A DNA stretch of 64,000 nt from Actinomycetes bacterium (GCA_022396035.1 JAIOXO010000001.1:62001-126000), one strand, 5' to 3'. Positions 1 to 64,000 are shown, counted from the stretch's first letter. Notes: a model not told the origin generated them from the letters alone. Numbers and translations are program-made.

Positions 1-2575
1 CCTTCTGTACTATGTTTTCCGGCGCTTTGTTTAAAAACTGGGGATTGGTCATTTTTTTACTGCTTTTTTCAAGCAACTGGTTTGCCTTTCTGTATTCTTC
101 CTGCAATCTTCTAATCTCCAGATCAATATCCACTACATCCAGTATATAGATAAATATATCTATATCCCGGTAAGCAGTTTTAATATACCCCTTCTGGTCT
201 TCCATAGCACCAAAGTCCAGGCTATCCAGCTTGGCCAGATTTTTTAAATAATCCTGATTGGACTCAAAAAGCTGGCGGTGGCCGCCGCTCAAGTTTACCT
301 TTATTTTAGCGGCAGGGTTTATCTTTAGCTCCGAACGAACTTTTCTTATCTGGCTAATAACTCCAAAAATTTCTTCTGTTTCCTCCTCTGCTTCCGGATA
401 AATATTCTTATCCGGATAGGGATAGTCCTTAACCATCAGGCTCTCTCCCTCATGGGGGATATTCTGCCAAATATTTTCACTTACATGGGGCATAAAAGGA
501 TGAAGCAGCCTCAAATACTGTTCCAGCACGTACCACAACAGGTAAAGGGCAGTTTTTTTATCCGAGCTGTCTTCCGAATAATAAATGCGCACCTTGCTGG
601 CTTCAATATACCAGTCGCAGTAATCGCTCCAGAAAAAATTATAAAGAATCCTGCTGGCATAAGAAAAATTATAGCGGCTGAGATAACGGCTGATGCCTTT
701 TGTGGTCTTGTTTAACCTGGTAAGTATCCATTTATCCCAGAGGTTTAAATTAAGCTGGTCAAAATCAATATCTATGACGCTTTCATCTATATTGGATATA
801 ACAAATTTGGAGGCATTCCACAGCTTATTGGCAAAATTTCTTGTTCCTTCAATCTTGTCCTCGCCCAGCATCAAATTTTTACCGGGGGTGGTAAGAGAAC
901 ACAGGGTAAATCTCAGTACATCCGCGCCATGCTCTTCTATAATATCCATGGGGTCCACCACGTTGCCCTTGGATTTGCTCATCTTCTGGCCCGATTCATC
1001 ATTTACCAGGGGATTTATAAATACCTGTTTAAAGGGCACTTCTTTCATAAAATAAAGGCTCATCATAATCATTCTGGCTACCCAGAAAAATATGATGTCA
1101 TGGGCGGTTACCAGCACTTTGGTGGGGAAAAAATACTTCAGTTCCGGGGTATCCTCCGGCCAGCCGGCAGAAGCAAAAGGCCATAGACAGGAACTAAACC
1201 AGGTATCCAGTACATCATCATCCTGGTAGATATCGCTGCTGCTGCACTGGGTACAGTGTTCGGGTGCATTTTCTGCCACCATCATCTGTCCACATTGCCT
1301 GCAGTACCATACCGGAATGCGGTGGCCCCACCATAACTGCCTGGATATACACCAGTCCCTGATGTTTTCCATCCAGTTAAAATAAATCTTTTCCCATTTT
1401 TTGGGTATTATTTTAATTCTGCCCTGGCGTACCGCTTCCATGGCCGGCTCAGCCAGTCTTTTCATGGAAACAAACCACTGCATGGATATCCTGGGCTCCA
1501 CTACGGTGTCGCAACGGGAACACTTCCCTGTGCTGGAAACATGTTCCCTTTTATTTTCCAGAAAGCCCATCTTTTCCAAATCATTAACTATAGCTTCCCT
1601 GGCCTTGAACCGGTCCATCCCCTGATATTTACCGCCGTTCTGGTTTATGGTAGCATCCGGGTTAAAAATATTGATTTTTTTGAGCTGGTGGCGGTTGCCC
1701 ATTTCAAAGTCATTGGGGTCATGGGCAGGAGTAACCTTCACCGCTCCTGTTCCAAAATCAGGGTCCACAAAATCATCTTCTATTACCGGGATTACCCTGC
1801 CTGCCAGGGGAAGATAAACTTTCTTTCCCGCATAGCCTTTATATCTTTTATCCCCGGGGTTTACAGCCACTGCAGTATCCCCCAGCATGGTTTCCGGCCT
1901 GGTGGTAGATACTACTATAAATTCATCCTGGACAGGATTGCCCTGCTCATCTGCAAGGGGATATTTTATATCCCAGAGATACCCCTTTTTCTCTATATGC
2001 TCCACTTCAATGTCTGAAACCGCAGTTGAGCATCGTGGACACCAGTTAACCATATAATTTCCCCGGTATATAAGGTTGTCCTTATATAGAATATTAAATT
2101 CCCTGGTAACTGCTTTTACATACTCATCATCAAAAGTAAACCTCTGCCTGGGCCAGTCACAGGAACAACCCAGCCTTTTAAGCTGGTAAATTATTCTATC
2201 CCCATATTCCTGTTTCCACTTCCAGACCTCTTCTATAAACTTTTCCCTTCCCAGCTCATGCCTGCTGGTACCTTTTTCTTCCAGATGCCTTTCCACTACA
2301 TTCTGGGTGGCAATACCTGCATGGTCAACACCTGGGGTCCAGCTGGCATTAAAGCCGGACATGCGCTTATAGCGTATAATTACATCCTGTAAACTATTGT
2401 TTAAGGCATGACCAATATGCAGCTTGCCGGTAACATTGGGGGGCGGTATCACCATACAGAAGGGAGTCCGGTCAAAATCTACTTCAGCATGAAAGTAGCC
2501 CTCCTTTTCCCAAAAACCGTATATATCCTTTTCAAAAGCGGCAGGGTTGTAGCTTCCCTCTATTTTACTAAACAT
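1..2575 (-). CDS. valS: Valine--tRNA ligase, C-terminus cut by window edge
   Basis: Charges tRNA-Val with valine in the cytoplasm. The frame opens at an ATG at 2573-2575 and stays open to base 1, giving about 858 codons; the family is usually about 880, so only the last few dozen residues of the C-terminal arm are missing. The class I signature HIGH lies near residue 50 in the context PPPNVTGKLHIGHAL, which is typical of ValS, and the KMSKS loop is seen as MSKSKGN around 960-985. The last visible residues (NPQFLNKAPENIVQK) match the start of the ValS coiled-coil arm. The start codon lies one base after the stop of clpX, so it is probably co-transcribed with tig-clpP-clpX. Confidence 0.96.
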   Translation of the reverse strand, partial: MFSKIEGSYNPAAFEKDIYGFWEKEGYFHAEVDFDRTPFCMVIPPPNVTGKLHIGHALNNSLQDVIIRYKRMSGFNASWTPGVDHAGIATQNVVERHLEEKGTSRHELGREKFIEEVWKWKQEYGDRIIYQLKRLGCSCDWPRQRFTFDDEYVKAVTREFNILYKDNLIYRGNYMVNWCPRCSTAVSDIEVEHIEKKGYLWDIKYPLADEQGNPVQDEFIVVSTTRPETMLGDTAVAVNPGDKRYKGYAGKKVYLPLAGRVIPVIEDDFVDPDFGTGAVKVTPAHDPNDFEMGNRHQLKKINIFNPDATINQNGGKYQGMDRFKAREAIVNDLEKMGFLENKREHVSSTGKCSRCDTVVEPRISMQWFVSMKRLAEPAMEAVRQGRIKIIPKKWEKIYFNWMENIRDWCISRQLWWGHRIPVWYCRQCGQMMVAENAPEHCTQCSSSDIYQDDDVLDTWFSSCLWPFASAGWPEDTPELKYFFPTKVLVTAHDIIFFWVARMIMMSLYFMKEVPFKQVFINPLVNDESGQKMSKSKGNVVDPMDIIEEHGADVLRFTLCSLTTPGKNLMLGEDKIEGTRNFANKLWNASKFVISNIDESVIDIDFDQLNLNLWDKWILTRLNKTTKGISRYLSRYNFSYASRILYNFFWSDYCDWYIEASKVRIYYSEDSSDKKTALYLLWYVLEQYLRLLHPFMPHVSENIWQNIPHEGESLMVKDYPYPDKNIYPEAEEETEEIFGVISQIRKVRSELKINPAAKIKVNLSGGHRQLFESNQDYLKNLAKLDSLDFGAMEDQKGYIKTAYRDIDIFIYILDVVDIDLEIRRLQEEYRKANQLLEKSSKKMTNPQFLNKAPENIVQK

Positions 2576-2576
2576 G

Positions 2577-3854
2577 CTAAGCCAATTTCTCTTTACTTTT
2601 TACAGCCTGCTCTTGCTGCTTGATAACCTTGGGTGCTACTTTCTTTTCTATAACCTTGGCATCTATGATGCATTTTTTAGCATCATTCTCATCAGGGATG
2701 CTAAACATTATATCCATCATGGTGTCTTCCATTATAGACCTCAGTCCCCTGGCTCCAGTACCCCTGGCCATGGAAAGCATGGCTATGGCCCGGAGGGCTT
2801 TATCCTCTATAATCAATTCCACATTATCCATTTCAAACATCTTCTTATACTGTTTTACCAGAGCATTCTTTGGTTCAGTAAGTATCCTCACCAGGTCTTC
2901 CTGATTTAGATTGGAAAGAGTGGCCATAACCGGCAGTCTGCCAACCAGCTCGGGAATCAAACCAAACTTTAAAAGGTCTTCAGGCATAGCCTGGGGAAGC
3001 AGCCAGTCAATCTTTTCTTTCTTTCCCGGTATTTCCTCGGATACAAAACCTATACTCTTTTTATTAACTCTGCGCTCAATTATCTTTTCTAAACCGGCAA
3101 AAGAGCCGCCGCATACAAACAGGATGTTGCTGGTATTAATCTGTATAAAATCCTGCTGGGGATGTTTCCTTCCGCCATGAGGAGGAACATTGGCCTCTGT
3201 GCCTTCCAGTATTTTCAATAAAGCCTGCTGCACCCCTTCGCCGGATACATCCCTGGTAATGGAAGGATTGTCAGATTTTCTGCTAATCTTGTCAATCTCA
3301 TCTATATATATTATGCCTGTTTCTGCTTTCTTTATATCAAAATCTGCAGCCTGTATAAGTTTGAGCAGAATGTTTTCCACATCTTCACCCACATAACCCG
3401 CTTCGGTCAGCGCGGTAGCATCGGCGATACAGAAAGGAACATTGAGAATGCGGGCCAGCGTCTGGGCCAATAAGGTTTTCCCGCATCCGGTAGGGCCCAT
3501 AAGTACTATATTGCTTTTCTGCAGCTCAACCTCATCTTTTTTAGCGCTATCGCCGTATTTGATCCTTTTGTAATGATTGTACACAGCTACTGAAAGTATC
3601 TTTTTAGCAGCATCCTGACCAATAACATAATCATTTAATGTCGAATATATTTCACTGGGCTTGGGCAGGTTTTTAAAATCAAGCTCCTGCTGTTCTCCCA
3701 GCTCTTCTTCCAGTATTTCATTGCAAAGCCCTATACATTCATCACAAACATAAACACCAGGACCGGCAATAAGCTTCTTTACCTGATTCTGAGGTTTACC
3801 ACAAAACGAGCATTTCAGGAAATTACCCCTTTTGTCATTTTTATCCAATATCAA
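2577..3854 (-). CDS. clpX: ATP-dependent Clp protease ATP-binding subunit ClpX
   Basis: AAA+ unfoldase that recognises substrates and feeds them into ClpP. Full length at 425 residues. The N-terminal C4 zinc-binding domain uses Cys15, Cys18, Cys37 and Cys40. Walker A is GPTGCGKT near residue 120 and Walker B is IIYIDEIDK near 182; sensor and C-terminal lid follow ([14 protein letters not shown]). The start is a TTG at 3852-3854 preceded by AGAAGGAAG; a second TTG two codons later is possible. Lies 18 bp downstream of clpP and one base upstream of valS in the same direction. Confidence 0.97.
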
Positions 3855-3872
3855 ACACTTCCTTCTATAATT

Positions 3873-4463
3873 TTATTTCTTATATATTACCTGGTCTATT
3901 ATGCCGTATTTTTTTGCATCTTCAGCAATAAGTATAAAGTCTCTCTCGGTATCCTTTTCCACCTTCTTGATATCCTGCCCGGTATGTTTGGAAATTATAT
4001 CATTGAGCAGGCTTCTTATCCTTACCATCTCTCTGGTATGTATCTCCACATCCATAGTGGTTCCGGTTACTCCTCCTGAAGGCTGGTGCAGTAGAACCCT
4101 GGAATTGGGCAATGAAAATCTCTTACCCTTTTCTCCGGCCAGAAGAAGCACTGCTGCTGCACTGGCCGCCTGGCCAATACATATAGTGGATACCGGCGAT
4201 TTTATAAACTGCATGGTATCATACATAGCCAATGCAGAAGTAACCATCCCTCCCGGACTGTTTATGTAAAGCTGTATATCCTTTTCAGGATCTTCAGCTT
4301 CCAGGTGAAGGAGCTGGGCCATTACCAGATTGGCCACATTATCATCTATGGCTACACCCAGGAAAATAATTCTTTCCTTCAGCAGCCTGGAATAAATATC
4401 AAAAGATCTCTCACCACGGTTGGTTTGCTCTACAACCATGGGGACTAGATAACTATTTTTCAT
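3873..4463 (-). CDS. clpP: ATP-dependent Clp protease proteolytic subunit ClpP
   Basis: Serine peptidase that forms the barrel of the ClpXP protease. About 196 residues from the ATG at 4461-4463; a GTG three codons upstream (4470-4472) is an alternative but lies too close to the ribosome site AGGAAG. The N-terminus ([24 protein letters not shown]) is canonical. The catalytic serine is in [11 protein letters not shown] and the histidine in LLHQPSGG; the usual Met/Gly after the nucleophile is Ala here, a mild variation. Sits between tig and clpX in one operon. Confidence 0.96.
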
Positions 4464-4478
4464 ATATATCACACTTCC

Positions 4479-5879
4479 TTATTTTTGATTCGGAGTCCAA
4501 AGCTTTTTCTCCTGTTTGCCCTCCTGGCTCTCCGGTGTTATCACTTTTTTTGCGGGCTCTTCTTCCTGGTCTACTACCTTGGCACTGTTAATCAGCTTAT
4601 CTATAAGGTTCTTTCTCCTTACAGAGCTGGCAAGGTTTTCTTTACCCTCGGGAGTCTGAAGATAGTTTTCGATTTTTTTCTTCTCTTCTTCCTTCTTATA
4701 GTTGGAGATAATCTGCTCAGCTTCCTTGTTTATATCCTCTTCTGCGGGTTCAATTTTATCCTTCTCCGTTTTCTCCAGAGCTTTAAACAACAGATATTGT
4801 TTAATTTCTATCTCTGCCCTTTGCTTAAACTGCTGTTCCAGTACCGATTCGTCCATACCGGTAGCCTGGAGGTAGTTCTTCTTATTTATATTCTGGGTCT
4901 TTAAGCTATTATCAAACTCCTTTTTCATTTGCTCGGTTCTGTTCTGCACCATCGCTGCAGGAGCCTTGATATCAGCTTTCTCTATCAGCTGGTCTATTAT
5001 CTTGCCCAGTATTTCTTCTCTTCTACCCTGTTCCTTCTGCTGGGAAAGGTCTTCTTTTACATCTTTTTCGAACTCTTCCCTGCTCTCATAATCTCCAACA
5101 TCCTTTAGAAAATCCTTGTCTATTTCCGGGATTATTTTCTTCTTTATTTCCTTCAGTTTGACCTTAAATTCAGCTTTTTTGCCCGCGAGGTCATCCCTCT
5201 TAATGTTCTGGGGTAAGGTAAAATCTATTGTTTTTTCCTCCCCTTTCTTCATCCCCACTATAGCCTTTTCAAATTCAGGGGTAAGGGTTTTGGACCCGAT
5301 TTCCAGCACAAAGTCCTCAGATTTACCGTCTTCCAGAGCCTTTCCGTCTACTTTTCCTTCAAAATCTATGGTAACAAAGTCACCTTCCTGGGCTTCTTTG
5401 TCCTCATCTACCGGCTCCAGTGAAGAATACTTATCTCTTACCCTGTCTATATAATTATCTATTTCTTCCTGGCTGACTTCTGCGGGTTTTGCTCCTACTT
5501 CAACCTTGGTGTAATCAGGAGCTTTTATCTCCGGCTCTACAGGCACGGTAAGCTCAACCCCCAATGGTTTCCCCTCGGTAATCTCCTTAAATTTTACCTG
5601 GGGATAATCAATAGGGTTAATATCTGCATTATCTATTACCTGCGGATATAGCTCTGAAAGAGCTATACTGGCTGCTTCATTAAATACATACTGTTTTCCG
5701 AAGTTGGTATCTATAACCTGATAGGGTACCTTCCCTTTTCTGAAGCCCGGAATATTAGCTTTTTGGGATATCTTTTTGTAAGCTTTCCCTACAGCCTTGT
5801 TAAAATACTTGTTTTGTATCTCCAGGTCAAGTTTTACCTTGTCCTTTTCCTTTGTAACATCTAATATTTTGTAATCCAA
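4479..5879 (-). CDS. tig: Trigger factor (ribosome-associated chaperone and prolyl isomerase)
   Basis: Binds at the ribosome exit tunnel and helps nascent chains fold. 466 residues, slightly longer than usual because of a lysine/glutamate-rich C-terminal tail. The ribosome-binding signature GFRKGKVP is near residue 47; an FKBP-type domain occupies about 155-245 (VTIDFEGKVDGKALEDG); the helical substrate-binding region follows. Starts with TTG at 5877-5879, supported by GGAGG nine bases upstream. First gene of tig-clpP-clpX-valS. A second, secreted trigger-factor-like protein is encoded at 57451. Confidence 0.96.
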   Translation of the reverse strand: MDYKILDVTKEKDKVKLDLEIQNKYFNKAVGKAYKKISQKANIPGFRKGKVPYQVIDTNFGKQYVFNEAASIALSELYPQVIDNADINPIDYPQVKFKEITEGKPLGVELTVPVEPEIKAPDYTKVEVGAKPAEVSQEEIDNYIDRVRDKYSSLEPVDEDKEAQEGDFVTIDFEGKVDGKALEDGKSEDFVLEIGSKTLTPEFEKAIVGMKKGEEKTIDFTLPQNIKRDDLAGKKAEFKVKLKEIKKKIIPEIDKDFLKDVGDYESREEFEKDVKEDLSQQKEQGRREEILGKIIDQLIEKADIKAPAAMVQNRTEQMKKEFDNSLKTQNINKKNYLQATGMDESVLEQQFKQRAEIEIKQYLLFKALEKTEKDKIEPAEEDINKEAEQIISNYKKEEEKKKIENYLQTPEGKENLASSVRRKNLIDKLINSAKVVDQEEEPAKKVITPESQEGKQEKKLWTPNQK

Positions 5880-5945
5880 CTAAAAGCGCCTCCTGCCTTT
5901 TTCGTCCTATTTACATTAAAAAATACATTATAATAAAAAATAAAT

Positions 5946-5974
5946 AAAATACAAACTGCGGACATTTATGTCAA
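5946..5974 (-). promoter_or_regulatory. Candidate sigma-A promoter of tig operon
   Basis: On the minus strand TTGACA (5969-5974) is followed after 17 bases by TATTTT (5946-5951). It lies about 70 bp upstream of the tig start, in an AT-rich 130-bp intergenic region. A TATAAT-like stretch slightly closer to the gene could be an alternative -10 box. Confidence 0.5.
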
Positions 5975-6010
5975 GGGGCAAATTTAGGTACATATAGCTA
6001 TCAAAGATGC

Positions 6011-7135
6011 TTAAGGGCCAAATATCCTGGGGATTTGCTCTATTCTATCATAACCCCATTCCAGGGAAGGTTCCACCGAACTGCCTTCCTGGTGTTCGTT
6101 AAAAGTAGCAATGGTTACCTGGGTCAAACCAGGGGATATATTAACCGGATCCAGGAATGCTTTTATTACCTCCAGCTGATAGCCAAACTCGGGGCCAGTG
6201 CCTTCCAGGGGAGCAACAGTTATCCTTTCGCTGCTAAGGGACCGGTCATCATATGCCGGGATCCCGGCAGGAATAAAATCAGTACCTGACAGGCTGGCGG
6301 CAGTTTTCCACACCATATACAGCATTTTGAGCCGCTCAGCAAATTCAGCGGTATTCTGGGGCCTGCCCGCATAGGCACTGTAGCAGGAAACTGCATCAAA
6401 AGTGCTTGCCTGGCCCAGCTTGTAGTTCCAGAAAACCGCATCCCCAACCAGGTACACCTGGTACCCCTTATCAGCCAGGTCCTGCCTGACTGTATCTATA
6501 ACCTGCTTATAGGGTCCGGTAAAATCCCTGGTAACATAAATCCAGAGCACCGGCCTGCCGGCTATTTTAAAATAATTGTCAGAATCAAAATAGGTGTCTG
6601 CAATATGGTTCATATCATCTATAAAGGTGCTGGCAATTTTTTCCTGGTTAAAGTCATAAGGAGGCGATAGAAAACCCACGCTCTCAAACCTGAGCCTTGA
6701 ATCATACATCAGGCATATTTTGGTTTGCCCCAAATCTGCCTCAAGTATGCCCTGGGTAATGGTATCATCAAACTGGGGAAGGTACTCAACCTTTAGCACA
6801 TCTATACCAAAATTGTTGAACCATTCAATATGTTTATTGATTGCCTCCTGGTCCAGGCTGTGGTAAAAACCAAGCACCGGCTGGTTGGAATACCCGCGCT
6901 CCCATTGCTGGGGGCCATGCCAGGTATAGTAATCGCAATACACCACAGTATCTTTGGAGCCTGCATCCGGATAGACCCGCTGCTGATAGGCCTGATTTAG
7001 AAAGGTATATGCCGGGTACAAAAACTTCCCAACTGCATAATACCTGCTCTCCAGCACATACAATCCCAGCAAAACTGCCGCCAGCACGGCGATAACCGCC
7101 GCAATCAGGATAATCCTCTTAAGCCAAGTTTTCAT
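6011..7135 (-). CDS. Membrane-anchored GH99-like glycoside hydrolase
   Basis: 374 residues. One transmembrane segment at about 8-30 would anchor it with the catalytic part outside. The body resembles the GH99/GH71-like (WbsX/endo-mannosidase-like) TIM-barrel family: YCDYYTWHGPQQW, PVLGFYHSLDQEAINKHIEW, GIDVLKVEYLP and a terminal NEHQEGSSVEPS, the counterpart of the NEWHEGxxIEP segment in that family. The substrate is not known; endo-acting mannosidases are the nearest characterised enzymes, which would fit the two alpha-mannosidase loci further on. Stands alone between tig and a tRNA cluster. Confidence 0.72.
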   Translation of the reverse strand: MKTWLKRIILIAAVIAVLAAVLLGLYVLESRYYAVGKFLYPAYTFLNQAYQQRVYPDAGSKDTVVYCDYYTWHGPQQWERGYSNQPVLGFYHSLDQEAINKHIEWFNNFGIDVLKVEYLPQFDDTITQGILEADLGQTKICLMYDSRLRFESVGFLSPPYDFNQEKIASTFIDDMNHIADTYFDSDNYFKIAGRPVLWIYVTRDFTGPYKQVIDTVRQDLADKGYQVYLVGDAVFWNYKLGQASTFDAVSCYSAYAGRPQNTAEFAERLKMLYMVWKTAASLSGTDFIPAGIPAYDDRSLSSERITVAPLEGTGPEFGYQLEVIKAFLDPVNISPGLTQVTIATFNEHQEGSSVEPSLEWGYDRIEQIPRIFGP

Positions 7136-7207
7136 AATAAAAAGTTTAGATTTACTCTATTTTACTGTTTATGGTATTAAATTATCCAGTCCTTTAGGTT
7201 TGCTGTG

Positions 7208-7294
7208 TGGTGCGAGAGAGGGGATTTGAACCCCTACAGGTGTTACCCCACTAGATCCTAAGTCTAGCGCGTCTGCCAATTCCGCCACTCTCGC
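7208..7294 (-). tRNA. tRNA-Leu(UAG)
   Basis: Acceptor GCGAGAG pairs with CTCTCGC, discriminator A and encoded CCA. Anticodon loop CTTAGGA gives anticodon UAG. A variable arm typical of class II tRNA is present. Last of five tRNAs in the same direction. Confidence 0.95.
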
Positions 7295-7301
7295 AAAAAA
7301 A

Positions 7302-7377
7302 TGGTGAGCCGTACAGGGATCGAACCTGTGACACCCGGATTAAGAGTCCGGTGCTCTACCAGCTGAGCTAACGGCCC
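7302..7377 (-). tRNA. tRNA-Lys(CUU)
   Basis: Acceptor GGGCCGT with ACGGCTC (one G-U pair), discriminator A, encoded CCA. Anticodon loop CTCTTAA gives CUU. D-arm TAGCTCAGCTGGTAGAGCA and T-loop GGTTCGATCC are canonical. Confidence 0.95.
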
Positions 7378-7425
7378 ACTTGCCAGAGGTACATTATAGG
7401 AAACAAATGGTTAAAAAACAATATT

Positions 7426-7502
7426 TGGCACGCCTGGAGGGATTCGAACCCCCGACCAGCGGATTCGAAGTCCGATGCTCTATCCAGCTGAGCTACAGGC
7501 GC
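7426..7502 (-). tRNA. tRNA-Arg(UCG)
   Basis: Acceptor GCGCCTG pairs with CAGGCGT, with a G-U first pair and discriminator G; CCA is encoded. Anticodon loop CTTCGAA gives UCG, whose unmodified first base reads CGA and other CGN codons. Confidence 0.93.
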
Positions 7503-7519
7503 TTAATTTAAAAAATATT

Positions 7520-7596
7520 TGGGGTGAGAAACGGGATTCGAACCCGCGGCCCCAGGAACCACAATCCTGTGCTCTACCAGCTGAGCTATTCTCACC
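7520..7596 (-). tRNA. tRNA-His(GUG)
   Basis: Anticodon loop TTGTGGT gives GUG. The extra 5' G at position -1 faces C73, the histidine identity pair, and CCA is encoded. Confidence 0.95.
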
Positions 7597-7642
7597 ATAA
7601 GCTTATATTATATTATTTTGTCAAATATTAAAACCATTTTAG

Positions 7643-7719
<77 letters not shown>

Positions 7720-7809
7720 AACAAGGCAAACACCCCTCGATTTGGTCCAAGCCAGACATTACTTTAATTAATATTAAAAAATAAGTCAAGAAACCCAGCA
7801 TTGTAGGAT

Positions 7810-9918
7810 TTAAGGGGAATTTACAGCCAGAAAACGTCCGGCCAGAACCCTGGCTTCCATTACTTTAAACCCTACAGTTTTGAAGCCTATAAGGCGGGTT
7901 TGCCCCCTGGTGTCCATCTCTACTATTTCCGGTAGGTTGCTCTTTTTATAGCTGCATAATACCTTGATGTTTATATTTCCTTTCAGTGGCTTTTTGTATC
8001 TATCCAGAACACTCGGCAACAGCATTTCTCCATTATTGCCCTGAATAGTCTTTACCTCCAGGCTCATATTGTCCTGTACCCAGTCAGGAGCAACAAATCT
8101 CAACAGGCAATCACGGTAAGCCATAACCGCCTGCCTGCCTATTGGTATTTGCAGCTTTCCGGTAACCTGGTAAAAATCCACAACACAGACGCTCATCTGG
8201 TTCATCCCACTTATATCTGCCTCAATTATTCCACCGGCAGCTGTGGCATCCCTTATTATTACCCATTTTCCTTCTTCACTACTCCAGTAGGTTAGCAGGG
8301 GATTTACAGCATCCTGGCTGTATTTCAGGCTTAGATGGAAATCCCCGGAAATCTGGTTAAAGGACAGGCGGTATATTTCGCTGGCATAATTAAGGTTACC
8401 GGCTAATTCAAATTTACTTTTATCCTTAACAGTTTCACATTCTATTCCTGCTTCCCGGTCCCGGCATTTCTGGTCAAAGGCTACCTTTATCTTGCCCTGT
8501 TTCAGAGCAACCTCCTGTTTTCCGTAAAGGTTGCCTTTCCGGTTGTATTCAGTTGTTCTAATTTCGTCTGCTGGTTTGCCCTCCTTGTTTTCCTCAACTC
8601 CTTTTTCAACCTTATCTACCGGAGGCGGTGCGGAAGATGGGGAAGAGGCGCTTTTAGCTGCTGCCCGGATAGTTACTGTATCTGATCTTACAGCCTCCCC
8701 ATATTCAAAACCGTCATGGAGCTCAACTGATACCTCCCAGTTCTGCCCTTCCCGGGTTTGAGAACTCTCTATTTCCCGCAAGCCGTTTAAGCTCTCTACC
8801 AGGCTGCCGTCTCTGTACCACTTTATGCGGGTATCGCCCTGGCTGTCCCCGTCAGCATCACTATACTGGTAAGACAGGCTCAAATTATCTCCGGTTTGGG
8901 GGGAAGCTGGTTCGATATTTAGAGATAGAAGAGAGGGACCTGTATTTATTATATCTACATTGGCTGTAGTTACTGTTTCTCCAGTATCGGTACCGTCTGA
9001 AGGAGTAATGGTTGCATACCAGCTCTGTCCCTTCCGGGTTTGTTCACCAGGTACCTGTATAAGGTCATTGAGATCTTCAACCCAAGTGCCGTCCCTGTAC
9101 CACCTGATGCTGGTTCCACTCTCTTCATTTCCGCCGGGGTGGTGAAAGTCATAGCTAACTTTGAGCGGGTCCTGGGTTCCGGGGCTCCCGGGGCAGACAG
9201 CTGCATTGTCTACATAGGGTGGTGTATTAACAATAGTTACAGTTCCTGATTCATACAGGCTGCCCCAATCCTGGCCATCGCCCGGTTTTACGGTAACTTT
9301 CCATTGCTGGTCTTTATCTGTGGCTTCCGCGGGTATCTGCATCAAGTCATTATAGTCTGAAACCAGGGTGCCGTCCCTGTACCACCTTATTTCCGTGCCG
9401 GACTCGGTATCCCCGGCATCAAAATCATAGAAACTGTAGTTTACGGTTAAGTCCTCCGAGGTTTCAGGGGAATCCGGGGTTATAACAATATCTCCTATTA
9501 TGTTGGGAGGGGAATTTAATATGGTAACAGTATTAGAGGTGTATATCTCTCCCAGGGCCTGGCCGTCTCTGGGCTGAGCCGTAGCATACCATTGTTCACC
9601 TTTGGAGGTATTCTCCAATTGAAGAACTTTAGCCATCTCGTTTTGGTTTTCATAAATGGATTCAACAACAGGGTCTTCCGAGCCTACTTTATACCATTTT
9701 ATGATGGAACCATCTTCTGCATCATTGTCTAGATCAAAGTAACCATAGTTAACACTAAGGTTGTCAGTAGTTACTGGATGGGTTTTTGAAATTTCAGGTC
9801 CTGATACTATACTTGGCAAATTATTAACTTCAGCATACACCGGCCGGCCGCCGGGCAACAATAAAAAAACTAACCCTATCCCCAAAAATACCCGTAACCA
9901 ATACCTAATTCTTGGCAT
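7810..9918 (-). CDS. Secreted protein with four Ig-like repeats
   Basis: 702 residues. A signal peptide (about 1-29, ending PVYA) leads into four repeats of roughly 90 residues (about 31-410). Each repeat has the pattern SPxTxDxLxVxYxF, then GTxIRWYRDGTxV, then WxVTVxPxDGxDxGE, ending TVTIxNTPP. This is a beta-sandwich, Ig/PKD-like unit seen in surface proteins. A charged linker (KVEKGVEENKEGKPADE) precedes a C-terminal region of about 260 residues that I do not recognise but that looks beta-rich. No sorting signal or catalytic motif is visible. Probably an adhesin or cell-surface structural protein. Confidence 0.7.
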   Translation of the reverse strand: MPRIRYWLRVFLGIGLVFLLLPGGRPVYAEVNNLPSIVSGPEISKTHPVTTDNLSVNYGYFDLDNDAEDGSIIKWYKVGSEDPVVESIYENQNEMAKVLQLENTSKGEQWYATAQPRDGQALGEIYTSNTVTILNSPPNIIGDIVITPDSPETSEDLTVNYSFYDFDAGDTESGTEIRWYRDGTLVSDYNDLMQIPAEATDKDQQWKVTVKPGDGQDWGSLYESGTVTIVNTPPYVDNAAVCPGSPGTQDPLKVSYDFHHPGGNEESGTSIRWYRDGTWVEDLNDLIQVPGEQTRKGQSWYATITPSDGTDTGETVTTANVDIINTGPSLLSLNIEPASPQTGDNLSLSYQYSDADGDSQGDTRIKWYRDGSLVESLNGLREIESSQTREGQNWEVSVELHDGFEYGEAVRSDTVTIRAAAKSASSPSSAPPPVDKVEKGVEENKEGKPADEIRTTEYNRKGNLYGKQEVALKQGKIKVAFDQKCRDREAGIECETVKDKSKFELAGNLNYASEIYRLSFNQISGDFHLSLKYSQDAVNPLLTYWSSEEGKWVIIRDATAAGGIIEADISGMNQMSVCVVDFYQVTGKLQIPIGRQAVMAYRDCLLRFVAPDWVQDNMSLEVKTIQGNNGEMLLPSVLDRYKKPLKGNINIKVLCSYKKSNLPEIVEMDTRGQTRLIGFKTVGFKVMEARVLAGRFLAVNSP

Positions 9919-9946
9919 ATCAACCCCTCTTTGCCTGGTTATAAAG

Positions 9947-9974
9947 TAAATACTTATTATTTACTAAGTATTTA
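9947..9974 (-). promoter_or_regulatory. Perfect palindrome at the start of the Ig-repeat gene
   Basis: TAAATACTTA and TAAGTATTTA are perfect 10-bp arms around an 8-bp centre. The palindrome covers the predicted transcription start of the promoter at 9980-10007, so it is placed to act as a repressor operator. It could also form a hairpin at the very start of the mRNA. No regulator gene is adjacent. Confidence 0.5.
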
Positions 9975-9979
9975 TTGAT

Positions 9980-10007
9980 ATTATACCGGCTGATTATTTT
10001 AATACAA
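9980..10007 (-). promoter_or_regulatory. Candidate promoter of the Ig-repeat gene
   Basis: On the minus strand TTGTAT (10002-10007), a 16-bp spacer, then a perfect TATAAT (9980-9985). About 60 bp upstream of the start codon at 9918. Confidence 0.55.
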
Positions 10008-10088
10008 CCCAAAACCTAAGTATTAACGGTTTGAAAATTGTCGAAAGGGGATATAGAATAGTAATATTATAAAATTATAGAAATAAAT

Positions 10089-10403
10089 ATGGGATTTACT
10101 GAAGCAATAACCGCCTTGATTGGCATCACAACCGGAAGTTTCTTTTTAATAGTAGTTATTTTCTTTATCTTTGCAGCTTCCATTATAAGCCTGGGATTAT
10201 TTGTATTATGGATAATTACCTTAGTGGACTGCGTTAAAAGGGATGATGAAGATTTTGCTGTTGGGGGATCCAATGCTAAATTGATATGGATACTATTATT
10301 GGTACTTATAAACAATATCGTACCAATAATATATTACTTCCTCATAATGCATAAAAAGCCGGCAAAAAATCCAAAGAAATCTTCAACCAAAACCAAGGGT
10401 TAA
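10089..10403 (+). CDS. Small membrane protein with PLDc_N-type domain
   Basis: 104 residues with two predicted membrane helices (about 10-46 and 58-84) and a lysine-rich tail. The stretch ITLVDCVKRDDEDF between the helices, followed by LIWILLLVLINNIVPIIYYF, matches the phospholipase_D-nuclease N-terminal (PLDc_N) family of short membrane proteins. These are often encoded alone without a catalytic domain, and their function is unknown. It points away from the Ig-repeat gene. Confidence 0.65.
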   Translation: MGFTEAITALIGITTGSFFLIVVIFFIFAASIISLGLFVLWIITLVDCVKRDDEDFAVGGSNAKLIWILLLVLINNIVPIIYYFLIMHKKPAKNPKKSSTKTKG

Positions 10404-10498
10404 AAACAGGAATTAACTGGATAATCGTCAAGTAAAAAACCTTGCCATAGTTATCCGGTATGTGCCAATCTGTAAATAAAAAGTTTTTCCAAAAAAAA

Positions 10499-10574
10499 TG
10501 GAGCGGGAAACGGGATTCGAACCCGCGACCCTCAGCTTGGAAGGCTGACGCTCTAGCCACTGAGCTATTCCCGC
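10499..10574 (-). tRNA. tRNA-Gly(UCC)
   Basis: Acceptor GCGGGAA with TTCCCGC, discriminator T, encoded CCA. Anticodon loop CTTCCAA gives UCC. Confidence 0.94.
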
Positions 10575-10579
10575 TTCAA

Positions 10580-10658
10580 TGGTCGGGATGAGAGGATTTG
10601 AACCTCCGACCCCCTGCTCCCAAAGCAGGTGCGCTAAGCCAAACTGCGCCACATCCCG
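10580..10658 (-). tRNA. tRNA-Pro(UGG)
   Basis: Acceptor CGGGATG with CATCCCG, discriminator A, encoded CCA. Anticodon loop TTTGGGA gives UGG. Lies 31 bp downstream of rdgB and 5 bp before tRNA-Gly in the same direction. Confidence 0.94.
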
Positions 10659-10689
10659 ATACACAGCAAGGAATCATGATAACATAAAT

Positions 10690-11289
10690 TTAAAAATTTT
10701 CAATAAAGCGATAAAAAGAAGCCAGGGCCCTGCCCCTGTGGCTTATCCTGTTCTTCTGGTCGGCAGCCAACTCGGCCATGGTCTTATGGTAACCTTCAGG
10801 AATGAACAGGCAGTCATAACCAAATCCTCCTTCACCCTTCTCGGTCAGCCCTATTTTGCCCCGGCAAATACCCCTGGTATCAAAAATCAGGCCCTTATTT
10901 GGATCCCAGAGCACCAGGCTGCAGACGAATTGTGCTCCCCGGTCCTCTTTACTTACCCCTTCCAGGCACTCAAGGAGTTTCCTGCGGTTCTCTTCATCGG
11001 TAGCCTTAATGCCGGCAAACCGGCTGCTGTATATCCCCGGCCTGCCACCCAGGGCATCCACTTCCAGCCCCGAGTCATCAGCTACCACCATCATCCTGGT
11101 ATAGTCGGCAATAGCTTTGGCCTTGAGCCCGGCATTTTCAAAGAAAGTATCCCCGTCCTCTTCCACCGTGGGAAAACCCCCTGCATCCTTATAGGTAACC
11201 CACTCAATCTTTTTATTGGCCTGTTTGCTGTAGTCCTTAATTTCACTTATCTTGCCGTCATTCCGGGAGGCAATGACAATTTTAAGCAT
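10690..11289 (-). CDS. rdgB: XTP/dITP diphosphatase (Ham1/RdgB family)
   Basis: Hydrolyses non-canonical purine nucleoside triphosphates (XTP, dITP) to monophosphates, cleaning the nucleotide pool. 199 residues, usual family length. The N-terminal SRNDGKISEI is the nucleotide-binding SxNxxK motif; VVADDSGLEVDALGGRPGIYSSRFAG is the catalytic Asp-rich signature; GGFGYDCLFIPEG and ISHRGRAL complete the fold. Overlaps the end of rph by 8 bp, the usual rph-rdgB arrangement. Confidence 0.96.
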   Translation of the reverse strand: MLKIVIASRNDGKISEIKDYSKQANKKIEWVTYKDAGGFPTVEEDGDTFFENAGLKAKAIADYTRMMVVADDSGLEVDALGGRPGIYSSRFAGIKATDEENRRKLLECLEGVSKEDRGAQFVCSLVLWDPNKGLIFDTRGICRGKIGLTEKGEGGFGYDCLFIPEGYHKTMAELAADQKNRISHRGRALASFYRFIENF

Positions 11290-12019
11290 TCTTTATTCCC
11301 TCACTTAAAACCTTTTTCTGCATATCAATTAAATCAGAAATGGCGCTCATGGCCCTATCCAGCATAAGATCAAAGGCCTGGCGGCTGAAAGGCTTGCCTT
11401 CCGCTGTTGACTGTACCTCTATAAGCCTTTCTTTAGAATCCATAACCACATTCATATCCACTTCCGCAGTAGAATCTTCTTCAAAACAAAGATCCAGTAA
11501 AGTTTCCCCTTCCACAATCCCCACACTGATAGCAGCCACAAAATTTTCAATAGGCATCTCCGGCAGCACTCCGCTTTCCACCAGGTCATGAAGACAGTCA
11601 AACAGGGCGATGAAACTGCCGGTAATAGATGCAGTCCTGGTTCCCCCGTCAGCCTCTATTACATCACAATCCACCCAAACCGTACGCTCGCCCATCTTGT
11701 TTAAATCTACTGCCGCCCTTAAAGATCTCCCAATCAGCCTCTGTATCTCATAAGTCCTTCCGCTTATCCGGCCCATGGTCTGGGGCCTTATAATTCTCTG
11801 GGGGGCACAGGCAGGTATCATATCATATTCAGCAGTTACCCATCCGCTTCCCTTACCCCTCAAAAAGGGAGGAACCTTGTTTTCAGCAGTAGCCGTACAG
11901 ACCACCCTGGTTTTACCCATCTCTATAAACACGGAACCGGGACTGTGGGATATATAATGCCTGCTAACCTTTATATCCCTGACCTGGTCAGCTTTCCTGC
12001 CGTCAATTCTTGTTACCAT
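11282..12019 (-). CDS. rph: Ribonuclease PH
   Basis: Phosphorolytic 3'-5' exoribonuclease that trims tRNA precursors. 245 residues. The N-terminus is RIDGRKADQVRDIKV; the phosphate-binding region GRISGRTYEIQRLIGRSLRAAVDL and the acidic WVDCDVIEADGGTRTASITG are characteristic. Lies 20 bp downstream of murI and overlaps rdgB. Confidence 0.96.
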   Translation of the reverse strand: MVTRIDGRKADQVRDIKVSRHYISHSPGSVFIEMGKTRVVCTATAENKVPPFLRGKGSGWVTAEYDMIPACAPQRIIRPQTMGRISGRTYEIQRLIGRSLRAAVDLNKMGERTVWVDCDVIEADGGTRTASITGSFIALFDCLHDLVESGVLPEMPIENFVAAISVGIVEGETLLDLCFEEDSTAEVDMNVVMDSKERLIEVQSTAEGKPFSRQAFDLMLDRAMSAISDLIDMQKKVLSEGIKNA

Positions 12020-12039
12020 TACTAATCAACCCTTCCCAG

Positions 12040-12843
12040 TTAAAGTTCTAAATTAATGCTTATTACGTCTTTTATATCTTCGCCCAGAAACACCCTGCCC
12101 ACCTCAAAAAAATGGCTCCCGTAGCCGGTTTCATAAAACAGCCGGGTGGGCTTCCTGTCTCCGGGGGCAGCCATATCATATTGTTTTAAAACCTTGCTTA
12201 CATCCGCTGCGGTTTCCACTGCCGAACTTATAACCTTAACCTTTTTCCCGGCGCATCCGGCAATGGGATCCTCTATAAGGGGGAAATGGGTACACCCCAT
12301 TATAAGGACATCGATATCTTCTAAAAGCAACGGCTCTATATACCCGCATATGGCCCGGTCAAGCTGCTGGCCGGACAGTATGCCTTCCTCCACATATTCT
12401 ACCAGCCGGGGGGCAGCCGCCGAATATACCTCTATGCCCTTATCTATTTTATGGATGGCCTGCCGGTAAGCACCGCTTTCAACCGTACCCCTGGTTGCAA
12501 TTACACCTACCTTGCGGTTTGAAGTGGTATTAACCGCAGTCCTGGCTCCTGGCTCAATAACTCCAATTATAGGTATGCCGTACCGGTTGTTTAACTGGTC
12601 CAGGGCTGCCGCAGTGGAGGTATTACAGGCAATAACTATAAGCTTTACATCTTTTTCGGAAAGAAATTTGGTGATTTTAAACACAAACCTTCTTACCTCG
12701 TCCAGGTCCCTGGGACCATAAGGCACCCTGGCCGTATCCCCAAAATAAATTATGTCCTCATCCGGAACCACCTTCAGTATCTCACGCAGCACAGTAAGTC
12801 CCCCCACCCCTGAATCAAACACACCTATGGGCCTGCTGTCCAC
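12040..12843 (-). CDS. murI: Glutamate racemase
   Basis: Makes D-glutamate for peptidoglycan, which implies a cell wall. 267 residues. The N-terminal IGVFDSGVGGLTVL carries the first catalytic Asp and Ser; the two catalytic cysteines are in IACNTSTAA (near 74) and MGCTHFPLI (near 185). Followed by rph and rdgB in the same direction. Confidence 0.96.
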   Translation of the reverse strand: MDSRPIGVFDSGVGGLTVLREILKVVPDEDIIYFGDTARVPYGPRDLDEVRRFVFKITKFLSEKDVKLIVIACNTSTAAALDQLNNRYGIPIIGVIEPGARTAVNTTSNRKVGVIATRGTVESGAYRQAIHKIDKGIEVYSAAAPRLVEYVEEGILSGQQLDRAICGYIEPLLLEDIDVLIMGCTHFPLIEDPIAGCAGKKVKVISSAVETAADVSKVLKQYDMAAPGDRKPTRLFYETGYGSHFFEVGRVFLGEDIKDVISINLEL

Positions 12844-12921
12844 AAATTACTCCTTTTAAAATAATTTCCAACTGGTAATTTAAGTATTATATAATTTATA
12901 GCTATAAAATAAAAAAGCCGG

Positions 12922-13725
12922 TTAACTTTTCCTGCAGAGATAATAAATCCAGGCACCCCGGTTAAGCTCCTGGGGACTGGAGGTACAGCTGCCGCTTCGC
13001 GCAAAGGTATCAATACCGGAAAAGCCGGCTGCTTTCAGCTGCCGTATCTGCTCATCCCGGCCAACATAATATACACTTGCCCTGCCGTTTAAGGAATTAT
13101 CATAGAGCGAACCCCGTTCGTTCTGTCTTAACTGCCTTATAAAACTTTCCATAATCAGGCTACGGTTCAGATAACTAAGCCTCAAATTTTTGTAAATTTG
13201 CCTGCTGTAATGGACCATCCTGCCGCCCATAGTGGTTTGCCCATCCATGTCTCTTATCTTTAGCCTGAACAAATCAGTCAGCCGGCGCCAGTATAGGTTA
13301 TGGCTGGAAAAAGCAAACCGGCCTGTTTTAGACAGCACCCGGTTTATCTCCTCCAGAGCTACCATACGATCGGAGTGGCTGAAACTGTCCAGGCCATTAT
13401 AGCTGAACAGGACAAAATCAAAACTCCCGTCAGCAAATATCTTCATATCCCTTACATCACACTCATAAAAATCATATTGGGGATATTTGGCCCTGCATAT
13501 TTCAACCATATTGGGAGCATAATCAGCCCCAATATATTGCCCCGCCCGGGGCCCAAAATATTTGGTGGTCCTTCCTCCCCCTACACCCATATCCAGCATG
13601 CGGGCACCGGCAAGCGACCCCTCTACCTCTTTCAGAAGGGCCAGCTCCGGAGCTTCAATATAATCCCTGGACCCGTAATCCCTGGCGATATCTATGGAAT
13701 TGTATATTACTTTATGCTCTAACAT
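12922..13725 (-). CDS. Class I SAM-dependent methyltransferase
   Basis: About 267 residues from the ATG at 13723-13725. A GTG at 13801-13803 would add 26 hydrophobic residues; neither start has a clear ribosome site, so the start is uncertain. Motif I is LDMGVGGGRTTKYF, followed by YIGADYAPNMVEICRAKYP, FYECDVRDM and FDFVLFSYNGLDSFSH, the usual order for a Methyltransf_25/11 domain. The tail is cysteine-bearing (SGSCTSSP, YYLCRKS). The substrate cannot be told. Lies 78 bp upstream of murI. Confidence 0.78.
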   Translation of the reverse strand: MLEHKVIYNSIDIARDYGSRDYIEAPELALLKEVEGSLAGARMLDMGVGGGRTTKYFGPRAGQYIGADYAPNMVEICRAKYPQYDFYECDVRDMKIFADGSFDFVLFSYNGLDSFSHSDRMVALEEINRVLSKTGRFAFSSHNLYWRRLTDLFRLKIRDMDGQTTMGGRMVHYSRQIYKNLRLSYLNRSLIMESFIRQLRQNERGSLYDNSLNGRASVYYVGRDEQIRQLKAAGFSGIDTFARSGSCTSSPQELNRGAWIYYLCRKS

Positions 13726-13854
13726 TTTTAATCTGGTAAATAAAATTTTTGTAATTATAAATAAAAAAGAAGAAAAACTTAAGAGGCTTTTTTTTAGTAG
13801 CACAAAAAAGAGGCATAGGATAAACCCTTGCGGACGGTCCCGGCCCCTTTTCCT

Positions 13855-16800
13855 CTATAAATTCAGCCTAAAGGTTTTTATCTCAAAAGGCTTGATATTA
13901 AATACCAGCAGGTTGCCTTTGAGCGTAAATTTAGAGCCTTTGACCGGCTTCTCCAACAGATCAGTTTCCTGCACCTTGCCGGGGCTAAAACCCAGCCTTA
14001 TCCTACCTTTGCCCTGCTTACCCCTGCATTCATACAGCCTGATTATAAAGCCGTCGCTGTCTTCTGCCTGCTTGAAAGCAGTAACCATCAGGTTATCATC
14101 CTCGGCCTGGACCAAACCGGTTTCCTCCGGGAGCCGGCCTCCCCCTTTTAGGCCGGGATATGCAGTCAACCCAAAATTAAGCTCATAGGCCCTCCTTACC
14201 GTATGGCCCTGATTGAAATTGCCCTTATGGGGATAAATGGAATAAACAAAATCATGGATTCCCCGGTCAGGATCAGGGTCGGGCTCATAACTGGTCCTGG
14301 CCAAGGTTATCCTGACTGTGTTTCCCTTTATATCAAAACCGTACTTGGTATCACTTAAGATACTCAATCCATAATCCCTGTCAGAAATATCCACAAACTT
14401 CTGCGCAGGGTATTCCCTGCCGTCTGCAACCCGGCGTATATGGCCATAGGGGATATCATAGATTGCTGCAGTTTCGCCCAGCAGGGGGGTAAAGGAAGCC
14501 TTCAGCATGGGGGCAGGCTTCTGGTGATCCGCTTTCTGGTTCCAATCCAGCCTGGTTTTGATATCTATCCTGTCCATATTTCTGTACATGCATATTTGCT
14601 GAGAAATCTCGGATTGTTCATACCTGTGGGTAACCCTGATTATCCCTGCAGCCGGGCCGTTTTCCATTATTTCTACCCGGGGGCCTTCGGTCAGGTTTAT
14701 AGTCTGGGCTATAGGGCCTATGGTCCATGCCGACATGGGATGGGGTTTTTCCAGGAGTACCTGCAGCTGGTTATTGTAAAAGGGCCGGGAAGTCTGGATA
14801 TTTAAATCAAAGTCTTCAGCCAGCTTAAGCGGAAAGGTATCTACAGGGAAAGCCCCTTCACTGGTATATTCCTTCATAACCTCTCGCTGATTCTTTTTAT
14901 CATAGAGATAAACTATGGTACCTGTATTTTTATCAACTTTTAATATAAAAAATTCATTTTCCATTACCATTCCGCTGCAGATATCCGGGCCGGTCTCTAT
15001 ACCTGAATCCACTACCCTGAAAACCTTGTATCCGGTACCCGGAACTTTCTCTGCCACAAACAGCAGCTGCCCTTCCACCATCTGGGCAGGATAAAGGTTG
15101 CCGTCTTGGTCCTGGACCGCCGGGAGCTTAAATTTATTTTCCTTCAAATCCACAGCAACTGCTCCCGTCCTTTCCCAGGCCAGGGTATTTACTACCATTA
15201 TGCTGTTGTCTTTGGCCCCTATCCGGCTGGCCAGAAAACCGCAGCTTTCGGAAATATAACTTTCTGCTTCGGCTTCCGCCTCTTCAGCAATACGGTTGGA
15301 ATACTCATAGGAAGGCTGAATGGCGCTGCCGGGAAGGATATCGTGAAACTGATTAAATAGAGTAGTCTCCCAAATGTTTTTTAAGTCCGGATAACTGCCC
15401 CCGAAAAATCTGGAAATTGCTCCCATGGTTTCCGCCATTAAAGCCAGCCGCTCACACCTGCGGTTATGTACCTTGGTGTCCCAGTGGGAGGTATAGCAGC
15501 CGTCAAATATAGGGTTAAAATCATCCCTTATCACCGGAAGGTCCTTTCGCTTTTTAGCTGTGGCATCAAAATAATTATGGGTATTGCCGAATTCCAGCCG
15601 GGGGTAGACATCTTTCTGGTTAAGTTTATTTATCATCTCCACATCCTCTGCGGTGGGTCCGCCCCCATGGTCGCTTACCCCGTACAGGAACATGCTGTCG
15701 GTATCATGTAAGTCTGTTTTGGAATAAATGGCCTGCTTTACCAGAACTGAGGGGTTAATGATGCCCAGGTAAGAACTGTTGTAAGTTAAAACCCTGGAAC
15801 CATCCGGGCCTTCCCACCAGAACAGGTCATGCTCCCTTTTGCTTGCCCGCATAAAATAATAGTAGTCGATGCCGCATTTTTTAAGTATCTGGGGCATGGA
15901 CCAGGGATGTCCAAAAGTATCCGGGGCCCAGAATACCCTGGGGTCAAAACCAAATTTTTCCACGATATACTTCTTGGCCATCAATATCTGCCTTACAATG
16001 GTTTCTTCATTGGACAGGTTAAGATCCATCTCCACCCAGCTGGATGCAGTTATGTCCCATCTTCCCTGCTCAAATCTTTGTTTTATACGGTCAAAAAGCC
16101 GGGGATACTCCTGTTCAATCTTCTGGTAGGTATAAGCCTGTGACTGGGAAAAGCGGAAGTCCTTATACCTTTCCATCAGGCTGTCCACAGTGGTAAAAGT
16201 ATTCTTGCATACATCCACAGTCTCCTCCATGGGCCACAGCCAGTTCATATCAATATGGGCATGGCCTATAAGGTGTACGGTATATTTTTTGGCCTCTTTT
16301 TTGAGCCTGGCCATCCGCCCCCTTATATCTTTTATCATATCCAGAAGCTGGTCGGCCCCGGCCTCCATAATCTTCTGGAAAGTTACCCCCCTTAGGGCCC
16401 GGGCAGTTACCTGCTGGCCTCGGGGCAGGCTCTGGGCATAAACCAATTCCTGGGCAAAGGATCCCAGTTCAAATACTATGTCATCTATATTGCTGTAATG
16501 TACCTCTATTAAGGGCAGGGCAGAAAAAAAGGCAACCACCCCTTCCTTTCCCCGGGTATGTATGGCCAGCACATGCTCGTCTGCCACCTTGGCCCTGGCT
16601 GGAACCCTGTGGATAAAACTAAAGTCCATGTAGTTATCGGCAGTAACCGATTCCTTTCCGTCCAGATATACTACCGTGTGCATGTTCAGCACTGGATTGT
16701 CCCATACGCTGCGCCCCCTTATTTTTAGCTGGGAACCCTTTACCGGTATGTCTTCTATATGCTCCGGTACCACAATCTTTTTCCTGAACCAGGCATCGTA

Positions 16801-16986
16801 TTTGGTATCCCAGGTAAAGGGAAGCTTGATATCCTGCCAGCCTGAATCATCAAACCCGGGAAGGGCAAAATTACCATCAGGACAGGTCTGGGTAAACTTT
16901 ATGCGGTCATCTTTTACTGTATATGAAGAAATAGACTCTGACCGTTTTTTAAATGCTTCTATTATCATCTGTTGTTTTTCTTGCAT
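13855..16986 (-). CDS. GH38 alpha-mannosidase, first copy
   Basis: 1043 residues. After an N-terminal beta domain comes the GH38 catalytic domain from about residue 235: HLIGHAHIDMNWLWP binds the zinc, and APDTFGHPWSMPQIL carries the aspartate nucleophile. The central helical domain and the C-terminal beta-sandwich (ending IKPFEIKTFRLNL) are complete. No signal peptide, so it acts in the cytoplasm on imported mannosides. Last gene of the operon with the ABC importer, URO-D-like protein and LacI regulator, 47 bp after the regulator. GH38 members release terminal alpha-mannose. Confidence 0.92.
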   Translation of the reverse strand: MQEKQQMIIEAFKKRSESISSYTVKDDRIKFTQTCPDGNFALPGFDDSGWQDIKLPFTWDTKYDAWFRKKIVVPEHIEDIPVKGSQLKIRGRSVWDNPVLNMHTVVYLDGKESVTADNYMDFSFIHRVPARAKVADEHVLAIHTRGKEGVVAFFSALPLIEVHYSNIDDIVFELGSFAQELVYAQSLPRGQQVTARALRGVTFQKIMEAGADQLLDMIKDIRGRMARLKKEAKKYTVHLIGHAHIDMNWLWPMEETVDVCKNTFTTVDSLMERYKDFRFSQSQAYTYQKIEQEYPRLFDRIKQRFEQGRWDITASSWVEMDLNLSNEETIVRQILMAKKYIVEKFGFDPRVFWAPDTFGHPWSMPQILKKCGIDYYYFMRASKREHDLFWWEGPDGSRVLTYNSSYLGIINPSVLVKQAIYSKTDLHDTDSMFLYGVSDHGGGPTAEDVEMINKLNQKDVYPRLEFGNTHNYFDATAKKRKDLPVIRDDFNPIFDGCYTSHWDTKVHNRRCERLALMAETMGAISRFFGGSYPDLKNIWETTLFNQFHDILPGSAIQPSYEYSNRIAEEAEAEAESYISESCGFLASRIGAKDNSIMVVNTLAWERTGAVAVDLKENKFKLPAVQDQDGNLYPAQMVEGQLLFVAEKVPGTGYKVFRVVDSGIETGPDICSGMVMENEFFILKVDKNTGTIVYLYDKKNQREVMKEYTSEGAFPVDTFPLKLAEDFDLNIQTSRPFYNNQLQVLLEKPHPMSAWTIGPIAQTINLTEGPRVEIMENGPAAGIIRVTHRYEQSEISQQICMYRNMDRIDIKTRLDWNQKADHQKPAPMLKASFTPLLGETAAIYDIPYGHIRRVADGREYPAQKFVDISDRDYGLSILSDTKYGFDIKGNTVRITLARTSYEPDPDPDRGIHDFVYSIYPHKGNFNQGHTVRRAYELNFGLTAYPGLKGGGRLPEETGLVQAEDDNLMVTAFKQAEDSDGFIIRLYECRGKQGKGRIRLGFSPGKVQETDLLEKPVKGSKFTLKGNLLVFNIKPFEIKTFRLNL

Positions 16987-17033
16987 GCCTGACCCTTTCT
17001 TGAGGTATAGATTTTTTTACAGGAAACTAACCG

Positions 17034-18062
17034 CTAGACTAAAGATTTAACCGATTCCCTTACCACCAGTTCCGGCTTCAGTATTATCTTCCTGGTGCTG
17101 TAAATATTTTCACTTTTCAGTATTTCCACCAGCTGTTCCAAAGCCATCTTGCCCATGGAGTATTTTGGCTGTTTGATAGTGGTAAGAGGAACCCTTACCA
17201 CTGAAGATACCTTTATATTATCATAGCCCACAATAGAAAGATCATTGGGAATGTTTAAGCCCAGCTCACTGGTTACAAAGTTAAGAACCTCTATGGCTAT
17301 GTGGTCATTACCGGCAAAGAAAGCAGATATTTTGTTTCTGCTTACTAACTCCCGTACCTTGCTCTTCAGCTCTTCGGAATCAAGGATATTTTTTATCTTT
17401 ACCCGGATATTGAACTCCAGACCGTTTAATCTAAGGGTATCCTTGAAACCACGGTATCTTTCCTTAAGGCTGCATATTTTATCGCTGCCCACAAAACCGA
17501 TCCGGGTATGCCCCATGCTGATAAGGTACTCGGCGGCCAGCCGGCCCCCGTAATAGTTGTCATTGGTGATATAGTTAATATCCTCATGATCAGCCCTGCC
17601 GTCCACCAGCATAAATGGCACCCTTAACCTTCTCAGGCTGTCTACTATCTTGTCACCTAAGTTAATGGTAGTAAACAGCAGGCCTTCTACCTGCCTGGAC
17701 ACCAGGGTATCCAGCAATTTTTCTTCGGTTCTTTGATCATAATTGGAATTACTTATAATCACCGTATAGTTAAGCTGCTCGGCAGTATCAATTACCCCCT
17801 TGGCTACCCTGGAATAGAAAGGATTTTCAATATCTGCCAGAATAAGCCCTATAGCCTTGGTTTTTTTAGTGCGCAGGCTCCTGGCAATAATGCTGGGCCG
17901 GTAGTTTTTTTCCTTTATGGTTTTAAGTACTTTTTCTCTGGTTTCTTTCTTAACCAGGTCCGCTTTGCCGGACAGTATCCTGGAAACTGTGGTTTTAGAC
18001 ACCCCGGAAAGGTTGGCTATTTCACCAATAGTTACTTTTTTGTTTTTAGAACCGGTTTCCAT
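17034..18062 (-). CDS. LacI-family transcriptional regulator
   Basis: 342 residues. The N-terminal helix-turn-helix TIGEIANLSGVSKTTVSRILSG plus the hinge helix KNYRPSIIARSLRTKKT are typical LacI; the rest is a ribose-binding-protein-like sensor domain (IGLILADIENPFYSRVAKGV, GLLFTTIN, IGFVGSD, SIVGYDNI). It is encoded inside the mannoside operon, so it probably represses it and is autoregulated. The likely operators are the sites at 22684 and 38891, both with the central CG typical of this family. Confidence 0.92.
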   Translation of the reverse strand: METGSKNKKVTIGEIANLSGVSKTTVSRILSGKADLVKKETREKVLKTIKEKNYRPSIIARSLRTKKTKAIGLILADIENPFYSRVAKGVIDTAEQLNYTVIISNSNYDQRTEEKLLDTLVSRQVEGLLFTTINLGDKIVDSLRRLRVPFMLVDGRADHEDINYITNDNYYGGRLAAEYLISMGHTRIGFVGSDKICSLKERYRGFKDTLRLNGLEFNIRVKIKNILDSEELKSKVRELVSRNKISAFFAGNDHIAIEVLNFVTSELGLNIPNDLSIVGYDNIKVSSVVRVPLTTIKQPKYSMGKMALEQLVEILKSENIYSTRKIILKPELVVRESVKSLV

Positions 18063-18098
18063 CTGCTATAAATATTATTTTTTCAGATAATTAAGCTA

Positions 18099-19355
18099 TC
18101 AGTAAGCACCGTACCCATATGCGGCCTCAAACATGGCTATGACATTCTCCGGAGGAACATCAGCCATTACATTATGAATCTGGTTAAACACAAAACCTCC
18201 GCCCGGGGCCAGAATCTCCATGCGGGCTTTTACATCCTCTTTTACCTCCCGGGGGCTCTTGCCAGGAAGTACGTCCCTGGTGTTGCAGCCGCCTCCCCAG
18301 AAAGTAATGTCCCGGCCAAACTCTTTTTTAAGCTTGGCAGCATCCATATTGGCCGCCGTAGTTTGAACCGGGTTTAGAACATCCATTCCTGCCTCTATTA
18401 AACTGGGCAGCAGCTCATAATTTGAACCGCAGGAGTGTAAAAATATCTTACAATCGCTTTTATCATGTACATAATCCCACATTTTCTTGTACCGGGGTTT
18501 AAAAATTTCTGCAAATATTTTGGGGGGTATAAAGGCGCTTTGCTGGGAGCCCAGATCGTCTCCGAACTGAAGCAGGTCCACATAATCTCCAACCCCGTCC
18601 AGCACCTTTTCCAGCAAGGCCATATAGCCTTCTACAAATTTATCCAGGAGCCTGCCCACACCTTTTTTGTCCAGCATTACATCAATCAGAAAATTATCCA
18701 TTCCCCTCATCCAGCTGCCCATTTCAAAAAGGTTGCAGCCCACCGCCAGCATTATGGAATAATCAGTCTGCTGATAGAGATTTTTAATCTTATCCACAAA
18801 TACCTGGTATTGTTGCTTATCAAAGATATTAAGATGCCAGGGTGGAGAGGGAACCGCCCACAGCACATCGCCAAAATCAGCACTGTCTATCTGTTCCGGA
18901 ATTTTTTCCATACCGGCATAGGGCCAGTGGGACTGGTCAACATACAAAGATGACCTGGGCTTCCGGCCCACTACCAGGCCCCGGCTGTTCTTTAAGTGCA
19001 GGGTGCACTTATCATCAATATCGAAATCTACATACTTAGGTATCAGGCATTTTGAACCGTCATTTAACTGATACTCCCTCCACTGGTCATCATCTTCTAA
19101 GAATGCCTGTCCGGCGTCAATTACATCCACATGGAAAGCATCCCTCACCTGCTTTTCGGGATAAGCCAGCTGCTGCTGAAAGTCATACATCCTGGCCAGG
19201 CCTTTATCTATACCCATCTTCTTCCTCAGCCGGTTATAAGCTATGGTAGCTATGCCCGTAGATCTCATGGCTCCAAAATCAATAGGTACCCGATCAGCTT
19301 CCTTATGGCTTATGGCCAGCCTGACTCTTTCCCTGGAATTATATTGCTCTTTCAT
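18099..19355 (-). CDS. Uroporphyrinogen decarboxylase (URO-D) family protein
   Basis: 418 residues. The start SRERVRLAISHKEADRVPIDFG is the usual opening of URO-D-superfamily proteins found outside haem synthesis; IFLHSCGSNYELLPSLIEAGMDVLNPVQ and a closing NVMADVPPENVIAMFEA also fit. The superfamily includes MtaA/CmuA-type methylcobamide methyltransferases, where an H-x-C motif binds zinc; here HSCG provides such a pair. No haem genes are nearby. Its place in a sugar operon, plus the operator shared with the corrinoid operon, suggests methyl transfer, but the substrate is unknown. Confidence 0.75.
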   Translation of the reverse strand: MKEQYNSRERVRLAISHKEADRVPIDFGAMRSTGIATIAYNRLRKKMGIDKGLARMYDFQQQLAYPEKQVRDAFHVDVIDAGQAFLEDDDQWREYQLNDGSKCLIPKYVDFDIDDKCTLHLKNSRGLVVGRKPRSSLYVDQSHWPYAGMEKIPEQIDSADFGDVLWAVPSPPWHLNIFDKQQYQVFVDKIKNLYQQTDYSIMLAVGCNLFEMGSWMRGMDNFLIDVMLDKKGVGRLLDKFVEGYMALLEKVLDGVGDYVDLLQFGDDLGSQQSAFIPPKIFAEIFKPRYKKMWDYVHDKSDCKIFLHSCGSNYELLPSLIEAGMDVLNPVQTTAANMDAAKLKKEFGRDITFWGGGCNTRDVLPGKSPREVKEDVKARMEILAPGGGFVFNQIHNVMADVPPENVIAMFEAAYGYGAY

Positions 19356-19395
19356 TATCTAGCTCCTTTTGCTAACCAGTTTTGCAATGTCAAAA

Positions 19396-20226
19396 TTAAT
19401 CTCCCGGCGAAGACAGTACCATGCCGGATATAAAGTACCTTCTTAGCAATATAAACAGAACAATGGTAGGAAGGGACGTAAATATTACTCCGGTCATAAT
19501 ATAGGGAATAATACCCCCGCTTACCCCGGACATGGACGCCAGAGAGACCATTACCGGCCTGGCATTGCCGGTCCTGGTTAAAACCATACCAAACAGCAGG
19601 TCATTCCATATCCAGGTCATCTGGAACAGTGCTACTACCGCAGTAGGGGCAATAGATTGCGGCAGGAAAATATAATAATAAAGCTGGAAGGTACTGCATC
19701 CGTCCAAATTTGCTGCATCCTCAATTTCCTTGGGTATGGTAGTATAAAAACCCCGGTAAACAAACAGGCTGAAAGGAATACATAAAGCTGAATAAATAAG
19801 TATCATACCCAGCTTGGTATTGTACAGGCCAACAGTATTATAAATCCTATACAGGGGAATTAAATACATCTGGAAGGGAAATAATGTACCCGAATATATT
19901 ATTAAAAACAGGGGGAAATTGAATCTTGGTCTCAGCCTGATGAGGCTGAACCCGGCCATGGATGCAGTGATAATGGCAATGACTCCGCCCACCAGCGCAT
20001 ATATGAATGAGTTTAAAAAATGTTCCTGCAGTCTCCACTGTTTTAAAGCCATCTTAAAGTTTTCCACCACAGTAATCTTTGAGGGAAACTGGAAGAAAGA
20101 AGTAGCGTTAAACTCCTGGGGACTTTTAAGCGCAGCCTGTACTATGGAAAAGACCGGCAGCAGCCATGCTATTACCAGCAATACCAAAACCGTATATGTA
20201 ATTGTCTTTCGAAGTTTTTCTCCCAT
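19396..20226 (-). CDS. Carbohydrate ABC transporter permease (MalG type), importer 1
   Basis: 276 residues, six predicted membrane helices. The cytoplasmic EAA loop that docks the ATPase reads DAANLDGCSTFQLYYYIFLPQ. MalG-type C-terminus (LFILLRRYFISGMV). Lies 18 bp after the MalF-type permease. No ATP-binding subunit is encoded in the operon. Confidence 0.9.
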   Translation of the reverse strand: MGEKLRKTITYTVLVLLVIAWLLPVFSIVQAALKSPQEFNATSFFQFPSKITVVENFKMALKQWRLQEHFLNSFIYALVGGVIAIITASMAGFSLIRLRPRFNFPLFLIIYSGTLFPFQMYLIPLYRIYNTVGLYNTKLGMILIYSALCIPFSLFVYRGFYTTIPKEIEDAANLDGCSTFQLYYYIFLPQSIAPTAVVALFQMTWIWNDLLFGMVLTRTGNARPVMVSLASMSGVSGGIIPYIMTGVIFTSLPTIVLFILLRRYFISGMVLSSPGD

Positions 20227-20243
20227 GGTATTCTTTTACTCCT

Positions 20244-21113
20244 CTAGTAATATAACAAATCCTTCTTAAGCATGCTTTTTAGATAAAAGGCCGATGCTGC
20301 CACTACTATAAGGGAAAGCACTATGGATATGGCTGCCCCATATCCCATATTGGACATGGTAAAAGTCTCCCTAAACATGGTAACTGCCAGCGTTTCGGAA
20401 GACCGGTAGGGTCCTCCCCTGGTCATTACATATATTAAGTCAAATACTTTGAATGAATTGGCTGTAGCCATAACCACCACTACTGTGGTTATAGGCCGCA
20501 GCATTGGAAAAGTAACATGGATAAAAGTCTGCCATTTGCTGGCCCCTTCTATCATGGCCGCTTCTGTTTGCTCCACCGGAATGGAAGTAAGCCCCATTAA
20601 AAACAAAACCATATTCACGCCCATTTGCTGCCAGGTCCAGGTAATTAGCAGGGAGAAGGTATTCAAAGGTACTTCTACCAGCCAGGATACCTTATCCAGG
20701 CCAATCAAACCTATTACTTCATTTAATACTCCTACCTGCCTGCTGTACATGTAATTCCAGATTATGCCGGTGGCCACAAAGGATATGGTTATAGGTATAT
20801 AAAATATTGATTTAAAAAAATTGCCAAACTTTAAGCCCCGCAAAAATACAGCTATAAGTAAACCGCCAAACACAGGGAAAATTAAGGTAAAAATTACCCA
20901 CAGTATGGTATTTCTAAAAGAAATTAAAAAGTTACTGTCTTTAAACAATTGTATGTAATTTCCAAAACCGGTAAATATCGGGTCCGATATTCCATCCCAG
21001 TTAAAAAAACTGTAGTAAATATTCTGGACCATGGGCACCATCAAAAACAATACTACCAGTAAAAAGGCCGGTGCTATAAAAAGATAACTTACAAGCCTGC
21101 TATGATTTTTCAT
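20244..21113 (-). CDS. Carbohydrate ABC transporter permease (MalF type), importer 1
   Basis: 289 residues from the ATG at 21111-21113, preceded by GCGGGGA; an upstream TTG at 21143 would add ten residues and is less likely. Six membrane helices. EAA loop EAAMIEGASKWQTFIHVTFP. Pairs with the MalG-type permease downstream and the solute-binding lipoprotein 68 bp upstream to make a CUT1 sugar importer. Confidence 0.9.
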   Translation of the reverse strand: MKNHSRLVSYLFIAPAFLLVVLFLMVPMVQNIYYSFFNWDGISDPIFTGFGNYIQLFKDSNFLISFRNTILWVIFTLIFPVFGGLLIAVFLRGLKFGNFFKSIFYIPITISFVATGIIWNYMYSRQVGVLNEVIGLIGLDKVSWLVEVPLNTFSLLITWTWQQMGVNMVLFLMGLTSIPVEQTEAAMIEGASKWQTFIHVTFPMLRPITTVVVVMATANSFKVFDLIYVMTRGGPYRSSETLAVTMFRETFTMSNMGYGAAISIVLSLIVVAASAFYLKSMLKKDLLYY

Positions 21114-21181
21114 AAAATAGTCCCCGCCAAACAAAGTTTTCAATTGAGGGCAGCCATGAGGCTGCCCTCCCGTTTTTTAAT

Positions 21182-22579
21182 TTATTGCTGCCAATAGCTA
21201 TCGGCAATGGTGTCAAGTTCTTCCAGTATCCGGTCCAACTCATCCGGATTGGTAATAAATTCAGCAAATTTGTCTACAGCTTCCTCACAGATAGGAGTTG
21301 GGGTAGCTTCCCAGTACCTGTTAAGGATCCTGTAATCATTATTATTGATAGTATCAGCAATTTTTATCTTTACCTCCGGCAGGAAATCAGTAGAAGATTG
21401 TGTATTGGAAGGATAAGACCTATTCTGGCTTGCAAATACCTCGTTTCCTTCCGGACTCATTAAGTAATCTACTACCTGAAGTGTAGCTTCCAGATTCTGG
21501 GAATTTGCACTGGCCACTATGGGTGACATTTCCAGAACCACATTCTTGCCGGCATCAGGATTATGGGATGGAAGTATGAATGAATCAATCTTTTCTTCTG
21601 GTACTCCGTTAGCTACAAACACTGACTCATAATACCAGGTACCGCAGAGAATCATTCCTACCTCACCCTCATTAAACATAACCGGTGCGTCTACAAACAG
21701 ATCTATGGCAGGGTCAGTAAAATAGCCTGTTTCTATCATGGACTTCCATACTCCAAATGCTTCCTTAACTTCAGGATCAGTATATTTGGCATTTCCTTCG
21801 CACAGATCAACATACAGGTCCGGATCCTGGCCTATTATCATCTCTTCAAACCATATAAAGGTCGGCCAACGGGCCTGCACGGTTTGAGCTATAGGGGTTA
21901 CGCCATTTTCTAACATGGTGTCACATATATCTACAAACTGATCCCAGGTTTCCGGTTCTTCTAACCCTAGTTCTTCAAATACCTCTGTGTTGTACCATAC
22001 CGGCCAGTACTCCTGGGTATAGGAAAATCCATATGCCTTGCCGTCAAAGGTAAACCCGTCGATTAAGCCCTGGGAATATTCATCTTTGTGTTTTTCCCAG
22101 AGATCTGTGGTTTCAGCCAGTAGTCCCTGGTCTATGAGTTCTTTCATCCTGTAAGTGGACCACCAGGTAAACAGATCAGGTGGCTCTTCAGTGGGAAGTG
22201 CAGCCCTTACCGTGGAAATGAATACATCTGTGGTAGGATAGGGAATAGGCTCAATGCCTATGCCAAACATTTCTTCTGTTTTAGAACCCATTTCTTCAAA
22301 ATAAGGCTGGTAATTGGGATTACCGCCTTTGTCATGCATCAGGGTAATTACTGTCCCTTCATAGGGCATTTCTTCCTCTGCTACTTCCTCTTCTACTGCT
22401 TCTTCTACCTCTTCTGCTGCTTCCTCAACTTCCTCTGCTACTTCCTCTGCAGCTTCTTCAACTTCCTCCACTGCCTGTTCAGCCTCCTGGGGGGTGCAAC
22501 CGGAAAAACTAAATACAGCAGATACACCTATCGCCAATATCAAGGCAACTATGCCTACAAAAAATTTACGACTGTTCAT
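21182..22579 (-). CDS. Sugar ABC transporter solute-binding lipoprotein, importer 1
   Basis: 465 residues from the ATG at 22577-22579, chosen because AAAGGAGG lies just upstream. Signal peptide with lipobox FSGC, lipidated Cys28. Immediately after comes a 40-residue run of almost only Glu, Ala and Val that should act as a flexible or helical stalk. The rest is a family 1 solute-binding fold (FTWWSTYRMKELIDQGLLAETTDLW, WPVWYNTEVFEELGLEEPETWDQF, GMILCGTWYYES). First gene of the mannoside operon, with the promoter and operator just upstream. Likely ligand: an alpha-mannoside, inferred from GH38 in the operon. Confidence 0.9.
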   Translation of the reverse strand: MNSRKFFVGIVALILAIGVSAVFSFSGCTPQEAEQAVEEVEEAAEEVAEEVEEAAEEVEEAVEEEVAEEEMPYEGTVITLMHDKGGNPNYQPYFEEMGSKTEEMFGIGIEPIPYPTTDVFISTVRAALPTEEPPDLFTWWSTYRMKELIDQGLLAETTDLWEKHKDEYSQGLIDGFTFDGKAYGFSYTQEYWPVWYNTEVFEELGLEEPETWDQFVDICDTMLENGVTPIAQTVQARWPTFIWFEEMIIGQDPDLYVDLCEGNAKYTDPEVKEAFGVWKSMIETGYFTDPAIDLFVDAPVMFNEGEVGMILCGTWYYESVFVANGVPEEKIDSFILPSHNPDAGKNVVLEMSPIVASANSQNLEATLQVVDYLMSPEGNEVFASQNRSYPSNTQSSTDFLPEVKIKIADTINNNDYRILNRYWEATPTPICEEAVDKFAEFITNPDELDRILEELDTIADSYWQQ

Positions 22580-22683
22580 TAGACCTCCTTTTAGTAATTT
22601 AGACAAATAAGTTGTTCCGGTTAACACCTCCTTCGGATATGAAAGATTTCAATAAATTGAGTATTTGAAAAATTAATTATATA

Positions 22684-22697
22684 TGGTATCGATTTCA
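22684..22697 (-). promoter_or_regulatory. LacI-type operator of the mannoside operon
   Basis: Minus-strand TGAAATCGATACCA. It is a 14-bp imperfect palindrome with the central CG of LacI-family sites (5 of 7 base pairs symmetric) and starts directly after the -10 box, so a bound repressor would cover the transcription start. Nearly the same 14 bases, in the same place relative to a promoter, occur at 38891. Confidence 0.72.
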
Positions 22698-22726
22698 ATA
22701 GTAAAATCAAATGCCCCTTTTGTCAA
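22698..22726 (-). promoter_or_regulatory. Promoter of the mannoside operon
   Basis: On the minus strand perfect TTGACA (22721-22726), 17-bp spacer, TACTAT (22698-22703). Start codon of the solute-binding protein is about 120 bp downstream. Confidence 0.75.
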
Positions 22727-22994
22727 GATTTTTTTAGCCCATCAAAATTTTGTACCCTACTTCTAGCTACTATTGAAATAGATTAAGCATGGTCATTAAT
22801 AAATAACTTAAAAAGAAAATAATAATTAATAATACAAATTGCCAAACTTAAAGCCACAGTCATCCTTTATTGTTCCCTGTGACCAATATGCCTGGCTCTA
22901 TCTCCGGTTATTAATCTTAACTTCCGTGCAGCCCCTGGTGATGGTTATCATCACTGGAAAATAAAAAAATAATCCCCTCTTACCTGGTGGCAGC

Positions 22995-23888
22995 CTATTC
23001 TTCCCGAGCAACTATTTTTAGATAACCAATTCCTATGGCAAATATTATTAATGAAAGAACCACCGCAATTGCTGAGCCGTATCCCATCCTGAACAAACCA
23101 AAAGCCTCTTTATACATAGAAACCGCCAGAGTTTCAGAACTTCTGGCCGGCCCGCCGGCAGTCATAACCCATATAATATCAAAGACCTTGAAACTGCCAA
23201 TTATATTTAAAATTATCACTATGGTGGTTATTGGTTTTAAAAGAGGCAATATTATCCTAGTAAACGTCTGCCACTCGCTGGCTCCATCAATCTTGGATGC
23301 TTCCAGCACCTCCCCAGGGATATTCTGCAGTCCCATCAAAAACAACACCATGTTCAATCCAGTAACCTGCCAGGTGGTAGCAATAACCATGGCCAGCGTA
23401 TTATCCGGTACATTAAGCAGCCAGGATTTTGGCTCAGAGAATATGCCAGCAGATACCAGAAAAGAATTTAATAATCCGCTGCGGGAAAAAATCCACCTCC
23501 AAATTATGCCTATACCTGCTCCGGACATGGCCAGGGGTATATAAAATATAGATTTGATCTTATTGGAAAACCAGACATTATTTATGAATACTGCCAGCAA
23601 TAAACCCAGAACCATGGGAATTGCCAGTATCAGCACCACCCATATCAAAGTGTTTCTTGTAGATATAAGTAAATTTACATCTGAAAAAATCTTCACATAG
23701 TTCTTCAGGCCCACAAACTCCATAGGATGTAGCAGATCCCAGTCAGTAAAACTGGTATAAAATACAAAAACTACTGGTGTTATCAGGAAAATCAGCACCA
23801 TGAGCAATGCGGGCAGGGGATAAAGATAATTGGTCCAATTACTTCTAATCCTACTATTCCTACTATTCAAATCACTTTCCTCCATCAT
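22995..23888 (-). CDS. Carbohydrate ABC transporter permease (MalF type), importer 2
   Basis: 297 residues by the ATG at 23888; a TTG seven codons in (23870) has GGAGG at ideal spacing and may be the real start. Six membrane helices, EAA loop EASKIDGASEWQTFTRIILP. Last gene of operon 2, 51 bp after the solute-binding protein. The operon order permease-binding protein-permease is unusual for CUT1 systems. Confidence 0.9.
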   Translation of the reverse strand: MMEESDLNSRNSRIRSNWTNYLYPLPALLMVLIFLITPVVFVFYTSFTDWDLLHPMEFVGLKNYVKIFSDVNLLISTRNTLIWVVLILAIPMVLGLLLAVFINNVWFSNKIKSIFYIPLAMSGAGIGIIWRWIFSRSGLLNSFLVSAGIFSEPKSWLLNVPDNTLAMVIATTWQVTGLNMVLFLMGLQNIPGEVLEASKIDGASEWQTFTRIILPLLKPITTIVIILNIIGSFKVFDIIWVMTAGGPARSSETLAVSMYKEAFGLFRMGYGSAIAVVLSLIIFAIGIGYLKIVAREE

Positions 23889-23939
23889 AGATCTAATTTA
23901 CAGGCGCAGGCTGCACCCTGCGCCTGTCTTGCTCGTCTA

Positions 23940-25322
23940 TTAGCTTCTAAATTCTTCCCAAGCCTCGCTTGACAACTTTTCAAGTTCGGCCATTACATCC
24001 TGGTAACTGTCCGGATTCAAGACAAATTTATCCAGCGCAGCACAGGCAGGAAGGGTAATGGTTTCCAGGGTTGCCTCCCAGTATCTGACTATCAGCTGGG
24101 CTTCTGGATCTGCAAACACATCATCGGCAATTTTGGTTTTTACAGAATCCAGGTGGTCAGCGGGAACATCAGCATTAGGCGATATGTAGTTCATGGTCTC
24201 AGACCATATCTGCTGGCCTTCATCGGACAACCAGTACTGTACAAACAGCTCCGCTGCCTCCATATTGGAAGCATTGGCAGAAATACACAGAGGCCCTGCT
24301 TCAAATATGACCGTCTTGGGAACATTTTCAACCTTGGGCGGTATTACAAACATGGAATAATCTTCTCCGCCTGTTAACTCAATCTGATCGAAATATGCAG
24401 TAAACCAGTCACCGCAATAGGTCATAGCAACTTCACCTTTGGCAAACATGGGCGGTATTTCCTCTCCCAGATCCACTCCGGGATCAGTAAAATAACCTTT
24501 TTCAATCATATCTTTCCAGATAAGGAAGGTTTGTTCCACTTCTTCAGATTCATAGCTCTGTTCCCCGGCGCAAACTGCTTTATAAGCTTCAGGGTAATTG
24601 GAAGCCAGTATCTGCTGGAACCAGAAGAAGCTGGTCCAGCCTCCGGATATGGTCAGCGCTATAGGGGTTACTCCATTTGATTTGAGTGTCTCACAAACAT
24701 CTATAAACTCATCCCAGTTGGTGGGCTCGCTTAATCCTTGTTCCTCAAAAACATTGGTATTGTAAAGCATTATCCATGAAGCCACCAGTACCGGAGCACC
24801 GTACACTGTACCGTCATAAGAGAAACTTTCCAGAATACCTTCATTATATTTATCTCTTACCGGTTCATACAGGCTTTCCATATCGGCAAGCAAACCTTCT
24901 TTGGCTAAATCTTCCAGTTTGTAATTAGACCACCATGTAAACACATCCGGGCCCTGCTGGGTGGATATACCGGTCTTTACTGCAGCGGTGTAGGTATCTA
25001 TTTCTGTATATCCAGTCATCTCTACATCAATTCCCGTTTTTTCCTTGAATCCTGCAAATACTGCATCCCAGCCATTCTGCCATCCAGGTTTATCTGTAAA
25101 CAGTTTCAGCGGGCCCAGGTCCGAATAATCCTCAGCAACTTCCTCCTCCGGTTCAGTTGCCGGTTCTTCAGCAGGTTCTTCGGCAGCTTCTTCCGCAGGC
25201 TGTTCAACTGCTTCTACCTCCGTTTCCTGGACAGGCTCTGCTTCCTGGGCACAACCTAAACCAATAAACAGGAAGGATAAAGCAAAGGTTATTGTAATTA
25301 ACCATGTAATTACTTTTTTCAT
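23940..25322 (-). CDS. Sugar ABC transporter solute-binding lipoprotein, importer 2
   Basis: 460 residues. Lipobox GLGC with Cys24 as the lipid site; ribosome site AAAGGAGG just upstream. An acidic stalk rich in Glu, Ala and Pro covers about residues 28-62. The solute-binding fold is paralogous to importer 1 (GPDVFTWWSNYKLEDLAKEGLLADMESLY, MLYNTNVFEEQGLSEPTNWDEF, AMTYCGDWFTAYF). Lies between the two permeases of importer 2. Likely ligand is a mannose-containing glycoside. Confidence 0.9.
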   Translation of the reverse strand: MKKVITWLITITFALSFLFIGLGCAQEAEPVQETEVEAVEQPAEEAAEEPAEEPATEPEEEVAEDYSDLGPLKLFTDKPGWQNGWDAVFAGFKEKTGIDVEMTGYTEIDTYTAAVKTGISTQQGPDVFTWWSNYKLEDLAKEGLLADMESLYEPVRDKYNEGILESFSYDGTVYGAPVLVASWIMLYNTNVFEEQGLSEPTNWDEFIDVCETLKSNGVTPIALTISGGWTSFFWFQQILASNYPEAYKAVCAGEQSYESEEVEQTFLIWKDMIEKGYFTDPGVDLGEEIPPMFAKGEVAMTYCGDWFTAYFDQIELTGGEDYSMFVIPPKVENVPKTVIFEAGPLCISANASNMEAAELFVQYWLSDEGQQIWSETMNYISPNADVPADHLDSVKTKIADDVFADPEAQLIVRYWEATLETITLPACAALDKFVLNPDSYQDVMAELEKLSSEAWEEFRS

Positions 25323-25391
25323 TTCTCATTCCTCCTTTTATTTGTAAATAACATTTATCTTCTAATAATCTCACCTCCCATTTGGCTTGAA

Positions 25392-26243
25392 CTATCTCCC
25401 TGCCGCCTGAATTTTTAAGCCCTGTATAAAGTATTTCTGCAGGGCCAGATACATTATTATTATGGGCAAGCTGCTTATAAGGTTACCGGTCATAACTGCC
25501 GGAACATTAGTGCCTGAATAAACCGCATTAAGCAAGGCTAGAGAGTTCATTACCGGTCTTACTGTATTGGCACTGGACAGCGCCATACCCAGTATGAGAT
25601 CATTCCAGATAAAGCTGCCCTGAAACAGGAATAATATGGCAATAGGCCCCATAGAATTGGGGAGCAGCATCCTGGTATATATCTGAAAATTGCTGCAGCC
25701 GTCAATCTTTGCCGCTTCCTGAAAATCATCGGGAAGAGTAAGGAAATAGTTCCTGAACACAAACACGCTAAACGGTATTATTATGGCCGTATATATCAAG
25801 ATCATTCCTATCTGGGTATTGTAAAGGTTTAGGGTAAGATAAGCCTTATAAAGGGGTATCAGATAAATCTGAATGGGAAAAATCATTCCGCTCCAGATTA
25901 TAATAAATATTATGAAAGATCCCTTAATTTTAAGCTTGGTAATGCCGTAGGCAGCCAGAGATGAAAAGAATATGGCGATCATACCGCTAACTACCGCATA
26001 CATAAGGCTGTTTAAAAACGGCCTTATAAGGTTGGTTTCTATCAGCACATATCTTATATTGGTAAACAGGGCAAACTTCTGGGGCATATCCCATATTTGG
26101 GATATCGCATAATCACCAGAGGTTTTAAAAGATACCAGCAGTAGAAACAGGATGGGCAACAGCCATAAAACCACCAGTGCCAGTATTATTATAAACAGCA
26201 ATCCTTTCCTGGTATTTAATTTTGCCTTATCGTTTAGTTTCAT
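25392..26243 (-). CDS. Carbohydrate ABC transporter permease (MalG type), importer 2
   Basis: 283 residues, six membrane helices, EAA loop EAAKIDGCSNFQIYTRMLLP and MalG-type end (YLALQKYFIQGLKIQAAG). Starts 13 bp after the second GH38 gene. Paralogous to the permease at 19396. Confidence 0.9.
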   Translation of the reverse strand: MKLNDKAKLNTRKGLLFIIILALVVLWLLPILFLLLVSFKTSGDYAISQIWDMPQKFALFTNIRYVLIETNLIRPFLNSLMYAVVSGMIAIFFSSLAAYGITKLKIKGSFIIFIIIWSGMIFPIQIYLIPLYKAYLTLNLYNTQIGMILIYTAIIIPFSVFVFRNYFLTLPDDFQEAAKIDGCSNFQIYTRMLLPNSMGPIAILFLFQGSFIWNDLILGMALSSANTVRPVMNSLALLNAVYSGTNVPAVMTGNLISSLPIIIMYLALQKYFIQGLKIQAAGR

Positions 26244-26256
26244 AAAATTACTCCTG

Positions 26257-29190
26257 TTATAATTTTATCCTTAAGGTGACCATTTCATGCCCTTTCATAT
26301 CCACCTTGGCCCTGCCCTTATCTACCGGACATCTTTTAATATCTTTTTCTACCGGACTGGCTGCATAACATTTTCTTATGTTTCTATCTTTTAGTTTAAG
26401 CTTTAAACCAGTGCTGCTGCCTTCTACTTCCAGCAGCCTTATTATCAGATTATCTCCGTGTTCAGATTTCTTTAATCCGGTGACCTTTATATTGCCGGGC
26501 AGTTGATCTATAAAGGCATACTCTTTTAACCCTTTCTCACTGGGCTCTGCCTTCATGAATTTGGTTTCCATGGGTGAATTGGAGGCCCAGCCAAAGTTAT
26601 GGGCAAAAGAGGGAGAAAAAGGAGACTGCTTGCTGGTAAGCCGGTAGTTGAACCAGAATCTTCCCCCCTGGCTGGCTGGCGAATTGGTCCACCAGTGGTT
26701 ATTCATGGCAAAAGAATATATATGGGCCTGTTGAAGCTGAATCTCATCCAGCCATTTGCCCGTATTGATGTCCCCCAGCTGTACCAGGGGTGCCTCTACC
26801 GGAGACCATAATATATCAATATCAGAATCACTTATGTCTATGTATTTTTGTATGCAGTACCAGTCTTTGGCAGACCCGGGAAGCTGCTGCTTTTCAGGCT
26901 GATAAAAACCACCGTGGCAATTAAGCAAAAACTCAGGGTTATCCAGCTTAAAGGGAAAGGCATAATATACCGCTTCCACATCCAGAGTTTCATGCTTTTC
27001 TAAATAATTCTTTACCACAATCCGGGGGTATAGATTATCCAGCAGAATATGGCTTTTTACTACTGGGCACATGTACGCTGAAGCCTGGGTGGTTATTTCG
27101 GTATAGACCTCTCCCGCAGCTATCTTCACTATTTTTTGCCCCTGGGGCACATAACGCTTAAACTCGGTACCCGGAGGAGGATAATCGTAATAATCTTTAT
27201 GCAGCTCTCTAAAATAGGGCTGTAAATACAGGGCTTCCCTGGAGAATTTTTCATGCTCGCTTAAGTCTACCACCCTGGGTTTTACCGTGGTCTCATAAAC
27301 CAGCTGGTTAAAACCGTACTTGCTGCCGGTATCTATCAGGTCCTTATCCAGTTTCCTGTCGTAAATCTGGGTTACCTGTCCGGTATCTTTTGCATAAGCC
27401 AAGCGGTAAAAATCATTTTCCAGTACTCCCGATCTTTCTACTTTTTCTACCGGGGCCCATTTTTCATTTGGAACCAGGTTAAACACCTTAAATCCCAGGG
27501 GAGGAACCCCCTCGGCCTTAAAAGCTATCCTGATAGACCCGGTTTGAAAGTCATGGATGGTAGGCTCCATCAGCTGTACCGGCATCTGTTTCCCTGTAAC
27601 CGAATCAATTACTTGATATCCCCTGCCTCCGCTGGTTATTTCTTTGGGGATTGCTGCTTCCACTACCTCTGACCTTTCCCAGCTTAAACTGTTTAAAACC
27701 ACTATGCTGTTTTCAGTATCCAGCCTGGCTTTCCGGGAAATTGCCTCCAGTGCGTTTTTCTTTACTTCTTCTGCTTCTATGGCCGCCTGGTACACAAATG
27801 CCGCCTCTTCAGCCCTCTGGCCCCGGGATTGATAGCTGTCCGGTTCAGCAACACTTATGTATGAGCTCCAGTCGGCTTCATCGGCTAAAAACATCTTCTT
27901 GTATATATAATCCAGTTTCTGTTGGGGATATTTTTCCAGAAGCTTCTGGGATTCCCCGATAGCTGAAAAACTTTCCCCGGTAATTATATCTGCATGGGTG
28001 TGGCGGTTTACTCCAGTCTCAAAGGCAGAAGCACCATGGTAATTAACCCACCAGTCCGGCCAGGCACCCTTGAATGTTTTTACCTGTTGCCCGTATTTTT
28101 TCTCAAACTTCTCAAAATACCTGCTGTAAGTGGATATCTTAAGCCTGGGGTATTCCCATTCCCGGTTCCAGTCCCTGACAATATAGCTTACCTTCACATT
28201 TGGTTTGGTATTATCACCGGGATAACCGGGAGCCCTCAGGGCAAGCAGGTCAAAACCAAAACCGCCCTCATTCTCAAGGTCATCCAGATACAGGGGCAAT
28301 TTCTTTAACACCGCATCATAGGAATCTGCCAGCCCAATCATTATGCCTTCCTGGTAGGCCTGCCGCTCATCGGTGTCCAGAAGCATAACTTTAGAGCCAT
28401 CCATGGCTTCCCAGTAAAAAGGCCGCGGCAACTTCAGGGCCTTGGCCAGAGTGGCATTTACTGCTGTGGAAAAGTAACGGATGCCTGCCTTGGAAAGTAT
28501 CTGCGGCAGCAGCCAGGGCTGGCCGGTAACATCACTGGCCATGGCTGTCTTTATATCCACACCGCACTGGTCAGCAAACCAGAAAGCAAAATAAAGGCTC
28601 CGGATAAGCGTTTCTTCATCATTGAATTCTGAAGTATGGGCTACATACAGGGGGTTTATTTCTATCCTGCCCTCCCGGGTAAGATCTTTTACTTTTTGAA
28701 GCGAAGGCTTGTCCAGGTTGCTTATAGCCTGTTCCAGCCAGTAACCTGTCTCTACATTCCAACGGTACTGGCTGTCTTGGTCAAAATTTTCCGTCTCCCG
28801 GCAAAATTCGATAATATTCTGCAATGACTCCTGGTAGCCTCTGGCTACCCTGCTGGGCAGGTCAGTATAACCTATGTCCGTATGGGTAAAGTTCTGCACA
28901 TGTATCTCCCATTTCCTCCTGGCCTTCAAGGTAATTTGTTGACGGTAGCTTTTGGAATCAGTCTGCAATATGGCTTCACAGGGTGTATCCTTGGCCAGGG
29001 CGGGAATATTTAAGAAAGAGCGGTTATCTGCATTATCTGGGTCAATATTGAAACTTCTGCTCCATCCGTCGGTATTCAGCTGAAGAATCGCTTTTTCCAA
29101 TTTTTTATGATCAACCTCTAAGTTGACCACCTGAACCAGTTCTCCTTTTACTTTTTTAAATAGAACCGTGGTATTAATAGTGAAATTCAA
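26257..29190 (-). CDS. GH38 glycoside hydrolase, divergent second copy
   Basis: 977 residues, no signal peptide. The catalytic domain begins near residue 95: VQNFTHTDIGYTDLP is the zinc-binding segment (HTDIG for the usual HxHxD) and ASDVTGQPWLLPQILSKAG carries the candidate aspartate nucleophile. These differ clearly from the first copy (HAHIDMNW, APDTFGHPW), so it belongs to another GH38 branch, perhaps with another linkage preference. The C-terminal beta domains are complete. Encoded 14 bp after the UxuA-like gene and just before importer 2. Confidence 0.85.
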   Translation of the reverse strand: MNFTINTTVLFKKVKGELVQVVNLEVDHKKLEKAILQLNTDGWSRSFNIDPDNADNRSFLNIPALAKDTPCEAILQTDSKSYRQQITLKARRKWEIHVQNFTHTDIGYTDLPSRVARGYQESLQNIIEFCRETENFDQDSQYRWNVETGYWLEQAISNLDKPSLQKVKDLTREGRIEINPLYVAHTSEFNDEETLIRSLYFAFWFADQCGVDIKTAMASDVTGQPWLLPQILSKAGIRYFSTAVNATLAKALKLPRPFYWEAMDGSKVMLLDTDERQAYQEGIMIGLADSYDAVLKKLPLYLDDLENEGGFGFDLLALRAPGYPGDNTKPNVKVSYIVRDWNREWEYPRLKISTYSRYFEKFEKKYGQQVKTFKGAWPDWWVNYHGASAFETGVNRHTHADIITGESFSAIGESQKLLEKYPQQKLDYIYKKMFLADEADWSSYISVAEPDSYQSRGQRAEEAAFVYQAAIEAEEVKKNALEAISRKARLDTENSIVVLNSLSWERSEVVEAAIPKEITSGGRGYQVIDSVTGKQMPVQLMEPTIHDFQTGSIRIAFKAEGVPPLGFKVFNLVPNEKWAPVEKVERSGVLENDFYRLAYAKDTGQVTQIYDRKLDKDLIDTGSKYGFNQLVYETTVKPRVVDLSEHEKFSREALYLQPYFRELHKDYYDYPPPGTEFKRYVPQGQKIVKIAAGEVYTEITTQASAYMCPVVKSHILLDNLYPRIVVKNYLEKHETLDVEAVYYAFPFKLDNPEFLLNCHGGFYQPEKQQLPGSAKDWYCIQKYIDISDSDIDILWSPVEAPLVQLGDINTGKWLDEIQLQQAHIYSFAMNNHWWTNSPASQGGRFWFNYRLTSKQSPFSPSFAHNFGWASNSPMETKFMKAEPSEKGLKEYAFIDQLPGNIKVTGLKKSEHGDNLIIRLLEVEGSSTGLKLKLKDRNIRKCYAASPVEKDIKRCPVDKGRAKVDMKGHEMVTLRIKL

Positions 29191-29204
29191 GACTAAACCC
29201 CCTT

Positions 29205-30263
29205 TTAATCAAAACTGTCAATTAATGATCTTATATATCCAACAGCATGGGCCATACCTGCATGCCAGGAACACCTGTGCGGTTTTAGTACTGGCACATG
29301 ATCCGGTATGAGCATGCCTTCAAAACCGCTTTGCCGGTAAGCCTTAAAAGCCTGTACCATATCTATGTCCCCGTCGTCGATAAATGTTTCCTCATACCGG
29401 GGGAAGCTTCCACGGATATTTCTAAAATGCACATAGGCAATCCGGTCCCCTTTACCGAAATAATCTATTAACTCAATCACCTTGGGCCCCACCCCTTCCA
29501 TTTCCGCAAAGGTTCCCTGACAGAACTGAATCCCGTGCCAGGGGCTGGGGAATTTTTCTATAAGCTGCTTAAAATCCCGGGGACAGTTCATTATCCTTTC
29601 CTCCCCGGCCAGGACCGGTGCCGGAGGGTCTGCTGGATGAATGCATAGTTTGACCCCTGCCTCCCCGGCTGCAGGTATTATCTCTTCTAACATATAGGAT
29701 AACCTCTCCCACATGGTTTTTCGGCTAATATGGCCGATAGACTGGGAAGGATTAAAATAATCAGCCTTCCAGTTTCCCCAGAACATCCCCTTTCTGGCCG
29801 GTGGGGCTTCCTTAACCAGGCTGTAATCAAAACTGGTAACATGGGCCCGGCCTCTTCCCCCTCCGCAGTTTCCTGTGCGCCAGTGTCCCCAGTAACCCAC
29901 TATGGAAAAAAAGTAGCCCAAACAATTAATCTTTGCCTTGCCCAGGTTAAAGATGGTCCTCTTAAGGTTTTCTATCTGCTCTTTTCTGCCTTTCATCCCC
30001 ATCATTATCCGGTCATAGTGTAAAGGAGGCAGATTTTCAATGGCTGCCAGCTTAAGCCCGTAGGATTCAATAAATTTCCTTAATTTAAGTAAATCATCAA
30101 ATTCCCAGAATCCATCACCCACTCCCAGAGGCATCCAGGCTATAATGCTGTCTACTCCCAGCTGCCGGGCAAAGCTCAAATTATCATGATTCAGCCTGCC
30201 CTGTTTCAGTATCCCCAATGGAAGGTTCTGGATGTGAGGATATAAATTAAGTCCTATTTCCAT
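29205..30263 (-). CDS. Mannonate dehydratase-like (UxuA family) protein
   Basis: 352 residues from the ATG at 30261-30263, which has AAGGA at good spacing; the longer frame starts at 30287 inside the previous gene. TIM-barrel protein with UxuA features: LGVDSIIAWMPLG, LKLAAIENLPPLHYD, the long insertion containing GYWGHWRTGNCGGGRGRAHVTSF, metal-binding KLCIHPADPP, CQGTFAEM, YVHFRNIRGSFPRYEETFIDDGDIDM and MLIPDHVP. UxuA removes water from D-mannonate to give 2-keto-3-deoxygluconate. It is somewhat diverged, so a related sugar acid or epimerase-type role is possible. Confidence 0.75.
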   Translation of the reverse strand: MEIGLNLYPHIQNLPLGILKQGRLNHDNLSFARQLGVDSIIAWMPLGVGDGFWEFDDLLKLRKFIESYGLKLAAIENLPPLHYDRIMMGMKGRKEQIENLKRTIFNLGKAKINCLGYFFSIVGYWGHWRTGNCGGGRGRAHVTSFDYSLVKEAPPARKGMFWGNWKADYFNPSQSIGHISRKTMWERLSYMLEEIIPAAGEAGVKLCIHPADPPAPVLAGEERIMNCPRDFKQLIEKFPSPWHGIQFCQGTFAEMEGVGPKVIELIDYFGKGDRIAYVHFRNIRGSFPRYEETFIDDGDIDMVQAFKAYRQSGFEGMLIPDHVPVLKPHRCSWHAGMAHAVGYIRSLIDSFD

Positions 30264-30264
30264 T

Positions 30265-31308
30265 TTAATTTTCCTTATTGATTGCACTCAATCCAATAGT
30301 TAAAGAGTTATGGACCTGTGAGCCCGAGGCTATGGTTATGCCCCTTCCTTCAGCCACAGTTTTATCCAGTCCCATAATATCGGTACTGAAAGGCTCCAGA
30401 CCAAACACCCTGGACATCTTATACCAGGGGTAGCCCCTGGTTTTATTAAATTCCTGCCAGTACCAGACATAAGGCATAACTTTTTTATCCCACTTCACCA
30501 TCAGCCTTATATTTTCCCGGGGATTGATTATTTCATACCGTCCCTGGTCCAGGCCGGAAAGGTACAGAAACTTGGCAGTCTGGACATTGTCCCCGGCTAT
30601 GAGCGACAGGTCCACTGTGCCCCCGTCGGTTAAGGGCAGATGGGGCCAGCTAAAAGTAGTGCCCGGCCGGATATTTTCATCCAGCGCCGACTTATGTTCA
30701 TAAACCTTGCCCTTTGCAGCCGGTATATTTATAGTGCATCCCGGCCCAAGAAAGGGCCTGCCGTAGGCCAGATGATGTCCCCAGACCACTTCCAGGTCAA
30801 CAGAACTTAAATTTACTGCTTCTTCCTCTATAAACAGCTCAGCCTGGTCCTTTACCAGCCGGAGCCGTTTTACCAGCCTTAAGGGCATCGCCCTGATTTC
30901 CGTAGACAGCTCAACCTCGATCTGTTCAGGCTCATCTCTTAGAATTCTGTAGCTCCAGGGAAGCAGGGCTGCCTCTTCATGCTGTCCCCACTCTACCCCC
31001 TGATACTGGCAGCTTCCTCCCCCATTGGGAAATATTTCCTGCCAGCCTCCCTGGTAATAATCCATGAATCTGCCTGCCGGCTGGCTCTTGGTTAAGTTAA
31101 ATCTCTGCGGGTTACTGATTCCAAAAGGAGACAGCCAAACCATATCCATATCCAGGGGCTTATAAAGGAATTCAAAAATATCCGAGCCCTTATCCAGTAG
31201 AATACCCACCCTTAAATAGCGGTTTTCCAGAAACAGGCATCTCATATCTTTGTAGGTTGCGCTGTCTTTTATTCTGCAACCATAGTTTCTTATCTTTGCT
31301 GGTTTCAT
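30265..31308 (-). CDS. Aldose 1-epimerase-like (DUF4432-type) protein
   Basis: 347 residues of the galactose-mutarotase fold: MRCLFLENRYLRVGILLDKGSDIFEFLYKPLDMDMVWLSP, WQEIFPNGGGSCQYQGVEWGQHEEAALLPW, VVWGHHLAYGRPFLGPGCTINIPA. These resemble DUF4432/aldose-epimerase-family proteins that bind sugars and may interconvert anomers. First gene of operon 2; transcription starts from the promoter at 31416-31443 and must pass the terminator-like leader at 31323-31391. Confidence 0.72.
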   Translation of the reverse strand: MKPAKIRNYGCRIKDSATYKDMRCLFLENRYLRVGILLDKGSDIFEFLYKPLDMDMVWLSPFGISNPQRFNLTKSQPAGRFMDYYQGGWQEIFPNGGGSCQYQGVEWGQHEEAALLPWSYRILRDEPEQIEVELSTEIRAMPLRLVKRLRLVKDQAELFIEEEAVNLSSVDLEVVWGHHLAYGRPFLGPGCTINIPAAKGKVYEHKSALDENIRPGTTFSWPHLPLTDGGTVDLSLIAGDNVQTAKFLYLSGLDQGRYEIINPRENIRLMVKWDKKVMPYVWYWQEFNKTRGYPWYKMSRVFGLEPFSTDIMGLDKTVAEGRGITIASGSQVHNSLTIGLSAINKEN

Positions 31309-31322
31309 ATATTTATTGGTTT

Positions 31323-31391
31323 AAAATAAATAAAAAGAGTCCAACAAAGTAAATACGATATTACTTTGTTGGACTCTTATTCTCTGCCAAC
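31323..31391 (-). promoter_or_regulatory. Leader attenuator A, candidate GlpP-type antitermination site
   Basis: In the minus-strand RNA: GTTGGC box (31386-31391), nine-base step, then AGAGTCCAACAAAGTA (31362-31377) and its perfect complement (31336-31351) with a 10-nt loop, followed by TTTTT and further T-rich sequence. This is an intrinsic terminator in the 5' leader of the epimerase gene. GTTGG of the upstream box can pair with CCAAC of the first stem arm, which would open the terminator. The same arrangement occurs at 38588-38649. It could also simply end transcripts of the upstream isomerase operon. Confidence 0.68.
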
Positions 31392-31415
31392 TATATTTAT
31401 TCTATTATGGTTTTA

Positions 31416-31443
31416 ATTATAACAATAAATAGTCTAATTTCAA
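31416..31443 (-). promoter_or_regulatory. Promoter overlapping the end of the isomerase gene
   Basis: On the minus strand TTGAAA (31438-31443), 16-bp spacer, perfect TATAAT (31416-31421). It lies across the last codons and stop of the upstream isomerase gene, so operon 2 can be transcribed separately. A start near 31409 would place the GTTGGC box about 18 nt into the transcript. Confidence 0.6.
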
Positions 31444-32850
31444 GTTTTTAGCTAAATGCACACATTCCTCCGACCAGTCCCCGTAGGTTAGGGCAAAGTG
31501 TTTACCGCAGCCAAACCTGGCAATTTGCTCAAAATATTCTTCCACTCCTATATTGTCCAGATGGATCACCGCAAAAGGTGAATGGATGTCCAGCAACTGG
31601 TAATTGATTGCTGTTCCCCTGATAATTTTAAATTTGTACCGGTCATTCATGGCCCCCAGGGTAAGCATGGTTACCTTACCCGGTTTAGCCACAAAGTTAA
31701 AGGCAAATCCTTTCCTTACTTCACCATTGGGTAAAGTGTAGGTATCATACATAAGGTTTCTTACATAAATTTCATCTTCATCTTTGGCCAGAGAAGCAGC
31801 CCCTATACCGCTATGCCCGCCCATAAGCAAGTTTTTATCTTTGTCAAATGCCCAGTTTTCCCATTGCTGGACATGGTTTTGCGAAATCCGCCCCAACAGC
31901 AGCTGGGCTAATACCAGAGACATGTCCCCTTCATCGGAACAGGCAAACTTTTCATCCAAAAGTTTGGAGATTGTATAGTAGGCCAGTACCCTGAAATCCA
32001 TAAACTCATTGCAGTTTCCCGGATCCACAGTTATGGTTAAACCGGAAAGATCTCTTTCTTCTATGAGCCTTTTTACCCCCAGATAGGTTCTGGCCTCATC
32101 ATACAGGTCAACCTGCCGGGGTTCTACTACCTTGTATTTATCCCTGATCTGTTCAACCTCCTTATTTATCTGATCCTCGCTTATAAAATTGAACTGTTTG
32201 ACCAGGTCGGAGAAGGTAAGCCAGTCCAGCCTCACTCCAAATACTTTTTCCAGTTTGGCAGCATTATCCCAGTTATCATGCATTCCCTTAAAAAACCCGG
32301 GAAGATAGGCAACATTAGCCTTCTTAATTGAATTTACAGCCCAGCTGGCTCTGGCCATCAGGTTAATTTTGCGTATAATTTTCTCTTCAGCCGGATTTCC
32401 CACCAGAAATTCATAGTCGAAGTTATCAACCATATTGGGAATGGAGGCAGTCATCTGCAGAGTACCGTTGATACCCCAGGACCGGGAAAAATCAGTAACG
32501 GTTAAATCCCCGGGAATACCTTTATACCCCTGGACCATCAGTACCAGCACCGGAACATCTTTCCTGATTTCCTTCAGGAATCCGATAATGGGCTCATCCA
32601 GGGTATAGACAAACTGACTTATAATTATCAAATCCAGATTCAATCCGGCAAACTCCCTGCCTATCTGCTGGCCATCGGATTCCGTCCTGGCGATTTTGGT
32701 AAAATGAACCTTATTTTCAACCGAAAGGCTGTCTGTCAGTTTTTTTACATCGCCCTCTACCACCTTGTCTATATCAAACATGTCAAAAGCGCTTGAATAC
32801 AACTGGTCTACAGTAATAAACAGACCAATATTGGGTTTTTGCTTATCCAT
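31417..32850 (-). CDS. L-fucose/L-arabinose isomerase family protein
   Basis: 477 residues. The fold and motifs of this family are recognisable: NLDLIIISQFVYTLDEP, VPVLVLMVQGY, CSDEGDMSLVLAQLLLGRIS (the acidic EGD metal/catalytic region), GGHSGIGAASLAKDEDEIYVRNLMYD and a C-terminal DIHSPFAVIHLDNI. Such enzymes convert an aldose to its ketose. It is followed by operon 2 and preceded by an aldolase and a kinase, giving an isomerase-kinase-aldolase set. The exact sugar cannot be read from sequence. Start ATG has AGGAGG eight bases upstream. Confidence 0.8.
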   Translation of the reverse strand: MDKQKPNIGLFITVDQLYSSAFDMFDIDKVVEGDVKKLTDSLSVENKVHFTKIARTESDGQQIGREFAGLNLDLIIISQFVYTLDEPIIGFLKEIRKDVPVLVLMVQGYKGIPGDLTVTDFSRSWGINGTLQMTASIPNMVDNFDYEFLVGNPAEEKIIRKINLMARASWAVNSIKKANVAYLPGFFKGMHDNWDNAAKLEKVFGVRLDWLTFSDLVKQFNFISEDQINKEVEQIRDKYKVVEPRQVDLYDEARTYLGVKRLIEERDLSGLTITVDPGNCNEFMDFRVLAYYTISKLLDEKFACSDEGDMSLVLAQLLLGRISQNHVQQWENWAFDKDKNLLMGGHSGIGAASLAKDEDEIYVRNLMYDTYTLPNGEVRKGFAFNFVAKPGKVTMLTLGAMNDRYKFKIIRGTAINYQLLDIHSPFAVIHLDNIGVEEYFEQIARFGCGKHFALTYGDWSEECVHLAKNLKLDYLLL

Positions 32851-32861
32851 ATGCCATCCTC

Positions 32862-33800
32862 CTAACTACGGGACTGCTTTTTATATTCTTCATAAACCCG
32901 GTCTGCTATCTTCTTTACCAGGCTGTCATTGTCTACCGGTTCATTAAAGCACACTCCATCAATGCATTTCATCTGTATATTGTCATTTACCGGGCTTCCT
33001 TCATAAACAATCTTGCATACCTCTTCCAGGCAGCCGGCCACATCTTCTGACTGGAAGATCTTCCTTCCCACAATGGTGCCGGCGGCACCAGCCTTCACCG
33101 CTTCCCTGATCATATGCAGAGTCTCCTCTATGGTTCCGGTTTTAGGACCTCCGGCTATCATGATGGGAGCAGCACAGTTTTCCACCACTTCCCGGAAGCT
33201 TTCTGCATCGTCGGTAAACTGGGATTTCACAATATCGGCACCTATTTCTGCAGCTATGCGGTCATTAACTTTTAAATAATCCTTATCATAGAAGACTTCC
33301 TTATTTTTAAAATTAGCCATAACCGGCTCAATTATTACCGGAAGCCCCACCTTTTCGCATTCTTTCACTATAAGCCCATTTTTCTTTATTTCCTCTGCCT
33401 CCATAGAGGGGTCATCAAATCCCAGGGTAAGATAGGTCATAACCCCATCAGCTCCGCACCTTATGGCATCCTCTATGGAAGTGCAAATGGTAGTCCTTAC
33501 TTCATTATAGGGGACCGAGCCCTTATAGCTTTTAGTCATGTTAATCCAGTCTATGAGGAGAATCAGGGAAGGAACACAGCGGCCCATTAAGTATTCTGCA
33601 GAATATTTAAGGTAGCCGTAGCTGATAATAACTCCGCTAGCCCTGGAATATTTAAAAATTTCCATATATTTATTTATTTCATTTATATCCTCCAGGCCGG
33701 GTATGGGCCCCTGAAGCAGGCCATGGGCATAGGGAATTATTACTCCCCTGCCAAACCTAGGGTCAATCAGCCTGCTCATGCGAATCTTTTTTCCGTACAT
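32862..33800 (-). CDS. Class I aldolase (DeoC/LacD/FbaB-like)
   Basis: About 312 residues from the ATG at 33798-33800, chosen for AAGGAGG five bases upstream; a TTG at 33818 is inferior. TIM-barrel with the features of the archaeal-type class I fructose-bisphosphate/LacD family: DGVMTYLTLG, LPVIIEPVM, GADIVKSQFTDDAESF (likely Schiff-base Lys in VKSQF) and phosphate-binding IAGGPKTGTIEE plus AGAAGTIVGRKIFQ. Expected to split a phosphorylated ketose into DHAP and an aldehyde. Sits between kinase and isomerase. Confidence 0.82.
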   Translation of the reverse strand: MYGKKIRMSRLIDPRFGRGVIIPYAHGLLQGPIPGLEDINEINKYMEIFKYSRASGVIISYGYLKYSAEYLMGRCVPSLILLIDWINMTKSYKGSVPYNEVRTTICTSIEDAIRCGADGVMTYLTLGFDDPSMEAEEIKKNGLIVKECEKVGLPVIIEPVMANFKNKEVFYDKDYLKVNDRIAAEIGADIVKSQFTDDAESFREVVENCAAPIMIAGGPKTGTIEETLHMIREAVKAGAAGTIVGRKIFQSEDVAGCLEEVCKIVYEGSPVNDNIQMKCIDGVCFNEPVDNDSLVKKIADRVYEEYKKQSRS

Positions 33801-33823
33801 AAATCCTCCTTGTGGCAAATGGT

Positions 33824-35368
33824 TTATCTTATCTGCTTAGATATATAGTTATTTATATCTTTCAATGTCCTGTACAATTTACTATACACATGCCGAAAGT
33901 AATTGTCATATTTTTTGTGTTTTTCCTCATCGGGAATATAACGGACTGCCTCCCTTTCTACCTGACGGTAGGCATGCTTAAAATCCTTATATACCCCCAC
34001 CCCGATACCGGCCACCATAGCCGCCCCCAGGGGGGTGGCTTCCTCAATGCGGGGAACTTCGATTACCTTTCCAAACACATCGGCTTTATTCTGCATCCAG
34101 AAGCTATTTTTTGTGCCCCCGCCGGTTACAATAATCTTATCACTTTCAGTTTCTGAATACCCGGCTATGGCTTTATACAGTTCCAGCGCCTTGTAATTTA
34201 AGCCTTCTACCGTAGCCCGGATAACATCCTGCCGGCTGCTCCTGCTGTTAATCCCCAGGTATGCTCCCCGGGAATAGTTGTCCTGAACCGGGCAGGTACT
34301 GCCATATATATCCGGGAGCATAAATATCCCCCCGGAACCTGGTTCCGCCTCCTGAGCCTGCTGCATCAATATATCCCATATGTTCTGTTTTTCCTTGTCT
34401 GCCATCAGCTGTTCGCTGCCTGCCAGATGGTCCTTAAACCATTCCATTACCCCTGAAGATACCATCACTCCGTAAGCCCCGTATTTGCCTTCAATTATAT
34501 GGGCCTGGCATATAATGCTCTTACCCAGACCTTCTTCTTTTAGTATGGGGCGGCTCATACACTTATGGTAATGCTCATAAGTCCCTATTACCCCCACCAG
34601 GTTATCTTCCTGGTCTCCGGCAGCAGCATAAACCCCCATCAGGCCATCCAGGCCTCCTAGTACCACCGGGGTTCCTTCCTTCAGGCCAGACTGCTCTGCA
34701 GCTTTTGCCCCCACTTCTCCTAAATAGGTTCCGCTGGGACGGGGATGGGGATATATATCCATATCCAAATTAAACATATCAAACAGCTCCGGAGACCACT
34801 CCAATTTTTCCTGATCCAGCATCAGGGTGGTGGATGCCAGCGAATAATCGGTAGCTACCTCCCCGCATAATTTGTAATTTATAAAATCTTCGATAAGCAG
34901 CCATTTGTATATTCTTTCATACAGGCGGGGCCGGTTCTGCTTGAACCATAAATTCCTGAAGATGGTATTAAGGTGCCAGGGCTTCTGGCCGTTGATTTTA
35001 TATATCTGTTTAAAATCCGCATTTTTAGAAAACCATTCCAGCTGCTCCAGGGTCCGGTTATCGTGCCAGCTTATAAACGGATACAAACAGTTGCCGTTTT
35101 TATCAATGGGTACCCCGTCACAGGCAAAACCGGTTACGGCAATGCCTTTTATAAGCCGGGGTTTCCCTATACTGCTGACCGCCTCCTTAACCGAACCGGT
35201 TACGCAGTTCCAGATATTATCCGGATCCCAGAAAGCAAAATGCCGGCCATCCTGATCTTTGTACACCACCTCAGTTTTCCTCCTGCCGCTGGCTGCCAGA
35301 TTACCGTAGTAATCATAAACCGCAGCCTTTATGCTGGTAGATCCGATATCTATAGCCATAAGGTACAT
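33824..35368 (-). CDS. FGGY-family carbohydrate kinase
   Basis: 514 residues. N-terminal MAIDIGSTSIKAAVYD is the ATP-phosphate loop; ITGFACDG-like GIAVTGFACDGVPID and SWHDNRT follow the xylulokinase/fuculokinase pattern; the second domain has GTYEHYHKCMS and VTGGGTKNSFWMQNKADVFG with PLGAAMVAGIGVG. Phosphorylates a ketose made by the isomerase; the aldolase 24 bp downstream then cleaves the product. Start ATG has AAGGAGGAG upstream. First gene of this operon, divergent from glpP across a 93-bp region with a palindrome. Confidence 0.9.
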   Translation of the reverse strand: MYLMAIDIGSTSIKAAVYDYYGNLAASGRRKTEVVYKDQDGRHFAFWDPDNIWNCVTGSVKEAVSSIGKPRLIKGIAVTGFACDGVPIDKNGNCLYPFISWHDNRTLEQLEWFSKNADFKQIYKINGQKPWHLNTIFRNLWFKQNRPRLYERIYKWLLIEDFINYKLCGEVATDYSLASTTLMLDQEKLEWSPELFDMFNLDMDIYPHPRPSGTYLGEVGAKAAEQSGLKEGTPVVLGGLDGLMGVYAAAGDQEDNLVGVIGTYEHYHKCMSRPILKEEGLGKSIICQAHIIEGKYGAYGVMVSSGVMEWFKDHLAGSEQLMADKEKQNIWDILMQQAQEAEPGSGGIFMLPDIYGSTCPVQDNYSRGAYLGINSRSSRQDVIRATVEGLNYKALELYKAIAGYSETESDKIIVTGGGTKNSFWMQNKADVFGKVIEVPRIEEATPLGAAMVAGIGVGVYKDFKHAYRQVEREAVRYIPDEEKHKKYDNYFRHVYSKLYRTLKDINNYISKQIR

Positions 35369-35401
35369 TGCTCCGGTCTCCTCCTTCCGTGGATAAAAAC
35401 T

Positions 35402-35418
35402 AAATTGAAATTCAATTT
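35402..35418. promoter_or_regulatory. Palindrome between kinase operon and glpP
   Basis: AAATTGAA-A-TTCAATTT, a perfect 8-1-8 inverted repeat. On the minus strand it follows directly after a candidate promoter (TTTACA, 16 bp, TATCAT ending at 35419), which is a repressor-like position for the kinase operon; on the plus strand it precedes a TATAAT at 35424-35429 before glpP. Probably an operator serving both directions. Confidence 0.5.
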
Positions 35419-35461
35419 TATGATATAATTTTTAAGATTTATGTAAATATACAAAATTGGT

Positions 35462-36052
35462 ATGGAAGATTTAAATCCCAGGCTATTGCTCAAAAACCTC
35501 AAGGACAACCCGGTGATACCCTGCACTAATGACTTTTCCCTTATCTCCAGTCCCCGGTTTAGTAATATTAAAATAATTTTAATGTATGACCTGGACATCA
35601 TAAACCTGTTTAAGATAGCCAAGAAGAATCTGGAGATTAAAAAGGAAATAATCCTCAATGTGGATATGATAAAGGGTATTTCCTGCGATAAAAACGGGCT
35701 TGGTTTTTTAAAACAGTACCTGCATATCAATACTATTGCATCCTCCAGTCCTAAAGTAATAAACTATGCCAAAAAACTGGGCTTTACCATTGTGCAAACC
35801 CTGTTTATGTTTGATACCAAATCCCTGGAAAAAGGGATAGAGCTAATCCAGCAGAGCAAGCCCCATTTTATAGATATCAGGCCGGGTATTTCCTACCTGA
35901 TAATTGAAAAAACACTAAAAAAAAGAATCACCAATATACCCATTATCTGTTCCGGACTTATACAGAAAGAATCAGATATCAAAAACATATTAAGCAAAAA
36001 CGCCACTGCAGTTACTACCAGCAACCAGGCCTTATGGAATCTTTATGTTTAA
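35462..36052 (+). CDS. glpP: Glycerol-3-phosphate-responsive antiterminator (GlpP family)
   Basis: 196 residues, the usual length of the family. GlpP folds as a TIM-barrel, binds glycerol 3-phosphate and, in Bacillus subtilis, binds leader RNA to let transcription pass a terminator. Matching segments: NPVIPCTNDF at the N-terminus, IILMYDLDIINL, ILNVDMIKGISCDKNGLGFLKQ, GFTIVQTLFMFDTKSLEKGIE, FIDIRPGI, IPIICSGLIQKESDIKNIL and AVTTSNQALWNLYV. It is the only plus-strand gene in a long minus-strand stretch, is close to both attenuator-like leaders (31323 and 38588), and its stop overlaps that of the convergent Fe-S gene by 4 bp. Ribosome site is weak. Confidence 0.88.
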   Translation: MEDLNPRLLLKNLKDNPVIPCTNDFSLISSPRFSNIKIILMYDLDIINLFKIAKKNLEIKKEIILNVDMIKGISCDKNGLGFLKQYLHINTIASSSPKVINYAKKLGFTIVQTLFMFDTKSLEKGIELIQQSKPHFIDIRPGISYLIIEKTLKKRITNIPIICSGLIQKESDIKNILSKNATAVTTSNQALWNLYV

Positions 36053-37143
36053 GTCTTTCCGGTTACACTGCTGCTGGCCACCTCTATAATATCTACAATC
36101 TGCAAAGGATGACTGCCATTGGCTGCCTTAAGATTGCTTAAGCACAGAGGGCAGGAAGTCACCAGAAAACCGCAGCCACTGGCCCTGCATTCATTAATTA
36201 TCTGCCCGGCCATATTCCCGGCCACCTGCTCATCCAGCAGCCGGATATAGCCTCCGCAACAGGAGGCCTGCTCTCTGTTTCTAAAAAACTCTACTCCTTC
36301 TGATCCTAGGAGTTTTTTCAGTACCGCCCTGGGCTGGTCATACAGGCCGCAGTATCTGCCCAGTTTACAGGGATCAAAATACATGTATTTAACCGGCTCA
36401 CTGGAAACAGTTTTAACCCTGTCCAGGTTATCAGCCAAAAACTGGGTATAATGGAGCACTTTTTGGCCCCATTTAAGCCCTTCCTTTTCGTATTCACAAC
36501 TGAAAGCATAATAATCTTCGGGAGCAAGGGCCACCAGCTGCTTAAAATTGTATTTCTCTATTTTTTCATAATTCTGCTTCATCAGCTTGCTGGAAAGCTC
36601 TTCTGCTCCCAGATCCCTGGCCAGCACCCCGCTGGATACCTCACTGGGGTCGTAGATATAGGAAAAACCCATGGAATCAAGAAGGCCGCCAAACTGCCGG
36701 ATAAGTTCCGGCTCAAAATTTTGGGCATACTCTCCAGCATACAGGTACACATCATACTCCCTTTCTCTGTCAGCGGGCGGGTTTCCTGGTTTCTGTCCAA
36801 AGAAATTGCCGTACTTTTCCAGGTTGTCCTTAATATCATATACCGGACGGGGGGCCACCCCCTCCTTCAGGGCGGCAGCTTTTGCAGCCCGGTTGTTTTC
36901 CATTACCTGTTTGCCATCATCCCAGCAGAACTGTTCACATCGGCGGCAATCATTGCAGAGATAAAAAGAGCGCCCGTCAGCCTGCTTTAATTCTGTAGCC
37001 TTCTTTTGAAACAGGTAAAACAGATAATTTTTATTGGTTTCCAGGATTTTATGATCCTTGGTAGCATTAAATGAAGGACAGCAAAACTTGCAAAAATTAT
37101 GGCAATATATGCACTGCCGGTTGGACCTGTCATCAAAGCTCAT
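36049..37143 (-). CDS. Fe-S oxidoreductase with CCG domains (GlcF/HdrB-like)
   Basis: 364 residues. Two N-terminal cysteine clusters, CIYCHNFCKFCCP (near 12-24) and CNDCRRCEQFC (near 63-73), can bind [4Fe-4S] centres; the C-terminal half has the CCG signatures ASCCGGYIRLL and TSCPLC plus DPCKLGRYCGLY. Such proteins pass electrons from an FAD dehydrogenase to membrane or soluble acceptors. Located 12 bp after the FAD oxidase gene, so it is its partner subunit. Confidence 0.85.
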   Translation of the reverse strand: MSFDDRSNRQCIYCHNFCKFCCPSFNATKDHKILETNKNYLFYLFQKKATELKQADGRSFYLCNDCRRCEQFCWDDGKQVMENNRAAKAAALKEGVAPRPVYDIKDNLEKYGNFFGQKPGNPPADREREYDVYLYAGEYAQNFEPELIRQFGGLLDSMGFSYIYDPSEVSSGVLARDLGAEELSSKLMKQNYEKIEKYNFKQLVALAPEDYYAFSCEYEKEGLKWGQKVLHYTQFLADNLDRVKTVSSEPVKYMYFDPCKLGRYCGLYDQPRAVLKKLLGSEGVEFFRNREQASCCGGYIRLLDEQVAGNMAGQIINECRASGCGFLVTSCPLCLSNLKAANGSHPLQIVDIIEVASSSVTGKT

Positions 37144-37155
37144 AATAATCCCCTA

Positions 37156-38556
37156 TCAAATCAGTTTACCCCTGGTAAGGATATTGTTTTTATCCACCGC
37201 ATTTTTTATATCCCTAAGCAGCCCGTATCCCGGCCCCAGCTCTTTCTTGAGCATCTTATTTTTAATCATCCCGATACCATGGTGGTGGCTGATGGATCCC
37301 CCCATCTTAAGCGTAAGCTCCATTATGTCATTCCAGATTTTATAAAACTCATCAATAGCCTGCTGCTCATCCTCCCGGTTAACATAAAATATGCTGTAGG
37401 AAGAAATGCCATGGGTATAGGCATGGGAAAAATGAGATGCTACCACAATATTTCTCTGGTTAAAATATCTCTCAATTTCATAGTAGATACCCTTTATCCT
37501 GGACCAGGAAGCAGAAATCTCTATGGCATCGGATATGCCCCCGAATTCCTCATCTTTTTCCATGATATGCCTGGTGTCAAACCTGTTTTCATACCACATC
37601 TTTCCCAGGGTATCCCCGATGTTTTTTCCCCCGTTTTTTGAACATATCTGCTCGGATACCCTGCTTTGCGCCTCCACCAGCTCCGATTTGCCTTCATAGC
37701 AGAGTACCAGCAGGCAGCCCTGATAGCTAAAACCAATATTTTCAAATTTCAGTTTTGATTCCTGACGGTTGTAAAGCCTTACTACCGGCGGAGCCAAGCC
37801 GCTCTGCAGTATATCCCTTATGGAATCCAGCCCGGCATAAATATCCTGGTACAGGTAGCACTGAAAATTCATCTTCTCCGGAAGCCGGTAAATTTTTAGA
37901 TTGGCCCTGGTAATTATGCCCAGGATTCCCTCGGAACCTATAAACATGTTCTTTATATCCGGTCCGGTGGAGCTTCTGGGGGTATCGGTAAGTTCAATTA
38001 CCTCCTGGTTGGGCAAAACCGCCTCTATGCCTACCAGGAAATCCTCTATGCCTCCGTATTTAGTGGAAAACTGACCCACTGATTTGGTAGCAATCAACCC
38101 GCCAATGGAGGCTGACCGGAAAGACTGAGGATAATGCCTGAAAGTATAGCCCCGCAGATTCAGGTAATCCTCTAAATTTTGTGCTATTACCCCTGCTTCC
38201 GTTTTAACTACCAGTGACTGGTGGTCAATACCCTGAATCCGGTCAAAATGTGACATATCGATGGTTATGCCCCCCTCTACCGGTATAATTCCGCCCACCG
38301 TGCCGGAACCGCCCCCGTATACATTTACCGGTATTTTTTCCTGGTTGGCGATTCTTAAAATGCTTTTCAGATGCTCCATGTTTTGGGGAAATAAAGCTAC
38401 TTCAGCACTTGCCGGCGGCTGACCGTACAGGTCTATCCATTTGTAGCAAATAGGGGTAACATCCCTGGACAGGGTAAACAGATCATTGGGATTGGTGGTG
38501 ATATTCTGGCTGCCTATTTCTTTGCCCAGCCTCTCCATAATGCTTTCACTAATCAT
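37156..38556 (-). CDS. FAD-binding oxidoreductase (GlcD/alkyl-DHAP synthase-like)
   Basis: About 466 residues from the ATG at 38554-38556; the longer frame would start inside the terminator hairpin and is rejected. The FAD_binding_4 domain shows VYGGGSGTVGGIIPVEGGITIDMSHF and FRSASIGGLIATKSVGQFSTKYGGIEDF; the C-terminal domain ends GGSISHHHGIGMIKN, a signature of the 2-hydroxyacid dehydrogenase/alkyl-DHAP synthase group. With the CCG partner it should oxidise a hydroxy-acid or, given GlpP control, possibly glycerol 3-phosphate. The substrate is inferred only. Confidence 0.82.
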   Translation of the reverse strand: MISESIMERLGKEIGSQNITTNPNDLFTLSRDVTPICYKWIDLYGQPPASAEVALFPQNMEHLKSILRIANQEKIPVNVYGGGSGTVGGIIPVEGGITIDMSHFDRIQGIDHQSLVVKTEAGVIAQNLEDYLNLRGYTFRHYPQSFRSASIGGLIATKSVGQFSTKYGGIEDFLVGIEAVLPNQEVIELTDTPRSSTGPDIKNMFIGSEGILGIITRANLKIYRLPEKMNFQCYLYQDIYAGLDSIRDILQSGLAPPVVRLYNRQESKLKFENIGFSYQGCLLVLCYEGKSELVEAQSRVSEQICSKNGGKNIGDTLGKMWYENRFDTRHIMEKDEEFGGISDAIEISASWSRIKGIYYEIERYFNQRNIVVASHFSHAYTHGISSYSIFYVNREDEQQAIDEFYKIWNDIMELTLKMGGSISHHHGIGMIKNKMLKKELGPGYGLLRDIKNAVDKNNILTRGKLI

Positions 38557-38587
38557 TGCCGTCTCTTCTTCTAAACTTTCATAAAGC

Positions 38588-38649
38588 AAAAAGAGTCCAA
38601 CAAAATACACACAGCAATGTACTTTGTTGGACTCTGTTTCTCAGCCAAC
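38588..38649 (-). promoter_or_regulatory. Leader attenuator B, second copy of the GlpP-type candidate
   Basis: Minus-strand RNA: GTTGGC (38644-38649), the same nine-base step as copy A, arm AGAGTCCAACAAAGTA (38620-38635), 12-nt loop, complementary arm (38592-38607) with one G-U pair, then TTTTT. It lies between its own consensus promoter and the FAD oxidase start, with no co-directional gene upstream, so it is not there to end another transcript. The loop differs from copy A while both stems and the GTTGGC box are kept. Confidence 0.72.
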
Positions 38650-38666
38650 TTTTTACAGCTGTTTTT

Positions 38667-38695
38667 TTTATAGCATATTTTTAATCCACTGTCAA
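38667..38695 (-). promoter_or_regulatory. Promoter of the FAD/Fe-S oxidase operon
   Basis: On the minus strand TTGACA (38690-38695), 17 bp, TATAAA (38667-38672). Transcription would start near 38660, about ten bases before the GTTGGC box of attenuator B. Confidence 0.75.
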
Positions 38696-38716
38696 AACAT
38701 TCTACCGACTTATGTT

Positions 38717-38765
38717 GTTATTCAGTGATATTGTCACTAGCAAGTTATTCAGGGAAAATGTCACC
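38717..38765. repeat. Tandem imperfect 22-bp direct repeat
   Basis: Copies at 38717-38738 and 38744-38765 (27-bp period) share GTTATTCAG, then GA, then TGTCAC: 18 of 22 positions are the same. They lie upstream of both divergent promoters in this region. They may be activator sites or the leftover end of an insertion sequence with repeated transposase sites; no transposase remains nearby. Confidence 0.55.
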
Positions 38766-38861
38766 TGCCGGCCCTTTACTGGCTGCTGGATCAATATTCA
38801 GAGCCAGGTAATTGACAGTTTTTTTATACCCCTGGTTTTGCTCATATTATGAAGGCCAAAC

Positions 38862-38890
38862 TTGACAAAGAAATTATCTGATTCTATGAT
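38862..38890 (+). promoter_or_regulatory. Promoter of the corrinoid/methyltransferase operon
   Basis: TTGACA (38862-38867), 17-bp spacer, TATGAT (38885-38890). About 110 bp upstream of the corrinoid protein start. Confidence 0.75.
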
Positions 38891-38904
38891 TGAAACCGAT
38901 AACA
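38891..38904 (+). promoter_or_regulatory. LacI-type operator of the corrinoid operon
   Basis: TGAAACCGATAACA, differing at only two positions from the site at 22684-22697 (TGAAATCGATACCA). As there, it begins directly after the -10 box. The only LacI-family gene in the window is at 17034. Confidence 0.7.
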
Positions 38905-39002
38905 TACACTTTTAATTTCTAAGAATTTTTAATTAATTACGATGTTTCATTATGCAAATGAGGAACTTAAATGCCATTTTTCAGGATTAGGGGGTTACCA
39001 AC

Positions 39003-39647
39003 ATGTCTGAAATTATCAACGAACTAAAAGAGGCCATCTTTGCCTTCAACGGAAAGCTTTCCCGGCAATTGGCCGCCGAGGCATTAGAAGGAGGCAAACA
39101 GCCCGAAGAAATTTTGGAGGGAATGACTGAAGCCATCAGAAAGATTGGAGATGGGTTTGAAAGCGGAGAACTGTTTCTCCCGGAATTAGTGGGAGCAGCC
39201 AGTGCCATGTCAGAGGCCATTTCGGTAGTAGAAGAGAACCTGGAAAAGACCGGAAAGAAGGTAGAAAAGACCAGCACCATAGTGCTGGGCACAGTTAAAG
39301 GTGATATCCATGATATAGGAAAGACCATGGTAAAAGCATTTCTGGTAGCCGAGAATTTTAGAGTAATTGATCTGGGTGTAGATGTGGCTCCCGAGGAATT
39401 TTTGGAAGCAATAGAAAAGTACGATCCTGAAATCCTGGCCCTTTCTGCCCTTTTAACTACCACCGTAGCAGAACAGAGAAAAATAATTGAAATCCTCAAA
39501 GAAAAAGGAATGAGAGACAGGGTGAAAGTGATAATAGGAGGAGCTGCTACCAACCAGGAATTTGCCGATGAAATAGGCGCAGACGGCTATGAAACTACTG
39601 CCCCCAGGGCACCCAGGTTATGCAAAAGTTTACTAGGAAAGGAGTGA
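39003..39647 (+). CDS. Corrinoid protein (MttC/MtbC type)
   Basis: 214 residues. The N-terminal helical cap (about 1-85, B12-binding_2) is followed by a Rossmann-like B12 domain with VLGTVKGDIHDIGKTMV near residue 93-109; His in D-x-H-x-x-G is the lower ligand of cobalt. LSALLTTTV and VIIGGAATNQEFADEIGADGY complete the signature. It accepts a methyl group from the MttB-family enzyme encoded 8 bp downstream and passes it on to a second methyltransferase. No reactivating ATPase (RamA) is present in the window. Confidence 0.93.
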   Translation: MSEIINELKEAIFAFNGKLSRQLAAEALEGGKQPEEILEGMTEAIRKIGDGFESGELFLPELVGAASAMSEAISVVEENLEKTGKKVEKTSTIVLGTVKGDIHDIGKTMVKAFLVAENFRVIDLGVDVAPEEFLEAIEKYDPEILALSALLTTTVAEQRKIIEILKEKGMRDRVKVIIGGAATNQEFADEIGADGYETTAPRAPRLCKSLLGKE

Positions 39648-39654
39648 AGCCGGT

Positions 39655-41169
39655 ATGGCATATGAAAAAGGAATTAAACGGAATATACGCCCCCTGGAGA
39701 TTTTAAACCAGGAACAGATAGAGGTAATCCATAAAAAAACCCTGGAAGTTCTGCAGAACACAGGGGTAAGGTTTGAAAGCAAAAGAGCCTTGAAACTTTT
39801 TAAACATAACGGCTGCCAGGTTGATGAGGACAAAAAGCTGGTAAAATTCCCTACATGGCTGGTAGAGGATTGCCTGCATAAATGCCCCAGCAACTTCCAG
39901 GTCAAAGGCCGGGGATCCGGCCAGGGATTTAATTTCGGAGGCAATACCACCCATTTCCTGCCTTTCCCGGGCAAAGATACCATTGATCTGGAAACCTGGG
40001 AACCCAGACCTCCCACCAGGAAAGAATTTTACGATGTGGTCAAAGTAATGGATGCGCTGGAGACGGTTCACTATACAGGATCCTATGTGCCCTGGTTTGG
40101 CTTTAAGAATACTCCTGCAGTTATGCAGATGCTGGAAGGAGACGCTGCCAATTTCAGGAATAGCACCATGCCCCTTCACTGCAATTATGGTAATGACTGC
40201 GAAATATTTGCCATAGAAATGGCCAAAGCCCTGGGTGCCATTAATCTGGGTGTAGTGGCCATATCGCCCCCTCTAACCTATCAGGAAGATGCCTGTATTT
40301 CCGCCTTCAGGAATGTTGAGGCTGGATTTCCCCTGTATATACAGAGCGGCGCCACCTATGGCTCAACCTCACCGGTTACTGCCGCCGGAGCTACAGTAAC
40401 CAATAATGCTGAATTAATGGCCGGAGTAGTCCTGGCCCAGCTTATAAAGCCGGGAACCGGGGTTCTGGTAAGCGATTTTGGTTTCTCCCAGAACATGCGC
40501 TCGGGCTATCCGGTTTTCGGGAGAATAGAAAGCTCCCTGCATCAGGTGGTATTTAACCAGATCTGGCGAAGATACAACATACCAATAGGCAACCACTCTA
40601 CAGGAACCTCCAATTCCAAAAGGATAGATTACCAGTGCGGTTACGAGAAAACAACCTCCTGCTGGCTGTCCCTGTTATCCGGAGCAAATGAAATAGGTTT
40701 TCATGGCTGTATATACGGGGAGCTGTCATTCCACCCTGCCCAGTTAATCCTGGATGACGATGTTGCAGCAATGATTGGCCGTTTCCTGGAGGGCATCCAG
40801 ATAAACGATGAAACCCTGGCCATAGATGTCATCAATGAGGTGGGCCCCATTCCCGGCACCTATCTTACCCAGGAACATACCAGGAAGTGGTGGAAAAAAG
40901 AACAGTTTATCCCCCAGAGCGCCGACAATCTGACCTATATGGAATGGATGGAAGCAGACAAAAAAGACTGTATCCAGTATGCAATGGAACGGATGGAAAA
41001 AATAGTGGAAACTTACAAACCGGAGCCTCTGCCGGATAAGGAGGAAGAGGCCATAGAGAATATAATGAAAGAAGCCCGAAAGCATTACCGTAAAACCGGG
41101 CTGATATCGGATAAGGAATGGGAGGTCTATAAAAAAGACCTGACCTCTCCGGGGTATCCCTATTATTAA
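39655..41169 (+). CDS. MttB-family (trimethylamine methyltransferase-like) methyltransferase, non-pyrrolysine
   Basis: 504 residues read straight through with no in-frame TAG, so it is a non-pyrrolysine member like the glycine betaine, proline betaine or carnitine demethylases MtgB, MtpB and MtcB. Family features: RNIRPLEILNQEQIEVIHKKTLEVLQNTGVRF at the N-terminus, INLGVVAISPPLTY, YGSTSPVTAAGATVTNNAELMAGVVLAQL, and GYEKTTSCWLSLLSGANEIGFHG. It should move a methyl group from a methylated substrate to the corrinoid protein upstream. Substrate unknown; control by the same operator as a mannoside operon is unusual. Confidence 0.9.
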   Translation: MAYEKGIKRNIRPLEILNQEQIEVIHKKTLEVLQNTGVRFESKRALKLFKHNGCQVDEDKKLVKFPTWLVEDCLHKCPSNFQVKGRGSGQGFNFGGNTTHFLPFPGKDTIDLETWEPRPPTRKEFYDVVKVMDALETVHYTGSYVPWFGFKNTPAVMQMLEGDAANFRNSTMPLHCNYGNDCEIFAIEMAKALGAINLGVVAISPPLTYQEDACISAFRNVEAGFPLYIQSGATYGSTSPVTAAGATVTNNAELMAGVVLAQLIKPGTGVLVSDFGFSQNMRSGYPVFGRIESSLHQVVFNQIWRRYNIPIGNHSTGTSNSKRIDYQCGYEKTTSCWLSLLSGANEIGFHGCIYGELSFHPAQLILDDDVAAMIGRFLEGIQINDETLAIDVINEVGPIPGTYLTQEHTRKWWKKEQFIPQSADNLTYMEWMEADKKDCIQYAMERMEKIVETYKPEPLPDKEEEAIENIMKEARKHYRKTGLISDKEWEVYKKDLTSPGYPYY

Positions 41170-41213
41170 AAAGTGAAAAACCTGGCCAGTATTACAAAAG
41201 TGCTATATAAAAT

Positions 41214-41263
41214 AATTGCCTGTAGTAAATTTAAAGGTGAATCCAAATTTGCTACAGGCAATT
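41214..41263. terminator. Bidirectional terminator hairpin
   Basis: Arms of 19 bp (41214-41232 and 41245-41263, one mismatch, G-U in RNA) read AATTGCCTGTAG... around a 12-nt loop, between the convergent MttB and NifU-like genes. T-rich flanks are stronger on the minus strand. Confidence 0.7.
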
Positions 41264-41308
41264 CTAATCTCTTCTGCTAAATTATGCCATCCCTGGCTTA
41301 AATGTTCC

Positions 41309-41530
41309 CTATACTCCTACAACTTTTTTTACTTCAGGAATTTTTTCCTTAAGCACTCTTTCAATGCCCTGGGCTAAAGTAATCTGGGACATGGGGCATC
41401 CGCCGCATGCACCGGTAAGCTTTACCTTTACCACTCCATCATCACTTACATCTACTAACTCCACATCTCCGCCGTCTGCCTGCAGAGAAGGTCTTATTTC
41501 ATCCAATGCTTCTTCTAATTTTTCCTTCAA
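41309..41530 (-). CDS. NifU-like C-terminal domain protein (Fe-S scaffold)
   Basis: 73 residues, the free-standing NifU/NfuA C-terminal domain: LDEIRPSLQADGGDVELVDV, then GACGGCPMSQITLAQGIERVLKEKIPEV. The CxxC pair binds a [4Fe-4S] cluster for transfer to target proteins. Single gene with AGGAGG upstream; its promoter is covered by the large palindrome at 41564-41590. Confidence 0.93.
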   Translation of the reverse strand: MKEKLEEALDEIRPSLQADGGDVELVDVSDDGVVKVKLTGACGGCPMSQITLAQGIERVLKEKIPEVKKVVGV

Positions 41531-41563
41531 CCTAAACTACCTCCTAATATAGTTACCTTAAGA

Positions 41564-41595
41564 ATAATGATACAAATATTGTATCATTATGTCAA
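41564..41595 (-). promoter_or_regulatory. Promoter covered by a 27-bp palindrome, NifU-like gene
   Basis: On the minus strand TTGACA (41590-41595), 17 bp, TATCAT (41567-41572). Across the spacer and -10 lies a perfect 12-3-12 inverted repeat (41564-41590) with arms ATAATGATACAA and TTGTATCATTAT. This is a repressor operator by position. An iron or Fe-S-sensing regulator would make sense for a cluster scaffold gene, but no regulator is adjacent. Confidence 0.72.
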
Positions 41596-41671
41596 CATAA
41601 TCATCTTTTATCCACTGCCTAACTATAGACCACCCCGCAATATACATCAACCCATATTATTTTAGAAGGGG

Positions 41672-42298
41672 CTATTTGCCGGTTGACTGGTACCTGATGG
41701 TTTCCTGGGGGCAGTTTTGCTCACACACCCCGCATTGCAGGCAGAAAGTTTTATCAATTTCTGCCTTTTTGTTCCCAACGGTCACCGCTTCCGCTTGGCA
41801 AACCGACCTGCATATGCTGCAGCCATCGCAATTTTCTTGATTTACCACATAAGATTTTCTGGCAACCCTGCCCGGCAGGCCCTGCAGGGCTCCATAGGGG
41901 CATATATATTTATGGAAAACTTCAGGCTGGAATATAAAGGCAAGTATTGCTCCCAGGCCCAGTATTATAAACAGTATGGGTATGTTTACCTTAACTATAC
42001 GGGTAACTACTATGGCCACTGCCATAAGGGCCAGCATTATCCATGGTAAAGCCCTTGACTTCAATATCCCGGGTACACCTAACCGTTTGTAACCCATTTT
42101 TTTCACCAGCCAGTTTATAGGCCTCATTGCAGTATTAATGGGGCATATCCATCCGCAGTAAATTCTTCCAAAAAAGATGGCTGCTATAAGGGTTGCCCCA
42201 AAGACAATCAGCCAGACAATCATCTGTCCCTGAAGTATTAGAAAAATAAAAATAATTAAAAAAGCAATCTGTGATATTATCCTGGCCACATTCTTCAT
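41672..42298 (-). CDS. Membrane polyferredoxin (NapH-like 4Fe-4S protein)
   Basis: About 208 residues from the ATG at 42296-42298, which has AAGGAGA at good spacing. Four membrane helices in the first 150 residues, with the loop YCGWICPINTAMRP and FHKYICPYGALQG typical of NapH/CcoG-like proteins, then two ferredoxin motifs, CDGCSICRSVCQAEAV and CLQCGVCEQNCPQETI. It should carry electrons at the membrane. Divergent from the Crp/Fnr regulator and probably under its control. Confidence 0.87.
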   Translation of the reverse strand: MKNVARIISQIAFLIIFIFLILQGQMIVWLIVFGATLIAAIFFGRIYCGWICPINTAMRPINWLVKKMGYKRLGVPGILKSRALPWIMLALMAVAIVVTRIVKVNIPILFIILGLGAILAFIFQPEVFHKYICPYGALQGLPGRVARKSYVVNQENCDGCSICRSVCQAEAVTVGNKKAEIDKTFCLQCGVCEQNCPQETIRYQSTGK

Positions 42299-42357
42299 AA
42301 AATTCTCCTTCTCTTTCTTGACTGAAAGCAGTTTAGTATAATATAGGATAAATAGCG

Positions 42358-42371
42358 GTAACATATGTTAC
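42358..42371. promoter_or_regulatory. Candidate Crp/Fnr-type operator
   Basis: GTAACATATGTTAC is a perfect 14-bp palindrome with half-sites GTAAC/GTTAC spaced by four bases, the 5-4-5 geometry of FNR-type sites. Located between the divergent polyferredoxin and Crp/Fnr genes, in the leader of the regulator. Confidence 0.6.
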
Positions 42372-42385
42372 GGAAGGGATATAAT

Positions 42386-43063
42386 ATGGATATTGATATC
42401 AGCCAGCTTGGCCAAAGCAGCATTTTTGAAGGACTTTCCCCTAGAGAAATAGAAGATGTGCTGGAACAGATCTTTTATACCATAAAGCCATACAGCCAGG
42501 GACAGATAATATTTTCCCAGCACCGTTTATCCCATAGCCTTGGCATAATATTGGAGGGCAAGGTAAAGGTAGCCAAGTTTCTGCCCAGCGGCAAAAACAT
42601 AATAATCGCCAGGTTTACCCCTCCGGCTAGTTTCGGGGAAGGTACAGTATTCTCACAGCAGGAATTTAACCCTTCCACGGTTATGGCCGACTCCAGGGCC
42701 AGAATTTTATTTATAGACCAGGCCAACCTTTTAAAATTATTCGCTGTAAACCAGCAGATAATGACCAATTTTTTAAAACTTCTATCCCGGAGGCTGCTGC
42801 TTCTTAACCAGAAAATCAGCCTGCTCTCCTTAAGCTCCATAAGGGAAAAATTATCCTATTACCTGCTGGACCTGTCAGATAAACAGAATTCCCTGACCGT
42901 CAGGCTCCCCTATACCAGAACCTATCTGGCCAACTATTTATGTATCCCCCGGCCATCCCTGTCCAGGGAACTGTCCCGCATGCAGAAAGATGGCCTCATA
43001 CTGTCTGAAGGCAGAAAAATAACTATTATAGATATTCAGGCACTGGAAAATTTACTGCTATAA
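42386..43063 (+). CDS. Crp/Fnr-family transcriptional regulator
   Basis: About 225 residues from the ATG at 42386; an ATG at 42365 lies inside the palindrome and lacks a ribosome site. N-terminal cyclic-nucleotide-binding-like beta barrel (FEGLSPREIEDVLEQ, GIILEGKVKVAKFLPSGKNIIIARFTPPASFGEGTVFS), dimer helix, and winged HTH (RTYLANYLCIPRPSLSRELSRMQKDGLI). It lacks the N-terminal cysteine cluster of oxygen-sensing FNR, so the signal is something else. Likely acts on the adjacent palindrome and the divergent polyferredoxin gene. Confidence 0.88.
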   Translation: MDIDISQLGQSSIFEGLSPREIEDVLEQIFYTIKPYSQGQIIFSQHRLSHSLGIILEGKVKVAKFLPSGKNIIIARFTPPASFGEGTVFSQQEFNPSTVMADSRARILFIDQANLLKLFAVNQQIMTNFLKLLSRRLLLLNQKISLLSLSSIREKLSYYLLDLSDKQNSLTVRLPYTRTYLANYLCIPRPSLSRELSRMQKDGLILSEGRKITIIDIQALENLLL

Positions 43064-43133
43064 AATAAGGGTGGTTGGAAAAAGGAGGTTAATAGTTTAT
43101 ATTGAAATCAGGTTATTGAAAAAAGGGGGTATC

Positions 43134-43343
43134 ATGGCAGCAGAACAAGAAGTAAGAATAATTCTGGAAGAAGCAGAAGAAACCATAAAAGGGCTGGATA
43201 ATGCCGGCCAGGACCAGATGATCAAAGAAAGAATTGATGCCTTACAGGAATGCATCCTTATATTGAGCAGGAAGATAGATGAAAATTCTGAATATATGAC
43301 TGATTTATATAAAGAAATATCCAGGATCAAAGAAAAGATCTGA
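43134..43343 (+). CDS. Small coiled-coil protein, unknown function
   Basis: 69 residues from the ATG at 43134 preceded by a purine-rich GGGGGT; a longer frame from 43071 is less likely. Highly charged, almost entirely helical (EVRIILEEAEETIKGLDNAG, then ERIDALQECILILSRKIDEN), so a short coiled coil. Downstream of the Crp/Fnr gene in the same direction. Its 3' end overlaps the convergent HEPN gene by 17 bp. No family recognised. Confidence 0.5.
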   Translation: MAAEQEVRIILEEAEETIKGLDNAGQDQMIKERIDALQECILILSRKIDENSEYMTDLYKEISRIKEKI

Positions 43344-43629
43344 TGTTGGTCGCGCAGTGTAAATCGGTCACCATTATTATCTTCATTGCTTGAAATACTA
43401 TAAAATGATGGCCCGCTCCTTTTGGTCTAAATCCTTTGCAGTAAAGTAAAATTGTGGCTAGCTGTAGAACAGCATTATAGGCACAGACAAATTTCCTGTC
43501 TGAAGAAAGTCCAATAACCTTTGCATCCTTTATATCTCTTCTTGCAAGCTCTATTAGATTTTGGATTTCTTTCTTTGAAGTTTCATGATGCTTTACTATG
43601 CCCTGGTTCAGTAAGTCTTCTAAGTTCAT
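43327..43629 (-). CDS. HEPN-domain protein, possibly C-terminally truncated
   Basis: 100 residues. RRDIKDAKVIGLSSDRKFVCAYNAVLQLATILLYCKGFRPKGAGHHFIVFQAM is the pattern of HEPN proteins paired with minimal nucleotidyltransferases; RPKGAGH can supply the R-x(4-6)-H RNase motif. Partner families usually run some 30 residues longer, so the tail (VTDLHCATNIRSFL) may follow a truncation. Overlaps the upstream nucleotidyltransferase gene by 47 bp, typical of a toxin-antitoxin operon. Confidence 0.65.
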   Translation of the reverse strand: MNLEDLLNQGIVKHHETSKKEIQNLIELARRDIKDAKVIGLSSDRKFVCAYNAVLQLATILLYCKGFRPKGAGHHFIVFQAMKIIMVTDLHCATNIRSFL

Positions 43630-44176
43630 CTTCGTTTCCTATAATGTATATCTTCTTATCATTTAGGATAGAGTTTATAAAATGGTCTTTTTCTGTTGCT
43701 TTTTTTATAAATTTATCTAATGAAAAAACCGCATAATTAATCTCCCGCATTAGTTTTCCCCTGGGCTCCGATAGGATGCTTGAAAGCCTTTTAGAGGAGA
43801 TATCTCCGATAACCATTAAGTCAATATCGCTTGACAGGTTTTCCTCTCCCCTGGCATAAGAGCCATAGATGAAAGCAAATTTAATTCCCTCTTCTTTAAA
43901 GCTCTCTCTTATGATTTCTGCTACCCCTACAGTTTTTAAAAAAACATTTTTTAAGTCCTGGGCTATGGGACAATCCTGGTTTAACTTATAATAAATCCTG
44001 TTACCCTGTGCTGAGCTTACAATTAAGCCAATTTTTTCTACCTCACGCTGAACCCCCCTTATGTGCTGAGAGGTAAGCTTAGAGATCTGCCTCTGGTAGA
44101 AACTATCATCAGCATTAAACAAAAATAGTTCTAATATCTCCACCCTTGTTTTGGAAGAAAAAAGTATATTTAGCAT
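43583..44176 (-). CDS. Nucleotidyltransferase-domain protein with winged helix (MNT antitoxin-like)
   Basis: 197 residues. Residues 1-75 form a winged HTH (FYQRQISKLTSQHIRGVQREVEKIGLIVSS); residues about 88-190 are a minimal nucleotidyltransferase with FIYGSYARGEENLSSDIDLMVIGD, where the GS and D-x-D residues bind Mg-NTP. In HEPN-MNT pairs the MNT protein AMPylates and silences the HEPN RNase. Gene order and overlap with the HEPN gene support that role. Confidence 0.75.
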   Translation of the reverse strand: MLNILFSSKTRVEILELFLFNADDSFYQRQISKLTSQHIRGVQREVEKIGLIVSSAQGNRIYYKLNQDCPIAQDLKNVFLKTVGVAEIIRESFKEEGIKFAFIYGSYARGEENLSSDIDLMVIGDISSKRLSSILSEPRGKLMREINYAVFSLDKFIKKATEKDHFINSILNDKKIYIIGNEDELRRLTEPGHSKAS

Positions 44177-44608
44177 AATTCAATTCCTTTATACAATGTG
44201 TAGTCAATTATCAAATGCAGTTTTGCTGTTATATGGTAATCAAAAATTGAAATAACCTAGGTTAAGCAAAATTGTAAACTTAAAAGAAGATATACCGAAA
44301 ATTAAATTTTAATATCTTAATATAAGCATTTATATTTCTAATACCCATCCATTTTTGGTGAATATAATTAAGACCATTTAAAATAAACATTTTAACTGTA
44401 ATGTCGATGTAGTGCTTTAGCCAGCTGAGCAACACACCCTACTAATAAATTTTACCAGAGCGTAGTGCTCTCAGAGTTCAGATATTTAAAAATAACAGCA
44501 AGTTGTAACTGTGCACTATTAATGAAGTTATTGTATACTTGCGTAATCTACCTGGGGGAAAAGGTATTTAAATATATTATTACTTTAACATAACAGAAAG
44601 GAAATAAT
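44177..44608. other. Intergenic region with a tRNA remnant
   Basis: 432 bp, AT-rich, no open frame. It holds the tRNA-Val fragment at 44400-44439 and, at the right end, the ribosome site and probable promoter of the SPFH gene. Confidence 0.5.
44400..44439 (-). pseudogene. 5' half of a tRNA-Val(GAC)-like gene
   Basis: The minus strand reads GGGTGTG, then TTGCTCAGCTGGCTAAAGCA (canonical D-arm), then CTACATCGACAT, where GAC would be the anticodon. The 3' half, T-arm and CCA are missing. This looks like a displaced or partial tRNA as left by an integrating element. Confidence 0.5.
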
Positions 44609-45556
44609 ATGGAACCGCAATCCAAGCTAATACCTAAAATTATAATAGGGGTGATTATCTTTGTAGTTGCCCTTATTGTTCTTTTTAACGCTATTGTCAT
44701 TGTGCAGGCAGGTAATGTGCAAGTGCTGACCCAGTTTGGAAAAACTGTGGGAGTTACATTTAAGCCAGGCATTCATTTTAAGATTCCCTTTATACAGAAC
44801 ACAGTAAATTATTCTACCAGGCAGGTTACATATGAAACCAGTGACCAACCTGAAGCAAGCCGGGCAGTTTACACCGATTATTCGGTTGATACCACTTCTT
44901 CTGACGGACAACAGGTGCAATTAAAGTATACAATCAGGTTCTCCATTGACAGCAGCCAGGCAGAATGGGTATTAAACAATATTGGAACCATGGATGAATT
45001 GGTAGAGAAGGTAGTCAAGACAGAAGCAAGATCCCTTGCCAGGAATATACCTAAAAAATATACTGCCTTCCAGCTTTATTCAGAGCAAGTTTTTGTTGTA
45101 CAGTCAGAGCTTGCAGAAACCCTCAGACCCATATTTGAGAGAAATGGGGTTATAATGGACGAGTTCCTATTAAGAAAAATTGATTTTACTGATGAATACT
45201 TTACTATTCTTGAAGAAAAGCAGATTGCTGAAGAAAGGATAGAGGTTGAAAGAAATGTATTGGAGCAGGAAAGGATAAAGAAAGAACAAACCATAATTAA
45301 GGCTGAAGCAGAGGCTGAACAAATTACTATCAAGGGTGAATCCCTGAGAGAATACCCAGAGATTATACAGCTGGAGTTTATACAGAAGCTTTCTCCAAAC
45401 ATAAGCTGGGGGATATTGCCTGATAGCATAGTTCCGCTAATAGATTTAGGCGACCTTCAAAAAGATTTAGATGATTATGAAGCACCACCTACAACAACCA
45501 ATGAACCAGAAATAGAAGAAGAAGCTGAAGAGGAGGAGCCCTTGCTGGGAGAATAG
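44609..45556 (+). CDS. SPFH/prohibitin-family membrane protein
   Basis: 315 residues. One N-terminal membrane helix (about 12-34), then the SPFH/band 7 domain (VQAGNVQVLTQFGKTVGVTFKPGIHFKIPF, TSSDGQQVQLKYTIRFSID, VEKVVKTEARSLARNIPKKYTA, LRPIFERNGVIMDEFLLRKIDF), a charged coiled coil (EEKQIAEERIEVERNVLEQERIKKEQ) and an acidic tail (EIEEEAEEEEPLLGE). Prohibitin-like proteins form membrane ring assemblies. Stands alone, followed by a terminator. Confidence 0.88.
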   Translation: MEPQSKLIPKIIIGVIIFVVALIVLFNAIVIVQAGNVQVLTQFGKTVGVTFKPGIHFKIPFIQNTVNYSTRQVTYETSDQPEASRAVYTDYSVDTTSSDGQQVQLKYTIRFSIDSSQAEWVLNNIGTMDELVEKVVKTEARSLARNIPKKYTAFQLYSEQVFVVQSELAETLRPIFERNGVIMDEFLLRKIDFTDEYFTILEEKQIAEERIEVERNVLEQERIKKEQTIIKAEAEAEQITIKGESLREYPEIIQLEFIQKLSPNISWGILPDSIVPLIDLGDLQKDLDDYEAPPTTTNEPEIEEEAEEEEPLLGE

Positions 45557-46012
45557 TATTCAGTTTATCTAAAATGATAAATATAGCCTTAAAATAGTAA
45601 ATATTTATAGTTTTTAGTACCGTGTAATAAGTTATAATTCTACAGGTGCTGCAAAATAAGGGGAACCTGTTTACTTATAGATAGAACTGTAAGCATGTTT
45701 GCAGTTTAGTAATTTCTGCTTTGAAATAGAGAAAGCCGGATAGTAACCGGCTTTCTCTATAAGTGTTTTTTTCTTTTATTATTCCTCTACAAAACCAACC
45801 GCCCCATCAAAATCTGCCAGAATAAATCCTATGCCCCATCTAATTTTCTCCCCATATACGCCATTCTATGGCTTCATATTTTACCTTGTTCTCAACAACA
45901 TTAAATTTTCCCAAAAATTTAACAATTTCCCTATTTCCCCCCACTGATTTCAGCTATTATATTAAACATAGATACGCAACCCTTATTTACATAAATAGGA
46001 CCATAAACCACT
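45557..46012. other. Intergenic region after the SPFH gene
   Basis: 456 bp. Apart from the terminator at 45726-45760 I see no gene: the frames on both strands are short and lack ribosome sites. Confidence 0.5.
45726..45760 (+). terminator. Rho-independent terminator of the SPFH gene
   Basis: Perfect 14-bp arms ATAGAGAAAGCCGG and complement around a 7-nt loop, followed within a few bases by a run of T (TTTTTTTCTTTT). Confidence 0.85.
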
Positions 46013-46244
46013 ATGTCATTAATGCCTGAAATAGAAACCGTTAAGAATAATACCGACTCTACAATCCTGGTATACTTCAATAACGGAATTGTAAAAATAT
46101 TTGATTTAAAGCCATTTCTGGATAACACACAGCTCCCCCACAAACGTAAAACTTAATTCTCAAGGAGCAATCCTAAATGGCAACACATCTATAAGTGACT
46201 ACGACCTCTGGGCCAGAAGCAAATTCTACGGATGGAGTAAATAA
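46013..46244 (+). pseudogene. DUF2442-like gene with a frameshift
   Basis: Frame one gives MPEIETVKNNTDSTILVYFN, then GIVKIFDLKPFLDNTQ, and ends at a stop at 46154. Shifting frame near 46141-46147 continues naturally as VKLNSQGAIL, NGNTSISDYDLWARS and KFYGWSK to a stop at 46242-46244. Together they give a roughly 77-residue protein with the layout of DUF2442 proteins, which are small and often next to DUF4160 genes. Either a decayed gene or a one-base sequencing error. Its stop directly abuts the next ATG (TAAATG). Confidence 0.45.
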
Positions 46245-46448
46245 ATGGCTGAATTCATCAAATACTTTGAAAAATCAGAAGATCCTGTACTGGTTATAGA
46301 CAGCCGTAAACATACAGCACAGATAAACAACGCCATGTGCAATTTACTGGCCGCTAATCATTTGCATGGCAATGAAAAATTGACTGTCCAAAATGTTAAA
46401 TCTCTTCTAAATAAAGCCATAGCTGATAAGGAGAAGCAGCAACGCTAA
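46245..46448 (+). CDS. Hypothetical protein, possibly broken
   Basis: 67 residues beginning at an ATG fused to the stop of the DUF2442-like frame, so translation would be coupled. Sequence MAEFIKYFEKSEDPVLVIDS has no family I recognise. Another frame continues beyond its stop (TSALEDVSLDSYRADIAFKN) to about 46560, so the gene may be frameshifted near 46440. Confidence 0.35.
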   Translation: MAEFIKYFEKSEDPVLVIDSRKHTAQINNAMCNLLAANHLHGNEKLTVQNVKSLLNKAIADKEKQQR

Positions 46449-46571
46449 CCAGCGCTTTAGAAGATGTATCACTAGATAGCTATAGGGCAGACATTGCTTT
46501 TAAGAACAAAGGAAAAGATGTAACCTTTAAAAATAATATAATTCTTATTTCATATAAAGCTAAAAAACAGA

Positions 46572-47648
46572 TTAAAAGTAATCTTTTAATACTTTGCTTT
46601 TGCTGGTTTTCCTTAGTTTGCAGAGGGTTTTAAATTGTATTTGCCTGATTCTTTCCCTGGTAACACCAAATTCCCTTCCTACTTCTTCAAGAGTTCTCGG
46701 GTGTCCGTCGTGCAACCCAAACCTAAGCTCTAAAATCTTTCTTTCCCTGCCGGTAAGGGTACCTAAAACCTGCTGTATTTGTTTCTGGAGCATGGCGAAT
46801 GATGCAGCATCAGCAGGCTTTTTGGCTTCTGCGTCTTCTATAAAATCTGAAAGATGGGTATTTCCTTCTTCACCAATAGGAGTCTCCAGTGATACCGGCT
46901 GCTGGCTTATTTTTATTATCTCCCTTATTTTGTCCGGAGTAAATTCCATCTCATCTGAAATTTCTTCGGCTGAAGGATCCCTGTCCAGCTCCTGGACTAG
47001 TCTCCGCTGCACCTTTATTATTTTATTTATATTATCACACATATGTACGGGCACCCTTATGGTTCTTGCCTGATCAGATATGGCCCTGGTTATACCCTGC
47101 CTTATCCACCAGGTTGCATAGGTTGAAAATTTGTAACCCTTTCTGTAGTCAAACTTTTCAACTGCCTTTATCAAGCCAAGGTTGCCTTCCTGTATACGGT
47201 CAAGAAAGGTTATTCCTCTTCCGGTATATTTTTTGGCAACACTTACCACCAGCCTTAAGTTTGCTTTTATCAGGGCCTGTTTGGCAGCAAGGTCTCCTGC
47301 CTCAACCCTTTTTGCCAGCTGGGTTTCCTCGACTGCTGAAAGAAGCCTTGTTTTGCCTATCTCTTTCAAGTACGTGCTCACAGAGTTATTATTTGAGAAC
47401 TTGATGAAATTATCTGCCTTTTTCTTGGCAGTTTTATTCTTTTTTTTCGACAGGGCCCCATCTTTGCCCAAGATATCTATATCCAGCCTGTGTATCGCAT
47501 TATAGATATTTTCAATTTGGGATTTCGACAAATCTAATCTGGGCAGGGTATCAGTAATTTCTTCAAATGTAAGCGTGCCCTCTGCTTTGCCTTTAGATAT
47601 CAAAGATTTTATTTTTTTCTGTTTGCTTTCTTTATCTATTTTAATCAC
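46572..47648 (-). CDS. rpoD: RNA polymerase sigma factor, RpoD/SigA type
   Basis: 358 residues. A short N-terminal helical region (region 1.1-like, about 1-60) and a lysine-rich linker precede region 1.2 ([30 protein letters not shown]), region 2 ([55 protein letters not shown]), region 3 ([17 protein letters not shown]) and region 4 with HTH ([20 protein letters not shown]). All promoter-contact regions are present, which fits the many TTGACA/TATAAT promoters here. Isolated among pseudogenes, not next to dnaG, so it could be a second, non-primary copy. Confidence 0.92.
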
Positions 47649-48059
47649 CTAAATCGTAAATTTTAATAATTTTTTGTGCAAAGACCTGCATCTGCAAATC
47701 CTTACCTGTCTTTTTATGCCAGAAGAAAGTCTGAATATTATTTGGGAGGATATCCCAAAAATATACTTATTTGTTTAAAATTTTATTACAAAACTTCTAA
47801 TTGTTGTTACTATAACATAAAGTTACTAATATAGATAAAAGCACCCGGGCAACAAAGAAAAGCTATTACCAGATAGGCCGGTTAAGGCTCATTTAGGTGG
47901 CCAATACTATGTTGGAGTTTTAGTGACTACCTGTTATGGTATGATACAGGCAAGGGCCTAGTAGAAGAAGATAGGGTAAACATTAAAGCTAGATACCAAT
48001 AAATTCAAACACCCTAAGACTTAGCACTTTGAAAAAAGCTCGAATAGTAGGAGGAAAAA
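47649..48059. other. Intergenic region upstream of the sigma gene
   Basis: 411 bp. I find no gene. The right end carries AGGAGG, the ribosome site of the broken methyltransferase. No clear promoter hexamers for the sigma gene stand out. Confidence 0.5.
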
Positions 48060-48917
48060 ATGTCAAGGAGTATCAATTCCCAACACAAAAACAAACGTGG
48101 TGAATATGTTAATTTCGGAATATCATGACTTCTTGATCATCACAGAGCCAAGGAAGGCCAACGGCGTGGGGTGGTTGACGATTTGAACCTTAAACCGGGT
48201 GATACTGTACTGGACCTGGGTTGTGGGCCAGGGCTATGGACGTCTCTGCTGGCTGAAAAGGTAGGCCCGGCCGGTCGGGTTGTTGGTCTTGACAGCGATA
48301 CGGATTTCATCAGGTATGCTTCGGAAAACATCACAGATTTGTATGAGCAAACTATTGAATTTCATAAAGGTGACTTCCGTTCGATCCCATTCGAAGATGA
48401 CAGCTTTGATCTGGTTTTATTTGGAAACTGTTTTTCTTATGTTGCAGATCATCAGAAGGTCTTTGAAGAGCAAAAACGGATGACATAAAAAGGCGGAAGG
48501 ATTGCTATTAAAGATTTTGAGGGTTCTGTTTTGGCTATTCATCCTATAGAACCTCTGCTGACATTGAAAGTGATAACTGCGGCAGCTCAGGGTCTTAAAG
48601 GAACCCCCCCCCCCCCGGACCCGCCTTTTGACAATTTTTCAGGACAAAAGCTGCGAGACTTTCTTTTGAAAGCAAGTTTAAAAAAAGTGTCAACCGCCTC
48701 ATATGCGGTACAAATGGTTCCGCCTCTGACGCTGGAAGCAAAACGTTATATTACTGGCAATGCCAAATGGTACGCAGACAAAGGCAGATCCTATCTGTTA
48801 GAAGAGGATTTTAAACAATGGCAAGCATGTTTTGATTCCACATCCGAGGAATACATCCTTGACTCGGAAGGATTTTATTTTTGTATGTTGGAAATTCTGG
48901 CTATTGGAGAAGTCTAA
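48060..48917 (+). pseudogene. SAM methyltransferase with two in-frame stops
   Basis: A single frame runs from the ATG at 48060 (AGGAGG upstream) to a stop at 48915, interrupted by TGA at 48126 and TAA at 48486. It contains LKPGDTVLDLGCGPGLWTSLLAEKVGP (motif I), VVGLDSDTDF and FEDDSFDLVLFGN, and after the second stop KGGRIAIKDFEGSV, so both halves are one class I methyltransferase of about 285 codons. A run of 13 C at 48604-48616 lies within the frame. TAA after Thr where Lys is expected suggests a point mutation. Confidence 0.75.
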
Positions 48918-48984
48918 GTGACATAAACAGAGGCATAACCCTGCATTCACCTGACTGGGAGTTCGTGCTCAACAAAAACAATAG

Positions 48985-49110
48985 CATCTGGTGGTTGATG
49001 ATATCCAGCCGGCACGAGAGACCGTAATCAATATTCTTCGTGCTTTGGGCTATAGAAAGGTCAAGGAGGCTGCGGCCGTCAAGGCGGCGGCGCTTGTTGC
49101 AATGGAGTAA
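48985..49110 (+). pseudogene. Receiver-domain (CheY-like) N-terminal remnant
   Basis: 42 codons, HLVVDDIQPARETVINILRA then LGYRKVKEAA, match the first 35 residues of a response-regulator receiver domain, including the paired acidic residues VDD. The phosphorylated Asp and everything after are missing, and the codon before is a stop. Confidence 0.45.
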
Positions 49111-49260
49111 ATCATCTTTAACTACAGGGGCACAACAGGACAGAAGAAAAACAGAAGAATCAGACTAATCAGACGCTATAAAAAAGGTCCTAATACCATC
49201 AGGGGCAGGTTTAAGTTATAAAATTATATTTGTTATGATAAATGCAGGAGGGGAACAAAA

Positions 49261-49565
49261 TTGAAACTTATTAAAGAATGGGAAGAGTATATGCTTGAAT
49301 ATAGGAGCAGTGTTTCCCCCTAACTTATGAATTAGGGGCTTTAGAAAGTAAGAAAATAGAAGCCGTTGAGGCTGAAGACATAGGAAAAGGTTTTTCTTAT
49401 TCGGAAATGGAAGCTGATAAAATCAAAGAAATAATAAAAATCTTGCATAAGATGTATGTTCCCGAAATAGCAAAAGAAGCCCATAGGTGTATAACCAACT
49501 TTTGTATTAAACACAAGCAATGGTTGGATTATATGGATAAAAGCTTGCGTGAGTTAGGGGTATAA
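49261..49565 (+). pseudogene. Frameshifted hypothetical gene
   Basis: A TTG at 49261 with AGGAGGGG upstream opens LKLIKEWEEYMLEYRSSVSP, stopping at 49321. Reading on in the next frame from the CCCCC run at 49317-49321 gives LTYELGALESKKIEAVEAED and continues to ELGV and a stop at 49563. One base lost or gained in the C-run would restore a protein of about 100 residues. No family recognised. Confidence 0.4.
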
Positions 49566-49963
49566 AATTTATGCGATAAAACGGAACACTGTTGGAACAC
49601 TCCGTTATCGGGAAATTATTGTAATATATGCAAACCTAAATAAAAACCATAGGTTGGGCAATTTAAGGCCCTTAGAAGCCATTTAAATAAGCCCTATTTT
49701 CTGGACCAAGCAAAAGAAATCCATATATACCCATAATTGCCCACTATCCCTGCAATATGGCCCTAATGTTTTTTACAATCGAAAAGTGTACCAAATTTCA
49801 GCCGAAAACTGTGCCACTAATACAAAAAAAAGCTATATTTAAGCTATTTTAAAAAATTTTTCCGAAACTTGAGTTAACTGTTTACAGCATAATACATGAA
49901 TATTATGCGCATACTTTTGATATTCTTTAGAGTCAAGTTTTAGCAATTATTTTAAACACCTAG
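49566..49963. other. Intergenic region with possible IS end
   Basis: 398 bp without a gene. The stretch 49781-49822 (GTGTACC, then AATTTCAGCCGAAAACTGTG) resembles the terminal sequence style of integrase-type insertion sequences, but no transposase adjoins it. Inverted repeats near 49862-49940 may end transcription of the gene at 49964. Confidence 0.3.
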
Positions 49964-51601
49964 CTATCTGCTAACAGACCAGGAGCCTCCATCAGAGTCT
50001 GTTCCACTAGCGTACGTTGCTGACTCATTAAGCTTTCCTGAGAGTGTAGTTTTATGGTATGAATTATCATTCTGTGAGCAAGAACCAGTCCATCTGCTTA
50101 TCAGGTTTGCAGTTATCTTAAGATTATAAGTAGATAAATTTAATGTTCCAGAAAAAGATATGGTTGCATTAAAAGGGCAGCCATATGCAGTACCTGAAAA
50201 ACTGGAACTGCCGCTTACATTACCTGTATCCAAATTAATATTTAGATTTATGGGATATGTGCTACGGTCAGCAACACCTGTAAGAACTCCTGAGCCTTTA
50301 AGGTTTACTGTGCCACTTAGCACTTCTTGGCATCCCCATGTTAGAGCTATGCTATCACTGGAACTGCCCTCGGAATTACTGGCAGTTGCTGTTAATGTAT
50401 AAGAATTGTTATTTTTCAAATTTATTTGTACTTTATTTGAACCCCATGCTCCATTACTGTCGTCTTTGCTAAATGAAATCTCAGGTTCAGGTATTCCTGT
50501 AGTTTCAGCAGAAACCTTATAATAGCAAACTTTATCTTCTTCAGAAAAAGTAGGGCCTTCTACAATTTTAAGTTTTATTGTTGGTGCTTCAGCTAAATCT
50601 TCTTCTTGATCTTCTTCATTTTCTTCTTCGGCTTCTTCCTGGTCTTTTTCTATTTCCTTTTTATTCTCCAAATTCTCTATTTCTTTTTCTAAACCTTCTA
50701 TTTCTGCATTAACTTCGTCAAGCCTTGTTTTCAAATTTGAAAGCCCTGTGGTATCAGTTACTATGTACCCCTGTTCTTCGAAGTATTTATAAGAATTTAT
50801 CTTGTCTTCAAGATATTTTTTCTCCAGGGTTTTTTTATCAAGTTCTTTTTTTTGGCCAACAATTTCATCAGCCTCTAATTTCTTATTTGCATTTAGAGTA
50901 CTAGTAATGGTATTAAGTATTATAGTTATTCTTTCATCTTTGGCCTGTTCTTTTTCTGTATCTTTAGTATCTTTATCTTCCTCTATCTGCCCATCTTTCT
51001 TTTCATCTTCTGGAGCGTTTTGGTCTTTGGTATTATCACCTTTATTTTCCATATTTATTATTATGCCAACAGTAATGTCACTTATTTTTTCATCAGTAGT
51101 ATCTGAAGTTGACTTTCTTTTAGCAATCTTATTAATAGCTAATGCTATGTCTTTCTTTAACTCGTCTGTATCTACACCCTGCTCTTTTAGTTTTTGTTCT
51201 ATTATTTCTTCTTCATCTTTATCACCCTGCTGATCATCATTTTTTTTAGGTTTTGTTTTAAAGGTATTTGTTAATGAATCAATTCCTGTTAGCAGGCCTG
51301 TTTCATCATATGTTGTTGCCGCTGTTTTGCCGCCTTCTAAATATATCTTATTAATTTCAGCTTTGTATGATTCTGCTGTCTTGTTTGCATCACCGTCATA
51401 CCCGATATCACCGTAATTTTGTACATTCTGGGTGTAATCTTCTACTTTTTTTTTGGTTTCCATGGCTTTGCCACCAAAAGAAAAAAGACCTGCTGCTAAA
51501 ACAACAATACCAGTGACTGCAAGATAGGTAAGAATTACTTCACCCTTCTGCGAAGATAGAAAATGGAATAAACTTAAAAATTTATATAAGTATTTTTTCA
51601 T
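49964..51601 (-). CDS. Hypothetical membrane-anchored protein, coiled coil plus Ig-like domain
   Basis: 545 residues. A basic N-terminus with one hydrophobic helix (about 22-45) after SSQKGEV, a layout like a type IV pilin-like signal, leads to a long charged region (about 110-330) rich in Asp, Glu and Lys with coiled-coil stretches (LKTRLDEVNAEIEGLEKEIENLENKKEIEK). Residues about 345-425 look Ig/PKD-like (ISFSKDDSNGAW, YTLTATASNSEGSSS). The Ser/Thr/Gly-rich beta C-terminus holds two Cys. Starts directly at the stop of the zinc-ribbon gene (TAAATG). Function unknown; probably cell-surface. Confidence 0.55.
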   Translation of the reverse strand: MKKYLYKFLSLFHFLSSQKGEVILTYLAVTGIVVLAAGLFSFGGKAMETKKKVEDYTQNVQNYGDIGYDGDANKTAESYKAEINKIYLEGGKTAATTYDETGLLTGIDSLTNTFKTKPKKNDDQQGDKDEEEIIEQKLKEQGVDTDELKKDIALAINKIAKRKSTSDTTDEKISDITVGIIINMENKGDNTKDQNAPEDEKKDGQIEEDKDTKDTEKEQAKDERITIILNTITSTLNANKKLEADEIVGQKKELDKKTLEKKYLEDKINSYKYFEEQGYIVTDTTGLSNLKTRLDEVNAEIEGLEKEIENLENKKEIEKDQEEAEEENEEDQEEDLAEAPTIKLKIVEGPTFSEEDKVCYYKVSAETTGIPEPEISFSKDDSNGAWGSNKVQINLKNNNSYTLTATASNSEGSSSDSIALTWGCQEVLSGTVNLKGSGVLTGVADRSTYPINLNINLDTGNVSGSSSFSGTAYGCPFNATISFSGTLNLSTYNLKITANLISRWTGSCSQNDNSYHKTTLSGKLNESATYASGTDSDGGSWSVSR

Positions 51602-52372
51602 TTAAATTTTATCCTTCTTTCTGGAGACATTTATTAATTTATCATCAGAATTAAAGGTACATATTACAAGGCCTCCAGCATAATTAATAATTTTTAAACC
51701 TGTATTTGTATCCACAATTATTTCATCTTCTTCTCCTAGAATTGCCCCTACCTGCTTAGAGCTCAGCCCAAAGGTAAAATCTTCCGGTTTTATTTCTAAA
51801 TTATCATCAATAATATCTTCCAGAATAATATAATCTCCGCCTTCGTAATCCCCATTATTAAAAATAAAATATCTTTCAATTCCTGCATATATCCAATCCT
51901 CAACCCTAGCATTATTATTGCCTTCATCAAATATTACTAAAAATTCATCTGGATATCCTAAGAAGGTAACAAGTTCCTGCTGCTTTTGGCTCAAGTCTTC
52001 CTTTGGCAAAATGCTATTTTCTTCTGAAGTGTTTTCGTCTATTTCATTTTGTTGGGCATCGGAAGAATCATCTACTATTGTTTCGGTATCAATGGTTTTT
52101 GTTTCTATTACTTCATTATCGGCTTCTACTGGTTCTATTTTATTTATATTGTTTAAAATATAAAAGGTTAAAATTACCGAAACAGCAACAAAAGCTACTG
52201 AAATTAATGTAATAAAAAATATACTAAAATAATTCTTTTTACCCCGGTTATTATTTTTATCAACAGTTTTATTTTCAGAAAGTTCTGATGAGGTATTTGT
52301 TAAGCTATAACCACAATGCTTACAGTATTTGGAATCCTCAATTATTTTTTTTCCACAACTTGGACAATACAT
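51602..52372 (-). CDS. Zinc-ribbon membrane protein, unknown function
   Basis: 256 residues. N-terminal zinc ribbon CPSCGKKIIEDSKYCKHCG (two CxxC pairs), a polar linker, one membrane helix (about 50-75), then an acidic stalk (EPVEADNEVIETKTIDTETIVDD) and an outside domain of about 120 residues (LVTFLGYPDEFLVIFDEGNN; VGAILGEEDEIIVDTNTGLKII). Zinc ribbon inside and a sensor-like domain outside is common in Gram-positive-type bacteria. Translationally coupled to the 545-residue protein. Confidence 0.6.
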   Translation of the reverse strand: MYCPSCGKKIIEDSKYCKHCGYSLTNTSSELSENKTVDKNNNRGKKNYFSIFFITLISVAFVAVSVILTFYILNNINKIEPVEADNEVIETKTIDTETIVDDSSDAQQNEIDENTSEENSILPKEDLSQKQQELVTFLGYPDEFLVIFDEGNNNARVEDWIYAGIERYFIFNNGDYEGGDYIILEDIIDDNLEIKPEDFTFGLSSKQVGAILGEEDEIIVDTNTGLKIINYAGGLVICTFNSDDKLINVSRKKDKI

Positions 52373-52453
52373 GCACTTTTAAGTGTTTATATAAATAAAG
52401 GCAATAATACAGAACGAAAGTTATAAAGTCAAAATATCGAATTGATTTATTTA

Positions 52454-52953
52454 AAATCTAAATGAAACTGTATCGTTGCTTACCGTGATAATCTAAACGA
52501 AATTATTTTAATAATTGGGATAAATCTCTATATTTGAAAAAACTATATTTTCAAATATAGGGGGTAAGGATGTTGGCAATGAGGTATAAAAAAGCAGTAA
52601 CTTCTGAACTTAAAAAAAGATACAACAAATCAACTAAAAAGCAAAAAGGGGCTATCCTTGATGAATTTACCGCCATTACTGGCTATAACCGCTCTTATGC
52701 ATCCTGGATACTGAAGGCAAAAAAACAAAAAATCATAGGGTATATGACAAGCAAAGGTAAAAAGATAAAGTTTGTGGTAGGAGAAAAGAAAAAAAGAAAT
52801 AAACCCAGGATATACGGTCATGACGTATGCCTTGCACTGAAGAGGATCTGGGTAGTATTTGACTTTATCTGCAGCAAGCGCCTTGCCCCTTTTATGGCTG
52901 AAGCTGTAGAAAAGTTAGAAAAACATAAGGAGATAAATATATCTTACCCCCTA
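52454..52953 (+). mobile_element. Insertion-sequence remnant with truncated transposase
   Basis: Two direct repeats, AATCTAAATGAAAC (52455-52468) and AATCTAAACGAAAT (52490-52503), look like transposase-binding repeats of a left end. An 11-bp inverted pair TAGGGGGTAAG (52558-52568) and its complement (52943-52953) bounds the truncated transposase gene. The element seems internally deleted and lies against a shortened neighbouring gene. Confidence 0.5.
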
Positions 52954-53013
52954 ACCATACTTATATCTTACCTCATTTTTTATCCAGTTTTTGGGGGTAA
53001 TTATAATCTTTGA
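52570..53013 (+). pseudogene. Transposase/integrase N-terminal fragment (ISNCY-like)
   Basis: 147 codons. MRYKKAVTSELKKRYNKSTKKQKGAILDEFTAITGYNRSYASWIL and GHDVCLALKRIWVVFDFICSKRLAPFMAEAVEKLE are the N-terminal DNA-binding part of a DDE transposase family of about 400 residues. Similarity stops near residue 123 (HKEINIS), after which the frame runs into foreign sequence; the whole catalytic domain is missing. Confidence 0.65.
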
Positions 53014-53311
53014 ATACCCCCGAAAACATACTCTGAATTTCCTGGCTGCTTATTCCTACCTCCAGCGCCATCCGGGTATGGGCATAAGAACATAAGGGGC
53101 AGCCATTTACCTTGGTAACTGCAGTCATTACTCTTTCCAGAAGCAAAGTGCTTAACTCAGCGTTCCGTTTTGCCCTGACCATATATTTGATGGTACGCAA
53201 GCCGTCATAAAATATCCGGTATGATTTTTTAACCGTATATAATTTTTCGCCAAACTCTTTTTCCATTATCTTCAACCTTTTGATTAGGTATCCTTGATCT
53301 CTATCTAACAA
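52973..53311 (-). CDS. AhpD-like carboxymuconolactone decarboxylase family protein, C-terminally truncated
   Basis: 112 residues. RAKRNAELSTLLLERVMTAVTKVNGCPLCSYAHTRMALEVGISSQEI is the AhpD core with the CxxC redox pair and general-base His. Relatives continue for another 40-70 residues after the SG-[VD]-F segment; here the frame ends shortly after SGVFKDYN, at the edge of the insertion-sequence remnant, so it was probably cut by that insertion. May still be expressed but is likely impaired. Confidence 0.65.
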   Translation of the reverse strand: MLDRDQGYLIKRLKIMEKEFGEKLYTVKKSYRIFYDGLRTIKYMVRAKRNAELSTLLLERVMTAVTKVNGCPLCSYAHTRMALEVGISSQEIQSMFSGVFKDYNYPQKLDKK

Positions 53312-53353
53312 CTTTACCAGCCTCTTATTCTTCAGTTACACCACAATTTGATT

Positions 53354-54110
53354 CTAATAAGCTCCCCAGCCAGCATCAGCTACAATAATTTCACCATTGA
53401 TAAAACTGGAATCAGGGGTAGCTAAAAATAAGGCTACTGAAGCTATCTCCTCAGGTTTACCTGTCCTGGGATTAAGGCTCATGTATTGAGTTGCTCTTTC
53501 GGAACCGAACTAACTGGGATTATTTATGGTTTCTCCAATATTGGTTTCCACTGCACCCGGAGCTATAGCGTTGCATCTTATTCCTTTGTTTGCATACTGA
53601 AAACCTACATTCCTGGTTAGTCCCACTACTGCATGCTTGGAAGCGGTGTAGGCTGCTCCCGCCCTCCTCCCCTTATTCCACCCAGTGAAGCAATATTTAT
53701 GATAATACCGCTTTCTTTCCCAGTAAAAATGGAAATAGATTTCCTTATTGCCATCATGGGCCCTTTGACATTAACCGCAAATACCTTATCCCATAACTGG
53801 TCAGTAACCTCTCCTGCAGGCATGAAATTATCCATAATTCCCGCATTATTTACCAGGATATCCAGTGTTCCGTAAGTATCAACTGCAGTCTCTATCATTT
53901 TATCCACATCTTCCAGCTTGGAAACATCAGTTAATACCGGTGTGGCTTCTCCCCCATCTTCTTTTATTTTTTTGGCTACCTCTTCTGCATCTTCAAAGTT
54001 GATATCGGATAATATAACCTTGGCTCCCTCTTTAGCAAATAAAATAGATATGGCTTCCCCATGCCGGAAGCTGCCCCGGTTACAATTGCCACTTTGTCTT
54101 TAAGTTTCAT
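53354..54110 (-). pseudogene. Short-chain dehydrogenase (SDR) gene with two frameshifts and a stop
   Basis: The start at 54110 gives MKLKDKVAIVTGAASGMG (Rossmann glycine motif), then one G is missing. The second frame gives EAISILFAKEGAKVILSDIN through LDILVNNAGIMDNF and [12 protein letters not shown], then one extra G near 53655. The third frame carries the active-site [14 protein letters not shown] and [12 protein letters not shown], meets TAG near 53510, and ends GEIIVADAGWGAY at 53354. All SDR parts are present, so decay is recent or the sequence contains indel errors. Confidence 0.8.
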
Positions 54111-54291
54111 AATAATTCTTTTTATAAAATTTCTTTATCACAATATGCTAATTTTAGTATCCATTCTAAAACTGTATAAACAAAATTAAATTACATCATG
54201 GCCGGAAAAGCTTATAAACTCACTGGTCTATTTGCATTATTTATATTATCCTGTTAGAAATATATAATCCGTATATAAGGACTACAGGGCT

Positions 54292-55209
54292 ATGAAAAAA
54301 AATGGTTTTCGCATTGAATATTTATTAATGATTATAGTCTCCTTTTTCTGGGCTATAGGACACCCTCTGGGGAAAATCGTTACCAGGAGCCTGCACCCTT
54401 ATCAGGTGGCCGCGGTTAATCTGACTATTGGATTTGTGGCAGTGGTGATATTTTTGCTTATTTCAGGCAAGATAAAAAAACTATCCAAGCTCTCTCCCAG
54501 GGATATAATGATCTCTCTGGGGCTGGGCGTATTTGGATTTTTTTTCTACCAGATCCTCACTTTTAGCGCCCTTTCCAAAATTCCCGCCTCTATTAATGCG
54601 GTACTCATTTCCAGTAATGTAATCTTTATAGCCATACTGGCAGCACCCATATTAAAGGAACGTATAGGCCTTAGTACCAAGATAGGTATAGGCCTGGCTG
54701 CAATAGGTGTAGTTCTGGTTACCTTTAACCAGGGCTTTTCATTGAATTTGAGCGGTACCGATATGGATTTAATGGCCTTTCTGGACCCCCTGCTGGCCGC
54801 ATTATCCTTTGCCCTGTATTCAGTAATTGGCAAGAAACTTTTGGCTAACAACGACCCCCTTATAGTGGCTGCCCTGGCTCTGTTCTCAGGAGCGGTACTG
54901 TTAAATATACTGACTGCTTTTACCGTGGGCTACACCCAGATTTTCACAGCCAGCCGGACCGAATTGGGTATATTAATTATATTGGGGCTTACTATGATTG
55001 GAATAGCTTATCCCCTATGGTTTACCTGCCTTAAAAAGCTGCCTGCCTCCCATGTTTCCATTTACATATATCTGACACCAGTTTTTGCGGTAGTGCTTTC
55101 TTTAATAATTCTAAAAGAAAGTTTTTCCTGGTTATTTTGGGTAGGTGCGGTACTTATCCTGGCAGGAATAATTGTAACCAACCAGTTAAAATTTAAGAAT
55201 GCAGAATAG
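54292..55209 (+). CDS. DMT-superfamily (EamA) transporter
   Basis: 305 residues, ten predicted membrane helices in two EamA halves (IVSFFWAIGHPLGKIVTRSL and DPLLAALSFALYSVIGKKLL). Closing signature PVFAVVLSLIILKESFSWLFWVGAVLILAGIIVT. Members export amino acids or other metabolites; the substrate is not predictable. Start ATG with a weak AAGGA upstream. Confidence 0.88.
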   Translation: MKKNGFRIEYLLMIIVSFFWAIGHPLGKIVTRSLHPYQVAAVNLTIGFVAVVIFLLISGKIKKLSKLSPRDIMISLGLGVFGFFFYQILTFSALSKIPASINAVLISSNVIFIAILAAPILKERIGLSTKIGIGLAAIGVVLVTFNQGFSLNLSGTDMDLMAFLDPLLAALSFALYSVIGKKLLANNDPLIVAALALFSGAVLLNILTAFTVGYTQIFTASRTELGILIILGLTMIGIAYPLWFTCLKKLPASHVSIYIYLTPVFAVVLSLIILKESFSWLFWVGAVLILAGIIVTNQLKFKNAE

Positions 55210-55323
55210 GATTATTCTAAGTTATGGCAACAGTACCATAAAGTTACAATCCATTGATTTTTGTATTAACCATAACCAATCAAGATATGATAGAAAAGAC
55301 ATCAGGGTTTTACCTCTATCAAA

Positions 55324-55346
55324 TTGAAACCCTGGCCGGGTTTCAA
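55324..55346 (+). terminator. Probable terminator after the DMT gene
   Basis: Perfect 9-bp arms TTGAAACCC/GGGTTTCAA with a 5-nt loop, then CAATTTT. About 115 bp beyond the DMT stop; the T-run is short. Confidence 0.5.
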
Positions 55347-55448
55347 CAATTTTGGCCCTTTGTTATCAGCACTAAATATGTGGTATCCGGGCAGTAACAA
55401 CAACTTATAAAATTGTATAAAATCATCAATCAGGCGGAGGTGTTTTAA

Positions 55449-56240
55449 TTGATCAAAAACATGAAAGATGCATTCAGTGTAAAAGGTAAAAATGTACTGG
55501 TAACCGGAGGCAACCGGGGGATAGGTGAAGGCATAGTTCAGGCTTTTGCGCAATCAGAGGCTAATGTAGCTATTATGGCCAGAGATAAGCAAAAAGGGCT
55601 GGAAGTTATTTCCGATATCCAGAAATATGGCGGCAGGTACCTATTTCTTCAGGGAGATGTGACCTGTAAAGAAGATTGCCGCAAAACTGTAAAATCAGTG
55701 AACAAAGAATGGGGCACCCTGGATATCCTGGTCAATAATGCCGGTATATGCAGGCATAAGCGCTCTTTTGACCTGGGCCCGGATTTCAAGGACTGGTATG
55801 ATGTAATTGATGTAAACTTAAATGGACTGTTTCTCATGTGCTACCATGCAGCAGAGATTATGAAGGAGCAGGGAGGAGGCAGTATTATTAATATCACCTC
55901 TATTTCCGCCCATATAGTAAATGTACCCCAGTGGCAATGTTCATATAATGCCTCCAAGGCAGCGGCAGAACACCTGGTAGAAAGCCTGGCTGTTGAATGG
56001 GCTCCTTACCATATCCGCCTTAATGCCATAGAGCCCGGATATACAGCCACTGAACTTTTGGACCTGGATAATGAGAGAACCCGTAAATGGTATAAATACT
56101 GGAGAGAGGCCTGCCCTACCGACCGTTTTCTTACTCCTATAGAAATAGGGGCCCTGTGCGTCTACCTGGGTTCAGATGCGGCCGATTACTGCCGGGGCTC
56201 TGTGTTTGAAATAGATGGAGGGTACCGTTTGCCCAGGTAG
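55449..56240 (+). CDS. SDR-family oxidoreductase
   Basis: 263 residues from a TTG at 55449 supported by GGCGGAGGTG upstream; an ATG four codons later is possible. NAD(P) motif TGGNRGIGEG, LDILVNNAG, catalytic Ser in ITSISAH, Tyr-x3-Lys in YNASKAAAEHL, and C-terminal GSVFEIDGGYRLPR. Resembles gluconate 5-dehydrogenase/sorbitol-type reductases, classical SDR length. Followed by a convergent cyclase gene. Confidence 0.9.
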   Translation: MIKNMKDAFSVKGKNVLVTGGNRGIGEGIVQAFAQSEANVAIMARDKQKGLEVISDIQKYGGRYLFLQGDVTCKEDCRKTVKSVNKEWGTLDILVNNAGICRHKRSFDLGPDFKDWYDVIDVNLNGLFLMCYHAAEIMKEQGGGSIINITSISAHIVNVPQWQCSYNASKAAAEHLVESLAVEWAPYHIRLNAIEPGYTATELLDLDNERTRKWYKYWREACPTDRFLTPIEIGALCVYLGSDAADYCRGSVFEIDGGYRLPR

Positions 56241-56273
56241 CATCCCTGGCAATTATTCCAATACTTTGCAGCT

Positions 56274-56837
56274 TTATTTTTGGGCAACCACCCTGCAGGG
56301 AAGGCCGGTCATGCCAGCGTAATTTAAGGGATATGTATGGGCGACAAACCGGGCATGTTTGCTTCTGCCAAGCAGGGTTTTTAAATTACAAAGGTTTTCG
56401 ATAATGAACACGCCCTGCTGGGCGCAGTACTGGTCTTTGGGAGAATGCTCTTCTCCCCTGCGCATCCCGGCAAAATCAACACCAATGATGGAGATATTTT
56501 TTTTCAGCAATTTATCAATCAAATCCATAGATAACTGGGGGTGCTGAGAAAAATAAGTTTTTGAGCCATATCCCACCCTTTCTATAAACCCGGTATAAAA
56601 AGCTACAAACATGCCCGCTTTGACCCGGGCTGGATCAATGTCATCTGTTTCAATTTCCCGGTCACCAGTTTTACTTACGTCAAATACAACCGCGTCTCTT
56701 TTTGTATATTCTAATGGAAACTCCTGGTCCATAACATCAAAGTGGGTTCCCATATGACCGTCAAAAGATTTTTTTTCATTCTTATGGGTATGGTCCATCA
56801 TTTCGGGGGTTACCTTTAAGGTAATATCAATCAGCAA
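56274..56837 (-). CDS. Cyclase family protein (kynurenine formamidase-like)
   Basis: 187 residues. The metal motif HxGTHxD is present as GHMGTHFDVMDQ, though the usual third histidine is replaced; VGYGSKTYFSQHPQLS, IIGVDFAGMRRG and the closing YPLNYAGMTGLPCRVVA match the PF04199 fold. These hydrolases act on amides or lactones with divalent metal. The missing histidine makes catalysis uncertain. Confidence 0.78.
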   Translation of the reverse strand: MLIDITLKVTPEMMDHTHKNEKKSFDGHMGTHFDVMDQEFPLEYTKRDAVVFDVSKTGDREIETDDIDPARVKAGMFVAFYTGFIERVGYGSKTYFSQHPQLSMDLIDKLLKKNISIIGVDFAGMRRGEEHSPKDQYCAQQGVFIIENLCNLKTLLGRSKHARFVAHTYPLNYAGMTGLPCRVVAQK

Positions 56838-57450
56838 GCCTTTTCCTCCTCCAGATAAAAAAATTTACTCTATCTAAACATCATGGCAAAATTGTAACAT
56901 ATATCCTTCTAAAATCATGGTGCATCCAGGGTTATTATTTTTATATACACAGGCTTTAAGATCCTGTTTGCAGGTAGAATTTAGCCCGGGCTAAAAAATA
57001 CTTGTAAACATTAGAAGGTCTCCTGTAGAATGATACACTATGTTATAAAGAAATTCTGGTCAGGTCACTGGTTTGTAGCTAATGGCAGCCTAAAGCGGCT
57101 GGCTGAGTAATTGGCGGTTTAGGGCAGCAATATTTGGATAATGCTTCCCCTCAGGTATCCAGGATAAGTTTGATATAATAGTACTTTATTTGATTTGCTT
57201 TATGGTACTACTTTTATCCGCCACATTCTAAAAGAGCAATACCAGGTTCTTTTGGTTTTTATATTTTTTATAAATACTGGGTGCATCAATTTAACTAAGG
57301 AGGTATAAAATTATCATATAGCATGTTTATTGGTTTAAAAATTTCATTTTTTAAACATTTTTGCAGTTTATAATTTACAGGTTGATTTCTAGCTTGAGCA
57401 TGTTAATCTCAACTAGTTAAACCATAAAAATAACATATTGGAGGAAATAG
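56838..57450. other. Intergenic region before the PPIase lipoprotein
   Basis: 613 bp, no convincing gene on either strand. A possible 16-codon frame at 57323 has AAGGAGG too far upstream. The ribosome site GGAGGAAATAG belongs to the next gene. Confidence 0.45.
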
Positions 57451-58536
57451 ATGAAAAAAATAAAATTGATGTTAATACCGATTCTGGCTGTGGCCCTTTT
57501 GCTTATTACCTTTGCCGGTTGCTCTAGCAGCGACGGGGAGTTTTCCTATAGTAGCGGGATTACCGATGATGGATTCTGGAAAGGCATCACTGCACTGGAT
57601 CATGTAGAGCTGGGTAAATATGAAGGGATATCCATCCCCCAAGAGGTGTACCAGGTATCAGAAGAATCTGTCCAGGCAGAGATTGATGGCATTCTGGCTA
57701 ATTTCACTTCCCAGAATCAAATAACAGACCGCGAAGTTATGGAAGGTGATACTGTTAATATTGATTATACCGGTAGTGTTGACGGCCAGAATTTTGAAGG
57801 CGGCAGTACTGAGGGTATGGGTACCGAGGTTACCATTGGGGTAACAAGTTATATAGAGGGCTTCCTGGAGCAGCTTGTTGGCCACAGTCCGGGTGAATCA
57901 TTTGATATAGAAGTTACTTTCCCCCAGGATTACGGTAACCCCGAACTTGATGGCAAAGATGCTGTTTTTGCCATAACCATAAACCATATAGTGGAAACGG
58001 AAACCCCGGAATTGACCGATGATTTTGTTGCTGATAATCTTTCTTTATCTTATGGCTGGAACACAGTTGAGGAAATGGAAACTGATATCAGGGATAATCT
58101 GCAAAGTTCGGCAATATCCTATTATATACAGGAATATATTGTAGACAATGCTGACATTAAATCCATTCCTGAAACCCTGGTTGAGTATCAGGAAAAATCC
58201 TTAATCCTTTACTATCAGGATTCTGCTGAGTATTACGAGATGGAATTTGATGAATTCTTGACCAATTATATGAATGTCTCCTCTACCGACGAGCTGCTTG
58301 AAACATTTGCTGAAGATAACAGGGAAAATGCTAAATTCTATCTTATCATTCAGGCCATTGCTGAAGATGCTGGTATTTCAGTTACCGATGAGGACCTGAA
58401 CTCCTATTTTACCGACCATATAGGAGCAGAGGACTATGCGGAATATGAGGAAAATTTTGGTATACCCTATCTTAAGTTAATTGTGTTAAATCAGAAAGTC
58501 CTGGATTATCTTGGTGATAAAGCTGTTCTGGAATAA
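57451..58536 (+). CDS. Lipoprotein with FKBP-type PPIase and trigger-factor-like C-terminal domain
   Basis: 361 residues. Signal peptide with lipobox FAGC, lipidated Cys24. Residues about 75-185 form an FKBP domain (EGDTVNIDYTGSVDGQNFEGG, SYIEGFLEQLVGHSPGESFDIEVTFPQDYGNPELDGKDAVFAITINHI), then a helical trigger-factor C-terminal-like region. The ribosome-binding GFRxGxxP motif of trigger factor is absent. It should act as a foldase outside the membrane, in the way PrsA does. Single gene with a strong ribosome site. Confidence 0.82.
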   Translation: MKKIKLMLIPILAVALLLITFAGCSSSDGEFSYSSGITDDGFWKGITALDHVELGKYEGISIPQEVYQVSEESVQAEIDGILANFTSQNQITDREVMEGDTVNIDYTGSVDGQNFEGGSTEGMGTEVTIGVTSYIEGFLEQLVGHSPGESFDIEVTFPQDYGNPELDGKDAVFAITINHIVETETPELTDDFVADNLSLSYGWNTVEEMETDIRDNLQSSAISYYIQEYIVDNADIKSIPETLVEYQEKSLILYYQDSAEYYEMEFDEFLTNYMNVSSTDELLETFAEDNRENAKFYLIIQAIAEDAGISVTDEDLNSYFTDHIGAEDYAEYEENFGIPYLKLIVLNQKVLDYLGDKAVLE

Positions 58537-58829
58537 GAACTATAGATGATAGTATTATCCTATATTTACCCGGACCCCAAATTCGGAGTCCGTTGCTCGG
58601 GTTAATGTCCAATTCAGCCGTTCTGATGTTAGTGTAACATCATCTACTATCACTTGCAGCAGCATAGATGTAAAATAACAGCGATAGCCGGTAAGTTTAT
58701 TGCTGTCATTTTATTTTCTCCCTTAACCCTGGCTCTTATCCTGACGGGACTGTCTTCTGCTGGGCATATAATATGGCTTGAAATTTCAAAACTTGGGCTA
58801 ACCGGCCTTAAATACTTGCTGCCATAGCC

Positions 58830-59243
58830 TTATTCTTCATAAAATGTAATTCCTATCCCGGTACCCACATGAGCCCCAACCACTATTCCAATTTTTACCT
58901 TCATCATGGTCTTGGGGCAGTAAATTTTCTTTATCTTATCTTCTACTTCGACTACATCCTGTTTTGCATTGGCATCAGATAGAACTACTGTAAGCTTCCC
59001 TTTCCCTGAAATATAATCTCCCATTGATTTTACGGCCAGTCTTTTTGCATTTTCCCAATGTTTGGTATTTTTAAACATTCCTATATATCCATCATCAGTT
59101 AAGGTACAAGCCGGTACACCCATATAAATATCTCCGCTTGCCGCTAGCCAGTATGCTTCTAACCCTGCCCACGGTCTGCAGCCGCATTTCATAAACATAT
59201 ATTTTGCATTGTGTACTTTTATTTCTTTAATGTTAATTTTCAA
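58830..59243 (-). CDS. DegV-like C-terminal domain protein, tentative
   Basis: 137 residues from a TTG; an ATG at codon 16 or 18 is also possible. The end KIGIVVGAHVGTGIGITFYEE is like the closing segment of DegV fatty-acid-binding proteins (V-x-G-x-H-x-G-x-G), and PACTLTDDGYIGMFKNTKHWENAKRLAV fits the strand-helix before it. The N-terminal DegV lobe is missing, so this is either a fragment or another small family. CGCRPW at the N-terminus is not explained. Confidence 0.35.
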   Translation of the reverse strand: MKINIKEIKVHNAKYMFMKCGCRPWAGLEAYWLAASGDIYMGVPACTLTDDGYIGMFKNTKHWENAKRLAVKSMGDYISGKGKLTVVLSDANAKQDVVEVEDKIKKIYCPKTMMKVKIGIVVGAHVGTGIGITFYEE

Positions 59244-59292
59244 AATAATAACTTATATTGGTATAAAGACAATTAATTAAGATGTGTGAAAT

Positions 59293-59760
59293 ATGTCTGA
59301 ATTTGATCCCAGAAAACTTCATATTACTTTTATTGATAAGAAAAATTCTGAAAATTCAATATCTCCGCGTAGTTACACTCTTACTCATTCTGATATTACT
59401 GGCGACCTTTTTCTTTCAATAGGACCGGGTTTTGACTACAGAAAATTTTCAAGTCTTTATTCTAAACTGATGCGTGATGAGGTTTTAGGAAAATGGCAAG
59501 GATTGGGCCAAACAGGATTAAATATATATTGCCTGGTAAGCGGCGGAATAGCTATAGGTCCCGCAAAATGGCGGGAGTCCATATTCAGGCAGCATATGAA
59601 CATGGTTCTAAAAGCTATTTGTTATGGTGACAGGGTATTCCTTGCAGAAAACCGGGATTTTTTATGGGCACCCATTTATGTTCACTTTCTTATCAGGAAC
59701 AAAAAAACCAACAGTATGGAGAAATGGGGCATTATCAGTGATTTTATGCCCAAGAATTAA
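59293..59760 (+). CDS. Staygreen (SGR) family protein
   Basis: 155 residues. FDPRKLHITFIDKK, RSYTLTHSDITGDLFLSIGPGFD, LMRDEVLGKWQ, SIFRQHMNMVLKAICYGDRVFLAENRDFLWAPIYVHFLI and MEKWGIISDFMP follow the staygreen family. Plant SGR removes magnesium from chlorophyll; bacterial homologues occur in non-photosynthetic species and at least some can act on chlorophyll. No tetrapyrrole pathway gene is seen nearby, so the natural substrate is open. Followed 32 bp later by a small membrane protein. Confidence 0.85.
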   Translation: MSEFDPRKLHITFIDKKNSENSISPRSYTLTHSDITGDLFLSIGPGFDYRKFSSLYSKLMRDEVLGKWQGLGQTGLNIYCLVSGGIAIGPAKWRESIFRQHMNMVLKAICYGDRVFLAENRDFLWAPIYVHFLIRNKKTNSMEKWGIISDFMPKN

Positions 59761-59792
59761 TATGACTGGTATAAGATTAAGGAGTTAAGAAT

Positions 59793-60134
59793 ATGTTTAC
59801 AAAAAGGATGTGGATATGTCTTGCTTCAGGGGCAGTACTGGGCATAGTTTGCATTGTTGGGGCTTTTATACGCTCAGGTTTTGAAAGTGATGGCTATTTC
59901 TTGTTTTCTTTATGGTATAACCGGTTGCTTATGGGTCTGGTGATTGGAGCCGGCTGGAAAAACCTGAGTTTGCCCCAGACAATTGCCAGGGGCGCAGTCC
60001 TGGGCTTAATAGTTTCTTTTGCTTTTTACAGTTCTACAGGTTTTAGTGACCTTGTAAGTTTTTTGGCAGGGATTGTATATGGCGTTATAATTGAATATGT
60101 TGCCAACAGGTTTACTGCTGTCAAAAGAAAATAA
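59793..60134 (+). CDS. Small membrane protein, unknown function
   Basis: 113 residues, four predicted membrane helices (about 7-25, 34-54, 62-80, 84-104) with a basic C-terminus (NRFTAVKRK). AAGGAG precedes the ATG at good spacing. Probably co-transcribed with the staygreen gene. No family recognised. Confidence 0.6.
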   Translation: MFTKRMWICLASGAVLGIVCIVGAFIRSGFESDGYFLFSLWYNRLLMGLVIGAGWKNLSLPQTIARGAVLGLIVSFAFYSSTGFSDLVSFLAGIVYGVIIEYVANRFTAVKRK

Positions 60135-60162
60135 TTACTTTAAATGAATGGAATAAAAAAAT

Positions 60163-61293
60163 ATGAAGGTGTTTATAATAATAATTATATTAATTTCATT
60201 AATTTGGATAACAGGCTGCACCGTTCCTGGGTCCAGTCTAGAAAGTGATGGAGCAACAGAGCAAGGTATAGACAAGGATGTTTCTATTACAAAAGAAGAG
60301 AAAAGCATAGGAGAATCAAAAATGATTATCCCTGATTATAAAAACAGTAGATATAAAGAAATATATCTGGCCGGAGGATGTTTCTGGGGAGTCCAGGCCT
60401 ATATTGACCAAATAATTGGCGTTGAATATACCAATGCAGGATACGCAAATGGGGAAACCGGGACAACAGATTATTATTCTATTGGGAAAACAGGACATGC
60501 TGAAACAGTTTATGTAGCCTACGACCCTAAAAAATTAACTCTGGAGGAGCTTATCGGTTATTATTACCAAATTATTGATCCCACCAGCTTAGATAGGCAG
60601 GGAAATGATATTGGTTCTCAATACCGTTCAGGCATATACTATGTGGATGAGGAAGATAAAGAAATCATTGAGTTGATAACTGAAAAAGAACAGGCCAAGT
60701 ATGATGAAGAGATTGTAACAGAAATAGAACCTCTAACCAATTATGTTTTAGCTGAAGATTACCACCAGGATTACTTACAAAAAAATCCTGGTGGTTACTG
60801 CCATATAGACCTTAGCCAAATTCCAAAACAAAAGCCAAGCGTGAATCCAGGGGAATATCCCAAGCCTTCAGTAGAAGAAATAAAGAAAGAATTAACTGAT
60901 TTGCAGTTCAGAATTACCCAGGAAGATGCTACAGAATTAGCTTTTCAAAATGAATATTGGGATAATAAAGAAGATGGCCTTTATGTTGATATTGTAACTG
61001 GAGAGCCCTTATTTTTATCTTCGGATAAATATGATTCGGGTACAGGCTGGCCATCCTTTACCAGGCCTATACAATGGGATGTTCTAACCCATAATTCAGA
61101 TAACTCCGGGGGTATGGAAATAATAGAAGTAAGAAGCAGAAGCGGAGACAGTCATTTAGGGCACTTGTTTTATGATGGTCCCGCTGAAGAAGGGGGACTG
61201 CGCTACTGCATTAACAGTGGAGCTTTGGATTTTATATCATTAGATGAATTTGAAGAAAAAGGATATGGAAAGTTTAAAATTTTATTTGAATAA
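60163..61293 (+). CDS. msrAB: Bifunctional methionine sulfoxide reductase MsrA-MsrB, lipoprotein
   Basis: 376 residues. Signal peptide with lipobox ITGC (Cys19). The MsrA domain (about 63-220) has the catalytic GGCFWGVQAYI near 73 and GHAETVYVAYDP, YRSGIYY; the MsrB domain (about 235-372) has SGTGWPSFTRPI, RSGDSHLGHLFYDGP and the catalytic RYCINSGALDF. The zinc-binding CxxC pairs of many MsrB are absent. It repairs both epimers of oxidised methionine in proteins outside the membrane. Downstream of the staygreen and membrane genes, possibly same operon. Confidence 0.93.
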   Translation: MKVFIIIIILISLIWITGCTVPGSSLESDGATEQGIDKDVSITKEEKSIGESKMIIPDYKNSRYKEIYLAGGCFWGVQAYIDQIIGVEYTNAGYANGETGTTDYYSIGKTGHAETVYVAYDPKKLTLEELIGYYYQIIDPTSLDRQGNDIGSQYRSGIYYVDEEDKEIIELITEKEQAKYDEEIVTEIEPLTNYVLAEDYHQDYLQKNPGGYCHIDLSQIPKQKPSVNPGEYPKPSVEEIKKELTDLQFRITQEDATELAFQNEYWDNKEDGLYVDIVTGEPLFLSSDKYDSGTGWPSFTRPIQWDVLTHNSDNSGGMEIIEVRSRSGDSHLGHLFYDGPAEEGGLRYCINSGALDFISLDEFEEKGYGKFKILFE

Positions 61294-62174
61294 GCAATTT
61301 ACGCCAATAAGCTGCCCTGTAAAAGAAAGGAAATTTTTATACTTAATTAATTAATGAAGTGTGAAACCTTATTCCCATCCATTCGCCATTATGGTCAAAC
61401 TTTACCAGTAAGCCCGGGAGTTTTTTAAGTTATACCTTAACTTTTTACCTCTTAACTGTAAGTTTGAAAACAAAGAATCAGTAAGTTGCGGTTTTGCTCA
61501 GCAGTAGAACTTTCAAATAATTCGAATGCTCTAGGACATATATTTAATAAGGAAAAAAGTGTAATTGAGTAATTTTGATCTGCTTTGGTTAGACCCTCTA
61601 GTTTATCACTTGGCCTATACTATTTTTCTTTTAACTCTTCTACTTTCTTTCCCTATTCATCCCAAGTAACCCCCACTTCATAAAAATGGACATTATGTAT
61701 TTTTTCCATGTATTTTTACTTCCACTGCGGCGAAAGTCTCAAATAGATAGAGGGCTGTTTTTTATTTTTTCACCCTTCGCTATATTGCTTATAGCTTTAT
61801 CGGAACCTTGTATAGAAATTACCCTTTACTTTGAAATAAATCTTCTTTTAGTTTAATCTGTCATAGTACTATTTTTTTCAATAAAATTTCAGATATGTCT
61901 GAAGAAATAAAGGATAAAAAAAATAGGCATATTAAAGGCTTATTTCAGGAAAATGGGGACTGTTCTGGTTGCTTTTCAAAAGGCATAAGCAGCTCCTTCC
62001 GGCCCCAGGATAGCTGAATTAGAGATAAGGAAAGTCAAAGAAAACTTGACCGAAGGGGTTTTTCTATGACCATAGGCCGGATGCCAGAAGCAAACAGTAA
62101 AGGTATCTAGGAGCAATCGTTTTTGTCCTTACCACCCTGAAGTTTTAGGGCTGCAGAACAGGAGATATGAATTA
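61294..62174. other. Long intergenic region
   Basis: 881 bp with only short frames. On the minus strand around 61640-61750 a fragment (ETFAAVEVKIHGKNT) is followed by stops and could be a gene remnant, but I cannot name it. The right end has AGGAGAT before the MFS start. Confidence 0.4.
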
Positions 62175-63365
62175 ATGAATGAAAAGACTAAGAGAAAGAC
62201 CCTCATCACATTCTATTTTATTTTTGTGCTTTTCGGGGTATCTATCATAATAATAGATCCGCTGGTCCCGGTTATCGCAGAAAAAATAGATGTGGGTTTT
62301 GACAGCATGGGCAATGCCCTTTTCATAGGGTCTATAGCTGCCTTAATTGCTAATATAATATCAGGCAGACTATCGGACAGGGTAGACATAAAGAAACTGG
62401 TGCTTCTGGGGCTCTTCTTGCTTTTCTTGGGTTTTACTATGTTCGGTTTATATCTTAATTTCTTTATATTCATCATTGTAACCATATTCCTCCGGGTGGG
62501 CTTCGGTACCATCGACACCTCCATACATTCATTTTCCTCCAAGCTATTCAAGAACAATATAAGCAGAATTTTTCTCAAACTTGATATAGCCTGGTATTCA
62601 GGTGCGGTGATGGGTCCCCTGGTAGTAAGCGGAGTCCTGTACCTGGATCTACAGCCTGGATATTTGTTCCTTGGCTTTGCTTTTCTTTATGTAATATTTA
62701 TGATCGTGTTTTACCGGATATGTCCCAAAAAAAGGATCGAAACTGAGATCCCTTCCGGCACCATTGCGGAAAGCAGTCCCCGGAAGCCGATCTTATCCAT
62801 TCTGAAGGATCCCGGCGTAATTTTGGCCAGTATGATCCTGTTTATTTTTCTGGGAGCCTTAATGGGACTTTCCACCTGGATGACCACCTATTTTTTGGGC
62901 CTGGGTGTAAGGGTAGCATATGGTTCAGCGGTGCTGTCCCTTTATTGGCTGTTTTCCATTATTGGCATGATAATAACCACAAAACTGGTCTCAAAATACA
63001 AAGAGGTAAATGTTCTTTTTTACAGCTGTATGGCCGGTATGGTGTTTCTGACTGCATTCAGTTTCATACCTGTTATTTATGTAAAAATAATAGCTCTGGC
63101 CCTGCAGGGAATGTGCTTTGCGGCCATATTTCCCCTTACAACATCAATTGCCGCCCACAGGGATACCGGTAATTCCGGCACCATCCTTGGTTTTACCATC
63201 GCTCTTGCTTTCGCCGGTTCTATTATCTTTCAGCCTGTATATGGCTACATAACAGAGTACTTCGGGAAGGGTTATATAGCTTATATAGCCCTTGGAGGCA
63301 GTGCTCTTGGGTTTATTACTGTCTCACTGCTATTCAGGCTAATAAGGAAAGAAGAGAAAAGATAA
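62175..63365 (+). CDS. MFS transporter
   Basis: 396 residues, twelve predicted helices in two halves. The loop between helices 2 and 3 reads ISGRLSDRVDIKKLVLLGL, the MFS G-x-x-x-D-R signature. The central loop (ICPKKRIETEIPSGTIAESSPRKP) separates the halves. Substrate unknown; general exporter-type fold. AGGAGAT lies ten bases before the ATG. No regulator adjacent. Confidence 0.88.
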   Translation: MNEKTKRKTLITFYFIFVLFGVSIIIIDPLVPVIAEKIDVGFDSMGNALFIGSIAALIANIISGRLSDRVDIKKLVLLGLFLLFLGFTMFGLYLNFFIFIIVTIFLRVGFGTIDTSIHSFSSKLFKNNISRIFLKLDIAWYSGAVMGPLVVSGVLYLDLQPGYLFLGFAFLYVIFMIVFYRICPKKRIETEIPSGTIAESSPRKPILSILKDPGVILASMILFIFLGALMGLSTWMTTYFLGLGVRVAYGSAVLSLYWLFSIIGMIITTKLVSKYKEVNVLFYSCMAGMVFLTAFSFIPVIYVKIIALALQGMCFAAIFPLTTSIAAHRDTGNSGTILGFTIALAFAGSIIFQPVYGYITEYFGKGYIAYIALGGSALGFITVSLLFRLIRKEEKR

Positions 63366-63556
63366 GGGTAATTATTTTATAGAGGTTTGAACTCCCTCCC
63401 GCCAGATTTTTTTTAAAAATCTTTAATTGAATAACTTTCTATATAACTATTTTTAGTAATAAAAAAAATTCTAAATATAATTTGTTATAAGACTATGCAA
63501 ATTATGCTAATATTTAGACAGTGATTATTTTTTTATAAGTTAGGGAAAAATCAGTT

Positions 63557-64000
63557 ATGGAAAAGAGAATATTGGGGAAAACTAAAGAAAGGTTATCCAT
63601 AATCGGTTTTGGTGGAATTGTGGTAACAGATGAGACTGCAAGTAATGCTTCAAGATATGTTTCAAAAGCTATTGACCGCGGTATTAATTATTTCGATGTT
63701 GCCCCAGAATATGGAAATGCTCAAGAAATGTTGGGGCCAGCTCTAAAGCCATATCGCAAAGATGTATTTCTTGCTTGTAAAACGCATGAAGTGACGGCAA
63801 AAGGAGCAGAAAGAGAGTTTAAGGATTCCCTGAAAAAATTAAAGACAGATTATTTTGACCTCTATCAAATGCACCAGGCAACAACCCTTGATGAAGTGAA
63901 GCAGATTATGGGTCCAGGTGGTGCTCTTGAGTATTTTATTAAAGCTAAGGATAAAGGATATGTAAAATATCTTGGATTTACCGCCCATTCAGAAGAAGCA
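63557..64000 (+). CDS. Aldo/keto reductase, cut by window end
   Basis: 148 codons visible from the ATG at 63557, running off the window. KRILGKTKERLSIIGFGGIVV, KAIDRGINYFDVAPEYGNAQEMLGPALKP (catalytic Asp and Tyr), VFLACKTHE (Lys), LKTDYFDLYQMHQ (His) follow the AKR pattern, nearest the Fe-S-containing or YqhD-unrelated bacterial AKR group with an AKAKDKGYVKYLGFTAHS-like segment. Reduces aldehydes with NADPH. Confidence 0.88.
   Translation, partial: MEKRILGKTKERLSIIGFGGIVVTDETASNASRYVSKAIDRGINYFDVAPEYGNAQEMLGPALKPYRKDVFLACKTHEVTAKGAEREFKDSLKKLKTDYFDLYQMHQATTLDEVKQIMGPGGALEYFIKAKDKGYVKYLGFTAHSEEA

Follow-up and report, generated by a model that had tools for sequence, protein, structure and literature searches.

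In Bacillus subtilis, the leaders of glpD, glpFK, and glpTQ contain a terminator and a target for GlpP, and activated GlpP disrupts the terminator (PMC9604022, PMC7430163). We analyzed a 64,000-nucleotide stretch of DNA (the window) from a member of the Humimicrobiaceae (Actinomycetota), the family of Candidatus Humimicrobium. It carries a gene for a GlpP-type antiterminator (PF04309, E value 1.6e-41; positions 35462–36052, plus strand) between two leaders on the minus strand, here termed L1 and L2, as a sequence-only reading of this DNA had claimed. Judging from sequence comparisons, we consider it highly probable that these leaders are the cis-acting targets of the protein encoded between them, that a phosphorylated metabolite would lead to read-through, and that the effector has probably been re-specified.

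Two leaders and their operons

The glpP-type gene lies inside a row of minus-strand genes and antisense to it. Behind L2 follow a FAD-dependent GlcD/AGPS-type dehydrogenase (37156–38556), a GlpC/TfrB-like Fe-S/CCG-domain partner protein (36049–37143) and, on the other side of glpP, an FGGY carbohydrate kinase (33824–35368; nearest solved structure, autoinducer-2 kinase), a DhnA/LsrF-type class I aldolase (32862–33818; nearest to MJ0400/LsrF), and an AraA/sulfoquinovose-isomerase-like sugar isomerase (31417–32850) far below the equivalog cut-off, all on the minus strand. The listed start of the dehydrogenase gene (38610) falls within the L2 terminator, and the next in-frame ATG is found near 38556. 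Sulfoquinovose degradation is not claimed, since the isomerase reached 90.9 bits where the cut-off is 700. The first gene behind L1 encodes a DUF4432 protein (PF14486; 30265–31308, minus strand), which we take to be aldose-epimerase-like. It is followed on the same strand by genes for a UxuA-like/xylose-isomerase-like TIM barrel protein (29205–30287), a GH38 glycosidase (26257–29190), and, based on sequence features, a putative ABC sugar importer (23940–26243; permease, 25392–26243; substrate-binding protein, 23940–25322). In relatives, a leader is located immediately ahead of the GH38 gene. The "complex-sugar uptake" suggested by the sequence-only reading is a fair guess from the GH38 and ABC genes.

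In the window and six relatives (L022–L027), glpP separates the CCG and FGGY kinase genes and points in the opposite direction. Read-through at L2 would run antisense to glpP, a possible feedback. The sequence ATTATAnCATAAT (window 35420–35447) is invariant in the divergent gap between glpP and the kinase gene of all seven genomes, in a promoter-like, partly invariant region, and can be read as overlapping divergent −10 boxes. Because the kinase, aldolase, and isomerase genes are preceded by their own promoter-like region next to glpP, L2 may control them only via read-through across glpP.

Both leaders share the box AGTTGGC, a spacer of 8 nt, and an identical 5' terminator arm, AGAGTCCAACAAAGTA; their loops and flanks differ. 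In L1, the box (31392–31386) is followed by the terminator stem (31378–31335) and the T run; the corresponding positions in L2 are 38650–38644 and 38635–38592, again with the T run next. The equal distance and the shared arm had been recognized correctly before, but the spacing is 8 and not 9 nt: a pattern with N9 had no true match in the window, whereas the N8 pattern found both sites. AGTTGGC-N8-AGAGTCCAACAAAGTA followed by a terminator occurs exactly twice without mismatch in the 1.6-Mb, 98%-complete genome (control pattern, no site), both times at an operon start. The possibility that the hairpin belongs to a scattered repeat family, which would have refuted the initial proposal, was thus checked and did not materialize.

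The terminators including their T runs (L1, 31330–31378, −25.3 kcal/mol; L2, 38588–38635, −27.6 kcal/mol; minus strand) are far more stable than shuffled sequences, with z scores of −7.7 and −5.4, respectively. In both leaders, the GTTGG of the box recurs in the 3' arm, which agrees with the antiterminator geometry described in the sequence-only reading. The box can therefore pair with the 5' arm in a predicted hairpin, GTTGG-CAGAGAATAAGAGT-CCAAC in L1 (31368–31391; −3.0 kcal/mol alone) and GTTGG-CTGAGAAACAGAGT-CCAAC in L2 (38626–38649; −5.3 kcal/mol alone). The promoters postulated for the two leaders have their counterparts at the expected places. A promoter-like sequence of the sigma-70/A type, TTGAAA-N16-TATAAT, precedes L1 (31416–31443, minus strand), where it overlaps the end of the upstream gene, and its hexamers are repeated in the congeneric genome G002. 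TTGACA-N17-TATAAA precedes L2 (38667–38695, minus strand). Both leaders of the window hence have the layout of GlpP-controlled leaders, with a promoter, a short leader, and an intrinsic terminator ahead of a gene. Moreover, the sequence 5' of the terminator can pair with the 5' arm around the same GAGA-N4-GAG loop that is found at other GlpP loci.

Occurrence of the element in the Humimicrobiaceae and beyond

Our analysis of the family covered 35 genomes, seven of which contain a PF04309 gene scoring above the cut-off (partly masked in G023). The leader motif GTTGGYNGAGAN3AGARTCCAAY (GTTGGYNGAGANNNAGARTCCAAY) has 12 zero-mismatch sites, which are distributed over exactly these seven genomes; the remaining 28 have none. 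The probability of such co-occurrence by chance is 1.5e-7, and the reversed motif had no site in the 35 genomes. A search of 297 genomes from the phylum found no zero-mismatch site outside the glpP-bearing Humimicrobiaceae. All 12 leaders are located at operon starts, ahead of catabolic operons that begin with genes for a GlcD/AGPS-type oxidase (six cases), GH38 (three), DUF4432 (two), or a corrinoid protein with an MttB-family methyltransferase (one). Twelve sites followed by such genes argue for a true regulon and not a repeat, and these non-glycerol operons support the initial claim that the regulon reaches beyond glycerol genes. It seems that a control device familiar from glycerol utilization has been redirected to other sugar-like compounds. 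The corrinoid/MttB case was found in the relative G027 (L105:8638–10956); the homologous pair in the window (39003–41169, plus strand) adjoins L2 and has no leader of its own.

When the 12 leaders are aligned, there is essentially no variation in the box, GAGA, AGAR, and TCCAAY, whereas the 3' arm has diverged to GTTAG, TATGG, TGTGG, or GTCGG. Pairwise identity amounts to 100% in the GTTGG box, 93% in the 5' arm, and 73% in the 3' arm. If only a terminator were needed, both arms would be under equal constraint, but the half conserved here is the one that forms the GTTGG...CCAAC hairpin.

For other lineages, an alignment-based scan provided 63 GlpP loci, 59 of them outside the Humimicrobiaceae; the single GlpP of the window as query gave none. 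A first X-X'-X scan of such DNA returned mostly chance matches, and its best match in the Bacillales (L061:11482) has features of a SAM riboswitch, lies ahead of a metQ-like gene, and is not a GlpP leader. Since control tetramers revealed a loose scan to be noisy (GCGC, 25 matches; AGAG, 17 matches), the scans were made stricter and checked against Markov and permutation controls. Unrelated GlpP loci share one hairpin plan: a stem of about 5 bp encloses GAGA-N4-GAG, and its stem' strand is re-used by the terminator. Searching for the 5-bp stem, GAGA..GAG, and a terminator identified 17 sites in 784 kb around 59 GlpP genes, compared to 0–1 in each of 15 Markov-randomized copies. With few exceptions, these sites are no more than a few hundred bases away from glpP. 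Beside glpP, GAGA and GAG are four bases apart at 21 sites, and every other spacing occurs at most six times.

The stems themselves vary (GTTGG/CCAAC, GTTCCA/TGGAGC, GTGCT/AGCAC, GGTCT/AGACC, CTACC/GGTAG, TGCGC/GCGCA, GGTTGCT/AGCGACC). Because they are out of register in a MAFFT alignment, covariation was tested by flank permutation, without a covariance model. The flanks of 26 de-duplicated sites, for which no stem had been required, pair in cis with a score of 11.2 compared to 8.3 after permutation, and none of 5000 permutations was as good. The expected covariation of stem and box thus holds across phyla but not within the Humimicrobiaceae, where none was detected beyond one C-to-U wobble because the box is invariant. 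A number of the sites obtained without the stem filter fall in coding sequence and are chance matches. With a stricter GAGA-N4/5-GAG filter, 32 of the 59 distant GlpP loci had no site; their leaders may vary or fall beyond the scanned flanks. Similarly, no clear element was seen in the flanking DNA scanned at the GlpP loci of Klebsiella, Enterococcus, Peptoclostridium, and Listeria.

The element precedes authentic glpD genes (with a DAO_C domain) in Alkalicoccus and Paenibacillus, both glpD and glpF in Cytobacillus, glpF in Acetoanaerobium, and glpP itself in Paenibacillus. As the same hairpin plan occurs at other GlpP loci, including those of glpD and glpF, the leaders of the window appear to be a family-specific form of a general GlpP target. 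Taken together, the perfect co-occurrence over 35 genomes and the common plan with covarying stems across phyla speak for the dependence on a GlpP-type protein that had been suggested for the locus. In several Clostridia/Eubacteriales (L045, L047, L052, L062), the element lies ahead of a gene for an Ldh_2 malate/L-lactate dehydrogenase on the minus strand, divergent from glpP, which is a non-glycerol target.

The GlpP protein, its signal, and alternative readings

The predicted model of the window GlpP (pLDDT 93.6) matches Listeria GlpP (3kts) best in the PDB, followed by 1vkf, and both fold and sequence place it in the family. Arg113 (QRxF) and Glu138 (EILPG) are present in all 79 other GlpPs; in all six complete GlpPs of the Humimicrobiaceae, they are replaced by Thr, Ser, or Leu and by Asp, respectively. 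The latter proteins additionally carry Arg instead of Leu140 (Leu or Met elsewhere), Ser instead of Gly164, and changes at Leu42 and Gly91. The states at positions 113, 138, 140, and 164 are kept in 76–79 of the 79 other proteins. In the predicted model, the changed positions are found on or just after barrel strands. (βα)8 proteins bind ligands at the ends of the barrel strands, and by this geometry the changed residues may contact the effector. Sequence and model suggest that the effector of the Humimicrobiaceae GlpP has changed from glycerol 3-phosphate, which is doubtful as a signal in this family because pocket positions invariant elsewhere are altered. Reasonable candidates would be a ketose phosphate or a three-carbon phosphate produced by the aldolase.

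An ordinary GlpP system still sensing glycerol 3-phosphate has a tangible, if clearly less than even, chance of being the right explanation. The GlcD/AGPS-like oxidase and the CCG protein would then form a non-standard glycerol-3-phosphate dehydrogenase, and since this pair would stand in for GlpD, glycerol 3-phosphate would stay the natural signal. The closest PDB entry to the oxidase is indeed alkyldihydroxyacetonephosphate synthase, an enzyme handling a DHAP ester; its CCG partner scores weakly to GlpC, and the strand-7/8 loops of GlpP, typical of phosphate binding, are largely kept. The seven glpP genomes lack GlpD (PF16901), as well as GlpF (PF00230), in searches that were positive in control genomes, and most of them have a glycerol kinase (above the curated cut-off in three, just below it in two). 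However, this kinase comes without a leader: the element was not found at the glycerol kinase loci of glpP-bearing genomes, and the control of glpF, glpK, and glpD that defines the glycerol regulon of GlpP is not seen in any of the seven. This explanation also has to account for the replacement, in six of six complete family members, of an Arg and a Glu that even distant GlpPs retain.

Two further explanations do without GlpP. A riboswitch or another protein-dependent attenuator located near glpP by chance would produce similar-looking leaders, but it is very improbable given that the leaders and glpP occur together without exception in the 35 genomes, that GlpP loci of other phyla show the same hairpin, and that the leaders match no Rfam family (an Rfam 15 scan of the window returned only tRNAs over the gathering score). 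We give marginally less credit still to the view that the leaders are plain terminators or two copies of a dispersed repeat and regulate nothing. Both terminators are strong, and L1, directly behind the isomerase stop codon, could end the isomerase transcript. Yet box and loop are conserved beyond the needs of a terminator, and a repeat is difficult to reconcile with only two copies in the genome and 12 in seven genomes, where every copy is accompanied by the box, the spacer, and a catabolic operon.

We therefore favor antitermination by the GlpP-type protein, a model well supported by the comparative evidence, from which we infer GlpP binding, read-through, and the direction of control. If no active GlpP is present, the 5' arm (AGAGTCCAAC...) would pair with the 3' arm, and transcription would end at the T run. 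GlpP activated by a phosphorylated metabolite would bind the weak hairpin that the box (GTTGG) and the 5' arm (CCAAC) form upstream, with GAGA-N4-GAG as its purine loop, and would stabilize it. The 5' arm would thereby be hidden, allowing RNA polymerase to read through. With −3 to −5 kcal/mol for this hairpin against −25 to −28 kcal/mol for the terminator, a protein would have to stabilize it. The effector pocket would have been re-specified in the Humimicrobiaceae, and the signal is probably another phosphorylated intermediate of the encoded pathway instead of glycerol 3-phosphate.

The E. coli ygcP cluster and other known systems

In E. coli K-12 MG1655, the gap between ygcW and yqcE (L157:10320–10570; NC_000913.3, about 2900319–2900569) contains two divergent elements, each with a terminator: AGTTACC-A-GAGATAATGAG-AAA-GGTAACT ahead of ygcW and AATTACT-A-GAGACCTGAG-AAA-AGTAATC ahead of yqcE-ygcE. 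Of 5426 E. coli genomes, 5038 contain the region on the ygcW side. The twin arrangement recurs in Enterobacillus, where T:A takes the place of a C:G pair of the stem. These sequences predict that both operons flanking the gap are under antitermination control; no publications on YgcP control were found in our literature search. At a clostridial GlpP locus (L082:5274–11342), the element occurs together with genes for two BCCT-like transporters, an SDR, and an FGGY kinase, a set resembling the E. coli ygc module.

We see a slightly better than even chance that the following picture holds as a whole: the widespread GAGA-N4-GAG antiterminator hairpin would be the common target of the GlpP family from Bacillota to E. 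coli, regulon and effector would have changed in the Humimicrobiaceae toward a non-glycerol phosphorylated metabolite, and E. coli K-12 would possess an unrecognized twin-leader YgcP system. With a portable consensus, GlpP regulons can be located in any genome. The consensus predicts that GlpP-family proteins have been recruited to several kinds of catabolic module (FGGY kinase, FAD dehydrogenase, SDR, transporter) and offers a directly testable prediction for an E. coli K-12 cluster of unknown function. In the window, it joins a number of unassigned genes, among them those for GH38 and the GlcD/AGPS-like oxidase, in a single regulon, which in a relative includes a corrinoid methyltransferase.

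The E. coli cluster (ygcW-ygcU-ygcS-ygcR-ygcQ, yqcE-ygcE) resembles the window in having a GlpP-family gene beside those for a FAD dehydrogenase (YgcU) and an FGGY kinase (YgcE), and in its two leaders of one hairpin plan, which are divergent in E. coli. In contrast to the window, it encodes an SDR, an MFS protein, and electron-transfer flavoproteins, and YgcP retains the invariant Arg and Glu. With the B. subtilis GlpP system, whose leaders were compared by their published description, the window shares a PF04309 protein and leaders with a terminator, and the glpD/glpF leaders of other Bacillales (Alkalicoccus, Cytobacillus, Paenibacillus) follow the same hairpin plan; the window differs in its operons, the lack of GlpD and GlpF in the genome, and the altered pocket residues. 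Antiterminators of the BglG/SacY/LicT type stabilize a RAT hairpin that overlaps the 5' arm of the terminator. A protein-stabilized hairpin over the 5' terminator arm is also what we propose for the window, but these proteins have an unrelated fold, contain PRD domains that GlpP lacks, and recognize another RNA sequence.
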